Source: Liolophura sinensis (lineage: Eukaryota > Mollusca > Polyplacophora > Chitonida > Chitonidae). Taken from it: 64,000 nt of DNA. The notes under the pieces were generated by a model, which worked only from the letters and a program-made list of their open reading frames with translations, did no database searches and was not told the origin of the DNA. Of this stretch, positions 1-64,000 are shown one piece after another. The DNA is taken from contig NC_088295.1 in assembly GCF_032854445.1 (NCBI RefSeq), positions 95,225,805 to 95,289,804 on the forward strand. The letters are read 5' to 3'. The position numbers were made by a program, and so were the translations under genes. Every line of letters begins with the position of its first letter. The stretch's first letter is position 1.

Positions 1-176
1 AGTGATTACCCTGGTCTCAACAAAGGTGATAAAATAGACACCAACAAGTGATTACCCTGGTCTCAACAAAGGTGATAAAATAGACATCAACAAGTGATTA
101 CCCTGGTCTCTACAACAGCAGATAAAATAGACACCAATAAGTGATTACCCTGGTCTGTATAACAGCAGACAAAAAT
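1..176. repeat. 46-bp tandem repeat at the window edge
   Basis: About 3.7 copies of a ~46-bp unit containing agtgattaccctggtctc. It lies in the SIDT intron after exon 8. Its origin cannot be judged because the next exon is outside the window. Positions 177-359 show nothing recognisable. Confidence 0.85.
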
Positions 177-359
177 AAAAGTACAATGAAATTCAAAACT
201 CTGCTCAAATCTAGCAACACAAAAATGATGCATGAAAAATGGTATTATTATGCACCTGTTTTTTTGAGCTAAAATCTCACTCTAGTTTTCATAACAACAG
301 CTACACTGACTGTGTATTACCACAAAGAAGTACTAAAATTCCTTCCCAACTCTCCTCTC

Positions 360-1042
360 TGCCTCACATACACATTTAGTTAGCATAGCCAGCATTCTCC
401 CCACTTCCCACAATTTCCCTGTCATTACATGTTATCAGTCCCTATAATGTTCTGCTCACCATACTCACCGCCATACAAATTTAGTTAGCACAGCAAACCC
501 TCTCCCCACTTCCCACGACTTCCCTGGCATGACACGTTAGCTGTGATATCAGTCCCTATAATGTTCTGCTCACCATACTCACCGCCATACAAATTTAGTT
601 AGCACAGCAAACCCTCTCCCCACTTCCCATGACTTCCCTGTCATGACACCTTAGCTGTGATATCAGACTCTATCATATTCTGCTCACCATACTCACCGCC
701 ATACAAATTTAGTTAGCACAGCAAACCCTCTGCCCACTTCCCACGACTTCCCTGTCATGACACCTTAGCTGTGATATCAGTCCCTATCATATTCTGCTCA
801 CCATACTCACCGCCATACAAATTTAGTTAGCACAGCAAACCCTCTCCCCACTTCCCATGACTTCCCTGTCATGACACCTTAGCTGTGATATCAGACCCTA
901 TCATATTCTGCTCACCATACTCACCGCCATACAAATTTAGTTAGCACGGCAAACCCTCTCCCCACTTCCCATGACTTCCCTGTCATGACACGTTAGCTGT
1001 GATATCAGTCCCTATCATATTCTGCTCACAATACTCACCGCC
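360..1042 (-). repeat. SIDT: 114-bp array carrying the exon 8 donor
   Basis: About six units of ~114 bp (motif starts near 451, 565, 680, 793, 906 and 1021, with a diverged partial unit before). On the minus strand each holds ATGGCG|gtgagtat followed by ggtgagcag, equal to the exon 8 donor with six exon bases and its intronic continuation. The outermost unit is the real junction. Confidence 0.85.
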
Positions 1043-1091
1043 ATCATTTCTCTCTGCCTCAGACAGATCAGGGATCCCCCAGTTCTTGTCA
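1039..1091 (-). CDS. SIDT: SIDT exon 8: start of cytoplasmic loop
   Basis: This 53-bp exon (phase 2 in, phase 1 out) encodes [17 protein letters not shown], an acidic stretch expected for the variable loop after the first helix. The acceptor is tttggttacag and the donor GATGGCG|gtgagtat. The last six exon bases and the donor are reproduced in each unit of the 114-bp array that follows. Phase agreement with exon 7 supports it; the loop itself is poorly conserved. Confidence 0.8.
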
Positions 1092-4000
1092 CTGTAACCA
1101 AACAAGCAGGACCAAATATTTACGAATAGTATTTGACAGAAACAAGAAATGTTGATCAAAAATGCTGCATCCCACCAAGCATTATTGGTAATATGTGTAC
1201 TGTGTGCAGGAGAATCACAAGTGATGTGTACAGTGTACAAGATGGCCACAAGTGATGTGTACAAGATGGCCACAAGTGATGTGTACAGTGTAGAAGATGG
1301 CCACAAGTGATGTGTACAGTGTAGAAGATGGCCACAAGTGATGTGTACTGTGTGCAGGAGGATCACAAGTGATGTGTACTGTGTGCAGGAGGATCACAAG
1401 TGATGTGTACAGTGTACAAGATAGCCACAAGTGATGTGTATACTGTGTGCAGGAGGATCACAAATGATGTGTACTGTGTGCAGGAGGACCACAAGTGATG
1501 TGTACTGTGTGCAGGAGGATCACAAGTGATGTGTACTGTGCAGGAGGGTTACAAGTGATGTGTACTGTGTGCAGGAGGATCACAAGTGATGTGTACTGTG
1601 CCCGGGGGAACCACAAGTGATGTGTACTCTGTATGGGAGGACCACAAGTGATGTGTGTTCTGTACAGGAGGGCGACAAGTGATGTGCACTGTGTGCAGAA
1701 GGGCCACAAGTGATGTGCACTGTGTGCAGCAGGATCACTGAAAACGTGTACTGTGTGCAGGAGGATCACAAGCGATGTGTACTGTGTGCAGGAGGGCAAA
1801 CAAATGACGTATGTTCTGTGCAGAAAGATCACAAATGATGTGTGCTGTGTGCAGGAGGACCGCAAGTGAGGTGTGCTGTGCACAGGAGGACCACAAGTAA
1901 TGTGTGCTATGTGCAGGAAGACCACAGGTAATGTGCGCTGTCTGCAGGTGGACCACAGGTAATGTGTTCTGTGTGCAGGAGGATCACAGGTTACGTGTGC
2001 TATGTGCAGGAAGACCACAGGTAATGTGTGCTGTCTGCAGGTGGACCACAGGTAATGTGCGCTGTCTGCAGGTGGACCACAGGTAATGTGTGCTATGCAC
2101 AGGAGGACCACAAGTAATGTGTGCTATGTGCGGGAAGACCACAAGTGACGTGTACTGTGTGCAGGAGGACCACAGGTAATGTGTGCTATGTGCAGGAGGA
2201 TCACAGGTAATGTGTGCTATTTGCAGGTGAACCACAGGTAATGTGCCCTGTGTGCAGGTGGGCCACAGGTAATGTGTGCTATGCGCAGGAGGACCACAGG
2301 TAATGTGTGCTATGTGCAGGAGGACCACAGGTAATGTGTACTGTGTGCAGGTGGACCACAGGTAATGTGTACTGTGTGCAGGTGGACAACAGGTAATGTG
2401 TGCTATGTGCAGGAAGACCACAGGTAATATGCGCTGTCTGCAGGTGGACCACAGGTAATGTGCGCTGTCTGCAGGTGGACCACAGGTAATGTGCGCTGTG
2501 CGCAGGTGGACCACAGGTAATGTGCACTATGTGCAGGTGGATCATAGGTAATGTACGCTGTGTGCAGGTGGACCACAGGTAAAGTGTGCTGGGTGCAGGA
2601 GGATTGCAGGTTACGTGTGCTGTGTGCAGGTGGACCTCAGGTAATGTGTGCTATGTGCGGGAAGACCACAAGTGACGTGTACTGTGTGCAGGAGGACCAC
2701 AGGTAATGTGTGCTATGTGCAGGAGGATCACAGGTAATGTGTGCTATTTGCAGGTGAACCACAGGTAATGTGAACTGTATGCAGGTGGGCCACAGGTAAT
2801 GTGTGCTATGTGCAGGAGGACCACAGGTAATGTGTACTGTGTGCAGGTGGACCACAGGTAATGTGTACTGTGTGTAGGTGGATCACAGGTAATGTGTGCT
2901 GTGTGCAGGAGGACCACAGGTATTGTGCGCTGTCTGCAGGAGGACCACAGGTAATGTGTACTGTGTGCAGGTGGACCACAGGTAATGTGTGTTGTGTGTA
3001 GGTGGATCACAGGTAATGTGTGCTATGTACAGGAGGACCACAGGTAATGTATGCTGTCTGCAGGAGGACCACAGGTAATGTGTGCTATGTGCAGGAGGAT
3101 CACAGGTAATGTGTGCTATGTGCAAGTGGACCACACGTAATGTGTGCTATGTGCAGGAGGATCACAGGTAATGTGCACTGTGTGCAGATGGACCACATGT
3201 AATGTGTGCTATGTGCAGGAGGATCACAGGTAATGTGTGCTATGTGCAGGTGGACTACAGGCAATCTGTACTGTGTGCAGGTGGACAGGAAGTGATGTGT
3301 GATATGTGCAGGTGGACCACAGGTAATCTGTACTGTCTGCAGGAGGCCACAGGTAATGTGTGCTATGTGCAGGAGGATCACAGGTTATCTGTACTGTGTG
3401 CCGGAGGATCACAGGTTACCTGTGCTTTGTGCAGAAGGACAACAGGTAATGTGGGCTATGTGCAGGAAGACCACAGGTAATGTGCCCTGTGTGCAGGTGG
3501 ACCACAGGTAATGTGTGCTGTGTGAAGGAGGATCACAGGTTACGTGTGCTATGTGCAGGTGGACCTCAGGTAATGTGTGCTATGTGTAGGAGGATCACAG
3601 GTAATGTGTGCTATATGCAGGTGAACCATAGGTAATGTGTACTGTGTGCAGGTGGACCACAGGTAATGTGTGCTATGTGCAGGAGGATCACAGGTAATGT
3701 GAGCTATGTGCAGGTGGACCACATGTAATCTGTACTGTGTGCAGGTGGACAGGAAGTGATGTTTGATATGTGCAGGTGGACCACAGGTAATGTGTGTTAG
3801 GTGCAGGAGGATCAGAGATAATGTGTACTATGTGCAGGTGGACCACAGGTAATCCATACTGTGTGCAGGTGGACAGCAAGTGATAATACAGCAAGTGATG
3901 TGTGATGTGTACAGGTGGACCACAGGTAATGTGTGTTAGGTGCAGGAGGATAACAGGTAATGTGTGCTATGTTCAGGTGGACCACATGTAACCCATACTG

Positions 4001-7000
4001 TGTGCAGGTGGACAGCAAGTGATGTGTGATGTGTTCAGGTGGATCACAGGTAATCTGTACTGTCTGCAGGAGGACCACAGGTAATGTGTGCTATGTGCAG
4101 GAGGATCACAGGTAATGTGTGCTATGTGCAGGTGAACCACAGGTAATGTGTACTGGTGGACCACAGGTAATCTGTGCTATGTGCAGGAGGATCACAGGTA
4201 ATATGTGCTATGTGCAGGTGGACCACAGGTAATCTGTACTGTGTGCAGGTGGACAGGAAGTGATGTGCAGGTGGACCATAGGTAATCCATACTGTGTGCA
4301 GGTGGACAGCAAGTGATAATACAGCAAGTGATGTGTGATGTGTACAGGTGGACCACAGGTAATGTGTGTTAGGTGCAGGAGGATAACAGGCAATGTGTGC
4401 TATGTGCAGGAGGATCACAGGTAATGTGTGCTATGTGCAGGTGAACCACAGGTAATGTGTACTGGTGGACCACAGGTAATCTGTGCAATGTGCAGGAGGA
4501 TCACAGGTAATATGTGCTATGTGCAGGTGGACCACAGGTAATCTGTACTGTGTGCAGGTGGACAGGAAGTGATGTGTGATATGTGCAGGTGGACCACAGG
4601 TAATGTGTGTTAGGTGCAGGAGGATCAGAGATAATGTGTACTATGTGCAGGTGGACCACAGGTAATCCATACTGTGTGCAGGTGGACAGCAAGTGATAAT
4701 ACAGCAAGGACCACAGGTAATCTGTACTGTGTGCAGGTGGACCACAGGTAATCTGTACTGTGTGCAGGTGGACCACAGGTAATCTGTACTGTGTGCAGGT
4801 GAACCACAGGTAATGTGTGCTATGTGCAGGAGGACCACAGGTTATCTGTACTGTGTGCAGGAGGATCAAAAGTGAGGTGTGCTGTGTAGTGCAGGAAGTC
4901 CCCCTATATAAATGTACATGTAAATCGTGACAGATGGCCACTGCAAATGAAGGAGGACTTACCATATGTGATAAAAACAGGCTATAAGCACTGCAGCCAT
5001 GTAGAAGCCAGCAAACACTACCACAGCGATGACAATTGCCGTTACATACTCACTGGCTGAAACACAAACACACATGTAATATTAATCTAAAATGGACAGC
5101 ATACTCAGGTGTAATGTCCACAAGTGAGCCACCCCTCCGAGGAATTTTATGACAATGTTTTCTGGCTTTACAGGCCTTGTTATTTCCTTTTCCTTTGGCA
5201 GTTTTATTTCAGGCTTTTGTATCTGGCGTGTATCTGGCATTGTTTTATTGGTTATGAGACATTTGGTTTTCAGCCCTAATCTGGAATTCATTTATTAATT
5301 TTGAGATGTTTGGTTTCCAGACTTTACCAGGCATTGTTTTACTGGTTGTGTGATGTTTGGTTTCCTGGCTTTTCCTTGCATTGTTTTATTGGTAGTGAGA
5401 TGTCTTTTTTCCAGGCTTTACCTGGAATTGTTTTATTGGTTGTGAGATGTTTGGTTTTCACACCTTACCTGACATTGTTTTCTTGGTTGTGAGATGTTTG
5501 GTTTTCACACTTTACCTGACATTGTTTTCTTGGTTGTGAGATGTTTGGTTTTCACACTTTACCTGACATTGTTTTCTTGGTTGTGAGATGTTTGGTTTCC
5601 AGACTTTACTTGGCATTGTTTTATTGGTTGTGGGATGTTTGGTTTCCATACCTTACCTGGCACTGTTTTATTGGTTGTTAGATATCTGGTTTCCACACTT
5701 TACCTAGTACTGTTTTATTGGTTGTGAGATGTTTGGCTTTCAGACCTTACCTGGCATTGTTTTATTGGTTGTGAGATATCTGGTTTCCAGACTTACCTGG
5801 GACTGTTTTATTAGTTGTGAGATGTCTGCTACCCAGGCTTTACTTGGCATTGTTTTCTAGGTTGTAAGATGTTTGGTTTTTAGCCCTTACCTGGCATTGT
5901 TTTCTTGGTTGTGAGAGTTATGTTTTTCACCCGTGGTAAAATACTCTCAATAGTCGTACAGTCCCTATTATTTGCCTGAAGGACCAAAACCACAAAAAAG
6001 GACGCTGTGCTGAAATCACTCCTCTGCAAAAGATGAATAAACAAATGACCATAATCCCACAAACACAACTAAATGTTTTGTCCTTAATACTTGAAAAGAG
6101 AACAGTTGATGGTGTTCAGTTGATAAGGTTAATAAATTTTTAAAAAATGAAAACTTTAAGACACAGAAAAGCTACATGAGTGTAGTACATCTGGGGTATG
6201 AGGGAAAGCACTGGACCTTGACTGTAATGGCCGCCTTGGTGGTCATGGTCTGGTACATCCCACGGAACTTCACATTGTTATCCATCTCAAACACCGGGCA
6301 CTGAAAATAGGTGGAAAAAGACACACCGAAAATACCCTCTGGTACTCCTGTAAAATATCATCAGTTTTCCTACAATACTGAATTGTGATGTTAAATACAT
6401 GTACATGTAGATTTTTGTCTTTGTACCAAAACAGCTTTTGTATAACATAAGCTGCAAATAATGATAATCTCTAAATTGAGAAGACACAATGTACATGAAA
6501 ACATAATCTCCACAGGGAACACACAATGAACATGAAAACATATAATCTCCACAGGGAACACAAGGTGGTTACCTTTGTGTAAAGGTAACAAGAACACTCC
6601 ATGTACTCAAACAAACAGTTCTTGGGTGTACAACGTTTTAATGTGTCAGAGCTGGCCAGTAGAACCAAAGAACACTACTCCAATAAACAGTACTTGGGTG
6701 TACAAGGTTTTACTGTGTCAGAGCTGGCCAGTACAACCAGAGAACACTACTCCAACAAACAGTACTTGGGTGTACAAGGTTTTAATGGGGTTACCTTTGT
6801 GTCCTGGACTGCTAGAATGGCACAGTGTGCACTGTCAGAGCTGGTCAGTACAACCAGAGACAACTACTCCAACAAACAGTTCTTGGGTGTACAAGGTTTT
6901 AATGGGGTTACCTTTGTGTCCTGGACTGACAGAATGGCACAGTGTGTACTGTCAGAGCTGGTCAGTACAACCAGAGAACACTACTCCAACAAACAGTACT

Positions 7001-10000
7001 TGGGTGTACAAGGTTTTAATGTGGTTACCTTTGTGTCCTGGACTGACAGAATGGCACAGTGTGTACTTTCAGAGCTGACCAGTACAACCAGAGACAACTA
7101 CTCCAACAAACAGTTCTTGGGTGTACAAGGTTTTAATGGGGTTGCCTTTGTGTCCTGGACTGACAGAATCGCACAGTGTGTACTGTCAGAGCTGATCAGT
7201 ACAACCAGAGACAACTACTCCAACAAACAGTTCTTGGGTGTACAAGGTTTTAATGGGGTTACCTTTGTGTCCTGGACTGACAGAATGGCACAGTGTGGAC
7301 TGTCAGAGCTGGCCAGTACAACCAGCGAGTCAACGCCATCAGGGAAGGTGTAGCGAAAGAAAGAGGGCTCTGAAGGTGTCACGCTGAACACTTTGCTCTC
7401 ATGCTCCCTGAAACAATTATATTTATTGATTTATTTAATTGCTGTTCAAAGCTGTGCTCGAAAGTATTTCACTTATATGACAGCATATATAATTAGACTC
7501 ATCGGAACAGTTTATATATACATAAACACTCCCTTGAACACTTATAGGCTGGTCTACACACACTCCCTGGAACACTTATAGGCTGGTCTACACACACTCC
7601 CTGGAACACTTATAGGCTGGTCTACACACACTCCCTGGAACACTTATAGGCTGGTCTACAAACACTCCGTGGAACAGATTAATGCAGGTCAACATACGCT
7701 CCCTAAAATAGTTATATGTATATACATTCCCTAAAATAGTTATATGCGTATACATTCCCTAAGACAGTTACATGCTACATGTAACCTACATACACACCTT
7801 AAAACAGTTATATGCTAGCCTACATACACACCTTAAACAGTTGTATGCTAGCCTACATACAAACCTTAAAACAGTTATATGTTAGCCTACATACACACCT
7901 TAGAACAGTTATATGCTGGCCTACATACACACCTTAGAACAGTTATATGCTGGCCTACATACACACCTTAACACAGTTATATGCTAGCCTACATACACAC
8001 CTTAGAACAGTTATGTGCTGGCCTACATACACACCTTAGAACAGTTATATGCTGGACTACATACACACCTTAAAACAGTTATATGCATACATACACACTT
8101 TAAAACAGTTATATGCTGGCCTACATACACTCCTTGGAACACTTATGTGCTGGACGACATACACTCCCTGGAACACTTATGTGCTGGACGACATACACTC
8201 CCTGGAACACTTATGTGCTGGACGACATACACTCCCTGAAACATTTATGTGCTGGACTACATACACTCCCTGGAACACTTATTTGCTTGACTACATACAC
8301 TCCCTGGAACACTTATGTGCTAGATGACATACACTCCCTGGAACACTTATGTGCTGGACGACATACACTCTCTGGAACACTTATGTGCTGGACGGCATAC
8401 ACTCCAAAAAAGAGTGATATTCTTAGCTACATAAACTCTTTATAAAAGTTACATGTACAAACACTCCCTAAAACAGTTACATGTACATATACTCCCAGTA
8501 GCAGTTACATGTACATACACTCCCTGGAACTGTCACATGTAAATACACTCCCCGGATCAGTGACATGTAAATACACTCCCTGGAACAGTTACATGTACAT
8601 ACACTCCCTGAAACAGTTACATGTACAAACACTTCACGGAACAGTTACATGTACATACACTCCCTGGACAGTTACACGTACATACACTCCCCGGAGCAGT
8701 TACATGTTTATGCACTCCCTGGAGCGTTACACGTACATACACTCCCCGGAACAATTACATGTACATACACTCCCTGGAACTGTCACATGTACATACACTC
8801 CCTGGAACAGTTACATGCAGTGAATAAACACTTAATGAGGCCCCAGGGTGACTTACTCGAGCTGGAAGCTGTCCACAGGCCATGCAAGGAGGGTGTACTC
8901 TGTCCACTCCTTGGTCATTGAGGAGACGTCTACGTAAATCAGGTGGCTCTGGGAACTGATGGACATGTTGCCGTCCTCCGGGCAGAGTGTACGGCTCACC
9001 TTATAGTAATCATACCTGAACAACAAAAAGACTGTAGTTCTTGTCAGTAGTCATACCTGAACAACAGAAAGAGTTTAGCTCTTGTCAATAGTCATACCTG
9101 AACAACAGAAAGAGTGTAGCTCTTGTCAATAGTCACACCTGAACAACAGAAAGAGTGTAGCTCTTGTCAATATCCAACCTGAACAACAGAAAGTGTGTAG
9201 CTCTGGTCAACAGTCATACCTGAACAACAGAAAGAGTGTATCTCTTGTCAATATCCAACCTGAACAACAGAAAGAGTGTATCTCTTGTCAATAGTCATAC
9301 CTGAACAACAGAAAGAGTTTAGCTCTTGTCAATAGTCATACCTGAACAACAAAAAGAGTGAAGCTCTTGTCAATAGTCATACCTGAACAACAGAAAGAGC
9401 ATAGCTCTTGTCAATAGCCATACCTGAACAACAGAAAGAGTGTAGCTCTTGTCAATAGTCATACCCGAACAACAGAAAGACTGTAGCTCTTGTCAATAGT
9501 CATACCTGAACAACAGAAAGAGTTTAGCTCTTGTCAATAGTCATACCTGAACAACAAAAAGAGTGAAGCTCTTGTCAATAGTCATACCTGAACAACAGAA
9601 AAGCGTAGCTCTTGTCAATAGCCATACCTGAACAACAGAAAGAGTGTAGCTCTTGTCAATAGTCAAACCTGAACAACAGAAAGACTGTAGCTCCTGTCAA
9701 TAGTCATACCTGAACAACAGAAAGAGTGTAGCTCTTGTCAATAGTCATACATGAACAACAAACATAGTGCGGCTCCTGTCAGTAGTCATACCTCAACAAC
9801 AGACACTGTACAGCAGAAAGAGTGTAGCTCTGGTCAATAGTCACACCTGAACAACAACAGAAGGAGTGTACTCTTGTCAATAGTCACACCTGAACAAGAA
9901 ACACAGTGCAGCTCCTACCAGTTGTCATACCTGAACAACAGACATAGTGCAGCTTTTGTCAATAGTCATACCTAAACAACAAACACAGTACAGCTCTTGT

Positions 10001-12994
10001 CAATAGTCCTACCTGAACAACAACAGCAGTATAGCTCTTGTGAATACTCATACCTGAACAACAAACACTGTACAACTCCTGTCAGTAGTCATACCTGAAC
10101 AACAGACACAGTACAGCTCCTGTCAATAGTCATACCTGAAAAATAACAGCAGTGCAGCTTTTGTGAATACTCATACCTGAACAACAAACACTGTACAACT
10201 CCTGTCAGTAGTGATACCTGAACAACACACACAGTACAGCTCTTGTCAATAGTCATACCCGAGTAACACACCAATTATGGCTCTTGTCAGAGTTCATACA
10301 TGAACAACTGACGCAGTACAGCTCTTGTCAGTTCTCATACATAAAGAACAGAGGCAGTACAGCTCTTGTTATTAGTTATACCTATCAACACACACAATGC
10401 AGCTCTTGTCAGTAGTCACACCTGAACAACAAACACGGTATAGCTCTTGTCAATCATTATACCTGAAAACTAGTACAGCTCCTGACAGTAGTCATACCTG
10501 TAGTACAGCTTCTAACAGTAGTCATACCTGTACAATTCACACAATGTAGCTCTTGTCAATACTCATACCTGAACGGCAAACATAGTGCAGCTCCTGTCAG
10601 TTGTCAACCTGAACAACACACACAAGCAGCTCTTGTCAGTGGTCACAGCTTAACAACAAACACAGTATGGCTCCTGTCATCAGTCATAGCTGAACAACAC
10701 ACAGGATAGAGCTCCTGTCACTTGTCATACACGAATAACACACAGAGTACAGCTCTTGTTAGTTTTCATACCTGAACAACAGACACAGCACAGCTCTTCT
10801 TATCAATCATACCTGAACAACACACACTCTACATACAGAGCTCCTGTCAGTGGTAACTTTTACATAAATCTTGCAGTCAGAATTAGAGGTATCCAACCTG
10901 ACACCTCAAACTGATATACAGAAGTTTTCCCAATGGGAGACCAGGTCAAACGTAACTTGATCATCACCACTTCACTGGCGGGTATCGCTATTATACTTTA
11001 TCGAAGTTCTTTCGTAGCTACAAGTATCTCATACAGGATGGTTAATTCATTCTGAATTGCACAGGTCACCTACGTGTATTCCAACCACATAGGTATCTGC
11101 CAGGAGAGAATGCTCTTCTGTTGGCGGACAACAAACAAGAGTGGGAAGTCTTTCTGAGCGTCTTCACTAGTCACCTGCACTCTGACAGCTGTGGTCTAGA
11201 ACAAAACATAAAACAGTGTAGAACAGGCAAAGGAATTCAACAGGTCTGTTCTGATCATCAATACAACCTTTATATGATGTATATAACAGATCTATCCTGA
11301 TCAACAATACAACAGTTATATGATGCATATAACAGGTCTGTATTGATCATCAATACAACCTTTATATGATGCTTATAACAGGTCTGTTCTGATCTTTATT
11401 GGCCACATGTATTTCTCTGTATGCATTTGTACTGTAATCATTATATCACATACCTTATTGACCACATGTATTTCTCCCTATGTATTGTAGTGTAATCATT
11501 ATATCACATACCTTATTGGCCACATGTATTTCTCTGTATGTATTGTACTCTAATCATTATATCACATACCTTATTGGCCACATGTATTTCTCCCTATGTA
11601 TTGCAGTGTAATCATTATATTACATACCTTATTGGCCACATGTATTTCTCTGTATGTATTGTACTCTATTCATTATATCACATACCTTATTGGCCACATG
11701 TATTTCTCCCTATGTATTGCAGTGTAATCATTATATTACATACCTTATTGGCCACATGTATTTCTCTGTATGTATTGTAGTGTAATCATTACATCACATA
11801 CCTTATTGGCCACATGTATTTCTCTGTATGTATTGCACTGTAATCATTACATCACATACCTTATTGGCCACATGTATTTCTCCCTATGTATTGTACTGTA
11901 ATCATCATATCACATACCTTATTGCCCACATGTATTTCTCTGTATGCATTGTACTGTAATCATTATATCACATACCTTATTGCCCACATGTATTTCTCTG
12001 TATGTATTGTACTGTAATCATTATATCACATACCTTATTGGCCACATGTATTTCTCTGTATGTATTGTACTCTAATCATTATATCACATATCTTATTGGC
12101 CACATGTATTTCTCTCTATGTATTGTACTGTAATCATTATATCACATACCTTATTGGCCACATGTATTTCTCTGTATGTATTGTACTCTAATCATTATAT
12201 CACATATCTTATTGGCCACATGTATTTCTCTCTATGTATTGTACTGTAATCATTACATCACATACCTTATTGGCCACATGTATTTCTCTGTATGTATTGT
12301 ACTGTAATCATTATATCACATACCTTATTGGCCACATGTATTTCTCTGTATGTATTGTACTGTAATCATTATATTACATACCTTATTGGCCACATGTATT
12401 TCTCCCTATGTATTTTACTCTAATCATTATATCACATACCTTATTGGCCACATGTATTTCTCCCTATGTATTGTACTCTAATCATTATATCACATACCTT
12501 ATTGGCCACATGTATTTCTCCCTATGTATTGTACTGTAATCATTATATCACATACCTTATTGGCCACATGTATTTCTCCCTATGTATTGTACTGTAATCA
12601 TTATATCACATACCTTATTGGCCACATGTATTTCTCTGTATGTATTGTACTGTAATCATTATATCACATACCTTATTGGCCACATGTATTTCTCTGTATG
12701 TATTGTACTGTAATCATTATATCACATACCTTATTGGCCACATGTATTTCTCTGTATGTAAACACATACAGAATATCCACCCCTTGCTTGACTTTTCCTG
12801 TGTACTCATGACTGAAGTTGGCAGTAATTGTTGTCACATTGACTTTTGGGGAATTCCCTGCACTGGCCTCATCCATTAGACCACTTCCCATAAAGTTAAC
12901 TGCAGCATTTGCACAAACCAGCTGGAGTAGAGTACAGGTGATCATGGCCAAGCAAAGATGAGATCCAAACAGACCAGCCATGCTGAACACTAGA
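1039..12994 (-). CDS. SIDT: SID1 transmembrane family protein (SIDT), N-terminal part, 8 exons
   Basis: Eight exons read from 12994 down to 1039 give about 347 residues: signal peptide, extracellular domain, first transmembrane helix and start of the cytoplasmic loop. The key match is the block [10 protein letters not shown] followed by [12 protein letters not shown], which corresponds to CPVYDLDNNV and MYQTMTKKAAIT of vertebrate SIDT1/SIDT2; the preceding SVQDTK corresponds to SIQDV. The family is related to C. elegans SID-1, the dsRNA importer. Vertebrate members are multipass proteins of lysosomal and plasma membranes linked to nucleic-acid and lipid/cholesterol handling. The remaining helices must lie beyond position 1. 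All seven exon joins keep phase and no frame break is seen. An acceptor 13 bases upstream of the start codon implies at least one untranslated first exon above 13000, which I could not place. Introns are dominated by tandem arrays, listed separately. The family call is strong; SIDT1-like versus SIDT2-like cannot be told. Confidence 0.93.
1190..4890. repeat. 31-bp minisatellite filling SIDT intron 7
   Basis: Over 100 units of ~31 bp, with cores aagtgatgtgtactgtgtgc to ~1900 and then ccacaggtaatgtgtgc. Longer blocks are repeated as higher-order copies: a diagnostic series near 2154 recurs near 2684, and one near 3872 recurs near 4305. A match to the exon 7 donor (shared cctcct and cacat words) is too weak to call. 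Many short open frames here are products of the repeat. Confidence 0.9.
4963..5056 (-). CDS. SIDT: SIDT exon 7: first transmembrane helix
   Basis: This 94-bp exon (phase 1 in, phase 2 out) encodes [20 protein letters not shown] and [10 protein letters not shown], one hydrophobic helix that matches the family's first membrane pass, where LGIFLSFYLLTVLLAC occurs in vertebrates. The acceptor is gtgtttcag|CCAG and the donor CATATG|gtaagtcc. Confidence 0.92.
5300..5930 (-). repeat. SIDT: 47-bp array carrying the exon 6 donor
   Basis: About 13 units of 47 bp, the last overlapping exon 6. On the minus strand each has a copy of the final ~25 coding bases of exon 6, ending AACAATGCCAG|gtaaa, then ~22 intronic bases. 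Copies vary at a few positions but nearly all keep the GT. Confidence 0.88.
5891..6023 (-). CDS. SIDT: SIDT exon 6: end of extracellular domain
   Basis: This 133-bp exon (phase 0 in, phase 1 out) encodes [19 protein letters not shown] and ends [12 protein letters not shown]. It matches the family pattern KDFPSNSFYVVVVVKTED...KTLSVLVS. The acceptor is tcttttgcag and the donor CCAG|gtaaggg. About 25 coding bases with the donor recur in a 47-bp array in the following intron. Intron 5 (6024-6216) is only 193 bp and carries no array. Confidence 0.92.
6217..6300 (-). CDS. SIDT: SIDT exon 5: family signature block
   Basis: This 84-bp exon (phase 0 both ends) encodes [20 protein letters not shown] and TKAAITVK, the most diagnostic SIDT stretch in the window. 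The acceptor is ttttcag|TGCCC. The donor AAG|gtccagtg is weak against consensus but is the only one that joins in frame to exon 6, giving ITVK-RSDF as in the family's ITVQRKDF. Confidence 0.95.
6480..6575. repeat. Short ~40-bp repeat
   Basis: Two to three imperfect copies around aatctccacagggaacaca between exon 5 and the exon 4 donor array. No junction similarity seen. Confidence 0.6.
6620..7330 (-). repeat. SIDT: ~118-bp array carrying the exon 4 3' end and donor
   Basis: Five units of ~118 bp and one of ~71 bp; the last overlaps exon 4. On the minus strand each unit carries about 66 exon bases encoding versions of [16 protein letters not shown] without stops, then the donor AAAG|gtaacccc and ~50 intronic bases. 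The copies are 3' exon ends without their own acceptor. Confidence 0.92.
7263..7407 (-). CDS. SIDT: SIDT exon 4: extracellular domain, array-flanked on both sides
   Basis: This 145-bp exon (phase 2 in, phase 0 out) encodes [20 protein letters not shown] and then [16 protein letters not shown], matching the family pattern PEGVDSVIVKVTS...CSVISIQD. The acceptor is ttgtttcag|GGAG and the donor ACAAAG|gtaacc. The preceding intron is an array of acceptor-containing units and the following intron an array of units holding the last ~66 coding bases plus the donor. Confidence 0.92.
7424..7490 (-). mobile_element. Short fragment of the same tRNA-SINE tail
   Basis: A diverged piece of the SINE 3' part (aagtatttcacttatatgac) next to SIDT exon 4, between the exon and its acceptor array. 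Confidence 0.55.
7510..8830 (-). repeat. SIDT: 31-37 bp array carrying the exon 4 acceptor
   Basis: About 35-40 units in sub-blocks (33 bp to ~7680, ~37 bp to ~8110, 34 bp to ~8400, ~31 bp to ~8820). On the minus strand units have a form of gtttcag|GGAG, mostly gttccag|ggagtg, matching the exon 4 acceptor with four exon bases. The block from 8440 on is rich in acatgtac. Confidence 0.8.
8857..9015 (-). CDS. SIDT: SIDT exon 3: extracellular domain
   Basis: This 159-bp exon (phase 2 in, phase 2 out) encodes [15 protein letters not shown], corresponding to the family's VERTLC/VSRTLCP region, and continues to PVDSFQLE, the counterpart of the family's DDFVL. The acceptor is ttgttcag|GTATGA and the donor CTCGA|gtaagtc. 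The acceptor, with its first six exon bases, is the core of the 40-bp array that fills the preceding intron. Confidence 0.9.
9010..10860 (-). repeat. SIDT: 40-bp array carrying the exon 3 acceptor
   Basis: About 45 units of ~40 bp. On the minus strand each has ctttctgttgttcag|gtatg, equal to the exon 3 acceptor with its pyrimidine tract and first exon bases. Units near 9000-9750 are the most regular and diverge with distance. The array makes up nearly all of intron 2. Confidence 0.9.
11074..11195 (-). CDS. SIDT: SIDT exon 2: extracellular domain
   Basis: This 122-bp exon enters in phase 0 after gttctag and leaves in phase 2 at ACAC|gtaggtga. It encodes [20 protein letters not shown] followed by [15 protein letters not shown], which fits the SIDT strand pattern [18 protein letters not shown]. 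Flanking introns are almost entirely tandem repeat. Confidence 0.9.
11220..11400. repeat. ~43-bp repeat beside exon 2
   Basis: About four imperfect units with caggtctgttctgatcatca. It joins the 58-bp array directly. No splice-junction similarity recognised. Confidence 0.7.
11395..12760 (-). repeat. SIDT: 58-bp array carrying the exon 1 3' end and donor
   Basis: About 23 units of 58 bp, the last overlapping exon 1. On the minus strand each holds the final 31 coding bases of exon 1 (codons for [10 protein letters not shown]), the donor CAATAAG|gtatgtg and ~27 intronic bases. Copies are very similar and the donor is kept in nearly all. It makes up most of intron 1. Confidence 0.93.
12730..12994 (-). 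CDS. SIDT: SIDT exon 1 (first coding exon): start codon and signal peptide
   Basis: The start codon is at 12979-12981. The protein begins [20 protein letters not shown], a hydrophobic signal peptide that probably ends near CANA. The mature part contains two N-glycosylation sequons (NVT, NFS) and ends [10 protein letters not shown]. The exon opens after an acceptor (gtatttcag) 13 bases before the ATG and closes at the donor AATAAG|gtatgtg in phase 0. The last 31 coding bases and the donor are repeated many times in the following intron. Confidence 0.9.
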
Positions 12995-13014
12995 CTGAAA
13001 TACAAGCAAAGCAA

Positions 13015-13400
13015 AATTCAATAATCAATTTTAGGATATTTATGTCATGATAAAATTTCACCACTTCTTTCCCAGATATCTATGTATAAATGATACTTCA
13101 TCTTGCATTACATCTCATTTTTTAAATACTTTTATGGGTAGGGCCTACATTAATCTCAAGACAACACCAAATTCATAGAAAACTGTAAAAAAAATCATAA
13201 ATATAAAGGAAAAGTAGAATATTGTGAGTAAACGCTGAATATCAAAAATAACCCACATAGCCTAGCTAGTCTAATTCTTAGATTATCCTACACAAAAGTC
13301 ATCAGCATACTATTTATAATTTATAGTACCAGTATTTAATCTTCAGTGTTCCCAACAATGTATGAACCAAGAAGTTAATAATTTAAAATAATCAGCAAAT
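13015..13400. other. AT-rich intronic stretch, no feature recognised
   Basis: Lies just upstream of SIDT exon 1, inside the presumed 5' UTR intron. No repeat, open frame or motif was recognised. Confidence 0.5.
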
Positions 13401-13404
13401 TATC

Positions 13405-14520
13405 AAAATGAGAAATAACCAGCATGCACATTTACATGTGAGTGGTATCTTGGACAAGCAACATGCACGTTTACATGTAGGTGGAATCTTGGACAACCAA
13501 CATGCACATTTACATGTAGGTGGTATCTTGGACAACCAGCATGCATGTTTACATGTAGGTAGTATCTTGGACAACCAACATGCACATTTACATGTAGGTG
13601 GCATCTTGGACAACCAGCAGGCACGTTTACATGTAGGTGGTATCTTGGACAACCGGCATGCACATTTACATGTAGGTGGCATCTTGGACAACCGGCATGC
13701 ACGTTTACATGTAGGTGGCATCTTGGACAACCAGCAAGCACGTTTACATGTAGGTGGCATCTTGGACAATCGGCATGCAAATTTTCATATAGGTGGTATC
13801 TTAGACAACCAGCATGCAAGTTTACATGTAGGTGGTATCTTGGGCAACCAGCATGCACATTTACATGTAGGTGGCATCTTGAACAACCAGCATGCACGTT
13901 TACATAAAGGGGGAATCTTGGACAACCAGCATGCAAGTTTACATGTAGGTGGTCTCTTCGGCAACCAGCATGCATGTTTACATGTAGGTGGCATCTTGAA
14001 CAACTGGCATGCAAGTTTACATGTAGGTGGTATCTTGGACAACCAACATGCACATTTACATGTAGGTGGTATCTTGGACAACCAGCATGCACGTTTACAT
14101 GTAGGTGGTATCTTGGACAACTGGCATGCACGTTTACATGTAGGTGGTATCTTGGACAACCCGCATGCACGTTTACATGTAGGTGGCATCTTGGACAACC
14201 GGCATGCACGTTTACATGTAGGTGGCATCTTGGACAACCAGCAAGCACATTTTTCAAGTAGGTGGTATCTTGGACAACCAGCATGCAAGTTTACATGTAG
14301 GTCGTATCTTGGGCAACCAGCATGCATGTTCACATGTAGGTGGTATCTTGGACAACCCGCATGTACGTTTACATGTAGGTGGCATCTTGAACAACCAGCA
14401 TGCATGGTTACATGTAGGTGGTATCTTGGATAACCAGCAGGCACGTTTACATGTAGGTGGCATCCTGGACAACCAGCATGCACGTTTACATGTAGGTGGC
14501 ATCCTGGACAACTGGCATGC
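13405..14520. repeat. 39-bp minisatellite
   Basis: About 28 units of 39 bp containing cgtttacatgtaggtggcat. Because 39 is a multiple of three, long frames stay open on both strands (341 codons on plus, 293 on minus). These are 13-residue repeats without other coding signs. It probably lies in the SIDT 5' UTR intron. Confidence 0.9.
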
Positions 14521-15062
14521 ACAAAAGGCTGACTGGGATCGATGCCACTATCATTTGGCTTTACCACAAATGTATAATGGTTTGGGTGATATTCTGAGAG
14601 CATGCTGTTGTCGTTCAGAGGTGGGCAGTTTTCAACCAGGAATAAAAAACATGTCGATACGACTGTGTGTCAAGTCACAAGTATAAAACACATAGCGTAT
14701 AGAACTAAGTACATTAGAGGTGATCGAAACAGATGTACACCCTGTTTACCTAGCTGTGATACCTTTCTATAGGCCTGCATGTACTTGCACATTCTTTAGC
14801 CCATGCCAGTGAAAGAAACACATCAAAGTTTTAATACTGGAAATTTGAGTTACAATTTCTTCTCTCTATTCACCTTACTCCAAGATTGCTCTGACATTGG
14901 GTTTGGCAACATCCTGTTCGGCTATGGATGCCCCCAAACCAACGTCAGAGCATACTCTATTTCAAATCTATTACACCATTACTGTACCATTGTCTTATAG
15001 GTGCGATTATCATACATGTACCACATCTATGAGAAACGGGCCCCAGATTTTTGAATGCTGCA
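14521..15062. other. Unassigned stretch
   Basis: No gene, repeat or recognisable element. It could hold an untranslated SIDT first exon, but no donor could be chosen with confidence. Confidence 0.4.
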
Positions 15063-15073
15063 CTCTCTGAGTA

Positions 15074-15339
15074 TTTTTATTTATTTGATAGTTGTTTTAC
15101 GCCATACTCAAGAATATTTCACTTATACGACGGCGGCCAGCATTATGGTGGGTGGAAACCGGGCACAGCCTGGGGGAAACTCACGACCATCCGCAGGTTG
15201 CTGTCAGACCTTCCCACTTACGGGGGGAGAGGAAGCCAGCATGAGCTGGACTTGAACTCACGGCGACCGCATTAGTGAGAAACTCCTGGGTCATTACGCT
15301 GCGCTAGCACGCTAAACGACTGATCCACGGAGGCCCCCC
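15074..15339 (-). mobile_element. tRNA-derived SINE, full length, with target duplication
   Basis: On the minus strand it starts with a tRNA-like head (A box near 15310, B box gagttcaagtccagct near 15250), continues with a conserved body and ends in an ATAA-type tail. Flanks share the 11-bp duplication ctctctgagta at 15063-15073 and 15340-15350. The same family recurs at 7424-7490, 28310, 30638, 32908, 39951 and 40100. Confidence 0.9.
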
Positions 15340-15361
15340 CTCTCTGAGTAATTCTGGACTA

Positions 15362-15995
15362 TAAAGGCTCTAGCTCAAAGCTAGGCTGGACCTTCCTACC
15401 CTACCACCCAGCTTCAGTCATACAGACTTCCATGCTGACAATTTCACCAAAAAGATCAGCTCAAATCCTACCTTATTTTTGCTATCCACCAATTCCCAAA
15501 ACGTAATATGTCAAAGCTAGCATTGGTAAACCACCTTTCATCAGTAATCCAGCCATTTACTTTCGAATCAGAGAACTCCAATCAATCTCTGTCATGTTTA
15601 GAATTCTTATTTTTTCAACTTTGGGCTATGTGACGGGCCGCGAAAATTTTATCCTAACCAACATTCTCTTCAAGAATTGCATGCCCTGTAAACAGAATGT
15701 GGGATGGGATAAAATTCTGAGGCCAATCTCGAAGATTAAAAAGAAAATTCCAAACATGACAGATGTTAATTTGAGTTGTCCTATTCAACAGCCTAAACGG
15801 TTGGATTACTGTTGAAAGATCGTTTACCAATGCTGGCTTTGACACATTACATTTCGGGCGTTTTAGGGAATCTGTGGGTAGCAAAAGTAAGGTAGAGATC
15901 GAGTCGGGTTTTTAAAACAAAATATCCGCGAGGAAGCGCATATGACCGAAGCTGGGCGTTAGGGTAGAAACGTCCAGCCTAGCTTTGGGCTATAT
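15362..15995. mobile_element. MITE-like element with ~200-bp inverted repeats
   Basis: Positions ~15365-15580 and ~15785-15992 are reverse complements at roughly 80-90 percent by eye. The outer ends read tagctcaaagctaggctgga and, inverted, tagcccaaagctaggctgga. No transposase frame is present, so it is a non-autonomous foldback or MITE. A related copy lies at 20630-21045. Target duplication is unclear. Confidence 0.75.
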
Positions 15996-16670
15996 GGTCT
16001 CTTGTCTTGCTATCAACAGGAATGGTTGACCCATGGAAGCGCGATGTCATGTGCAGAGTAAAGAACGCATGTTGTAATGGCCGAACTAATGATCAATCCG
16101 ATGACTGATGAAAATCAGTGTGACAATGATGGGAAATCGTCTGTTTTCTCATCACTCCTAAGTTTACAAATTGCGCGTGATTGATTGACACCGCCGTAAC
16201 TCACCGATCAGTCACTATCACAATGTCTCCGTATCACTTAATGATCAGAAATCACCTTCAGTATAAACTGTCAAACACTTTCAGTTTCAGTTGCGACATT
16301 TCTTTGAAAGAACTGAAGGAAGTATGCAACATCGACGTCTGTGTTTAACAATCACAAGACGCTGACACACATTTAGCTGTTGTAGCGAGTAAAAGAAATG
16401 CGCGCCACAAACATAGGAAAAAATGAATCCAATGAATACACGGAGCATTCATGGGAGTGAAATGGTATGACTGCTGAGAACTTAAGCAGAACTGGGTGAT
16501 CTGTGGTCTGAGATGTACATTCTATCTATCATGGAGGTATATATGGAAGGAGGAAAGGCTCGCCCAGTCAGCCCAGCCCAGCTAGCCGCCCAGACATACC
16601 CTCTGTGCTTTTGTACTCTGAAGGAAACTCTCCAGCGCCAGCTTTCGATGTTCAATGTCTTTTGGTTGAG
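15996..16670. other. Unassigned stretch
   Basis: Single-copy-looking sequence between the MITE and the tRNA-like SINE heads. No supported exon. A SIDT promoter or first exon may lie here or nearby; this is inference from gene orientation only. Confidence 0.35.
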
Positions 16671-16671
16671 G

Positions 16672-16754
16672 GTTTTCACCACGTGGGTCACACGAGGAGT
16701 CGAACTCCTGTTTCAGCAGGTGAAGTCCATCACTCTACCAAATGAGCTAAAGGG
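16672..16754 (-). mobile_element. tRNA-like SINE head
   Basis: On the minus strand it has an A-box-like tagctcatttggtagagtg and a B-box-like gagttcgactcc at tRNA spacing. The acceptor-stem halves do not pair, so it is a SINE-type tRNA relic rather than a tRNA gene. Confidence 0.6.
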
Positions 16755-16926
16755 AAATTCCCATTAGTTACGACCAGTATAAGCACTGAAAAGCTGCTCA
16801 TATTACACTTCTCCGCACTTAGATTCTTCCCATCTCTCAAGGCACACCCACGTTCATAGTTAGGCTCAGAGCCCCACGCTTCAGGAAACCTGTTAGGTGA
16901 CGGCACCAATGTAATGTTTGAAGGAA

Positions 16927-17013
16927 TTCACTACGTGGGTCACACCAGGATTCGAACTCGGGTTTTAGCAGCCGAGGTCCAGCGCTCTATACCAACTGAA
17001 CTAAAGGGAAAAT
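16927..17013 (-). mobile_element. tRNA-like SINE head, second copy
   Basis: Same arrangement as at 16672 (A box tagttcagttggtatagag, B box gagttcgaatcc). The two are about 250 bp apart, same strand, sharing the end motif gtgtgacccacgt. Confidence 0.6.
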
Positions 17014-17084
17014 CTCAGTAGCGATAGGTGATTCAAAGGGACAAGTCATTACATCTTTTAAACTTTCAATTACCTGTTATCCTT

Positions 17085-18200
17085 TGAAATATACAACATC
17101 CAATTTTACACTATTTACACCTCTTTTGATCCTGTTTTACTTGACACCATCTGACTCCAGAAAGTGGGGGGGGGGGAGGGGGGGGGGGGGGGCTACATTC
17201 GAATCGCCAGGCAAGGTTAAAACGCCCGGAGCAACCAGAGCACCCAGAATATGCATTAGGCTACTTCTGATTTTTCTTTCACGTGCTAGGAAAGGTGACA
17301 CTATCTGACCCCAGGCCTCGCTACAATCGAATCTCCGTCGAATCATCTTCTGGCTCATGCACACAGACATTAGTAAACAATGGTCTAGAGCAATCAAACT
17401 TACACAATATACACAACTTTTGATGCCATTTTACCTGACACTGAAGTTGACACCATCTGACTCCAGGACGCGCTACGTACATTCGAATCGCCTTCTGGCT
17501 CACACGAGCAACAGTAAATGGCCTATTACCGAACCGAACTTACAGAATATACTTTACTTCTGATTCTCTTTCACTTGACACCAAAGTTAACACCATCTGA
17601 CCGCAGGGCGCGCTACAACTGAATCGCCCCAGAATCGCCTACTGGCTCACACAGGCAATGCTAATACGTGCGTATATTGTGTTAGTTTGGTTGCTATAGG
17701 CAATTTGTTATTCCAGACGGCGATTCGACAGCAATTCGAGTTTATCGCAACCTTTAGTGAAATGGTGTAAACTTTTATGTCATCTGAAAGTGAATCAGTA
17801 GCTGCATATGTTGTGTAAGTTTGGTTGCTATAGATCATTTATTATTGCCTGTGTAATCCAGAAGGCGATTCGACGGCAATTCCATTGTAGCGCCCAATGG
17901 AGATAGATGGTGTCAACTTTGGTGTCAAATGAAAGAGGATCAGTAGTGTTGTATATTGTGTAAGTTTGGTTGCTCTGGACCATTTGCTATTGCCTGCTTG
18001 TGCCACAAGGCGATTCGACGGCGATTCGATTGTAGCGCCCCTGGCGGGGAATAGTGTCACCTTTGGTCTCACATGAAAGGGAATCAGAAATAATGTATAT
18101 CCCGTAGGTTTGGTTGCTCTGGGCGTTTTAGCATTGCCTGTGTGAGCCAGTAGGCAAATCGACGTCAATTCGATTGTATTCTGTTGTTCAACAGAGGTGT
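17085..18200. repeat. Inverted pair of ~140-bp tandem arrays (foldback)
   Basis: From 17085 to ~17660 units with gacaccatctgactccag and ctggctcacacaggcaat run in one direction. From ~17670 to 18200 the same units run as the reverse complement (attgcctgtgtgagccag, cagatggtgtcaac-like). Each arm has about four units. A poly-G tract lies at 17166-17192. No transposase frame seen. Confidence 0.75.
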
Positions 18201-19605
18201 ATATCGTGAAAAATTGGCCGGTGAATATCTCAAAGGATAAGAAATAACTGAATGTTAAAGTTTTAAAAAGTAATGGTCCCTTTGAGTCGCCTAACTTTTC
18301 TGATCTTCTCACAGGGCGTTCGCGAGCCGGGCTATGGGTGAACTACCTCGCAGGGGCTCACATCATGCGCACAGTAAAGATGTAGTAAGGTCACATTTGT
18401 CTGTCTAAGTGGGCATTTCAATCACATCTATAAGATAACTGCATCGGAAGATATAGTATGTAAAGGACAGCTATATTTATTGACCTATTATTTTTACCTT
18501 TTCATTATATTTTCCGGCGATCATAGTGCGGTAAAATTATGTTTTCCAGGTAGTATTAGTTTGTGCTATTTACCTGGTGCTAGTGGGTTACGGGTCCCGG
18601 ATCTCAATGTTTTAAAAATGATGATTGAACATTAAGAAAATTGCCCATTTGAAATACATAGGCCTTTTTCAAAAATGTCCAAAACTGGTCATGTTCCAGT
18701 TCCATTAAATCAAATTTCCGCACAACTAACGATGTACTGTTGACAAGAAAGAGCGGCGAAATGCTTAACTGAAAGTGTACATGGGCCAATTTAGGGCCCC
18801 ATAAGCCGTTTCTTAAGTTTGATTTTTGTGAACACAACTTTCCGATATTTCTCAAAAAGCACTGCTGGTGGACCAGGTGCGCATGCGTGGCCACCACTGA
18901 TTAAAATGATTAACTGACTAGGGAGGATGAGGTATATATGCTCTGTAACCTTCACCGCATGTGGAGACTTTTGCAAAGGCAGCATTGTTGTGTACCATCG
19001 TGGGAGTTGTTATAATAAGATTTGGTCTTTCGAACTGTAATGAGGACCAATCCAACTTCCGTTGGACAGGAAGCCGCCCTTGTTTAAACCTTCACAGTTG
19101 TAATATATCATATGCCCGCTATATATACACACACACCTCCTTCCGTATATAAGAATACTAGAGCCCATGAAATGTTGGACAGTAAACGGGGGGCTATCCC
19201 CAAAAAGGCCATGTGTAGGCCTCCAAAAAATAAAAAACATGAGCCGACGCTTCAAGAATTTACAACCAAGCGTAAACTGGCGACATGTTGTTTTATGACT
19301 GATTATTTAAATGGCTCTTTATAGTGAAATCAGACAAATGGAAGTTCTAATTAACAATATGAAATTGAGCTTACTCTCCCTGGGTAACTGCATCGGTCAG
19401 TATATGTCCTTATATGTCCTTATATAAAGCGCTTTCATAACATACCCGGAATTTTCATGCCTTTGTAATTTCCTGAGCATGGACGGGAGGTACGTGGGTT
19501 AAGGGTTTAAGCTTAGTTGACTTCCGCTTTCGCGTGGTTTTAGAGCATTATTCACTGTACATTCACTGATGCTCAGGAATACTGTCTAACTGTTAAACAA
19601 TCATA
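18201..19605. other. Unassigned stretch
   Basis: No recognisable gene or repeat. Open frames of up to 97 codons on the minus strand near 18600-18900 have no family features and no splice context. Confidence 0.4.
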
Positions 19606-19609
19606 GTGC

Positions 19610-20628
19610 CACCACTTACACTCGCATGTCGGTCGGTTCATCACAGGCAACCATGAGAACCCGCACGATCATAGTGCCATCACTTACACTGGCATGTCGG
19701 TCCATCACAGGCAACCATGAGAACCCGCACAATCATAGTGCCACCACTTACACTCACATGTCGGTCGGTCCGTCACAGGCAACCATGAGAACCCGCACGA
19801 TCATAGTGCCATCACTTACACTCGCATGTCGGTCCATCACAGGCAACCATGAGAACCCGCACAATCATAGTGCCACCACTTACACTCGCATGTCGGTCCA
19901 TCACGGGCAACCTTGAGAACCCGCACAGTCATAGTGTCACCACTTACACTCGCATGTCGGTCCGTCACACGCAACCATGAGAACCCGCACAATCATAGTG
20001 CCACCACTTACACTCACGTGTCGGTCCATCAAAGGCAACCATGAGAACCCGCTCAATCATAGTGCCACCTCTTACACTCGCATGTCGTTTCATCAAAGGC
20101 AGCCATGAGAACCCGCACAATCATAGTGCTTCCACTTACAGTCGCATGTCGGTCCAACACAGGCAACCATGAGAACCCGCACAATCATAGTGCCATCATT
20201 TAAACTTACATGTCGGTCCATCACAGGCAACCATGAAAAACCGGACAATCATATTGCCACCACTTACACTGGCATGTCGGTCCATCACAGACAACCATGA
20301 AAACCCGCTCAATCATAGTGCCATCACTTACACTCGCAAGTCGGTTCATCAAAGGCAACCATGAGAACCCGCACAATCATAGTGCCACCACTTACACTGG
20401 CATGTCGGTCCATCACAGGCAACCATGAGAACCCGCACAATCATAGTGCCACCACTTACACTGGCATGTCGGTCCATCACAGGCAACCATGAGAACCCGC
20501 ACAATCATAGTGCCACCACTTACACTCGCGTGTCGGTCCATCACAGGCAACCATGAGAACCTGCACAATCATAGCGCCACCACTTTCACTCGTATATCGG
20601 TCCATCACAGGCAACCATGGGCCCGTTA
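19610..20628. repeat. 64-bp minisatellite
   Basis: About 15-16 units of 64-68 bp containing aaccatgagaacccgcac and catagtgccaccactta. Some units carry an extra cggt. It ends abruptly at the truncated MITE copy. Confidence 0.9.
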
Positions 20629-20629
20629 T

Positions 20630-21045
20630 TGGGTAGTGCACAAAAACAGTGAGGTTCCTCCTCATCACCAATGATGGGCGGCGAAAAAAAAATTTTATCC
20701 TCTTCGAGAATTGTAGTGCCCTTGAAACAGAATCTTGGGTGGCATAAAATTTTCGCGACCAATCACCCTGCTCGAAGATGACAAAAAAAAATCCAAACAT
20801 GATAAACGTTGATTTGAGTTGTCCAGTTCGAAAGTTTAGACGGCTAGATAACTTTTAAAAAATGGTTTACCAACGCTGACTTTGACACATTACATTTGGA
20901 GAGTTTTAGAGAATCGGTGGATAGCAAAAATAAGGTAGGATTCGAGCCGTTTTTTTTTTTTTTAGTAAAATTGTCCGCGTGGAAGTCTACATGACCGAAG
21001 CTGGGCGTGATGGTAGAAACGTCCAGCTTAGCTTTGGGCTACTAT
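20630..21045. mobile_element. Second MITE copy, one inverted arm missing
   Basis: Matches the centre and right arm of the element at 15362-15995, down to the end cgtccagcttagctttgggc. The left arm is absent; the element abuts the 64-bp array directly. Confidence 0.7.
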
Positions 21046-21641
21046 CGTGACTCACTAAACAGATCTGATATAATGGGACACAGTAAATGCCATGTAAATC
21101 GTGGAGAAATCAGAATAGATATACTCACTGTACGGTATTCCGATTGTACTCTTCAGACAGACTTAATCAGCAAGGATACTATACCGACAATTTACTGGAT
21201 CAAGCTTGCGAACAGTTATATTAAAATTAAATATACACTTCCACATGACTATTTATAGGTTGTACCGGTTGATATATTCCAACCAAACACTACCAAATGA
21301 TCTGTCCATGGTAGTTCATCGACTTCTCCCAGCTATCCGGCATCCACGGAGAATATGATTCTCGAATGTTACAATCAATTAAGGGTTAGTATTTTCTTTA
21401 TACATAAAAAACAAGCATTTCTAGATGTATTATTTTCGCGCGAAAGCAATACATGCCCCATACCGACTTGAGCCGAAACAATATCTAATTGCTATGTCAA
21501 AATTAATAACGAAAACGGCCATAATTTTGTTGAAAATGGAAACAGTGCACCGCTTTTCAATTCCATGTGATGAACCGCTGAGAGAAAAAAATCCACAAAA
21601 CTTATTCGTGTCAGTTTGCTAGCATGTATTTGTTTATAGTG
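21046..21641. other. Unassigned stretch with one strong acceptor-like site
   Basis: On the minus strand near 21580-21600 the sequence ggatttttttctctcag is a good 3' splice site, followed by an open frame of about 48 codons. It is phase-compatible with the donor at 21967, so it could be an alternative last exon of the unknown gene there. No family resemblance. Confidence 0.3.
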
Positions 21642-21798
21642 TTATTGGCTTTTAAGCGTGATATTCCCTAGACAATCGCCAATTTCTTCTGCTGCCATAA
21701 GTGAATCTAGGTGGTCTGACATCCATTTCGTCATTCTGTCTTCATTATTCGCCGCTGACTGTGATCTGAGTACATTTAACGCCAGCTGTCGAAAGCTT
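21642..21798 (-). CDS. Putative last exon of an unrecognised gene
   Basis: The translation LALNVLRSQSAANNEDRMTK continues WMSDHLDSLMAAEEIGDCLG and stops at 21642-21644. Composition is protein-like: mixed charged and helical residues, no repeats. An acceptor ccaag at 21799-21800 would join in phase with the exon at 21968-22110, but its pyrimidine tract is poor. I do not recognise the family. It could be an old pseudogene fragment. Confidence 0.35.
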
Positions 21799-21967
21799 CT
21801 TGGTGTCCAAAGCGCATGCGCGATGACCTACCACACGACAGACCAGTCAAGAAATCGGCTGTGAACTTTTAATGTTGGGTAAAGTCTAGTTCACTGCAGA
21901 GAAGCTATACATGGTAACATATGCATATGGGAACAGAGGAAAGCCGAAAATGCAAGAAAACACTTAC

Positions 21968-22110
21968 GTGCCATCAGCAAATGTCAAATGAATTACGTTC
22001 GCCGACGTTTTCGTTGTCTTCTGGACAATTTTTTTCTCATTCTGTGACGTAGTGGTAATTCTATAATTCCTCCCCACAAACTTCACTACGTCTTCATTGA
22101 ACACGTGCAG
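21968..22110 (-). CDS. Putative coding exon of an unrecognised gene
   Basis: The frame reads LHVFNEDVVKFVGRNYRITT, TSQNEKKIVQKTTKTSANVI, HLTFADGT up to a good donor (GGCAC|gtaagtg, phase 2). It is open for 47 codons with a soluble-protein look. A stop precedes it in frame, so it needs an acceptor (gtag just upstream, weak) or a start outside. The family is not recognised. The 143-bp length with a strong donor argues for a real or recently real exon. Confidence 0.4.
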
Positions 22111-22958
22111 CTACTGTTTTCGCGCATGGCGCATGTGCACATATGGTTGAGGTTTAGGTGTTGGAAAAAAAATCTCTGTCACAGAGCCTATTTCCTGTCA
22201 TTTTAAAAGCATCTGGCAAAAAAGCTGAGCTGTTTTATAGATTGGAAAGTTTAAATGACACATATTTTTACATGATTCTCAATAGACGTCAACGTGATCG
22301 ACGTACCGTACCAATTTAGGTCACTCAGGTAGATGGCACCACGCGGTGAGTAGCTCAAAGTAGATCTTATTTTCGAATTCGACTGAGATTTTCTGAGAAA
22401 ATATCGAATATAGGTAAGTGCCAAAGGTTGCAAAAGGTGCATAAATGTCTTAGCTTGCCGACAGACCATGTATTAAGTGGATTTGGAAGTTAAGTACTGC
22501 GTATGCAGCGAGCGTTGCCGATGGCGTAGCTGAATACAGAGACTATGTCCTAATTGGGTGCACACGTCATTCAGGCTAAGGATGGCAGCGGTCTCCGCGT
22601 ATCAGTAAATATAAGCCACCCTTAGACCGGATTTTCGGACTAAAGGCAGACAGGTTAGTCCTTGTTGAAACAAAGGCTGAGCCCTGCTGCATCGGTATCG
22701 TACGCTGGACACTTTGAAGAGTCCAAGTTGTTCCTCCTTCCATACATACCTCCATGTATCTATAAAAAATGCGCTACCCAAGAGTTTGTTTCAATATTAT
22801 AGGATATACAATACAATATTATTTTGTAAGACGGCCCGGAGGCTAGAGCCACCTGATCTCTTGGTAGCACTAACACCATACCAGATGGCGTGAGCGCAAA
22901 AATATATAAGCCCTTTTCTCCATGCTTCAACATGGGGCCGCCATTTGTTTTCGTTCAC
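22111..22958. other. Unassigned stretch
   Basis: No supported gene or repeat. A first exon or promoter of the unknown minus-strand gene would be expected here if that gene is real. Confidence 0.35.
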
Positions 22959-23136
22959 GATGTCGGGTGATCACATGCATGATCTCCAACTTCCGGGATG
23001 TCGGGTGATCACCCTGTATGATCTCCAAATTCCGGGATGTCGGGTGATCACACGCATGATCTCCAACTTCCGGGATGTCGGGTGATCACACGCATGATCT
23101 CCAACTTCCGGGATGTCGGGTGATCACATGCATGAT
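22959..23136. repeat. 39-bp array, left part, interrupted by LINE cluster
   Basis: About 4.5 units of the same 39-bp repeat as at 29528-30530 (gatgtcgggtgatcac, atgatctccaacttccgg). The array breaks at catgat, where the LINE 5' end begins. Confidence 0.9.
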
Positions 23137-23549
23137 GTTCTCATGTATTCAGTATGGCGGCGAGTGAAGTTTGACGTGCGTAGCTCCGTGTCTGTATTTG
23201 TACCTAGCCGGAAGTATGATAGTTAAATAGCCAGCTCTTCAATTCTACTGATGAAGGAAGTGCGGAAAGCTACTTATTGATCTATGTGGTGCTCTTCTTG
23301 ACGGAATTGTCCAGGTTTTCTAACAATCTCGATTTCCTAAAGTAACTTAGTCAGTTATCCTTTACAATATGGCGGACAGTCATGAATTCAGTGCTGTCCT
23401 GGAAAGCGTAGATCTTGTGCAGAGATAACAAACCCCAGGGTAAAGAGGGTAAATTCCACGGGAAACACCCTATTATATGTCATCTTCGCCCAGTACGTCA
23501 CTCCTTGATCAATTAGTCCAGAAAAGTAAAGAAGTGAGAAGATTTCCGT

Positions 23550-24200
23550 TCAGGTCCAGGAGGCCATTTTGTCTTCACTTAAACCCCTACTGGATATTAT
23601 CCAGGTAAACCAAAGTAAGGTAAATGACTTGACTGCCGAGCTCAAGAACGTCATTGACCACCTTTCAGCCAGAGACGAAACCATTAAAACTTGAAACTGT
23701 GAAATAACTGATATGTCAGCTGAAATAAGCCAATGGAAATCTGAAAGTATGGAATCTAAAAGTGGGAAGGCTGTGTTGAAAAAACAAAACAATCTCCTAC
23801 ACGATAAATCGGAACGGTAAATTGGTCGAAATGGGCTTCGAATGAGTGGACTAAAGGTGGAAGATGGTGAAACCACTGACCTTGCAGAGTGTAGACTAGC
23901 AAACAAAATATGAGTTGTTTGCTGAATGTCTCAGTGTAATATTTCTAGACCACACTATGTTGGCAGGAATAATAAACAGATTATTATCAAATGTGTATAG
24001 TACAGAAAACGATGGGAGATAATTTCAGCCAGGATGAAACTGAGGCAACCTGAAGAGTTTTCTTCTGTGTTCATAAACGAGGACCTTACCCATTATCGTT
24101 ATAAGCTTCTAAAACAAACTACTTGACCTCCGGAAAAACGGGATCTGTTCTCAGTCAAAGGACGCTAATATATTCGTCAAAAAGTCAGAACAGGGTGAGA
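23550..24200 (+). pseudogene. LINE ORF1 remnant
   Basis: Broken frames read LLDIIQVNQSKVNDLTAELK (coiled-coil type), then NGLRMSGLKVEDGETTDLAE and later FINEDLTHYRYKLLKQT. These align with coiled-coil and RRM-like parts of the intact ORF1 at 61425-62486 (PRISGLSLQPGETTDDAVCR, YINEDLTKTRYKLFKRLL). Confidence 0.75.
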
Positions 24201-24962
24201 CAAACCTGCCCCACTGCTTCTCGTGACCAGTTTACTAACTAATTTACGTGTAGTATTCTCTACTTAATTGTAGCAATCTGATTTATTTTCATCACATTTC
24301 TCTCGAAGTTTCAGCTTTCTGTCTTGGGCATAAAAGGTTGAAGTTATATAATTGTGATCTAAACACTGACCACTTTCTTGCACGGGATACTTGTGGCATG
24401 TTGCATGTCCGTGCCGTGTTATAGTCATGACGCATCGTTTATTTTGTGTCTTATTTCACTTAGGATATGTTGTTCCATACGTTGGTTGTGCCTAAAGATG
24501 TCCTTGAAATGGGAATCATGTATAGTCTGTTTTGTGTATGTTTGATATTGGCAAACTACACAGTTACTGGCTTCTGTATATAGTATAATGTAACATCCTC
24601 CGGTACTGGGTATAGAGCTATTACAAAGGTACTGCAAATACCCATCATTACATTATTGACATAAAGAGTAGTAGTCATTAATTACTTTCTTATATATTTA
24701 TTGTGTATGTTTCTTTGCTTTCCTGTTTATTTTTATTCCCACTTATCTTTTATTACATGGAAGTCATAATATCTTGTTTAAACTGCTTTTTGCAGCTGTT
24801 GGAAATCGTATTACTTTCTTTACTGGTCGAGACTGTGCTTCCTTCTACTAATATTATTTTTTCCTCATTGGTGACATAAACCAGTACAGAGCGGCAATCG
24901 GGTCATGGCATAATCATATCAGTTATGAAGTATATTTACTTATCAGACGCCTAAGAGATGTA

Positions 24963-27110
24963 TTGTACGACTATATCTGTACTTTTATATCTACTGACTC
25001 TGTTGAGAATCTCACTATCTTATGTTTACTTTGTTGCGTTCTTAATCAACATTACATCAGAATAGTATCTAAGCTCCGTTTGTTAATGTGCGGTGACGTA
25101 CATTCTAATCCAGGACAATCAAGCACGCGAGCTATAAAATTCTGCCACATTAATGCACGAAGCATTGTAGCCTGAATGGAGGATGACTTTTCTACCCTCT
25201 CTAAACGGGACGAAATTAACACCTTACTGTGTATGAAATATGATTATGATGTGATTGGAGTGATCGAAACATGGCTTGATGAAGGGATTTAGGATGAAGA
25301 GGTGGGGCTACCAAGGTATTACAATGAACGTCAGGATAGGAATCGGCATGATGGTGGAATCACAATTTATATAAAGTCCTCATTAAATGCAGTTCGTAGG
25401 AAAGATCTGGAAAATGATACCGAAATGGTATGTATTCAAATTTATCATTGTTCTAAAAATGTTCTGTTTGCCACCTGTTATAGGAGTATATCCGGAGTAT
25501 GTACTCCCTTAGCTAACCTAGATCATTGAACTATCTACTGTTGTGTGGATATTCCATGTAGCTCAAAGCCCCAAGCCCCAAGCATTTACACGTCATGTTT
25601 GGAATGACAAATGTGCCGACTTACAGGGCCTAAACATTGCGCTAAGCCAGGCTCCATTGATTACTGTAAGACATCTTCGATAGCGCTGATGATAAGGGTT
25701 ATGCTTGGAGTTCTCTGTTGTTTTGGTGTTGCTAAGAGTATATTCCTAATAAAGATGTAACTATTCGTCCACGAGATAAACCGTAGATGACTAATGATGT
25801 CAGAGGGAAGCTTAGAATTAGAAATAGACTATTTAAAAATTGAAGAGGACAAATTCGGATTATCATAAAGTACAGTTTATTGTTTTCTAGGCGAGAAGCA
25901 AATACATCAAAGCGTGAAGCAATAGCTAGATTTGCTAACAAAATTAAACTGAAACTTTCAAATCCTCATATTGACACAAAAGCTTGTTGGTCAATTATGA
26001 AATCTGTATTAGGATGTAAGGCTAAGCCATCGATTCCACCCTTCTAATAAATGGATGGAATTTTTCAAATGATTTTGAAAATCTGATGAATGCTGTACTT
26101 TTTTTCATCTCAGTCTACCCAACCCGTAACAGTTGTAACTTTACCCCCTTTCAGGTTCATGACTTAATCACGCTTAAACCTTCTATAAACCACTTCATCT
26201 GAGGTCAAGGATCTTCTCATGAAATTGAATACCAAAAAAGCATCTGGTGTGGATAACATTGCTAATTTTATGTTAAAACATTGTGCCGATCAAATCGCTT
26301 CTTCTCTCTCGAATATCTTTAATTCCTCGTTAGAATCTGGCATATTTCCCTCGTGCTGGAAAATATCTTGACTTAGCCCAGTTTACAAAAAAAGGGTGAT
26401 CGAAACATCATGTCTAATTACAGACCTGTTTCTCTTCAATCATCGCTCTCTAAAATCCTTGAAAAAATGGTTTATACAAGGTTATATGAATATTGTGATG
26501 AAAATAATCTTCTGATTCCCAATAATTCTGGTTTTAAACATGGCGATTTCGCTGTAAACCAAATGTTGAAAATTGTCCACAGATCAGTGCTTGGATTAAG
26601 GTGAGGATGTGTGCTTGGTTTTCCTTGACCTCAGCAAAGCGTTTGATAGAGTATGGCATGAAGGATTATTGTTCAAACTAAGACAAATTGGTATTGAGTG
26701 ATAGAATAATTAACGTATGCTTAAATGGCGTTAGTTCCAGTTCTAAACGTATTTTTACTGGAGTGCCTCAAGGTTCTGTCTTGGGACCTGTCTTATTCCT
26801 TATTTATATTAATGATATTAACACTGATAATCGAATGTGACATCAACATTTTTGCCGATGACACATCACTAGCTGAACAAGTTCGTGATTTAACCACCTC
26901 CGAAAATAAGATCAATCGTGACTTAAATCGTCTCCATCAGTGGGCTGGACAATGGTTAGTTGAATTCAATGCTACTAAAACAGTTTTTCTGTATATGTCT
27001 CTGAAACGCAGATTGACTTACCCTAAACTATATCTCCATGGAATTGAAATCAAAAGAGTCCAGTCTCATAAGCATCTGGGCATTATTATTCAACAAAATA
27101 ATGAAATGAA
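24963..27110 (+). pseudogene. LINE ORF2 remnant A: endonuclease and reverse transcriptase
   Basis: The start carries a 2A-like LLMCGDVHSNPGQ (25080-25118). Endonuclease pieces follow (CHINARSIVA, IGVIETWL), with an internal deletion between CYR (~25480) and LANLDH (~25510). Reverse transcriptase pieces include NYRPVSLQSSLSKILEKMVY, FLDLSKAFDRVWH near 26620, [10 protein letters not shown] near 26760 and FADDTSL near 26850. Numerous stops and frame changes. It ends at HLGIII near 27090, where a second copy begins. Confidence 0.85.
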
Positions 27111-28708
27111 ATGTTATGGATTTCAATACGTAATAAAAACAAAACAATTTTATTTACTGCGTACTATCGCCCCCCAAATCAACGCACAGATGTACGCAAA
27201 GATTTTCTGCAAAGCTTTGAATTCTCCCTTGACGTAGCTATTTCAGAAAACCCAGACGCAGTAGTCATAATGAGAGATTTTAATGACAGGTGTACACGTT
27301 GGAACGAATTTCGTAAGGGTAGTGAACTTAAAATGAATCTTAATAACATCTTTAAGGGAAAAAATTTGTCCAGATGATCGACAAGCCTACGAGATATTCT
27401 GACAAAACCGCCAATCTACTGGATTAATTATAACGGATAGCCCTGGATTTGTCACAGAATCTGGAGTTTCCTGTCCTTTAACGAATCTAGATCTCTCAAC
27501 GATGTATTGTGTTCTTAATATTTCCAAAATTAACAGGCCTAAGGAAAACAAAAGACATTTCTGGGACTACAAAACAGCTAATTTAGAAGAACTGAATAAT
27601 TCACTAAAAAGTACACTTTTTGACCTAATTATAGACATTTTCGATTCCATCGACGATAAAGTCTATGTGTGGACCGAATTATTTCTTTCGAGTTGTGCCC
27701 AGACTATCCCGAACAAAACAGTTCTAACAAGCCCAAGGGATAAGCCTTGGAAGACTTATGACGTCAGACGTAAATTTCGAAGTAGGGACAGATGGTTCAA
27801 AGAGTTTAAACGCACCAAGTCGGGTGATGATAACTTCTATTTATTTTGACTAGACGAGAAGACAGTGTGGCAAAGCACAATGCGATTAGGAGATACACCG
27901 ACTCTATAATGTTGAAATTGTCCGACCCCAGTGTTGACACGAAGACTTACTGAAGCTAATGAAATCTGTCCTCGACTGTAAAGCAAAACCCCAAATACCT
28001 CTACTCTTAGGTAACAACAAAGTTATATCTGACGACATGGCCTCCACCAATCTATCTTCAAGAATTATGAACCAGTGCAATGGATAGTGTTTACAACCTC
28101 AAAAATGTAAATAGAATTAAACCTTTCGATTGTCGTATTAATCTTTTTTATTCCTCCTTTTCCCTCTGACAGCAAAAGACTATAATAAGATGCCTATAAA
28201 CTTTAAACAGTATACGTTAACACATTTTAAGAAATATATATCTGCTAATAAACCCAATAATCTCACCTTTGTATGTAATTCTTTTAATAGTTTTCCTTCA
28301 ATAGCTCATGGGAAGGTCTGCGGCAACCTGCGGTTCTGTCCGGTTTCTTCGCACCATAATGCTCGCCGCCGTCGTATAGGGGAAATATTTTTGAGTACGG
28401 TGTAAAACACCAATCAAATAAATAAATAAATCAATAGCTCATTGTAGGGTGAGGATGGGACTAAGCCTTTTACGTGGCGATCTGTATGAATTTAATATTA
28501 TTTGCGAATATGCCTGCCCAGAGTGTGTATTGTGTGAAAATGCTCGACACTGTCTATTCACCTCTCCCGCTTTTGCCGCCCTAAGGGGGCACATGCACAT
28601 CGTACTTGCCCGTGTCCCTTGTCCTGGTGCACACTTCTCTGTACTCGAAGATCTTTGTCAAAAGCGAACGTTGTACACATTATCAAATGGGTCTACGGAT
28701 TTGAGTAT
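27105..28708 (+). pseudogene. LINE ORF2 remnant B: endonuclease to C-terminal domain
   Basis: It restarts in the endonuclease (TAYYRPPNQRTD, VIMRDFNDRCTRWNE), continues through the linker (TSPRDKPWKTYDVRRKFRSR) to ~27850, lacks the reverse transcriptase core, and resumes in the C-terminal region (MRMGLSLLRGDLYEFN, CPECVLCENARHCLF at 28449-28600). A SINE interrupts it at 28310-28430. Confidence 0.75.
28310..28430 (+). mobile_element. 5'-truncated tRNA-SINE inserted in the LINE
   Basis: Plus-oriented 3' part of the SINE family (gaaggtctgcggcaacctgc to the aataaataaataaa tail). It is flanked by a 12-bp target duplication tcaatagctcat at 28298-28309 and 28431-28442, so insertion postdates the LINE. 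Confidence 0.9.
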
Positions 28709-29240
28709 TTAATTTAATTCTTTATTTATTTAACGAGGATTTCTCACAGCCTAATGGCTACTACGGAGATCTCCTCAAAGCATCAATTAACAACATAATA
28801 GCTAACGAAGTACATATATATAAATATGGGAATACATATTTCAGGTAACGGAATATAAGTTGAAATAAATTAATCATTATTTACAATGTTAATATCGTTA
28901 TTACCATTACCATGATCATAAAACCTTTCTGTAACAATTTATGTACACATTGAAAAACAAGTTTATTATCTTCGTAATTTTGATCTTTAGAGCCAAACAA
29001 AAGTATATTGCATATATATCGTGAACATTGTGGAATAAAAACGGAATAATTTACACCGGGTGAAATAATTTGTGTGAGGGTATGTAGCATGTGCTTCCTA
29101 TGGGTGGCAAATTCAGAGCAAATAAAAAAAATAATGAAAGGTATCTTCACATGTATTATTACAGTATTGCTGACAACTTGACTATCTTCAATATAGTGCA
29201 TCAGTACATCGTTGACACTCGACGTTTCTCCAACCTTTAA
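28709..29240 (-). mobile_element. 5'-truncated LINE tail nested in the plus-strand LINE
   Basis: Minus-strand 3' end of the 56566-62723 LINE family. The frame contains FATHRKHMLHTLTQIISPG and SRYICNILLFGSKDQNYEDN, matching AAQRKHIFNRFTKTISP and SKHISNILLFGSNDLSLEDN of the fuller copy. The shared 3' end reads atttaatttaattctttatt on plus. The inner border is approximate. Confidence 0.85.
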
Positions 29241-29527
29241 TTAACTTTATTTAATATCTATTATCTAAAATCCATTTAGTTTGTTTTCTCAGAATTTTGA
29301 TTATTTAATTTCTATATCTACTGTAATGTAATGTTTGCCTATATGTATACATTTATATGTGCATATTTGCATGTTCACTGTGGTACTAGCCGAATTGTGT
29401 CCTTTATATCTCTGAATATCCCCTTATATCTGTATGTAATATGTTGTTGTTTTTGGGGTTTTTTTGCGGAGATCCCCTCCTGGCCATTGGCCGTGGGTCA
29501 TCCGCAATAAAATAAATAAAGATTTAA

Positions 29528-30530
29528 ATGATCTCCAAATTCCGGGATGTCGGGTGATCACCCTGCATGATCTCCAAATTCCGGGATGTCGGGTGATCAC
29601 CCTGCATGATCTCCAAATTCCGGGATGTCGGGTGATCACCCTGCATGATCTCCAAATTCCGGGATGTTGGGTGATCACCCTGCATGATCTCCAAATTCCG
29701 GGATGTTGGGTGATCACCCTGTATGATCTCCAAATTCCGGGATGTCGGGTGATCACCCTGCATGATCTCCAAATTCCGGGATGTCGGGCGATCACCCTGC
29801 ATGATCTCCAAATTCCGGCATGTCGGATGATCACCCTGCATGATCTCCAAATTCCGGGATGTCGGATGATCACCCTGCATGATCTCCAAATTCCGGGATG
29901 TCGGATGATCACACGCATGATCTCCAACTTTCGGGATGTCGGGCGATCACCCTGCATGATCTCCAAATTCCGGGATGTCGGGCGATCACCCTGCATGATC
30001 TCCAAATTCCGGCATGTCGGATGATCACCCTGCATGATCTCCAAATTCCGGGATGTCGGGTGATCACCCTGCATGATCTCCAAATTCCGGGATGTCGGGC
30101 GATCACCCTGTATGATCTCCAAATTCCGGGATGTCGGGTGATCACCCTGCATGATCTCCAAATTCCGGGATGTCGGGCGATCACCCTGCATGATCTCCAA
30201 ATTCCGGCATGTCGGATGATCACCCTGCATGATCTCCAAATTCCGGGATGTCGGATGATCACCCTGCATGATCTCCAAATTCCGGGATGTCGGATGATCA
30301 CACGCATGATCTCCAACTTTCGGGATGTCGGGCGATCACCCTGCATGATCTCCAAATTCCGGCATGTCGGATGATCACCCTGCATGATCTCCAAATTCCG
30401 GGATGTCGGATGATCACCCTGCATGATCTCCAAATTCCGGGATGTCGGATGATCACACGCATGATCTCCAACTTTCGGGATGTCGGGTGATCACCCTGCA
30501 TGATCTCCAAATTCCGGGATGTCGGGTGCA
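29528..30530. repeat. 39-bp array, right part, with higher-order repeats
   Basis: About 26 units of 39 bp (atgatctccaaattccggga type). A variant block ending in acacgcatgatctccaac recurs near 29905, 30295 and 30451, i.e. 10 and 4 units apart, showing block duplication. Frames are open on both strands because the unit is a multiple of three. Confidence 0.9.
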
Positions 30531-30637
30531 TGGTGCACTGCGCACAGACTGAAACAAACGAACCTGCTACCGCCTCAGTCTTATAGGCGTACTACGTACA
30601 CAACCGATTTTCTTCGAAGGCCATAGCCTAGCAGTTA

Positions 30638-30848
30638 TATTTATTTTATTTTTATTTGATTGGTGTTTTACACCATCGACCCACTCAAGAATATTTCACT
30701 TATACAACGGCGGCCAGCATTTTGGCGTGAGGAAACCGGGCAGAGCCCGGGGAAACCCACGACCATTCGCAGGTTGCTGACAGACATTCCCACGAACGGC
30801 CGGAGAGGAAGCCAGTATGAGCTGGATTTTAACTCACAGCGATGGCAT
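30638..30848 (-). mobile_element. tRNA-SINE copy, head truncated or diverged
   Basis: Same family as 15074-15339: AT-rich tail, body agaatatttcacttatacaa and B-box region gctggattttaactcacagc. The distal tRNA head is lost. Confidence 0.85.
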
Positions 30849-30949
30849 TGCTTTTACTTGGTGACAAGATATGTTAGCCCATGCAGCTTTCACTTGGTCA
30901 CAAGATACGTTAGCCCAGCACATTGCAAAACCTGTGAATGTAATCTATT

Positions 30950-31492
30950 TTATAAGGTATAGTGTAGGTAGGCTAAATCGTAAGGTATAGTGTACGTAAG
31001 CCTATTCGTAAGGTATAGTGTACGTAAGCCTAATCGTAAGGTATAGCGTACTTAAGCTTAATCGTAAGGTATAGCGTACTTAGGCCTAATCATAAGGTAT
31101 AGCGTACGTAGGCCTAATCATAAAGTATAGCGTAAGTAGGCCTAATCGTAAGATATAGCGGGCGTAGGCCTAATCGTAAGGCATAATGTAAGTAGGCCTA
31201 ATCATAAGGTATAGCGTACGTACGCCTAATCATAAGGTATAGCCCATGCAGCCCTAATCATAAGGTATTGTGTAAGTAGTCCTAATCATAAGGTATAGTG
31301 TACTTAGGCCTAATCATAAGGTATAGTGTACTTAGGCCTAATCTTAAGATATAGTGTATGCAGGCCTAATCATAAGATATAGTGTATGCAGGCCTAATCA
31401 TAAGATATAGTGTATGCAGGCCTAATCATAAGGTATAGTGTACGCAGGCCTAATCATAAGGTATAGAGTACGCAGGCCTAATCGTAAGGTTA
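30950..31492. repeat. 28-bp minisatellite
   Basis: About 19 units of 27-28 bp with aaggtatagcgtacgtaggc. Copies are diverged. Confidence 0.88.
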
Positions 31493-32394
31493 TCCCCTTG
31501 AATGCACAGCACCAACTCACATTCACAAAGAAAATAGTGAAAAACAAATACAGCATATCAAAGACAGTCTTTAATGATTTAAATACGCAAAGTAACTCTG
31601 AAGAAACTCATTTTGACGATTTCAATATTTCGACTTTAAGTAAGTCACCCTCAGGAGAATTGTACCACTTGAGGCGCGTTTTGGCTATATATCGGGTGAG
31701 CATGAAATATGGGCCTTACTTTGACACTCAATATCTCCGAAACCCTCTTACGTCAGCTTCCAAAAATTTCCACACTCAAAAGACATTATGTCCTAAGTAT
31801 AAAGACCAAATTTTAATTTCATCCTTTAGGATTTCTGTTTATGGGACCAAAATCAAAATACGCATAAATACGCATATTCCGGACATTTCAAAATGATGTT
31901 CTGCCTTGTTTTACTTGAAAAGGTGACCAATTCCTTGTCAGCCGCAGAGAAAACCATCTTCATTCGGCAAAACTTGTACCTATCTGGCAGAGGCGTTTCT
32001 CTAAAACAGGCAATTTATCCAGACAACACTTGATTGACGCGTGCCACAAACGTGCAGCGCGCGGTCTACTCATGACACCTGACAGGTGATGCAATGTCGG
32101 TCACCGGAACGTGCGTTTTTGATTTGTTTTCATTTTAACCCTGTGTACAGACTACTCAAGTTATGGTCTTGGCAATTGGTCAGTATATGAACAAAATCAT
32201 GCCATCTGAATGCCTAAAGTTTAAAAGGGCTTGAACAAAGGATAATGGAACAATGAGCATCAAAGTACGGCCCATTTTTATACCCACCCGATATAATTGT
32301 ATACAGTAGGCTTTCAGAAGCATAATTAATAATATAAGTCTGATAATAACCATTTGTGATGTGGATTTAGTGTCAGTGGGACTGATTTAGCGGT
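31493..32394. other. Unassigned AT-rich stretch
   Basis: A plus-strand frame to 31896 (152 codons, starting inside the array) has no domain, splice context or family resemblance. Nothing else recognised. Confidence 0.4.
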
Positions 32395-32600
32395 ACATAC
32401 AGCAATGAATAGATTACTCTTTGGAGGATAATATAACATAACATGCGGCATCAGTTACCAGTCAATGGACAGACGGCAACAGACGGCATCAGTTAACAGT
32501 CAACAGCAATGAGTGCATTACTGTGTGGAGGATAATATAATTTGCGGCATCAGTTAACAGTCAACAGCAAAGAGTGCATTACTGTATGGAGGATAATATG
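32395..32600. repeat. Short repeat, three units
   Basis: Three imperfect copies around ggcatcagttaacagtcaac and ggaggataatataa, ~60-70 bp apart. Confidence 0.65.
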
Positions 32601-32907
32601 CTGAGAGCGCATTACAATTTTGTTATAGTGAGATAATGCAGGCTACATGATGACATACAATTCGTACAATTCGTTTAACAAGAATCTTTATAAATTTTTA
32701 AACATACATACATGGAAGGTACCTGAAGTCCTTAATATGTTAACGATTTCATTTGTGAGTAAATGTATAGAATATATGGCCTGAACCCGTATCATGCATG
32801 AAGATGTTGTTTACCTTAAGCTAGCCTAATATGATATACAATCACGCAGGACACTGGAGATATTAAATATTACGGCCAGTCAGTAGGCCAAGGTGCTCTA
32901 CCAGTAG

Positions 32908-33049
32908 ATTGATTGATTGGTGTTATATGCCGTACTCAAGAGTATTTCACTTATACAACGGCGATCAGCATTATGGTGGGTGGAAACCGGGCAGAGCCCG
33001 GGGGAAACCCACGACCATCCGCAGGTTTCTGCCAGACCTTCCCACTTTG
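32908..33049 (-). mobile_element. Truncated tRNA-SINE copy with target duplication
   Basis: Tail-side half of the SINE family, flanked by ccagtaga at 32900-32907 and 33050-33057. Truncated in the body at cttcccactt. Confidence 0.85.
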
Positions 33050-33376
33050 CCAGTAGACCCATATACGCAATAGTAACTATAATAAGTAAAATATATAAAA
33101 AAAGAAAATATATGGGTCTGTAGGTACTTCACGGGAGTGAGTCGCGCACCTGATCACTGAGATACCCCCAATTGTCTGTCTGTGGGTTTTATCTCCAGTA
33201 GCCAAGATAATCCAGACAAGATATTCCACAACCCGCCGTAATAGTATGACTACAGATATGGCAATAATGGACTCAATTATACACACGTACATGTTCATAC
33301 ACTACAGGACAATCACAGTCAGTCGAGAAGTTGTTTATAGTCAACAAAACATCATCTTAGACACCATGTAAGTTAC

Positions 33377-33410
33377 CTGGGGGATGATGGTAGCTTCGAC
33401 TGCATCTCTA
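33377..33410 (-). CDS. Candidate 34-bp micro-exon (copy 1)
   Basis: On the minus strand gctttctgtttcag (good acceptor) precedes 34 bases that end CCCCCAG|gtaactta (good donor). One frame reads RDAVEATIIPQ. No partner exon identified; it lies 3' of the Ig receptor stop codon and could be an alternative exon or non-coding. Low certainty. Confidence 0.25.
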
Positions 33411-33842
33411 CTGAAACAGAAAGCAATGGCGACAAATGCTGTATTTAGGTGGAATTTCGTATGGCCCTCGGCTAAGGATAAAATGGAATTCAAGTCACAG
33501 TGATATCCTAATGGACATTACACATCTCTTTTCAGTATTCCACATTATTATTCCAAGCCACTAATGTTGAGCACAATACAAGGCGAATAGAAGTGCTGAG
33601 TTAAACCCAAACACACAGAGTCTTACAGACAATCAAATATACCAGCTAGAGGAGTTTTGTCCAACAGGAGAAAGGTGTTAATATTGCAGCACGATTATTT
33701 TGTAATAAATTCCTTTCATCATTTGACGATTCTTCCCCAGCGGTGTTTACTGACATAAATAAACGTAAGATTATCAGAACTTGGCTAACCCATCTACTGC
33801 TCGCATCTATCCTCAAGATATCTTAGACACCATGTAAGTTAT

Positions 33843-33876
33843 CTGGAGGATGATGGTTCGTTTGACTGCATCTCTA
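33843..33876 (-). pseudogene. Candidate micro-exon, duplicated copy with lost donor
   Basis: The same 34-bp segment in the second duplication copy. The acceptor is kept, but the donor reads CTCCAG|ataactta, so GT has become AT. If the first copy is a real exon this one is unlikely to splice. Confidence 0.25.
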
Positions 33877-34279
33877 CTGAAACAGAAAGCCGTGGCGACA
33901 AATGCTGTACTTGGCTGGAATTTCGTATGGCCCACGGGTAATGATATAACGGAATTCAACTCACAGAGATATGCTAACTGGCATTTTGTCTAAAAGGAGA
34001 AGGATGTTAATATTCCAGCAGGATTATTTTATAATAACCCATCTACTGCTCGCATCTATCCTCAAGACAACCGACTGTAGGCCTACAGATTGCAACTGTC
34101 TACAGATGTACAAGAGTTCGGACCTGCAGAATTACTTACCAACAGCACAGGATGAGGTTGGTACATTATCCTGGACGTTATTGATAATATTTCATGTTTC
34201 CTAACAGACGAAGTAAATAAATCGTTGTTCTCAGGTCCAGTCCCTAATTCTGATAAAATATACCCTGGCTAGAAGTTGA

Positions 34280-35520
34280 GTTTAAATGGTTTATACACTC
34301 AACACGCCTCTGTATGGGTGTTTGGTTTAGTGGCTTCACGCGCCTATGTATGGGTGTTTGGTTTAGTGGCTTCACACGCCTCTGTATGGGTGTTTGGTTT
34401 AGTGGCTTCACACGCCTCTGTATGGGTGTTTGGTTTAGTGGCTTCACTCGCCTCTGTATGGGTGTTTGGTTTAGTGGCTTCACACGCCTCTGTATGGGTG
34501 TTTGGTTTAGTGGCTTCACACGCCTCTGTATGGGTGTTTGGTTTAGTGGCTTCACACGCCTCTGTATGGGTGTTTGGTTTAGTGGCTTCACACGCCTCTG
34601 TATGGGTGTTTGGTTTAGTGGCTTCACACGCCTCTGTATGGGTGTTTGGTTTAGTGGCTTCACACGCCTCTGTATGGGTGTTTGGTTTAGTGGCTTCACA
34701 CGCCTCTGTATGGGTGTTTGGTTTAGTGGCTTCACACGCCTCGGTATGAGTTAGTATGGTTTAAAGGCTCCACAAGCCACTGTATGAGTTTGTTTTGTTT
34801 AAAGGCTCCCCACGCCTCTGTATGAGTTTGTTTAGTTTAAAGGCTCCCCACGCCTCTGTATGAGTGTATGGTTAAAAGGCTCCAAATGCCTTGTGAAGCC
34901 ACTAAACCATACACCCATACAGAGGCATGTGGAGCCTCTAAACCATACACCTAAACAGAATTTGTGTGGTTTAAAGGCTCCACACGCCTCTGTGAGTGTG
35001 TATAGTTTAGAGGCTCCACGGGCCTCTGTATAGGTGTATGGTTTTAGTGGCTCCACCCGCCTCTGTATGGGTGTATGGTTTAGAGGCTCCACCCGCCTCT
35101 GTATGGGTGTATGGTTTAGTGGCTTCACACGACTCTGTATAGGTGTATGGTTTAGAGGTTCCACACGCCTCTGTATGAGTGTATGGTTTAGAGGCTCCAC
35201 AGGCCTCTGTGTGAGTTTGTGTGGTTTCAAGGCTCCACACGTCTCTGTGAGTGTGTATAGTTTAGAGGCTTCACATGCCTCTGTATGAGTGTGTATGGTT
35301 TAGAGGCTCCACACGGCCCTGTATGAGTGCATGTTTTAAAGATTCCACACGCCTCTGTATAGGTGTATGGTTTAGTGGCTCCACACACCTCTGTATAGGT
35401 GTATGGTTTAGAGGCTCCACACGCCTCTGTATAGGTGTATGGTTTAGAGGCTCCACAGGCCTCTGTATGATTTTGTATGGTTTAGCGGCTCCGTATGCTT
35501 CTGTATGAGTTTGTATGTCT
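34280..35520. repeat. 36-bp minisatellite, homogeneous then diverged
   Basis: From 34300 to ~34745 about 12 nearly identical 36-bp units (tatgggtgtttggtttagtg). From there to 35520 the related units are diverged and partly inverted (34890-34960 reads on the other strand). Both strands are open because 36 is a multiple of three; not a gene. Confidence 0.92.
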
Positions 35521-35739
35521 AAGTGTGGTATAACCAGGTAGTAGATAACACTGTATGACAAGTGATCGAAATCCATATGTGGCACAGAAGGTATTAAATG
35601 ATGTCATTCACACATAGGTCAATGTTTCTGTTTAATCCAAACCATTTATCATAATAAGGCAAAGACACATTAATATCGCGTTAATGGTTGAGAAGTAAAC
35701 AGAATTACTCACCTTAAATGGCATAATTATTTGGAATAA

Positions 35740-36030
35740 TTAGATAGCAGACAGCAGATAACAGTGACCACTGTGGTATGATCAGATAGAAGATAACAGT
35801 GACCACTGCCGTATAATCAGATAGAAGGTAACAGTCGAGGTAATCAGATAGGAGAAAAGAATGACAGCTGTAGTATAATAAGATAGCAGATAAGACGGAC
35901 AGCTGTGGTATAATCAGATAGCAGATAAGACGGACAGCTGTAGGGTAATCACCTAGAAGATAAGACTGACGACTGAGGTATAATCAGATATCAGAAAACA
36001 CTGACGGTTGGGGTTTAATTAGATGGCAGA
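35740..36030. repeat. ~36-bp minisatellite
   Basis: Seven to eight diverged units around ggtataatcagatagcagat. Confidence 0.8.
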
Positions 36031-36049
36031 TAACACTACAAGTGTGGTA

Positions 36050-36475
36050 TATCTAAGATACACCTTCCCCGTTTGCCTATCTGTTATACACCTTTCACTC
36101 TTGCTTCTCCTTTATATGCCTTCAACATTTATCTATGTATTACACACCTTCACGTCTATCCTTTTTTCCCCATGCCTTCCACGATTGTCTATCTGTTTCA
36201 TGCCTTCCACGTTTGTCTATGAATTACACACCTTCTACGTTTGCCTATGTATTACACACCTTCCACGTTTGCCTATCTGTTATATGCCTTCCATGTTTGC
36301 CTATCTGTTATATGCCTTCTGCGTTTGCCTATCTGTTTTATGCCTTTCAAGTTTGCCTATCTTTCCGCGCCTTCCACGTTTGCCTCTCTGTTTATGCATT
36401 CCACGTTTGTCTATGTATTACACCCCGTCCACGTTTGACTATCTGTTTCATGCCTCCCACATTTGTCTCTCTTTA
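36050..36475. repeat. ~27-bp pyrimidine-rich minisatellite
   Basis: About 15 units around ccacgtttgcctatctgtta. It ends ~225 bp before the Ig receptor stop codon, so it may be in or beyond the 3' UTR. Confidence 0.85.
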
Positions 36476-36700
36476 AACTTTGTAGCACATTTTTATACTG
36501 CACGTCACCATTAGCAATGCTCATATTACACCTCGGCATTACCAACGTAACCGTGGGGGTCACTCGATTCGTCGTCACGCAGAAATGGAATCAGTCCACG
36601 GAAGCCCGTTTTCATTCGATAATCTATAATTCTGGCAAGTTACAAAGTAGCCCAGTAAATACACTGAAGGTCTCCTTTCCTGATGCAGTACAAACCTGAG

Positions 36701-37032
36701 CTACGGGTCCACATTCTCGTAGCTTGAACCGTTGGTCGTTCTCACCCTTGAAACAGACACCTGGGTATTCTCGTACATGTCGTTTCTTCTTCTGATGGGC
36801 ATTTCTAATTGGTCATAGGTCTGATCACGTGACCCCTCAGGGCGGAACTGTGTTTGATTGAGAGTCTCGTAGTCATCTCTGTTTGTATCGTTGGTCGTTC
36901 TCGTAGTTGTACCAGGCAATTCAGTATTCTCGTACGTGTTGTTTCTTCCCACGACGGGCACTTGTAATTGGTCGTACGTCTGATCACGTGGTGCCACAGC
37001 ACGGGACTGGTGGAGAAACTCGTAGTTTCGTG
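36701..37032 (-). CDS. Ig receptor exon i: tyrosine-rich tail and stop
   Basis: A 332-bp last exon ending in TAG at 36701-36703. It contains YDQL, YENT, YETL, YDQL, YENT and a C-terminal YENVDP. A module of ~38 residues is tandemly duplicated: PRDQTYDQLQVP...NNTYENT and SRDQTYDQLEMP...NDMYENT, each ending RTTN. YENx is a Grb2-type SH2 site; YxxL sites are ITIM/ITAM-like but lack the hydrophobic -2 residue of a strict ITIM. The acceptor is atttacag. Confidence 0.88.
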
Positions 37033-40000
37033 CTGTAAATAACAACATGCAGCAAACCCATGAAAATTTCACGACGTATGACAGGGTGAAGTATTTGTAA
37101 AGACTGAAAACTATTTCAAGGACACTGATGGGACATTTGGATGGAAGAGTCGGGTATGTTATAACTGAATCGCAACATCGTACGTTTTACCTTTCTTTTC
37201 TAAAGCGACCGGCCCCGATAGCACAGTTCGTAGAGTGTCCGCTTTGGGAGCGATAGACCAGGGTCAATCCTGGGTCGAGTCACACCTAAGACCCTAAAGG
37301 AAGGAGTTGTAACTTCGTCGTTTGGCGTTCAGCATGAAGCGAATAGTGAAACGAATGGTTGACCCGTTTCAGTATAATGGCTTGGGCGGGGCGGCTTACT
37401 TACCTTCGGTAAGTCGTCTCCGTGAAGGAGCACTAGATAAAAGGGTGGTGGAAATCCGTCCTGTAACAGTATGCACATTACATACACTCTAAGAAATCCT
37501 TCGTCGTCATATGACTGAAAAATTGTTAAATATGACGTTAAACCCCAAGCACTCACTCAAGCACTCACTCTTTTGTAAGTCTCTATTGTGATCACAGAAA
37601 ATGTTTACCTTGACTGGCAATTGGGTCTGGTGTGTGGTCGGTATCTGTCGGGAAACTTCGGACCCGCTCGGCATTTTCTCTGATTGACGCCATATGTCTG
37701 GATAAGCAAAGAAACATAACCAATTGTAACTGCATCACTAAGACAAGCCGTGTTGGTTTTTATTCGCTTATAATACACTGCCCAAACGAATATAGACAGT
37801 ATAGTTTTAACATTGAATCCCTTGATTGTCTTAATTGTCACGATGTAAATTTTTGGAAGAGAAAAGAGAATAACATGGTGAAAAAACAATTTTTTGAGTA
37901 GAAAAAATCTTTTGTTTTACCCCCCCAGAATTTTAAAGTTGGGTCACGAGGATAAAAGTCGGAACCCAGAGTTGATTGACCAATCATAATTGCAACACTA
38001 TAGCTGTTAACTGTTGTTGCCTGCAAATTATAATATAACTTCCTGCAATCTTGGATGAATATTAACACAGTGGATGAACGAATGATTATGGCTCAACGCC
38101 AAATTATTAATACAGTGAACATTCAACCAAATAATACACTCATGGACAGACCTGTGTAAACTTATCTCAGATAAGATCCCAGCTTATCTCAGTCATCCTC
38201 ATACATGTATGTAACACTAAGTTAAGGCCTTAGGTTCTGATTCACACAGTGTATATACATGTAGCTCGCCTTAGTTCTACCCTGGCTGGGGCAAGTACAT
38301 GTACCCAAATAATACACTCATGGATAGACCTGTGTAAACTTATCTCAGATGAGATCCCAGCTTATCTCAGTCGTCCTCATACATGTATGTGACACTAAGT
38401 TAAGGCCTTAGGTTCCGATTCATACAGTGTATATACATGTAGCTCGCCTTAGTTCTACCCTGGCTGGGGCAAGTACATGTACCCAAATAATACACTCATG
38501 GACAGACCTGTGTAAACTTATCTAAGATGAGATCCCAGCTTATCTCAGTCGTCCTCATACATGAATGTGACACTAAGTTAAGGCCTTAGGTTCCGATTCA
38601 TACAGTGTATATACATGTAGCTCGCCTTAGTTCTACCCTGGCTGGGGCAAGTACATGTACCCAAATAATACACTCATGGATAGACCTGTGTAAACTTATC
38701 TCAGATGAGATATCAGCTTATCTCAGTCGTCCTCATACATGTATGTGACACTAAGTTAAGGCCTTAGGCTCTGATTCATACAGTGTATATACATGTAGCT
38801 CGCCTTAGTTCTACCCTGGCTGGGGCAAGTACATGTACCCAAATAATACACTCATGGATAGACCTGTGTAAACTTATCTCAGATGAGATATCAGCTTATC
38901 TCAGTCGTCCTCATACATGTATGTGACACTAAGTTAAGGCCTTAGGCTCTGATTCATACAGTGTATATACATGTAGCTCGCCTTAGTTCTACCCTGGCTG
39001 GGACAAGTACATGTACCCAAATAATACACTCATGGACAGACCTGTGTAAACTTATCTCAGATGAGATCCCAGCTTATCTCAGTCGTCCTTATACATGAAT
39101 GTGACACTAAGTTAAGGCCTTAGGTTCTGATTCATACAGTGTATATACATGTAGCTCGCCTTAGTTCTACCCTGGCTGGGACAAGTACATGTACCCAAAT
39201 AATACACTCATGGATAGACCTGTGTAAACTTATCTCAGATGAGATCCCAGCTTATCTCAGTCGTCCTCATACATGTATGTGACACTAGGTTAAGGCCTTA
39301 GGTTGTGATTCATACAGTGTATATACATGTAGCTCGCCTTAGTTCTACCCTGGCTACATGTACCCAAATAATACACTCATGGACAGACCTGTGTAAACTT
39401 ATCTCAGATAAGATCCCAGCTTATCTCAGTCGTCCTCATACATGTATGTGACACTAAGTTAAGGCCTTAGGTTCTGATTCATACAGTGTATATACATGTA
39501 GCTCGCCTTAGTTCTACCCTGGCTGGGGCAAGTACATGTACCCAAATAATACACTCATGGACAGACCTGTGTAAACTTATCTCAGATGAGATCCCAGCTT
39601 ATCTCAGTCGTCCTCATACATGAATGTAACACTAAGTTAAGGCCTTAGGTTCCGATTCATACAGTGTATATACATGTAGCTCGCCTTAGTTCTACCTTGG
39701 CTGGGGCAAGTACATGTACCCAAATAATACACTCATGGATAGACCTGTGTAAACTTATCTCAGATGAGATCCCAGCTTATCTCAGTCGTCCTCATACATG
39801 TATGTGACACTAAGTTAAGGCCTTAGGTTCCGATTCATACAGTGTATATACATGTAGCTCGCCTTAGTTCTACCCTGGCTGGGGCAAGTACATGTGCCCA
39901 AATAATACACTCATGGATAGACCTGTGTAAACTTATCTCAGATGAATGTCTCAAGAACTCAAGAATATTTCACTTATACGACGGCGGCCAGCATTATGGT

Positions 40001-43000
40001 GGGAGAAAACAGGGCAAAGCCCAAGGGAAACCCACGACCTTCCGCAGGTTACTGGCAGACCTTCCCACGTAGGGCTGGAGAGGAAGCTATCTCATGGTAT
40101 TTATTTATTTATTTGATTGGTGTTTTACGCCGTACTCAAGAATATTTCACTTATATGACGGCGGCCAGCATTATGGTGCGTGGAAACCGGGCAGAGCCTG
40201 GGGAAACTCACGACCATCCGCAGGTTGCTGGACAACCTTCCCACGTACGGCTATCTCATGGTAAGACCGTAGTCAGAATATGTAGTTATAACTAAGAAAC
40301 GCTCGTCTGTGGCTTCCATATTGGTTGTTTAATGGCAAAGGACCTGTGATTGATTTATATAGTAGAGTATAAACACGGGGCCCCAATTTTTTAAATCAGG
40401 GATTAAAAAGCATTTTTTCTTCCAAATGTTTTTTTCACCATATCACCTTTACTTTTTGCGCAATATTACTTTCAACATTTATTCCTGTATTTTCTGTCAA
40501 AAAGTTTATTTTCACCATGTCACTTTCACGGCTACGTACAGGACATGATCAAGCTCTATGTATATAATTGTCCACAACTTGATCTATTGGGATTTACAAG
40601 ATTCCTTTTTTTTAAATAGGTTGATCGACAGGCTGGGGAATCGTTATAACTTTTAAACTGAACATATAAAATGATCTGAAATGAAATCAAATGAACTTAC
40701 CTCTCTTCAACAACTTCCGGTGAGTCTGCATTGGAAAAAAATACCTTAATTATTTCATCGTGCCAATAATTATAGGTTGTTTGCAACTAGCTCTCGTGTC
40801 CAGTTTTAAAAACTCTTTAAGGACAAATGGCGTCCGATGGTACAGTTGCAGTAATGTATATTATTTATGCCATGTTTCATTGCTGTCTTTATACACAAGG
40901 TTAAGCGTCCTTTCTGAAAAGACAGCTGACAAACTGACATGTGTATGGAGGCACAGTGACGTTATACATGTAAAAACTGACCCGTGTATGGAGGCACAGT
41001 GACGTTGTACATGTAAAAACTGACGCGTGTATGGAGGCACAGTGACATTATACATGTAAAAACTGACGCGTGTATGGAGGCACAGTGACGTTGTACATGT
41101 AAAAACTGACGCGTGTATGGAGGCACAGTGACATTATACATGTAAAAACTGACGCGTGTATGGAGGCACAGTGGCGTTATACATGTAAATACTGACGCGT
41201 GTATGTAGGCACAGGGACGTTGTACATGTAAATAATGACCCGTGTATGGAGGCACAGTGACGTTGTACATGTAAAAACTGACGCGTGTATGGAGGCACAG
41301 TGACATTATACATGTAAAAACTGACGCGTGTATGGAGGCACAGTGGCGTTATACATGTAAATACTGACGCGTGTATGTAGGCACAGTGACGTTGTACATG
41401 TAAATACTGACCCGTGTATGGAGGCACAGTGACGTTGTACATGTAAATACTGACACGTGTATGGAGGCACAGTGGCGTTATACATGTAAATACCGACGCG
41501 TGTATGGAGGCACAGTCGCTTTATACATGTAAATACTGCACATTAGTTTAACAACAAACACATGTTATCGTAGGACTTGTGATTTTAAGACACTGACCCT
41601 TCGTCTTGTGACGCTTCAGAAAGATGACGATTCCAGCACAGATGAGCAGGACACCGACGAGACTCCCCAGAATGCCCCCCACTATGGGACCAATAATTGA
41701 CTCAGCTCTGTCTTAAACACAAACAAGAATGTTAATATACTCAGCTGTGCCTTAAACACAAACATTACTGTTAATGTACTCAACTCCGCCTAAAACACAA
41801 ACACTGTTACAATACCCAGCTCTGCATTAACCCAGCTCCATACAGCAATATTCTCTTCTGGAGTCATAGCTCATTTCTACAGGCCGTATATTAGGTCCGT
41901 GATAGAGAGAATCTTGGTACATGTAGAGCAATATTTTGTTCTGAAGTCATACCTCATTTCTACAGGCCTCTTACCCGGGTTCGTGATAGATAGAAGCATG
42001 TCACATGTACAGCAATATTCTGTTCTGAAGTAATATCTCATTTCTACAGATCTGCAGTCAAGGTCCGTGATAGGGAGAAGCGTGATACATGTACATGTAC
42101 AGTAAATATTCTGTTCTGTAGTCATATCATTTGCTACAGAGCTGTACTTCCGGTCCGTGATAGAGAGAAGCGTGGTACATAATTTTCTGCTCTGAAGTCA
42201 TGTCTCATTTCTACTGACCTGTACTCAAGGTTCGTGACAGAGAAAAGCGTGGAGTATGTACAACAATATTCTGTTCTGAAATCATATCTCATTTCCACAC
42301 GCCTGTACTCCAGATTAGTGACAGAGAGGAGCACGGTACATGTACAGCAATATTATGTTGCTAAGTCATCTCTACAGACCTGTACTCCAGATTAGTAACA
42401 GAGAGGAGCACGGTACACGTACAAGAAATTTCTGTTCTGAAATCATATCTCATCTCTACAGGTCCATAACAGAGAGGAGCATGGTACATGTACAGCAATA
42501 TTATGTTCTTAGGTCATCTCTACAGACCTGTACTCCAGATTTGTGATAGAGAGAAGCCTGATACATGTACAAGAAATTTCTGTTCTGAAATCATATCTCA
42601 TCTATACAGGTCCATAACAGGGAGGAGCATGGTACATGTAAAGCAATATTCTGTTCTGAAGTCATATCTCATCTCTACAGGTCCATAACAGAGAGGAGCA
42701 TGGTACATGTAAAGCAATATTCTGTTCTGAAGTCATATCTCATCTATACAGGTCCATAGCAGAGAGGAGCATGGTACATGTAAAGCAATATTCTGTTCTG
42801 AGTCATATCTCATCTCTACAGGTCCATAACAGAGAGGAGCATGGTGCATGTAAAGCAATATTCTGTTCTGAGTCATATCTCATCTATACAGGTCCATAAC
42901 AGAGAGGAGCATGGTACATGTAAAGCAATATTCTGTTCTGAGTCATATCTCATCTCTACAGGTCCATAGGAGAGAGGAGCATGGTACATGTAAAGCAATA

Positions 43001-46000
43001 TTCTGTTCTGAGTCATATCTCATCTCTACAGGTCCATAGCAGAGAGGATCATGGTACATGTAAAGCAATATTCTGTTCTGAGTCATATCTCATCTATACA
43101 GGTCCATAACAGAGAGGAGCATGATACATATACAGCAATATTCTGTTCTGAAGTCATATCTCATCTCTACAGGTCCATAACAGAGAGGAGCATGGTACAT
43201 ATACAGCAATATTCTGTTCTGAAGTCATATCTCATCTCTACAGGTCCATAGCAGAGAGGAGCATGGTACATGTACAGCAATATTATGTTCTTAAGTCATC
43301 TCTACAGACCTGTACTCCAGATTTTTGATAGAGAGAATCTTGATACATGTACAGCAATATTCTGTTCTGAAATCATATCTCATATCTACACGCCTCTCCG
43401 CTTCGGGATCGGTAAATCCAGGATCAATCCTGGGTGAAGTCACACCAAAGGCTTTAAAAGAGGAAGTTGTCACTTCCTCGCTTGGCGTTCAGCATAAAGG
43501 GGATAGTACAACGACTGGTTGACCCGTTTCTGTATAATGGTTCGGGCGGGGCTGGTTACTTGAGTTCGGTAAGTCGTCTCCGTGAAGCAGCACTGGATAA
43601 AAGAGTGGTGGAAATCCGTCCTGCGACAAGTAGTCACATTACATACACCCTAAGTATTCCTTCTTCGTCATATGACTGAAAACTTGTTGAGTACGACGTT
43701 AAAGCCCAAGCAATCACTTACTCACTGTACACGCCTCTTCTCCAGATCCGTGATAGAGAGAAGCGTGGTACATGTACAGCGATATTTTGTTTTGAAGTCA
43801 TATCTCATCTCTACAGGTCCGTGATAGTGAGAAGCATGGTGCGTCAGTATAAATGGCTACAGCGTAGGTAGCAAAACGACAGCAGCGACGTCAGTTACTA
43901 GTTAGTATAAATTGTCACACGTAACCGGTGAAATACGACCTCTTGTCAATTTACCTGAGTTAAGGCTTTATACTAACTGTTCATGTATGTGCTTAATTAC
44001 TGACAAACTTCACGCGTATGGCCCCATCGTGAAAGAATGAAACACAAAAATATGTGGTGATGTTAATTGCTATATATTAAACGTCTCTTTTCTAAAAACT
44101 GATGTAATGTTAACTCATTTAATTTTCAAACACATTGAAAGGGTACAAATGACAGCCCAATCTAACAAGGGACATAATTCTGACCTGCAATGTGCATGTA
44201 GACACATAAGTGTATCACGCTTCTGATAGGTACAGATCTGAACATTTCTGACACATGGCAATATCCCTGTTAGGGATACAGATTTAAACATTCCTGAGAG
44301 GTACAGATGTGAACACGCCTGACAGGTAGGAATGTGAACAACCCTGACAGGTACAGTTGTGAACACTTTTAAACGCCATAGATGTGAACACTTGTAATAG
44401 GTACATATGCAAACATTTCTTACACCAACTTATGTGAACACCCTGACACTAACAGATGTGAACGCTTCTAAAAGCTACAGATGTGAACACTTCTAATAGG
44501 TACACATGTGAACATCCTTAACAGGTACAAATGTGAATACTTGTGATACTTCTGACAGGTAAAGTTAAAAACACTCCTTATTGGTAGAGATGTAAATACG
44601 CCTGACAGGTACAGATGTGAACACTCCTGACGGGTAGAGATGTGAAAATTCTGGTAGGTACAGATGTAAACATTCCTGACAGGTAAAGATAAGAACACTC
44701 TTGACAGGTACAGATGTGAACACGATTAACAGGTACAAATGGGAACATTCCTGAAATGTACAGATACGATAACCCATAACAGGTACTTATTTGAACATGC
44801 CTGACAGGTAGAGATGTGAACACGCCAATCAAATACAGATGTGAACACCCCTAACAAGTAGAGATGTGAACACTTCTAATAGGTACAGATGTGAACACGC
44901 CTGACAGGTACAGATGTGAACACCACTGATAGGTACAGATATTAACATGTCTGACAGGTACAGATGTTAACTCTTATAATAAGTAAAGATGTGAACACTC
45001 CTGACTCGTACAGATATGAATAATTCTAAAAGGTAGAAATGTGAAGACTTCTAATAGGTACAGATGTGAACACGCCTGACAGATCTAAACACGTGTGACA
45101 GGTACAGATATGACCACTACTAATAGGTACAGATTTAAACACCCCTGACAGGTACAGATGTGAACACGTGTGACAGGTACAGATGTGAACATTTTTGATA
45201 GGTACAGATGTGAACACGTCTGACAGGTATAGATGTGAACACGTCTAAAAGGTAAAGATGTGAACACGTCTAAAAGGTGAACACCACTGACAGGTATAGA
45301 TGAGAACACTCCTTTTAGGTACAGATGTGAACACTTCTGACAGCTACAGATGAGAACATTAGTAAAACGTATAGATATGTACTCACTTTGGACAAGTACA
45401 GATGTAAACACGCCTAACGGACACAGATATGAACACGCCTGACAGGTATAAAAAGGAACACTCCTTATAGGTACAGATATGAACACTTCCAACCGGTACA
45501 GATGTGAACAGGCCTAACAGGTATAGATGCGAACACGCCGGACAAGTACAGATGTTAACCTTTATGAAAGGTATAGATGTGAACAAGTCTGACTAGTACA
45601 AATGTGAACACGTCTGACACGTACAGATGTGAACACGTTTGAAGGTACAGATGTGAACACGCCCGATAGTTACAGATGTGGACACTTACAATAGGTATAG
45701 ATGTGAACAAGCCTGACAGGTACAGATGTGAACAAGCCTGACAGGTACAGATGTGAACACACCTGACAGGTACAGATGTGAACATTTCCGATAGGTACAG
45801 ATACGAACACCCGTGACAGGTACAGATATAATCACCTTTGACAGGTAGAGATGTAAACAGTTTTAATAGATACAAATGTAAACACTCCTGACTACCACGG
45901 TGTGAACACGCCTGACAGATACAGATATGGGCTCCACCGACAGGTACAAAATTACACATTCCTGACAGGTTGAGATAAGAACACTCCTTATTGGTACAGA

Positions 46001-49000
46001 TGTGAACACCCCTGACAGGTACAGATGTGAATATACCTGAGAGATACAGATGAGAACATCCTTAACAGGAACAGATGTGAACACTTCTGACAGGTACAGA
46101 TATGAACACCCCGACAGTTACAGACGTGAACACATCTGACAGGTACAGATCTAAACACCCCTGACAGGTACAGATGTGAACATATCTGATAGGGACTGAT
46201 GTAAACACGTCTGACAGGTACAGATGTGAACACCACTGATAGGTATAGATGAGAACACTCCTTTTAGGTACAGATGTGAACACTTCTGACAGGTACAGAT
46301 GAGGACTCACTTGATAATGTAAAGTGTGATATTACCCTTTTCAGTTGACGTGCCTGGGCCTCCTGAAATGAACAGATTAGACTCATCGAAACGACATTTA
46401 TTCTTCCACATCTGCAGTTTTTCTGTGGATGAAATCGAAGGAAAGAGATGGAGAAATACGTGTATCAAAACGAAATCCAAGTAGGGCTCGTACAGGGGTG
46501 GACCCAGTGCGTAATGGGATGGGCGCAGTGTATAAGGGAGTTGACGCAGTGGGTAAGGGAGTGGACGCAGTGTATACGGGGGTGGACTCAGTGTGTAAGA
46601 GGATGGGCGCAATGTGTAAAGGAGTGAACCTAGCGCATGAAGGATGGGGGTGGAGGAATTCAGTGCATAAGTGGTTGACCCAATGTCTCAGAGAGTGGAC
46701 AAAATGTGTAAGTGAGTAGACCCCCCGTATCAAGGGGTGAACTTTTCGTGTAAGTGGGTTGACCCAGTGTGTAAAGGGATGGGCAAGTAAGGGGGTAGAC
46801 ATACATGTAGTGTTAAGGGGTGGACGTTAAGGGATAAGACACAGTATGTAAGGCGGTGGACCCAATGCATAAAGGGGTGGATCCAGTGTGTTGGTGTTTT
46901 AACCCAGTGTGTAATGGGGTGCACCCACTCTGTGAGGGGGTGGACCAAAACGGTGTAAGAAAGTGGACCCACTCTGTAAGGGAGTGTGCAAGTGGGTTGA
47001 TCCAGTGTGTAAAGGGGTGGACACAATGTGTAAGGGAGTGGGCCCATGGTGTAAGGGGGCGGGCGCAGTGTGTAAGGTGATGAACGCAGTGTATAAGGAA
47101 ATGTTGAACATTCTGTAAGGGGGTGGACCATCTGTGTATGAGTATAGACGCTGTGTGTAAGGAGGTGGACCCAGTGTGTAAGGGCGTGGGCCCAGTGTGT
47201 AATGGGGGTGGACCCAGAGTGTAAGAGTATAGAACGTTGTATGTAAGATAGTGGACCTAGTCTGTGATGGGGTGGACCCACTGTGTAAGAGAGATGACGC
47301 AGGGTTTTGTTTTGGAGAGGACGCTTTGTGTTACTGGAGAATGCAGTGTGTAAGGGCGGTGACGCTTGGTGTAAAGGCAGTGGCCCCAAAATTTAGGGGA
47401 ATTGACGCGGTGTGTACGGAAATTCATCCAGTGTATAAAGGCGGTGGATCCAGTGTGTAAACGGGTAGACCTAGTCTGTAAGGTTGTTGGTCTTGAGTGT
47501 AAGGGGGTCGACCTAGTGTGTAATGGGGTGGACATCGTGTGTAAGTGACCCACTGTGGAATGGGGTCCAGTGTGCAATGGGGTTGACCCAGTGTGTGAAC
47601 AGGTAGGCCTAGTGTGCAATGGGGTGGACCCAGTGTGTAATGGGGTGGGCGCGATGTGTAAGGGTATGGTAATTTTTTGATAAAGGATACCAATTATTTG
47701 GTAAAGTATAAATACCTGATATTTCTGTCACACTGACGTAAAAGCTGGTTTTTGACGTCTTTGCCACGCCATTGATGTTACAGGTGACGGTCACGCTATA
47801 TTCACCCTCATTTGTCGGACTAACATTGGTTAGAGTCAGTGTGGTGACTATTCCCGGTAGACTGACCTCCTGACCGTACACCACCAGCCTGACCGGACCC
47901 GCCTCTTCCAGGTGAGACTCTAGAGCGTCACTCTCTTCTGTTTTCTCCCACTTCACCTGGACGCTGCCGGAGGACGGTCGTGCATAAAATGGCACGGAGA
48001 TTGTCTCTGTTTTCCCCAAACCAATCACCAATGTCTGTGAGTGATTCTGGAATACAGCTGGAGCTAAAACAGACAGAAACAGTAGAACACCATGACTGTC
48101 AGAGTATGGAATAGTCACCCGATCTATTAGCTGGATTATAATATATCTAACACACCACTAGTAAAGAAACAAGCATCCTGAGGATCTATGTCCCTTGTCA
48201 TAAGTGGGGGGAAGTTATTTCTTTGTGATGGGTGGGGGAGGGGGTCATTATGATGGGTGGAGGAAGTTGTTCCTTTGTGATGGGTGGGAGAGGTTTTTTC
48301 TATGTGATGGGTGGGGGGTTTCTTGTGATGGTGGGGGAGGTGGCTTCTTTGTGATGGGTGGGGGAGGTACCGGTAGTTTCTTTGTGATGGTTGAGGGATG
48401 ATTTCTTTGTGATGGGTGGGGGGTAGGGGGTCTTTGTGATGCGTTGTGGAGGTTGTTTCCTTGTGATGTTGTAGTTTGTCTGTGTTGGGTGGGTGTGGTC
48501 TTTCTGCGATGGGTGAGGGGATGGTTTCTCTGTAATCGGTGGAGTGTGATTTCTATGTAATGGGTGGGAGCAGGTGGTTTCTCTATTGTGGGAGGGAGGT
48601 GGTTTGTCTATGTGTGGGAGGTTCTGTGGGGTTTGTCTGAGATGGGTGGAGGGGGGTGTCTGTGATGGGTGGAGAGGGGTCTCCGTGATGGGGGTGGGGG
48701 TGGGGGTGAGTGGTGTTGGATAATGCTGTGACAGGTGGAGCGTGGTTTCTCTGTGATGAGTGAGTGGAAGATGATTTCTCTTTTATGTGTGGGAGGTGGT
48801 TTGTCTTTTGTGTGGGAGGTGGTTTGTCGTATGTGTGGGATGTGGTTTCACTGTAATGGGTGGGAATGGTGGCTTCTCCGTGATGGATGGGGTGCAGTTT
48901 GTCTGTGATGGGTGGGGTGTGGTTTGTTATGTGTAGGAGGTGATTCCTTTGTGATGGGTGGGGGAAGTGGTTTCTGTGTCATGTGTGGGCGGTGGTTTCT

Positions 49001-52000
49001 GGTGGGTGGGGGTGTGGTGTCTCTAATATGTGTGGGCGGTGGTTTCTGGTGGATGGGGAGGAGTGGAAAATATAAAATGGGTGAGTATGCTGTGTTCCAC
49101 AAGTTTTCTTGTTAACTCAAGAGAGAGTTGCTTTGTACAAAAATGCACCCCTTGATAATAAAAAAAATGTCATATGCAAAGCCATGATGTCTACTGCATG
49201 AGAAACTGATGACATTTACCTCGGTGACGTTAGAGAGGAATTCATTACAGGCAATACGCCTGTAACCTGAATGATTAGTGACAGGAAGTTGACTACAGCC
49301 CCCAAATCTGTAAAGTATCCCGAAAAAACTTTCTTTCTACAAACGTCAGGGGAACAAACGCTGCATCATGAATCAGATACATGTACTGTACATGAACAGC
49401 CGTAAGCCAATTACATCATAGTACTTACACTAATTACATGTAGTACTAAAATCAAATCACACCACAGTACTTACACCAATCACATGTAGTGCTAAACTCA
49501 AATCACACCACAGTACTCACACTAACTGTTGTCCGCTACATATGCATGAAAATCACTGCTTGTCACCCACCCACAAGCTTAAAGCACCCAGGTCAGACTT
49601 ACTTGGAGGAGCCACATAGAACTGCCCTTTTTGTCCAGACTTTATCCCGTTAGTCACTGTACACACATAGTCCCCCGTGTCAGCGTACGTCAGGGTGTCA
49701 GGCAAAGTGTAGGTGACAGAGGTGCCTCTTGTCTGAGTCCCCAGCTTGCGTACGAGGGTCTCCCCAACACGGTGCTCCCCCAGGCTGAAGGTGTAGGCGT
49801 TAGGAATACCCTCAGCTGTACAGGTTAAGGTGTGGGAGCTGCTGTCGTAAGTCACTGTTACATCAGGAGGGTCTGAAATGATGAAGACAGTTCCCTACAG
49901 GTACAGACATCCGTATCTGACTCGTGTACAACATCCACATTTGATAACCATCCACTTTACAAACACCGCTCAGCATACAATAGTTACAGGTACAGACATC
50001 CGTATTTGACTCGCACAAAACATTAATGCCATAGACTTACAATCATCCCTATCAGACTGGTATACAGCATTAGTTTTTGATAACCATCCACTTACACCCA
50101 TCCATACATGACTTGTACAGAACATCAACGCTGGATAATTCTCCACTTACTGTCATCCATATCTGACGTATATACAACATCAATGTTTGATAATCATAGA
50201 CTTACAGTCATCCCTATCTGACTGGTATACAACATCAATGTTTGATAACCATAGACTCACAGTCATCCCTATCTGACTGGTATACAATATCAATGTTTGA
50301 TGATCATAGACTTACAGTCATCTCTATCTGACTGGTATACAACATCAATGTTTGATAATCATAGACTGACAGTCATCTCTATCTGACGTATATACAACAT
50401 GAATGTTTGATAATCATAGACTTACAGTCATCTCTATCTGTATAGTATACAACATCAGTCTGTGATGACCATAGACTTACAGTCATCTCTATCTGACTGG
50501 TATACAACATCAATGTTTGATAATCATAGACTGACAGTCATCCATGTCTGTATAGTGTATAACATCAATGATTGACAACCACAGACTTACAGTCATTCCT
50601 GTCTGTATAGTGTACAACATCAATGTTTGATAATCATAGACTGACAGTCATCCCTATCTGTATAGTGTACAACATTAATGTTTGATAACCATTCAGTTAC
50701 AGTCATCTGCATCTCCTTCGTTTACAACAACAACGCTTGATAACCATCCATTTACAGTCATCCGCATCTGCTTCGTTTACATCAACAATGCTTGATAACG
50801 ATTCACTTACAATGACCCATATCTGACCCGTCTATAACATCAGTGCTTGATAGCATCCATTTATAGTTATCCGTATCGGACTTGAATACATCATTAATGT
50901 TTGATAGCTATCCGCTTACAGTCATCCGTATCTGACTTATATACTACATCAATGTTTGATAGCCATCCGCTTACAGTCATCCGCTTCTGACTTATATACT
51001 ACATAAATGTTTGATAGCCATCCGTATACAGTCATCAATTAATGACTTGTGCCCAAGATCAACCCTTGATAACCATGCACTTACTGTCATGTGTATCTGA
51101 CTCGTACCCAACACCGGCGCTTTCACTTCATAAATACCGGTACCACTGGATATACCATAGTCATATACCTTGTAAACCAGTTGACTACCTAAACACCAGC
51201 TAGTTACAGACCTGTTCACAGTTTATAACATTAAAGTCAATCTATTCAATTTTACCATATCTTTTACAATATAACGGCTGGTACACTGAAGACCCTTACA
51301 TTCCTGTCCTGAAAACTGTGAAACATGTGAAGAACAAAACAAGATGTTAGTCTGTCTTCTTATGCTACATGTAGTTTGATGTATTGACTAATCAATCAAT
51401 TGCCAAATACTCTCTAAAAACTACTGTGTACTAGTGGAACTCAATATTGTGGTCAAAATGCACCTCCACATTATTTTGTGTACTAGCAATACACACATTG
51501 TGTGTTCATGTAACATATCCACAGTGACCTGTGTACACGTGTATTTACCGCTGATACACATATCATTGTGGATGTGTCAATTTGTACACAATCGGTTTTT
51601 GAGAGTACTATTTTATAAGTTTCGTAGCATTTGACAAAATGCGCCGTATCAGCAAAGCTTGTGAATTAGATCTTGTCTTACTTTCATAGTTTGATTTGAC
51701 AAGTCGATACAATAAATCGCATGAACGCTGAAAAATACCAGAAAGAGGAAACAGGTGTAGGCAGTCGGCTAGCTAGATACACTTCCCAGGTGGAAATGTA
51801 CCTGACAACCTGATCAAACTACTCACACTGTACAACAAGCTGCACGGTCGTCTGTCCACTCCCAACACTGTTCGTGACATTACACGTATACTCCCCAGAA
51901 GCTGACCTCTGTACATTCTCTATCCTGTAAACAGCTGATGTTCTCTTGACCTCTGCACTCTTTGACATCTTCCACGCAAATGTAGATTGGGGATTCCCCT

Positions 52001-55000
52001 GGGCAGAGCACACTAAGATGGCTGTTTCATCCTCTGTTACATTGACAGGAGTGGTAGCACTAGGGGTGTCCAGGTCTGTAACACATGTGTAAGAACATAG
52101 ATGACGCTGTTACATATTAATGATTGATGACAGAAAGTCATAATAATGTCAGAAATCAAGTCCACATGTACTACGGTACATCGATATCTTCCTGTCTGCG
52201 GGTGATGCATCACTTCTGGTCTGTAGTACTGTCCTACCGTCAGGCATCTACACACATGTAGACTTCATGATTAGCTGACCCATGTCAGACAGAGAAACCA
52301 GGACAGATACAAACAACATACTGTACAACTCTGATCCACCTGGGGACACTCCAAATCCATGGTTCACATACATGTACATGTATAAAGATGAGCAAGTCTT
52401 CCGCTTCTATGAAAATTTTCAAAAACAGTCTTACTAGCAACTGGATATTAAATATAATAATAATATCTTTATTTATCGAAGGCACCTCGTGTTTAATATA
52501 CAATGACACCGTTCTTCTCCAAAACCTTCACAGAGAAAACAATATATAGGGAACGTACTTCAGCGATCAATCCCAAAAAACATAAAATATACATGAAACA
52601 AGTTAAAGCATCATGTAGTTTGAAAAGTGAAGCCACATACATTCATATATACCAAAAGCAACAACACAACCACTAGTGTTGTCGCCACAACTGTCCCAAG
52701 GCTTGGTCATGTAGTTGACATTTTACTCAGGCCATTTATTGCTCATGTTAAAAGTAACATCAGAGATGAGATCGACTCCCTAAATAAGTTATCGCAGAAT
52801 GTAGACCATGATGTCGAAATGACCACTTTTTATGTGAAAAGTTTATATAGCAACATTCCGTATGAGCTAGGAATAGAAGCAATCCAATATTGGTTAAATC
52901 AACATCCCGAATCACTGGACAAACGCTTCAAAAGTGACTTTCTAACAGATTGTATAAATTTATCTTAAACAATAACTCCTTCTGTTTTGTCATTATGTAT
53001 AAATTTTTTGGACAGCAATGAAAACAAAGATGGCTAAGGCTTATGCAACTTTAGTAATGGGCTATTAAGAGATATCTCTTTACAAAAAAATGTTTGTACA
53101 TGATTTTGCAACAGACTTTAAAAGCCAGTGGAAAAGATACTTGGATGATTGTTTTATTTTCTGGCCAAAGGAAGCCGGGCCGATTGGTCTTCTCTTTGAT
53201 GGCCTCAATAACCTTTATCCCCAAATATCCTTTACAATGGAAGTAAATTTTAAGTCAGTACACTTTTTAGACATAATTGTCTTAAAAGTGGGGACTTTCA
53301 TCAACTGATATTTATCGAAAACACACGGACACACAACTTTATCTTCGTTTTAGTTCGAATCACACGCGTCAGACTCGAGAAAACATCCCATATTACCTTG
53401 CAAGAAGAATGTGTACAATAGTAAACGTAAAATTGGGAACAAAATAGAGATTAATAGAACTTAAATCATGTCTAGGCAACAGGGGTTATCCGGAAGGATT
53501 AATTGACAAAGGAATTAAGACAGCTCAGTCATTCATTGACTGATCTGAGGGAACCCTCACAGAAAAAAACCTGACGAGAAGGTAATTCCATTTGTTTCAA
53601 CACATAATCCCAATAACATCTTCCCAATCATTGTGAATACCTTACCAATTCTAAAAAACAGTGACAGGATGAAAGATATTCTGGCCCAATCTACAGTCAT
53701 TTATAGCAAACGACAGGCTCCAAGCCTGAAAAAAAAATGTTAACTCGCGCTCACTTTTCGAAAAAATCCTTGACTCCATCGGTTTCTAAATGCAATAAAC
53801 CCAGATGTGGAGAATGCATTCACATGTTAGAAGGATCAAGCTTTCAATTTGAGAGAGACGATCCTTTGTTTAATGTAAAATTTCACTTGTGCTGCTCTGT
53901 AAAACTGTTGTATCACATGTTTGCATGGGGTGTGGCAAACAATATATTGGCCAGGCCTCAGATCTCCGCTCCAGATTGACAGTGCATCGAAATATCAACA
54001 ACGAAGAACATTGTCATCTCTCAGTAAGTAAGCAAATACGCTCATGCGCATTGTCTTTGACTCCCTCGTTCAAAGTCTTTCCAAAGAATTAGATGGAAAT
54101 CAAGTCACCTGAGATGTAAAAGAAACTTTCTCCATAAATAAATACCACCTATGTCTCAATGGTAGGTAGTCACCGGCTGTAATATCGTGTCTCATAATAT
54201 GATGATGTACCACGTGCTTGTATAATTTACGTTGATTAATTTTGTCAAACAAGTTCATTTTTCACTCATTGTATATATTACTCATTGTGTATGTACAAAT
54301 ACTATGTCACAGATTATCCCCATGGTCATCCGTTCGATGGTGATAAAGACGCATCGTCACTAGTCCACCTGCGGATAGACACTCGCAGGTACTGATTAAT
54401 CTATTGTTCGCTACTTAACAGCTTTGCATATGTACGACCTTGTTCCCAGCAACAATTTATCCATGTATCATGCCATGTAACTAAACCACTGCCTGTTTTG
54501 GCATGTACGTAACATGTCCCATAGTTACTGGTAACACATGTCCTATATAAATGACCTTTCTGGACATCCATATTCATATTCCTTGAAAATAACATGAAGT
54601 TTCAAACTGCAGTTGGAATATAACAGAATGTAGAAAGTTGAGAGGGCGTTTTATTATTTTTTTCATATATATATATATGCATTTTAGCTTTCGACATATC
54701 ACTGAACATGTAAAGTTAAGGAAGATGTGATTTTATCTAAATGGTTGATACAATGAAAGCATACATGCATGCCTGCACATTTCAGTTATTGTCTGAATAT
54801 AACTGTAAGTTTAAGAAGCTTGATTTAAAGCTTGATAGGGAACGAGCTTCTTTTACCTGGAAAGGAAGGCAGTTCCAAAGAATATGGCCCACTTGTGGAC
54901 AGAGATCATAGCTTGATGTACGATCATTTAAAAAACCTACAGTACAAGTGGTTTTGTAAATGGTCAATGTGCTAGTCAGAAAATTTATCTTGCCTTCGTT

Positions 55001-55366
55001 TTCAGTACAGTTGTCCATCATGTGGCAGGCGGTAGACTGCATGATAACCAACACTTGTACGGCAATGAGTCATAAAGAGTAACTTACAGAGGGCATTGAG
55101 TGTAGCTGTGGCCTCCTTTGTACTCAGTACACTCCCGTCACTGTACTTGTTTGTGGCTGTACATCTGACGCTCCTCATAGATCTGTCTGCGGTCAGACTG
55201 TAGCTTGATCCCTGCCCGGTCACGCCGCCATCATCCACCATCCAGCTGTAGAATGGATTAGGGTTAGGGTTCCCGGTCACTGTGCAGGTTAATGTTTTAG
55301 GTGTCCCCTCTGTTAGAGTTACCTGCCCCTCACTGGCCTGCTCTATCCCGACTCCACTGATCCTCA
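36701..55366 (-). CDS. Ig-superfamily type I membrane receptor, 3' part, 9 exons
   Basis: Nine exons read from 55366 down to 36701 give ~578 residues: four Ig domains, a short linker, one transmembrane helix and a ~150-residue tail with six tyrosine motifs. Every join keeps phase (Ig exons are all phase 1-1), which is typical of Ig-superfamily genes. The architecture is that of an adhesion or immune-type receptor (nephrin/hemicentin/CD22-like names are common for such proteins), but orthology cannot be fixed from sequence alone. The tail suggests SH2-dependent signalling at the plasma membrane. The N-terminus, signal peptide and any further Ig domains lie beyond 64000. Introns hold tandem arrays, a Penelope-like element, a LINE tail and a SINE. 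Confidence 0.88.
37207..37565 (+). mobile_element. tRNA-derived SINE, second family, full length
   Basis: The head ccccgatagcacagttcgta is A-box-like and ccagggtcaatcctgg B-box-like. The body includes tggcgttcagcatgaagcg and gttgacccgtttcagtataa, and the 3' end has atgacgttaaaccccaagca followed by cactcactc. It sits in the intron between exons h and i. Confidence 0.88.
37609..37679 (-). CDS. Ig receptor exon h: cytoplasmic tail
   Basis: A 71-bp exon (phase 2 in, 1 out) encoding ENAERVRSFPTDTDHTPDPI then ASQ. The acceptor is gtcaatcag and the donor CAAG|gtaaac. Hydrophilic tail segment without tyrosine. Confidence 0.75.
37700..38120. other. Unassigned intronic stretch
   Basis: Between exon h and the 178-bp array. 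No repeat or exon recognised. Confidence 0.4.
38122..39946. repeat. 178-bp tandem repeat, about 10 copies
   Basis: Unit starts (ccaaataatacactcatgg) near 38124, 38303, 38481, 38660, 38838, 39016, 39195, 39363, 39541, 39719 and 39897. Copies are nearly identical; one unit is ~10 bp short. Units include acatgtacc and tatatacatgtagctcgcc. A SINE interrupts the last unit. Confidence 0.93.
39951..40085 (-). mobile_element. Truncated tRNA-SINE at the end of the 178-bp array
   Basis: Body of the first SINE family (agaatatttcacttatacga to ggagaggaa), immediately after a broken array unit. Head and tail are incomplete. Confidence 0.85.
40100..40249 (-). mobile_element. Truncated tRNA-SINE with 14-bp target duplication
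   Basis: Same family, with an (atttt/attt) tail. Flanked by gctatctcatggta at 40086-40099 and 40250-40263. It landed 14 bp from the previous SINE, same orientation. Confidence 0.92.
40264..40700. other. Unassigned intronic stretch
   Basis: AT-rich sequence before exon g. Nothing recognised. Confidence 0.4.
40701..40725 (-). CDS. Ig receptor exon g: 25-bp micro-exon
   Basis: A 25-bp exon (phase 1 in, 2 out) encoding DSPEVVEE between a good acceptor (ccaatgcag) and a strong donor (GAGAG|gtaagtt). Phase agreement on both sides supports it. Confidence 0.7.
40935..41545. repeat. 41-bp minisatellite
   Basis: About 14 units of ~41 bp with actgacgcgtgtatggaggc and acgttatacatgt. Lies between exons f and g; no junction similarity. 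Confidence 0.9.
41598..41707 (-). CDS. Ig receptor exon f: transmembrane helix
   Basis: This 110-bp exon (phase 2 in, 1 out) encodes AESIIGPIVGGILGSLVGVL, LICAGIVIFL and then basic KRHKTK, a single-pass helix with a stop-transfer anchor. The acceptor gacag|AGCTGAG is preferred because it keeps phase with exon e. The donor is AAGG|gtcagtg. Confidence 0.88.
41690..41830 (-). repeat. ~38-bp repeat of the transmembrane-exon acceptor
   Basis: Three to four copies. The first is the exon f acceptor itself (tttgtgtttaagacagagct on minus); the next read tttgtgtttaaggcacagct, then gtgttttaggcggagttgag, then a partial copy. The exon's first bases are included. Confidence 0.8.
41831..43860. repeat. ~65-bp minisatellite, interrupted by a SINE
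   Basis: About 27 units of 60-68 bp with gcaatattctgttctgaagt and catctctacaggtccataac. Interrupted at 43398-43737 by a SINE. No neighbouring exon match found, although the minus strand of each unit has an acceptor-like tatgacttcag. Confidence 0.88.
43398..43737 (+). mobile_element. 5'-truncated SINE (second family) inserted in the 65-bp array
   Basis: Same family as 37207-37565, lacking most of the tRNA head. Flanked by an 11-bp duplication tacacgcctct at 43387-43397 and 43738-43748. Confidence 0.92.
43861..44200. other. Unassigned intronic stretch
   Basis: Single-copy-looking sequence between two arrays. No exon recognised. Confidence 0.4.
44205..46310 (-). repeat. 25-bp minisatellite next to the linker-exon donor
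   Basis: About 80 diverged units of ~25 bp (acaggtacagatgtgaacac). On the minus strand the unit reads aagtgttcacatctgtacct, and the exon e junction reads aa|gtgagtcctcatctgtacc, so the edge unit coincides with the donor. Similarity is good in the intronic half and weak at the GT. Confidence 0.85.
46311..46362 (-). CDS. Ig receptor exon e: linker
   Basis: This 52-bp exon (phase 1 in, 2 out) encodes GPGTSTEKGNITLYII and joins to the transmembrane exon. The acceptor is ttcatttcag and the donor ATCAA|gtgagtcc. The donor edge resembles the unit of the adjacent 25-bp array. Confidence 0.75.
46440..47695. repeat. ~20-bp G-rich minisatellite
   Basis: About 60 short units around ggggtggacccagtgtgtaa on plus. 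It fills the intron between exons d and e. Long open frames on both strands are repeat products. Confidence 0.88.
47716..48063 (-). CDS. Ig receptor exon d: membrane-proximal Ig-like domain without the usual cysteine pair
   Basis: This 348-bp exon, phase 1-1, encodes a V-like domain: LVIGLGKTETISVPFYA with no B-strand cysteine, VQVKWEKTEE with the tryptophan, and NEGEYSVTVTCNINGVAKT, where the expected F-strand cysteine is valine but a cysteine follows two residues on. So the canonical disulfide is absent. The acceptor is ctgttttag and the donor TCAG|gtatttat. Confidence 0.88.
48190..49090. repeat. G/T-rich minisatellite
   Basis: Irregular units around tttctttgtgatgggtgggg. It lies between exons c and d. 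G-runs on the plus strand could form quadruplex structure. Confidence 0.8.
49430..49530. repeat. ~45-bp repeat, 2-3 copies
   Basis: Copies around caaatcacaccacagtactt between the G/T-rich array and exon c. Confidence 0.65.
49603..49872 (-). CDS. Ig receptor exon c: Ig domain
   Basis: This 270-bp exon, phase 1-1, starts PPDVTVTYDSSSHTLTCTAE and continues to YADTGDYVCTVTNGIKSGQ. Both cysteines are present; the core tryptophan position has phenylalanine (YTFSLGEH). Joining exon b gives VVQYPPDV, a normal inter-domain junction. The acceptor is catttcag and the donor CCAA|gtaagtct. Confidence 0.92.
49885..51120. repeat. ~52-bp minisatellite
   Basis: About 23 units around acttacagtcatccctatct and caacatcaatgtttgataa. 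On the minus strand each has gactgtaagt, a donor-like word. The last unit merges into an open stretch at 51084-51193 discussed in the findings. Confidence 0.88.
51200..51826. other. Unassigned intronic stretch
   Basis: Between exon b and the 52-bp array. Nothing recognised. Confidence 0.4.
51827..52075 (-). CDS. Ig receptor exon b: Ig domain
   Basis: This 249-bp exon, phase 1-1, encodes VNVTEDETAILVCSAQGNPQ, FAWKMSKS, and ASGEYTCNVTNSVGSGQTTV, a complete C2/I-type Ig domain with both cysteines, the tryptophan and the YxC motif. The acceptor is tgtgttacag and the donor CAGT|gtgagtag. Confidence 0.92.
52076..52440. other. Unassigned intronic stretch
   Basis: Upstream of exon b. No repeat or exon recognised. 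Confidence 0.4.
52441..52625 (-). mobile_element. Possible retroelement 3' end
   Basis: aataataatatctttatttatcg on plus is, inverted, the ataaataaagatattatt type of 3' end common in non-LTR elements. No coding sequence attached; weak call. Confidence 0.35.
52627..54092 (+). mobile_element. Penelope-like retroelement, decayed
   Basis: Ordered pieces of a Penelope-like protein: reverse transcriptase parts (MTTFYVKSLYSNIPYELGIE; WKRYLDDCFIFW with the DD catalytic pair; HFLDIIV), a cysteine pair region (CNKPRCGECIHM) and a GIY-YIG endonuclease end (CMGCGKQYIGQASDLRSRLT). Penelope-like elements are non-LTR retroelements with a GIY-YIG nuclease. It is broken in several places and looks old. It sits in the Ig receptor intron between exons a and b, opposite in strand to the gene. 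Confidence 0.85.
54150..54780. other. Unassigned intronic stretch
   Basis: AT-rich, with an (at)n tract near 54665. Nothing recognised. Confidence 0.4.
54782..55010 (-). mobile_element. LINE C-terminal fragment
   Basis: The frame NDRTSSYDLCPQVGHILWNC and LPFQVKEARSLSSFKSSFLN is the typical end of a LINE ORF2 (R..SY.LR....LWN.LP...K...SLSSFKS.L). Only ~230 bp remain. It is a different family from the 56566-62723 element and lies just 3' of exon a in the intron. Confidence 0.7.
55088..55366 (-). CDS. Ig receptor exon a: Ig domain
   Basis: This 279-bp exon, phase 1-1, encodes one Ig domain: EGTPKTLTCTVTGNPNPNPF with the first cysteine, then FYSWMVDD with the core tryptophan, then MRSVRCTATNKYSDG with the second cysteine. 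The acceptor is tttgccctag and the donor CTCT|gtaagtt. Confidence 0.9.
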
Positions 55367-55599
55367 CTAGGGCAAACAAAAGTTTGATCGTGACATCATT
55401 TTATTCTGACCATAACAGGCTCAGACTTCTTGATGCAGATAAAAGTCTATATAGAAGAACAAGGGTATGTGAATATAGAATTTACAGCAATCAACTACAT
55501 ATTGTACAGGTTAAATGATGAACATAAAATCTATCACAGTTTAAAAGAACAGTTCATTGTCACCTACATGTAGTCTAGTCTTAATGTTACACGTCATCT

Positions 55600-56565
55600 G
55601 TATTGTACAGGTGAGTCTTCCGGTGTACCTGATCACCATATTCTGAAGTGTGTTACTAATGACAAGACATCCCACCACAACATGTACCTGTGGTAAAGGT
55701 TTACCCAGGTGAGTCTTCCTGTCTACCTGATCACCATATTCTGAAGTGTGTTACTAATGACAAGACATCTCACCACAACATGTACCTGTTGTAAAGGTTT
55801 ACACAGGTGAGTCTTCCTGTCTACCTGATCACCATATTCTGAAGTGTGTTACTAATGACAAGACATCCCACCACAACATGTACCTGTTGTAAAGGTTTAC
55901 ACAGGTGAGTCTTCCTGTCTACCTGATCACCATATTCTGAAGTGTGTTACTAATGACAAGACATTGCACCACAACATGTACCTGTTGTAAAGGTTTACAC
56001 AGGTGAGTCTTCCTGTCTACCTGATCACCATATTCTAAAGTGTGTTACTAATGACAAGACAGCCAACCACAACATGTACCTGTGGTAAAGGGTTACACAG
56101 GTGAGTCTTCCTGTCTACCTGATCACCATATTCTGAAGTGTGTTACTAATGACAAGACATCCCACCACAACATGTACTTGTGGTAAAGGTTTACACAGGT
56201 GAGTCTTCCTGTTTACCTGATCACCATATTCTGAAGTGCGTTACTAATGACAGGACATCCCACCACAACATATACCTGTGGTAAAGGTTTACACAGGTGA
56301 GTCTTCCTGTCTACCTGATCACCATATTCTGAAGTGTGTTACTAATGACAAGACATCCCACCACAACATGTACCTGTGGTAAAGGTTTACACAGGTGAGT
56401 CTTCCTGTCTACCTGATCACCATATTCTGAAGTGTGTTACTAATGACAGGACATCCCACCACAACATGTACCTGTGGTAAAGGTTTACACAGGTGAGTCT
56501 TCCTGTCTACCTGATCACCATATTCTGAAGTGTGTTACTAATGACAAGACATCCCACTACAACAT
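55600..56565. repeat. 98-bp minisatellite, left part, interrupted by a LINE
   Basis: About ten units of 98 bp with gtggtaaaggtttacacagg and ctgatcaccatattctgaag. Continues at 62724 after the LINE. Copies are highly similar. Confidence 0.93.
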
Positions 56566-56795
56566 TTAATTTAATTCTTTATTTGTTTACTGAGGATATC
56601 CCACAGCCCATGGGTCACTAGGGGGTCTCCTCAAACTTATATACATCATACATTTATATAATCAAAACTTGATAGTGAAGAATAACATATTTACAATACA
56701 CATAGGCGTCCAATACTGCACACACTCATATACTTCATTAAGTACCGATTATATAACAGATTTACGAATGGGTTTTAGTCTTAGCACTTTGTACC

Positions 56796-59700
56796 TTAAA
56801 AGGAGCTTGTTTGAACTACTTGATGAGTACGATGGATAAATCTTCGAGTATCTTGAATGAATTTGTGCACAGAACAGAATATGGTTTTATTGTCTTCAAG
56901 AGATAGGTCATTTGATCCAAAAAGTAGAATATTTGAGATATGTTTTGAGCAATGCGGAAGGAAAATAGATAAGTGAGCATTTGGAGAAATCGTTTTAGTA
57001 AACCTGTTGAATATGTGCTTCCTTTGAGCGGCATATGCGGGACATTCAATAAGAAAATGATGAGAATTTTCACATTTGTAATTACATTTATGACAAGACT
57101 GGTCATCTGAAAGGCCATTGGTAAATAAGTTTGCGTGAAGAGCGCTCAGTCCCATCCGCATCCTACAATGCAGTATCGAGGAAAATGTTACAAAAGAATC
57201 GTACAGTACGGAAATAGTAATGCTGTCAACAAAACTAGGTTTGAGATAGGATTTAAGCTTTTCTAGAGAGTCGTGACGAAAGTGGAGAGGTATTGAATTC
57301 CAATCTTTAATTGTTTGGGGAATAAATGACGACATGTACAACTGGATACGACCTTTGGGAAGACGGATGTTGTGCTTATTTCGTAGATTGTATGTACTGG
57401 CGACAGCTTCATTTCCGCATGGTAGTAATTTTTTCAAATAAGGAGGCGATAGCCCATTTATAATTTTATGGAAGAGAAGAATTCTGTGGGATCTACGTCT
57501 CACATAAAGCGGTTCCCTTCTTAGTTCATTTAATAATTTACTATACGATGTCCGACGTAGGCACCCAGAACAGAGAAGAGCAGCTCTTCGCTGAATTGTT
57601 TCAAGTTTTTGAGACAACACTATACCGCAATTGTCAAACAGGATGTCACCATATTCGATGGTAGATCTTATTTGACTGAAGTATAGAGTTTTCAAACATT
57701 TTCGGGTAAGGCATTTCTTACATCGGTTGAGAATACTCAGTTTTTTGTTACATTTATTTAGCTAAGTTTCTAATGTGTTCGTCCCATTTCCCATTGTGTT
57801 GTAAAAAGATCCCAAGGTGTTTGTGGAACTGAACGCTCTTCACCTCCGTGCCATTAAAATACAGTTTGGGATAGGAAGGATTTCCCTTTAATGATACAAG
57901 TAAATAAACTGTCTTAAGAGCATTGAATGTGACACACCATTGATTTGCCCACGATGCTAACTTGTTAAGGTCACGGTTCAGTCTAGTTTCTGAGACTGGT
58001 AGTTCTTTAATTTCTTCTAACAAGGATGTGTCGTCAGCAAATATATTTATGTCACATTCAATATTAGTATTTATATCATTTATGAAGATAAGAAACAACA
58101 AAGGACCAAGTACAGAGCCCTGGGCAACTCCTGAGTACGTAGGATTCGAGCTAGATTATTTACCGTTGAGGCAAACAGAGATTGATCGATCAGATAAGTA
58201 ATCATTTATCCACGCCAGTAACATTCCTCCAATACCCATCTGCCTCAACTTAAATAGTAAACCTGTATGCCAAACCTTGTCAAAAGCTTTGCTCACATCC
58301 AAGAATACCAAACACATATCATTACCGTTGTCTAAACCTTTATAAATATTATGAACGATTTTAGTTAGTTGACAGATAGTTGAATCACCACTTTTGAATC
58401 CTGCATTGTGAGGAATAAGAATATTGTTTATCGTAAGATATTGATATAAATGTTTATGGACGACTTTTTCAAATACTTTGGATATCGATGGTTGAAGACA
58501 TACTGGTCTGTAGTTAGAAATACAATGTCGATCACCTTTTTTAAATACTGGGCAAACGCGGCACCTTTTGCACGCGGACGGAAAGACGCCGTTTTGTAAT
58601 GAAGAGTTAAATAGTTTAGTAAGCGAGGGTACTATACTTCCTGCTGCACTCTGCAACATAAAATTACTGATCCCATCCGGACCTGATGCCTTCCTTGTAT
58701 TTAACGAACTGAGACACTGACCAACTTCCTTTTCAGTTATTTGTATACTGTTTAAACGAGTTGTAGTAACGAAGGAGAAGTCCGGCAAGTCGGGGACAGG
58801 AGATGGAAGGTCAGAATGTGATGCAAAGAATGCACAGAAAGCATTGGCCTTATCAATATCACTGGACACATTTTTACCATTTACAAGTAGTGGTGGTATT
58901 GGAGGTTTTGCTTTAGAACCCAACAGTGATTTCATTGAAGACCAGTAAGTCTTGGTATCTAGATTTGGGTCAGATAGTTTGGTCTTTAGACGTGTAGCGT
59001 AGCGACGAATTGCCTCTCTCTTGGCTGTGTTGGCCTCCCTTCTGGCTATATAGAAGCGAAATATATCTTTTTCATATTTAGATCTTTTATACTTTTTAAA
59101 GCATCTATTTCGAATTCGTAACTTATATCGCACATCATTGGTCACCCAGGGCTTGTCGCGAGGTCTCACGGTAATTTCTTTATTTGGGATAGCTTCCTTA
59201 CAGCATGACAGAAAAAGATTTGACCATGCATACACTTTGTCATTTATATCAGTGAAAACGTCACATATATCCCAGGGTGAGACAGACAGTAAGTTACGTA
59301 GACGGTCTATATCAGCACATTTAAGGTCCCATACATGTCTTTTAAAAGATTTAGGTTTATCATTGCACAGAACATCCAGTTTACAATAGATCGTGCAGTG
59401 GTCAAGATTAGCCATGGGACAAGCCACTCCGTAATCTATTACATATCTCATATTGTCAGTGATTATTAGATCTAATAAATAAGCACTATCTTCCGTATAT
59501 CTTGTCAGCTCATTCAGTATTTGAAATAAATTTTTTCCAGCCAAAAGGTCGAAAAGTTTCATTTTTAATTCACTCTTATCATGGTATTTATTCCAGTCAG
59601 TGCAGCGATCGTTAAAATCACCAAATATTAGTAAAGCATGTGGGTTTTCTGATATAACAGAAGTGAGAGTAGAATCAAAGTTATCAATAAAAAGATCCCG

Positions 59701-60342
59701 TGATTCCGTTGATTGGTTAGGAGGGCGGTAACATACAGCAACTAATACACTTCTATTGAACATTTCAATTGTAATCCATAGCATTTCATTTTCATTTTCA
59801 AGATCTAATCTGCGTGTGATATTCAATGATGACTTACAATAAATGGCAACACCCCCACCATGCCTACCTCTGTCTTTCCTTATAATGTAGTACCCTTCTA
59901 TATTAACTCTTTCATCTGGTATGGCAGAATTAAGCCAAGTTTCTGTTACACAAATAATATCGTAATCATGTTCTTTTACAAGTACGGTCGAGACTTCGTC
60001 TAACTTAGAATATGATGACATTTGATCATCAGACTGAGCCAGAAGGCTCCTAGAATTAAAATGACAACATCTTAAGTTATGCGAGCTTGGTGATCCCGGG
60101 TTTTTATGTATATCTCCGCATCGCAGCAGTAATGCGATATTGACAATTAAAACGTAATTCAAGTTGTTCAACATACAAAGAATACCTATAATAACACATA
60201 ATAGTAAAGAGTCAGTAGCATTACAAATCACTGTTAATTCATTCAGCAAGTTTATAAGTTTGATTACGTGTACCCTACTTTTACAGCACACAAAGTTATA
60301 CCAAGTCCCGATTGCCACACGATATTGACTCAGATAATCCAT
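56796..60342 (-). CDS. LINE ORF2: endonuclease, reverse transcriptase, C-terminal Cys/His domain
   Basis: Order from the N-terminus: hydrophobic leader; 2A-like LLLRCGDIHKNPGS (residues 71-84); AP-type endonuclease with CHFNSRSL, CVTETWL, YRPPNQS, IFGDFNDRCTDWN, LLDLIITD and ANLDHCTIY; reverse transcriptase with NYRPVCLQPSISKVFEKVVH, FLDVSKAFDKVWH (motif A), GVAQGSVLGP and FADDTSL (motif C); C-terminal CHKCNYKCENSHHFLIECPA. An in-frame TAA lies at 58156-58158, just before the second half of the reverse transcriptase, and the frame changes near 57757. All catalytic residues I can identify are present. Probably recently active, now defective. Confidence 0.9.
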
Positions 60343-61424
60343 GACGTAACAACATTTAAGAACGAAAGAAGCACATGTTCTAGCCTGGTTACCATCGTAC
60401 TCACTTTATAACAGCTCGAATTTTTGTTTATTACGCATGTAGTTTTCGGTAAGATCACGTGTAACATAGTCCAGTACATACAAGTAAGAATTTCAAAATA
60501 AATCACAAAATATATGAGGTGTAAAGGTGCGTACATAGTACGTCCTCAGAAGCACCAGTCCCAGACAGAAGCGTATAGGGAGAGGTGGGTTACTGGCACA
60601 ATAAAGTATCATGAGGAAAAACAAGTTATTAACAATGAGAGTTTGTTTACAAATATTATCACTAAGGTGAGTATTTTCAACTCATACATGTATATTGAGA
60701 ATTGGGATTTGCCTAAAGGAGACAACTATTAATCAGAAATGAGGGCCACTCTTCCGTATAGTTTTGAATGGTAATTATTTATCTACTTATTGGATAAACA
60801 ACGATTTGGGCTCACTGGAAGGATACTGAAAAATGTTCAAAGACAATACAAATAGATTGTACGTTTTGTTATCCGTGACTTTTCACTTTTGGTACCCTGT
60901 AGCTTGGTACACAAACAATGACGTCATTTTCCCGTCTACTTCATATATTTATTGTTCCCTAATATTTGTAGTTTAATTTGGAATTTATCCGGTAATTCAA
61001 CTGGAATATTTAATATGTCATGGCCAAATGCATATATACATTTATATATTCTTAACTATCAGATAAATTTTTTAATTTTTCGGGCTTACTTATGCAGATA
61101 TATGGATATATGTATATATACATGTACATTTACACGGCCAGGGTAGATAACTCACTCTTGTCCAAGACCAATTCGTTGTGAGTACAATATTGTTGATCAA
61201 GTCAAGTGTTTTAGAGAGAGACATTGAGCAGCAGTTTGTGTTGGAGTAGCGTACATATTATCTGCTATTACGTAAGTTACGGCAGCAGACCGCACTTTTG
61301 TGTTAGTAGACACGCATGTACAGTCAGAGTTACTATACAGAAAGCACATCGGTCGGCTGTCTTTAATGATTATAGTATGAACACGCCTGTATCCTGCACG
61401 GGAAAAGTGATTTGTCCGGGTTGA
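60343..61424 (-). other. 1.08-kb gap between LINE ORF1 and ORF2
   Basis: No open frame of note on either strand. Unusually long for an inter-ORF spacer. It may hold an internal promoter, or be an unrecognised insertion. No flanking duplication seen. Confidence 0.5.
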
Positions 61425-62486
61425 TTAAATGTTCTCAAGATCCCATTCAGAAGCCACCTGCGCCTTCACTCCCCCGTCTTGGGAACAATAGAACACATTT
61501 CCGTCGTGTGTCCAGGCTGAGAAAATGACACCTTCTTTCTTCTTTTGAAGTAATCTTTTAAAGAGCTTATACCTAGTTTTAGTGAGATCTTCATTTATAT
61601 ACACCCCTGTGTAACCATTGGCGCTCTTCAGTAATGGACGTGCTCTAATCAGTTCAGATTTGGTTCGGTACGAAACAAACCTAACGATTATCTGGGACTG
61701 GTTTTTTCCAATAAAATGTGATCGCGAGATATCTTTTTTACACATTTCAATATTAAGATGACTTGCAAGTCGGCACACCGCATCATCAGTCGTTTCACCT
61801 GGTTGAAGTGAAAGGCCAGAAATCCGAGGACACTCTCGTCTACTATATTGTTCGGCTTTGTCTAAAAGGGACTGGAATTCATCCTTTTGTCGCATATTTT
61901 CTTCTGAGCTTTTTCTGACTAGGGAATTGACGAGTGCCAGTTCAGATTTTAGACCTGATATTTCAGCCTTACATTCACACATTGTCTTATCCCTGTCAGC
62001 AATTTCTAGTTGTAGACTGTCAACTTTACGTGCAAGGGTTGTTATGTCATTCTTACTCGACGCTACTAGCTCAATTAGTGGTTTTATAGCCGTTTCTACA
62101 GCATTCAGGATTAGGCAATTTAGATGTTTGCTGACTTGAGGTGTCAATAAGCTCTCGGTAAGAAAGTTAGTGTCAGTTCCAGCCTTGGAGTTTGTTCCCT
62201 CGTATAACTCGGTTTCGTCCTCACCTCGATCAGCACAAATTGGGGACTGAATGTCGGGTAATGAATTCAATCTTTTAATTCTGGGGTTTGTGGCGGCCAG
62301 ATTCAGTTTACGTTTTCCTGAAAATCTTGATATTGCTGTTCTTGAGGGTTGAGCAAGGTTACTACTAGCAGGAATTCCAGGTGACGTCTTCGAATTTTCA
62401 TTTTGGACTATATCAAAGTTAGTACTAGCAGTTACCTTTTCACTGCACGCCCCCCTGAAAAGAGACTCAATCCGAGTTTGGTTCAT
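61425..62486 (-). CDS. LINE ORF1 protein
   Basis: 353 residues, intact. The N-terminal third is low in order; residues ~120-200 look coiled-coil (ARKVDSLQLEIADRDKTMCE, AEISGLKSELALVN). The C-terminal half (PRISGLSLQPGETTDDAVCR, IGKNQSQIIVRFVSYRTKSE, YINEDLTKTRYKLFKRLLQK) resembles the RRM-like and C-terminal domains of L1-type ORF1 RNA-binding chaperones. The expected role is packaging of the LINE RNA. Confidence 0.88.
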   Translation of the reverse strand: MNQTRIESLFRGACSEKVTASTNFDIVQNENSKTSPGIPASSNLAQPSRTAISRFSGKRKLNLAATNPRIKRLNSLPDIQSPICADRGEDETELYEGTNSKAGTDTNFLTESLLTPQVSKHLNCLILNAVETAIKPLIELVASSKNDITTLARKVDSLQLEIADRDKTMCECKAEISGLKSELALVNSLVRKSSEENMRQKDEFQSLLDKAEQYSRRECPRISGLSLQPGETTDDAVCRLASHLNIEMCKKDISRSHFIGKNQSQIIVRFVSYRTKSELIRARPLLKSANGYTGVYINEDLTKTRYKLFKRLLQKKKEGVIFSAWTHDGNVFYCSQDGGVKAQVASEWDLENI

Positions 62487-62723
62487 GGTGTTGTTGTTGT
62501 TCAGGCTGGATCAACAGGTAAGTCACAAGCACTGTTGTTTGCAGTCACTGATTTTAGCAATTCTGTGCTTCATAAACTCTATCTTCACGTTTGATTGCCC
62601 AAATTACCAAATGTAGAACATATCCACACAAACATATGTGAATCAACTTAGGGAAACTCTCAAGACAGCCAGGATTACCACCTCTCACTGGTCCGCCTTA
62701 TTCGATAGACGCCATCTTGAGCC
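62487..62723 (-). promoter_or_regulatory. LINE 5' UTR with YY1-like start
   Basis: About 237 bp between the element's 5' end and ORF1. The first bases on the minus strand include caagatggcg, similar to the YY1 site (AAGATGGCGGC) that sets the start of human L1 transcription. The resemblance is by motif only. Confidence 0.4.
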
Positions 62724-63780
62724 ACAACATGTACCTGTGGTAAAGGTTTACACAGGTGAGTCTTCCTGTCTACCTGATCACCATATTCTGAAGTATGTTA
62801 CTAATGACAAGACATCCCACCACAACATGTACCTGTGGTAAAGGTTTACACAGGAGAGGATTCTGTGTACATGATCGCCATATTCTGAAGTGTGTTATTA
62901 ATAACAAGACATCCCACCACAACATGTACCTGTGGTAAAGGTTTACACAGGTGAGGTTTCTGTGTACTTGATCACCATATTCTAAAGTGTGTTACTAATG
63001 ACAAGACATCCCACCACAACATGTACCTGTGGTAAAGGTTTACACAGGAGAGGATTCTGTGTACATGATCGCCATATTCTGAAGTGTGTTGTTAATAACA
63101 AGACATCCCACCACAACATGTACCTGTGGTAAAGGTTTACACAGGTGAGGTTTCTGTGTACTTGATCACCATATTCTAAAGTGTGTTACTAATGACAAGA
63201 CATCCCACCACAACATGTACCTGTTGTAAAGGTTTACAAAGGTGAGTCTTCCTGTCTACCTGATCACCATATTCTGAAGTGTGTTAATAATGACAAGACA
63301 TCCCACCACAACATGTACCTGTGGTAAAGGTTTACACAGGTGAGGTCTCTGTGTACCTGATCACCATATTCTGAAGTGTGTTAGTAATGACAAGACATCC
63401 CACCACAACATATACCTGTGGTAAAGGTTTACACAGGTGAGGTTTCTGTGTACTTGATCACCGTATTCTGAAGTGTGTTACTAATGACAAGACATCCCAC
63501 CACAACATATACCTGTGGTAAAGGTTTACACAGGTGAGTTTCCTGTCTACCTGATCACCATATTCTGAAGTGTGTTACTAATGACAAGACATCCCACCAC
63601 CACATGTACCTGTGGTAAAGGTTTACACAGGTGAGTCTTCCTGTGTAACTGATCACCATATTCTGAAGTGTGTTACTAATGACAAGACATCCCACCACCA
63701 CATGTACCTGTGGTAAAGGTTTACACAGGTGAGTCTTTCTGTCTACCTGATCACCATATTCTGAAGTGTGTTACTAATTA
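62724..63780. repeat. 98-bp minisatellite, right part
   Basis: About 11 units, continuing the array at 55600-56565. Two unit variants alternate: one with gtgagtcttcctgtctac, one with gtgaggtttctgtgtac. An earlier block (aggagaggattctgtgtac) is duplicated about 200 bp apart. Confidence 0.92.
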
Positions 63781-64000
63781 GAGATGTCAGACATGGATGT
63801 ATACCACTATAGTCTACATGTACTTTATCTCCATGTGACAACAGCCATTCTCCTGTAGACCAGAGAACACACAGTAAATCACAGAGGTGTAGGACATGGG
63901 TGTATACTAATGTACTCTACATGTACTTTATCTCCATGTGACAACAGCCATTCTCCTGTAGACCAGAGAACACACAGTATATTACAGAGAAGTTAGACAT
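63781..64000. repeat. ~115-bp repeat at the window edge
   Basis: About two copies of a unit with ctacatgtactttatctcca and cattctcctgtagaccagag. It continues beyond the window. Confidence 0.8.

Follow-up and report, generated by a model that had tools for sequence, protein, structure and literature searches.

Splice-junction-spanning minisatellites in the introns of a SIDT gene of the chiton Liolophura sinensis

The SIDT gene and the arrays in its introns

The window, i.e., the whole stretch of 64,000 nucleotides that was analyzed, comes from contig C1 in an assembly of 609 Mb and 632 contigs, and its positions 360 to 12994 carry exons 1 to 8 of a minus-strand SIDT gene, which span 12981 to 1039. 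According to our analysis, the translation of these eight exons matches the SIDT1 chain 8k13_A, a solved structure (1.2e-56), while the 495-residue translation of exons 1 to 12 matches Pfam PF13965 (7.6e-94); the homologue search returned five matches, three of them vertebrate. Splice sites were placed from homology, reading frame, and GT/AG dinucleotides, as follows.

12730..12981, minus strand: SIDT exon 1, donor AAG|gtatgt (bar at the junction); reading frame and homology to SIDT1
11074..11195, minus strand: SIDT exon 2; reading frame and homology
8857..9015, minus strand: SIDT exon 3; reading frame and homology
7263..7407, minus strand: SIDT exon 4, donor AAG|gtaacc; reading frame and homology
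6217..6300, minus strand: SIDT exon 5; gene model
5891..6023, minus strand: SIDT exon 6, donor CAG|gtaagg; reading frame and homology
4963..5056, minus strand: SIDT exon 7; reading frame and homology
1039..1091, minus strand: SIDT exon 8, donor GCG|gtgagt; reading frame and homology

The donor of exon 5 is unusual (gtccag). Once a 30-kb flank is added to the window, the model comprises 16 exons, and the reading frame is continuous through exons 1 to 12, which would be compatible with normal mRNA splicing. One small exon is probably missing from the model between exons 12 and 13; it was searched for there and not found, and the exon 13 acceptor therefore lies outside the junction scan. Tandem arrays fill most of the introns in the window.

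11396..12760, minus strand: intron 1 array overlapping exon 1 and made of 58-bp units, in which the exon 1 donor occurs 22 times with 31 exon nucleotides each; TRF and junction scan
11239..11394, minus strand: second intron 1 array, 46-bp unit, free of junction copies; TRF and junction tests
9010..10827, minus strand: intron 2 array made of 41-bp units, in which the exon 3 acceptor occurs 37 times with a median of 9 and a maximum of 16 exon nucleotides; TRF and junction scan
7526..8817, minus strand: arrays in intron 3 with units of 34 bp and 28 bp and a borderline 4-nt resemblance to the exon 4 acceptor; TRF and consensus-unit test
6604..7325, minus strand: intron 4 array made of 117-bp units, in which the exon 4 donor occurs 4 times with as many as 66 exon nucleotides; TRF and junction scan
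5234..5916, minus strand: intron 6 array made of 47-bp units, in which the exon 6 donor occurs 12 times with 39 to 42 exon nucleotides at lower identity; TRF and junction scan
1193..4887, minus strand: intron 7 array made of about 119 units of 31 bp, free of junction copies; TRF and junction scan
433..1044, minus strand: intron 8 array made of 114-bp units, in which the exon 8 donor occurs 5 times with 6 exon nucleotides; TRF and junction scan

An earlier note on this DNA had proposed that the arrays account for most of the intron length, and they do: 86% of introns 1 to 8 is array (intron 8 being counted whole, with its end outside the window), as is 75% of all 15 introns of the model, while intron 5 (193 nt) contains no array. 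The longest SIDT array measures about 4.4 kb. In all five window introns with confirmed junction arrays, the array runs into the exon and the real junction is its outermost copy, just as had been described.

Junction copies within and beyond the window

Each junction was scanned against its own intron in an ungapped comparison requiring a total score of at least 18, with at least 3 for the exon part and at least 6 for the intron part. Within the window, the units carry their own junction at the donors of introns 1, 4, 6, and 8 and at the acceptor of intron 2, i.e., in five of the eight introns, whereas the earlier note had counted six. The sixth, intron 3 with the exon 4 acceptor, is borderline and was not retained: its two arrays, which have related units, score 14 and 13 against a best score of 13 for any other pair, the match comprises 4 exon bases, and the nearer array stops 118 nt before the acceptor. 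Correspondingly, of the exon share of 4 to about 66 bases claimed for the units, the upper figure is found at the exon 4 donor while the confirmed minimum is 6, giving a range of 6 to 66 exon bases per SIDT unit. Introns 5 and 7, left out of the original six, gave no junction copies in the scan.

Over the whole model, introns 1, 4, 6, 8, and 13 hold donor arrays according to the scan, introns 2 and 13 hold acceptor arrays, and introns 3, 5, 7, 9, 10, 11, 14, and 15 hold none, this strict scan having covered all introns but intron 12. The exon 12 donor, scanned separately, has 40 copies, which with gaps permitted include as many as 58 exon bases, so that introns 12 and 13 contribute two donors and one acceptor outside the window. 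Intron 13 (window coordinates about -21584 to -17448) holds both a donor array and an acceptor array, 139 nt apart. Repeats thus hit both boundary types, 5' and 3', with 6/15 scanned donors and 2/14 scanned acceptors repeated, these eight junctions being distributed over 7 of the 15 introns.

The resemblance is specific to the intron concerned. When each SIDT junction was compared with the other 13 tested introns, no match was obtained (0/182 for donors and 0/182 for acceptors). Likewise, when array consensus units were compared with junctions at a score of at least 14, the claim that arrays copy their own junctions held, with 10 of 48 own array-junction pairs matching and none of the 672 other pairs. 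Nine of these ten pairs derive from the eight junctions (the intron 2 array occupying two rows), and the tenth is the borderline intron 3 (score 14); a further own pair, in intron 15, scores 12, and the top scores among unrelated pairs were 13 (one pair) and 12 (one pair).

The form recurs in other genes. A myosin head family search gave 81 exon matches, in about 19 clusters by eye, from which six loci were taken and each trimmed to 10 kb; exons were defined by the myosin head matches, and a junction was considered repeated if at least two copies were present. In loci L020 to L024, 3/20 donors and 1/25 acceptors are repeated, and in L025 none of 5 donors and 5 acceptors. Two extra donor arrays fall outside these scanned rates: one in L022, with 29 exon bases, whose exon matches Myosin_head (8e-9), and one in L024, with 61 exon bases, whose exon match is weak (0.014, below the cut-off). 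They bring the total over the six loci to five donor cases and one acceptor case. L024 also holds, at 9189-9489 of the oriented locus, a 32-bp array which begins 59 nt past a myosin donor and has about 13 bases in common across the junction by eye, below threshold; it is perhaps a decayed junction case. The chaperonin (CCT) gene at L026, picked for its abundance of close exon matches, has 1/8 donors and 0/8 acceptors repeated, with six copies of at least 58 exon bases. In the Ig-like gene of the window, 0/3 donors and 0/4 acceptors have copies. This gene occupies 47600-55400 on the minus strand, with arrays nearby, and of its three profile-checked exons one is clear, one barely exceeds a single cut-off, and one falls under all cut-offs.

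Over all genes scanned, a small sample in which SIDT was picked for being striking, 10/51 donors and 3/56 acceptors are repeated (Fisher p=0.036). Array density is 21.7% in the six myosin loci versus 9.1% in 16 random 10-kb regions (Mann-Whitney p=0.07). In all, junction arrays are present at seven loci: SIDT, five of the six myosin loci, and one CCT locus. Misassembly is common in tandem arrays, and the assembly was built with a HiFi coverage of 14x and a mean read of 8.3 kb, according to a passage of its report (PMC11068029), so that an assembly artefact might be suspected. However, the copies within an array differ among themselves, a mean read exceeds even the longest SIDT array in length, and all these loci show the same form; we therefore consider an artefact highly improbable, although array copy numbers may be inexact.

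Sequence state of the decoy copies

That the arrays seed many decoy splice sites is borne out at the level of sequence, with 94/113 donor copies retaining GT and 58/70 acceptor copies retaining AG. This retention, together with the observation that the GT/AG columns of the exon 3, 6, and 8 arrays are better conserved than the mean of 38 neighboring columns, would be expected if the arrays were selected for a function, e.g., as decoy sites or through an intron length that tunes expression. However, for exons 3 and 8 the stretch used for this comparison extends past the shared unit, and in the arrays of exons 1, 4, 12, 13, and 14 at least one of the two GT/AG columns lies below the neighboring-column mean, so that constraint is inconsistent; moreover, unrelated genes carry unrelated units. 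A selected function is thus deemed very unlikely. Selective erosion or upkeep of the decoy sites was likewise set aside, since column conservation is mixed and has no consistent sign.

In each of the six SIDT donor arrays, splicing at any of the first three decoy donors would bring in an in-frame stop codon. The missing exon hid the frame of exon 13 from the script; the open frame of that exon was read separately, and a stop precedes the next copy. If SIDT is functional, these stops would imply that splicing has to use mainly the outermost copy. The copies of the exon 12 array are missing six bases (two codons) that are present in the real exon, which indicates that copies evolve freely. The real copy matches the consensus exactly in the exon 1 array, which would fit an exon edge that founded its array; across the five further arrays compared, the identity between real copy and consensus is 0.88 to 0.97.

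The identities of adjacent and distant copies are 0.943 and 0.942 in the exon 1 array, 0.932 and 0.924 in the exon 13 array, and 0.919 and 0.916 in the exon 14 array, and in the exon 3, 6, and 12 arrays neighboring copies resemble each other slightly more than distant copies do. Stepwise growth was considered and not adopted, since in three arrays adjacency barely raises the likeness of two copies; a burst, or thorough mixing of the copies, would explain the pattern equally well.

Known junction arrays and the placement of the chiton arrays

The founding paper on the amphioxus Adh3 mirage is Canestro 2002, as cited in PMC3087553. Passages of two later reports describe as mirages the junction-spanning minisatellites of the amphioxus Adh3, globin, troponin C, and PGBD5 genes, the last one imperfect (PMC3087553, PMC3902484). 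As presented there, mirages resemble the chiton arrays in that the unit spans the 5' or the 3' boundary, many but not all units retain AG or GT, and the authentic boundary adjoins the array (PMC3087553, PMC3902484). Splicing is reported in these passages to be undisturbed by the mirages (PMC3087553, PMC3902484). The hosts differ, one being a mollusc and the other a cephalochordate, and the chiton arrays have 4 to 50 copies versus 6 and 3 in two haplotypes of amphioxus BflGb6, as far as the passages go. Unlike the amphioxus cases they describe, SIDT is affected in several introns of one gene and at both ends of one intron, and its arrays make up most of the introns. The earlier note knew of no described gene with junction arrays in nearly every intron; the amphioxus mirages answer this in part, although the passages report no gene with so many (PMC3087553, PMC3902484). 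Among molluscs, the 27-bp array in intron 3 of an abalone TSSK1-like gene is, like the chiton arrays, intronic and variable in length; it is an ordinary minisatellite, and the passages on it mention no splice junction within the unit (PMC6905558). Among the papers listed by full-text searches of the open-licence literature, none reported junction-spanning arrays in a mollusc in its title or the opening of its abstract.

The chiton case belongs with the known mirage arrays and is notable for its phylum and its density. A structure that we found described only from amphioxus in the open-licence literature is now seen in a mollusc, where it affects several gene families and is dense in one gene; it has therefore emerged or been retained in animals that are far apart. 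Splice-site choice is put to a natural test in every array, the real donor or acceptor having 4 to 50 similar ones as neighbors. Intron gain through tandem duplication of exon sequence containing AG|GT was reportedly proposed by Rogers 1989 and by Gao and Lynch 2009, both cited in PMC3087553. The chiton arrays share with that model the tandem duplication of splice-site-bearing sequence; however, existing boundaries are amplified here within existing introns, and a new intron is not part of the case. Amphioxus mirages have been linked to the same idea in the passages cited (PMC3087553, PMC3902484). The chiton arrays offer raw material for models of intron gain and intron sliding, and long reads and RNA data for this genome are public. 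A reverse polarity, with the arrays older and the exon edges recruited from them, would accord with the proposal, in a passage of PMC3087553, that mirage arrays are a source of new exons and introns. However, the exons sit in frames matching old families (SIDT, myosin head, and chaperonin), which makes the exon the likelier source, and we regard this polarity as extremely improbable.

Placement was evaluated with a model in which seeds fall at random within or across intron edges and exon-internal duplications are lost, assuming that present non-array intron length equals the ancestral one and that one array equals one seed. Among the SIDT arrays, 8 of 23 cross a junction versus 5.14 expected (P(≥8)=0.09); the figures are 7 of 19 versus 5.03 without intron 12 (P=0.19) and 9 of 25 versus 5.49 when two CCT arrays are added (P=0.053). 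The fraction of the unit that is exon agrees with a uniform distribution (n=15; KS p=0.82 for medians and 0.16 for maxima), also with repeat-finder edges of the eight SIDT junctions (KS p=0.31). Non-array intron length is 44 to 303 nt in 10 of the 15 SIDT introns (9 of the 13 array-bearing ones) and does not exceed 715 nt in 13 of the 15.

Of the two mechanisms offered originally, tolerance of amplification by selection fits these counts and the uniform exon share, while amplification aimed at junctions is not required. We consider it likely that the arrays are mirage-type minisatellites of near-random birth, of which those spanning a junction survive as the exon-proximal copy still splices. 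Tandem duplication and expansion would be frequent in the chiton genome, at sites near-random relative to exons; selection would remove the duplications lying entirely within exons, and those inside introns or over one boundary would persist, the latter because splicing at the exon-proximal copy would give the same mRNA. With short introns and units of about 30 to 120 nt, boundary crossing would be common through geometry alone. Donor arrays may exceed acceptor arrays because upstream AG copies would capture the splice more readily.

The excess of crossings over expectation, largest in significance with the CCT arrays included, suggests that junctions may be preferred to some degree; an increase of the odds by as much as about sixfold is compatible with the SIDT and CCT counts, which require none. 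This excess, the predominance of donors over acceptors, and the junction arrays at both ends of intron 13 would also be accommodated if amplification were aimed at exon-intron boundaries, with junctions acting as hot spots through breaks, stalled forks, or RNA-DNA hybrids. However, the excess is not significant at 0.05, the exon overlap is spread rather than fixed, and 15 of the 23 SIDT arrays cross no junction, so that such targeting appears unlikely. It is similarly rather doubtful that exon-intron boundaries are, genome-wide, the favored birthplaces of minisatellites, donors more than acceptors, via a boundary-linked break or replication process, and that a large share of introns has been rebuilt from their own junctions.

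Further arrays lie toward the end of the window. A 97- to 98-bp array (55607-56565 and 62722-63778) is interrupted by a non-LTR retrotransposon of about 6 kb, whose frame at 58159-60405 matches RVT_1 and Exo_endo_phos. At the edges of the element, 8 of 9 bases are common by eye, while a scripted search for an exact common stretch gave none; the likeness is perhaps a target-site duplication. Next to it, at 63780-64000, there is a 103-bp array with an acceptor-like TCTACAG|GAGAATGG.
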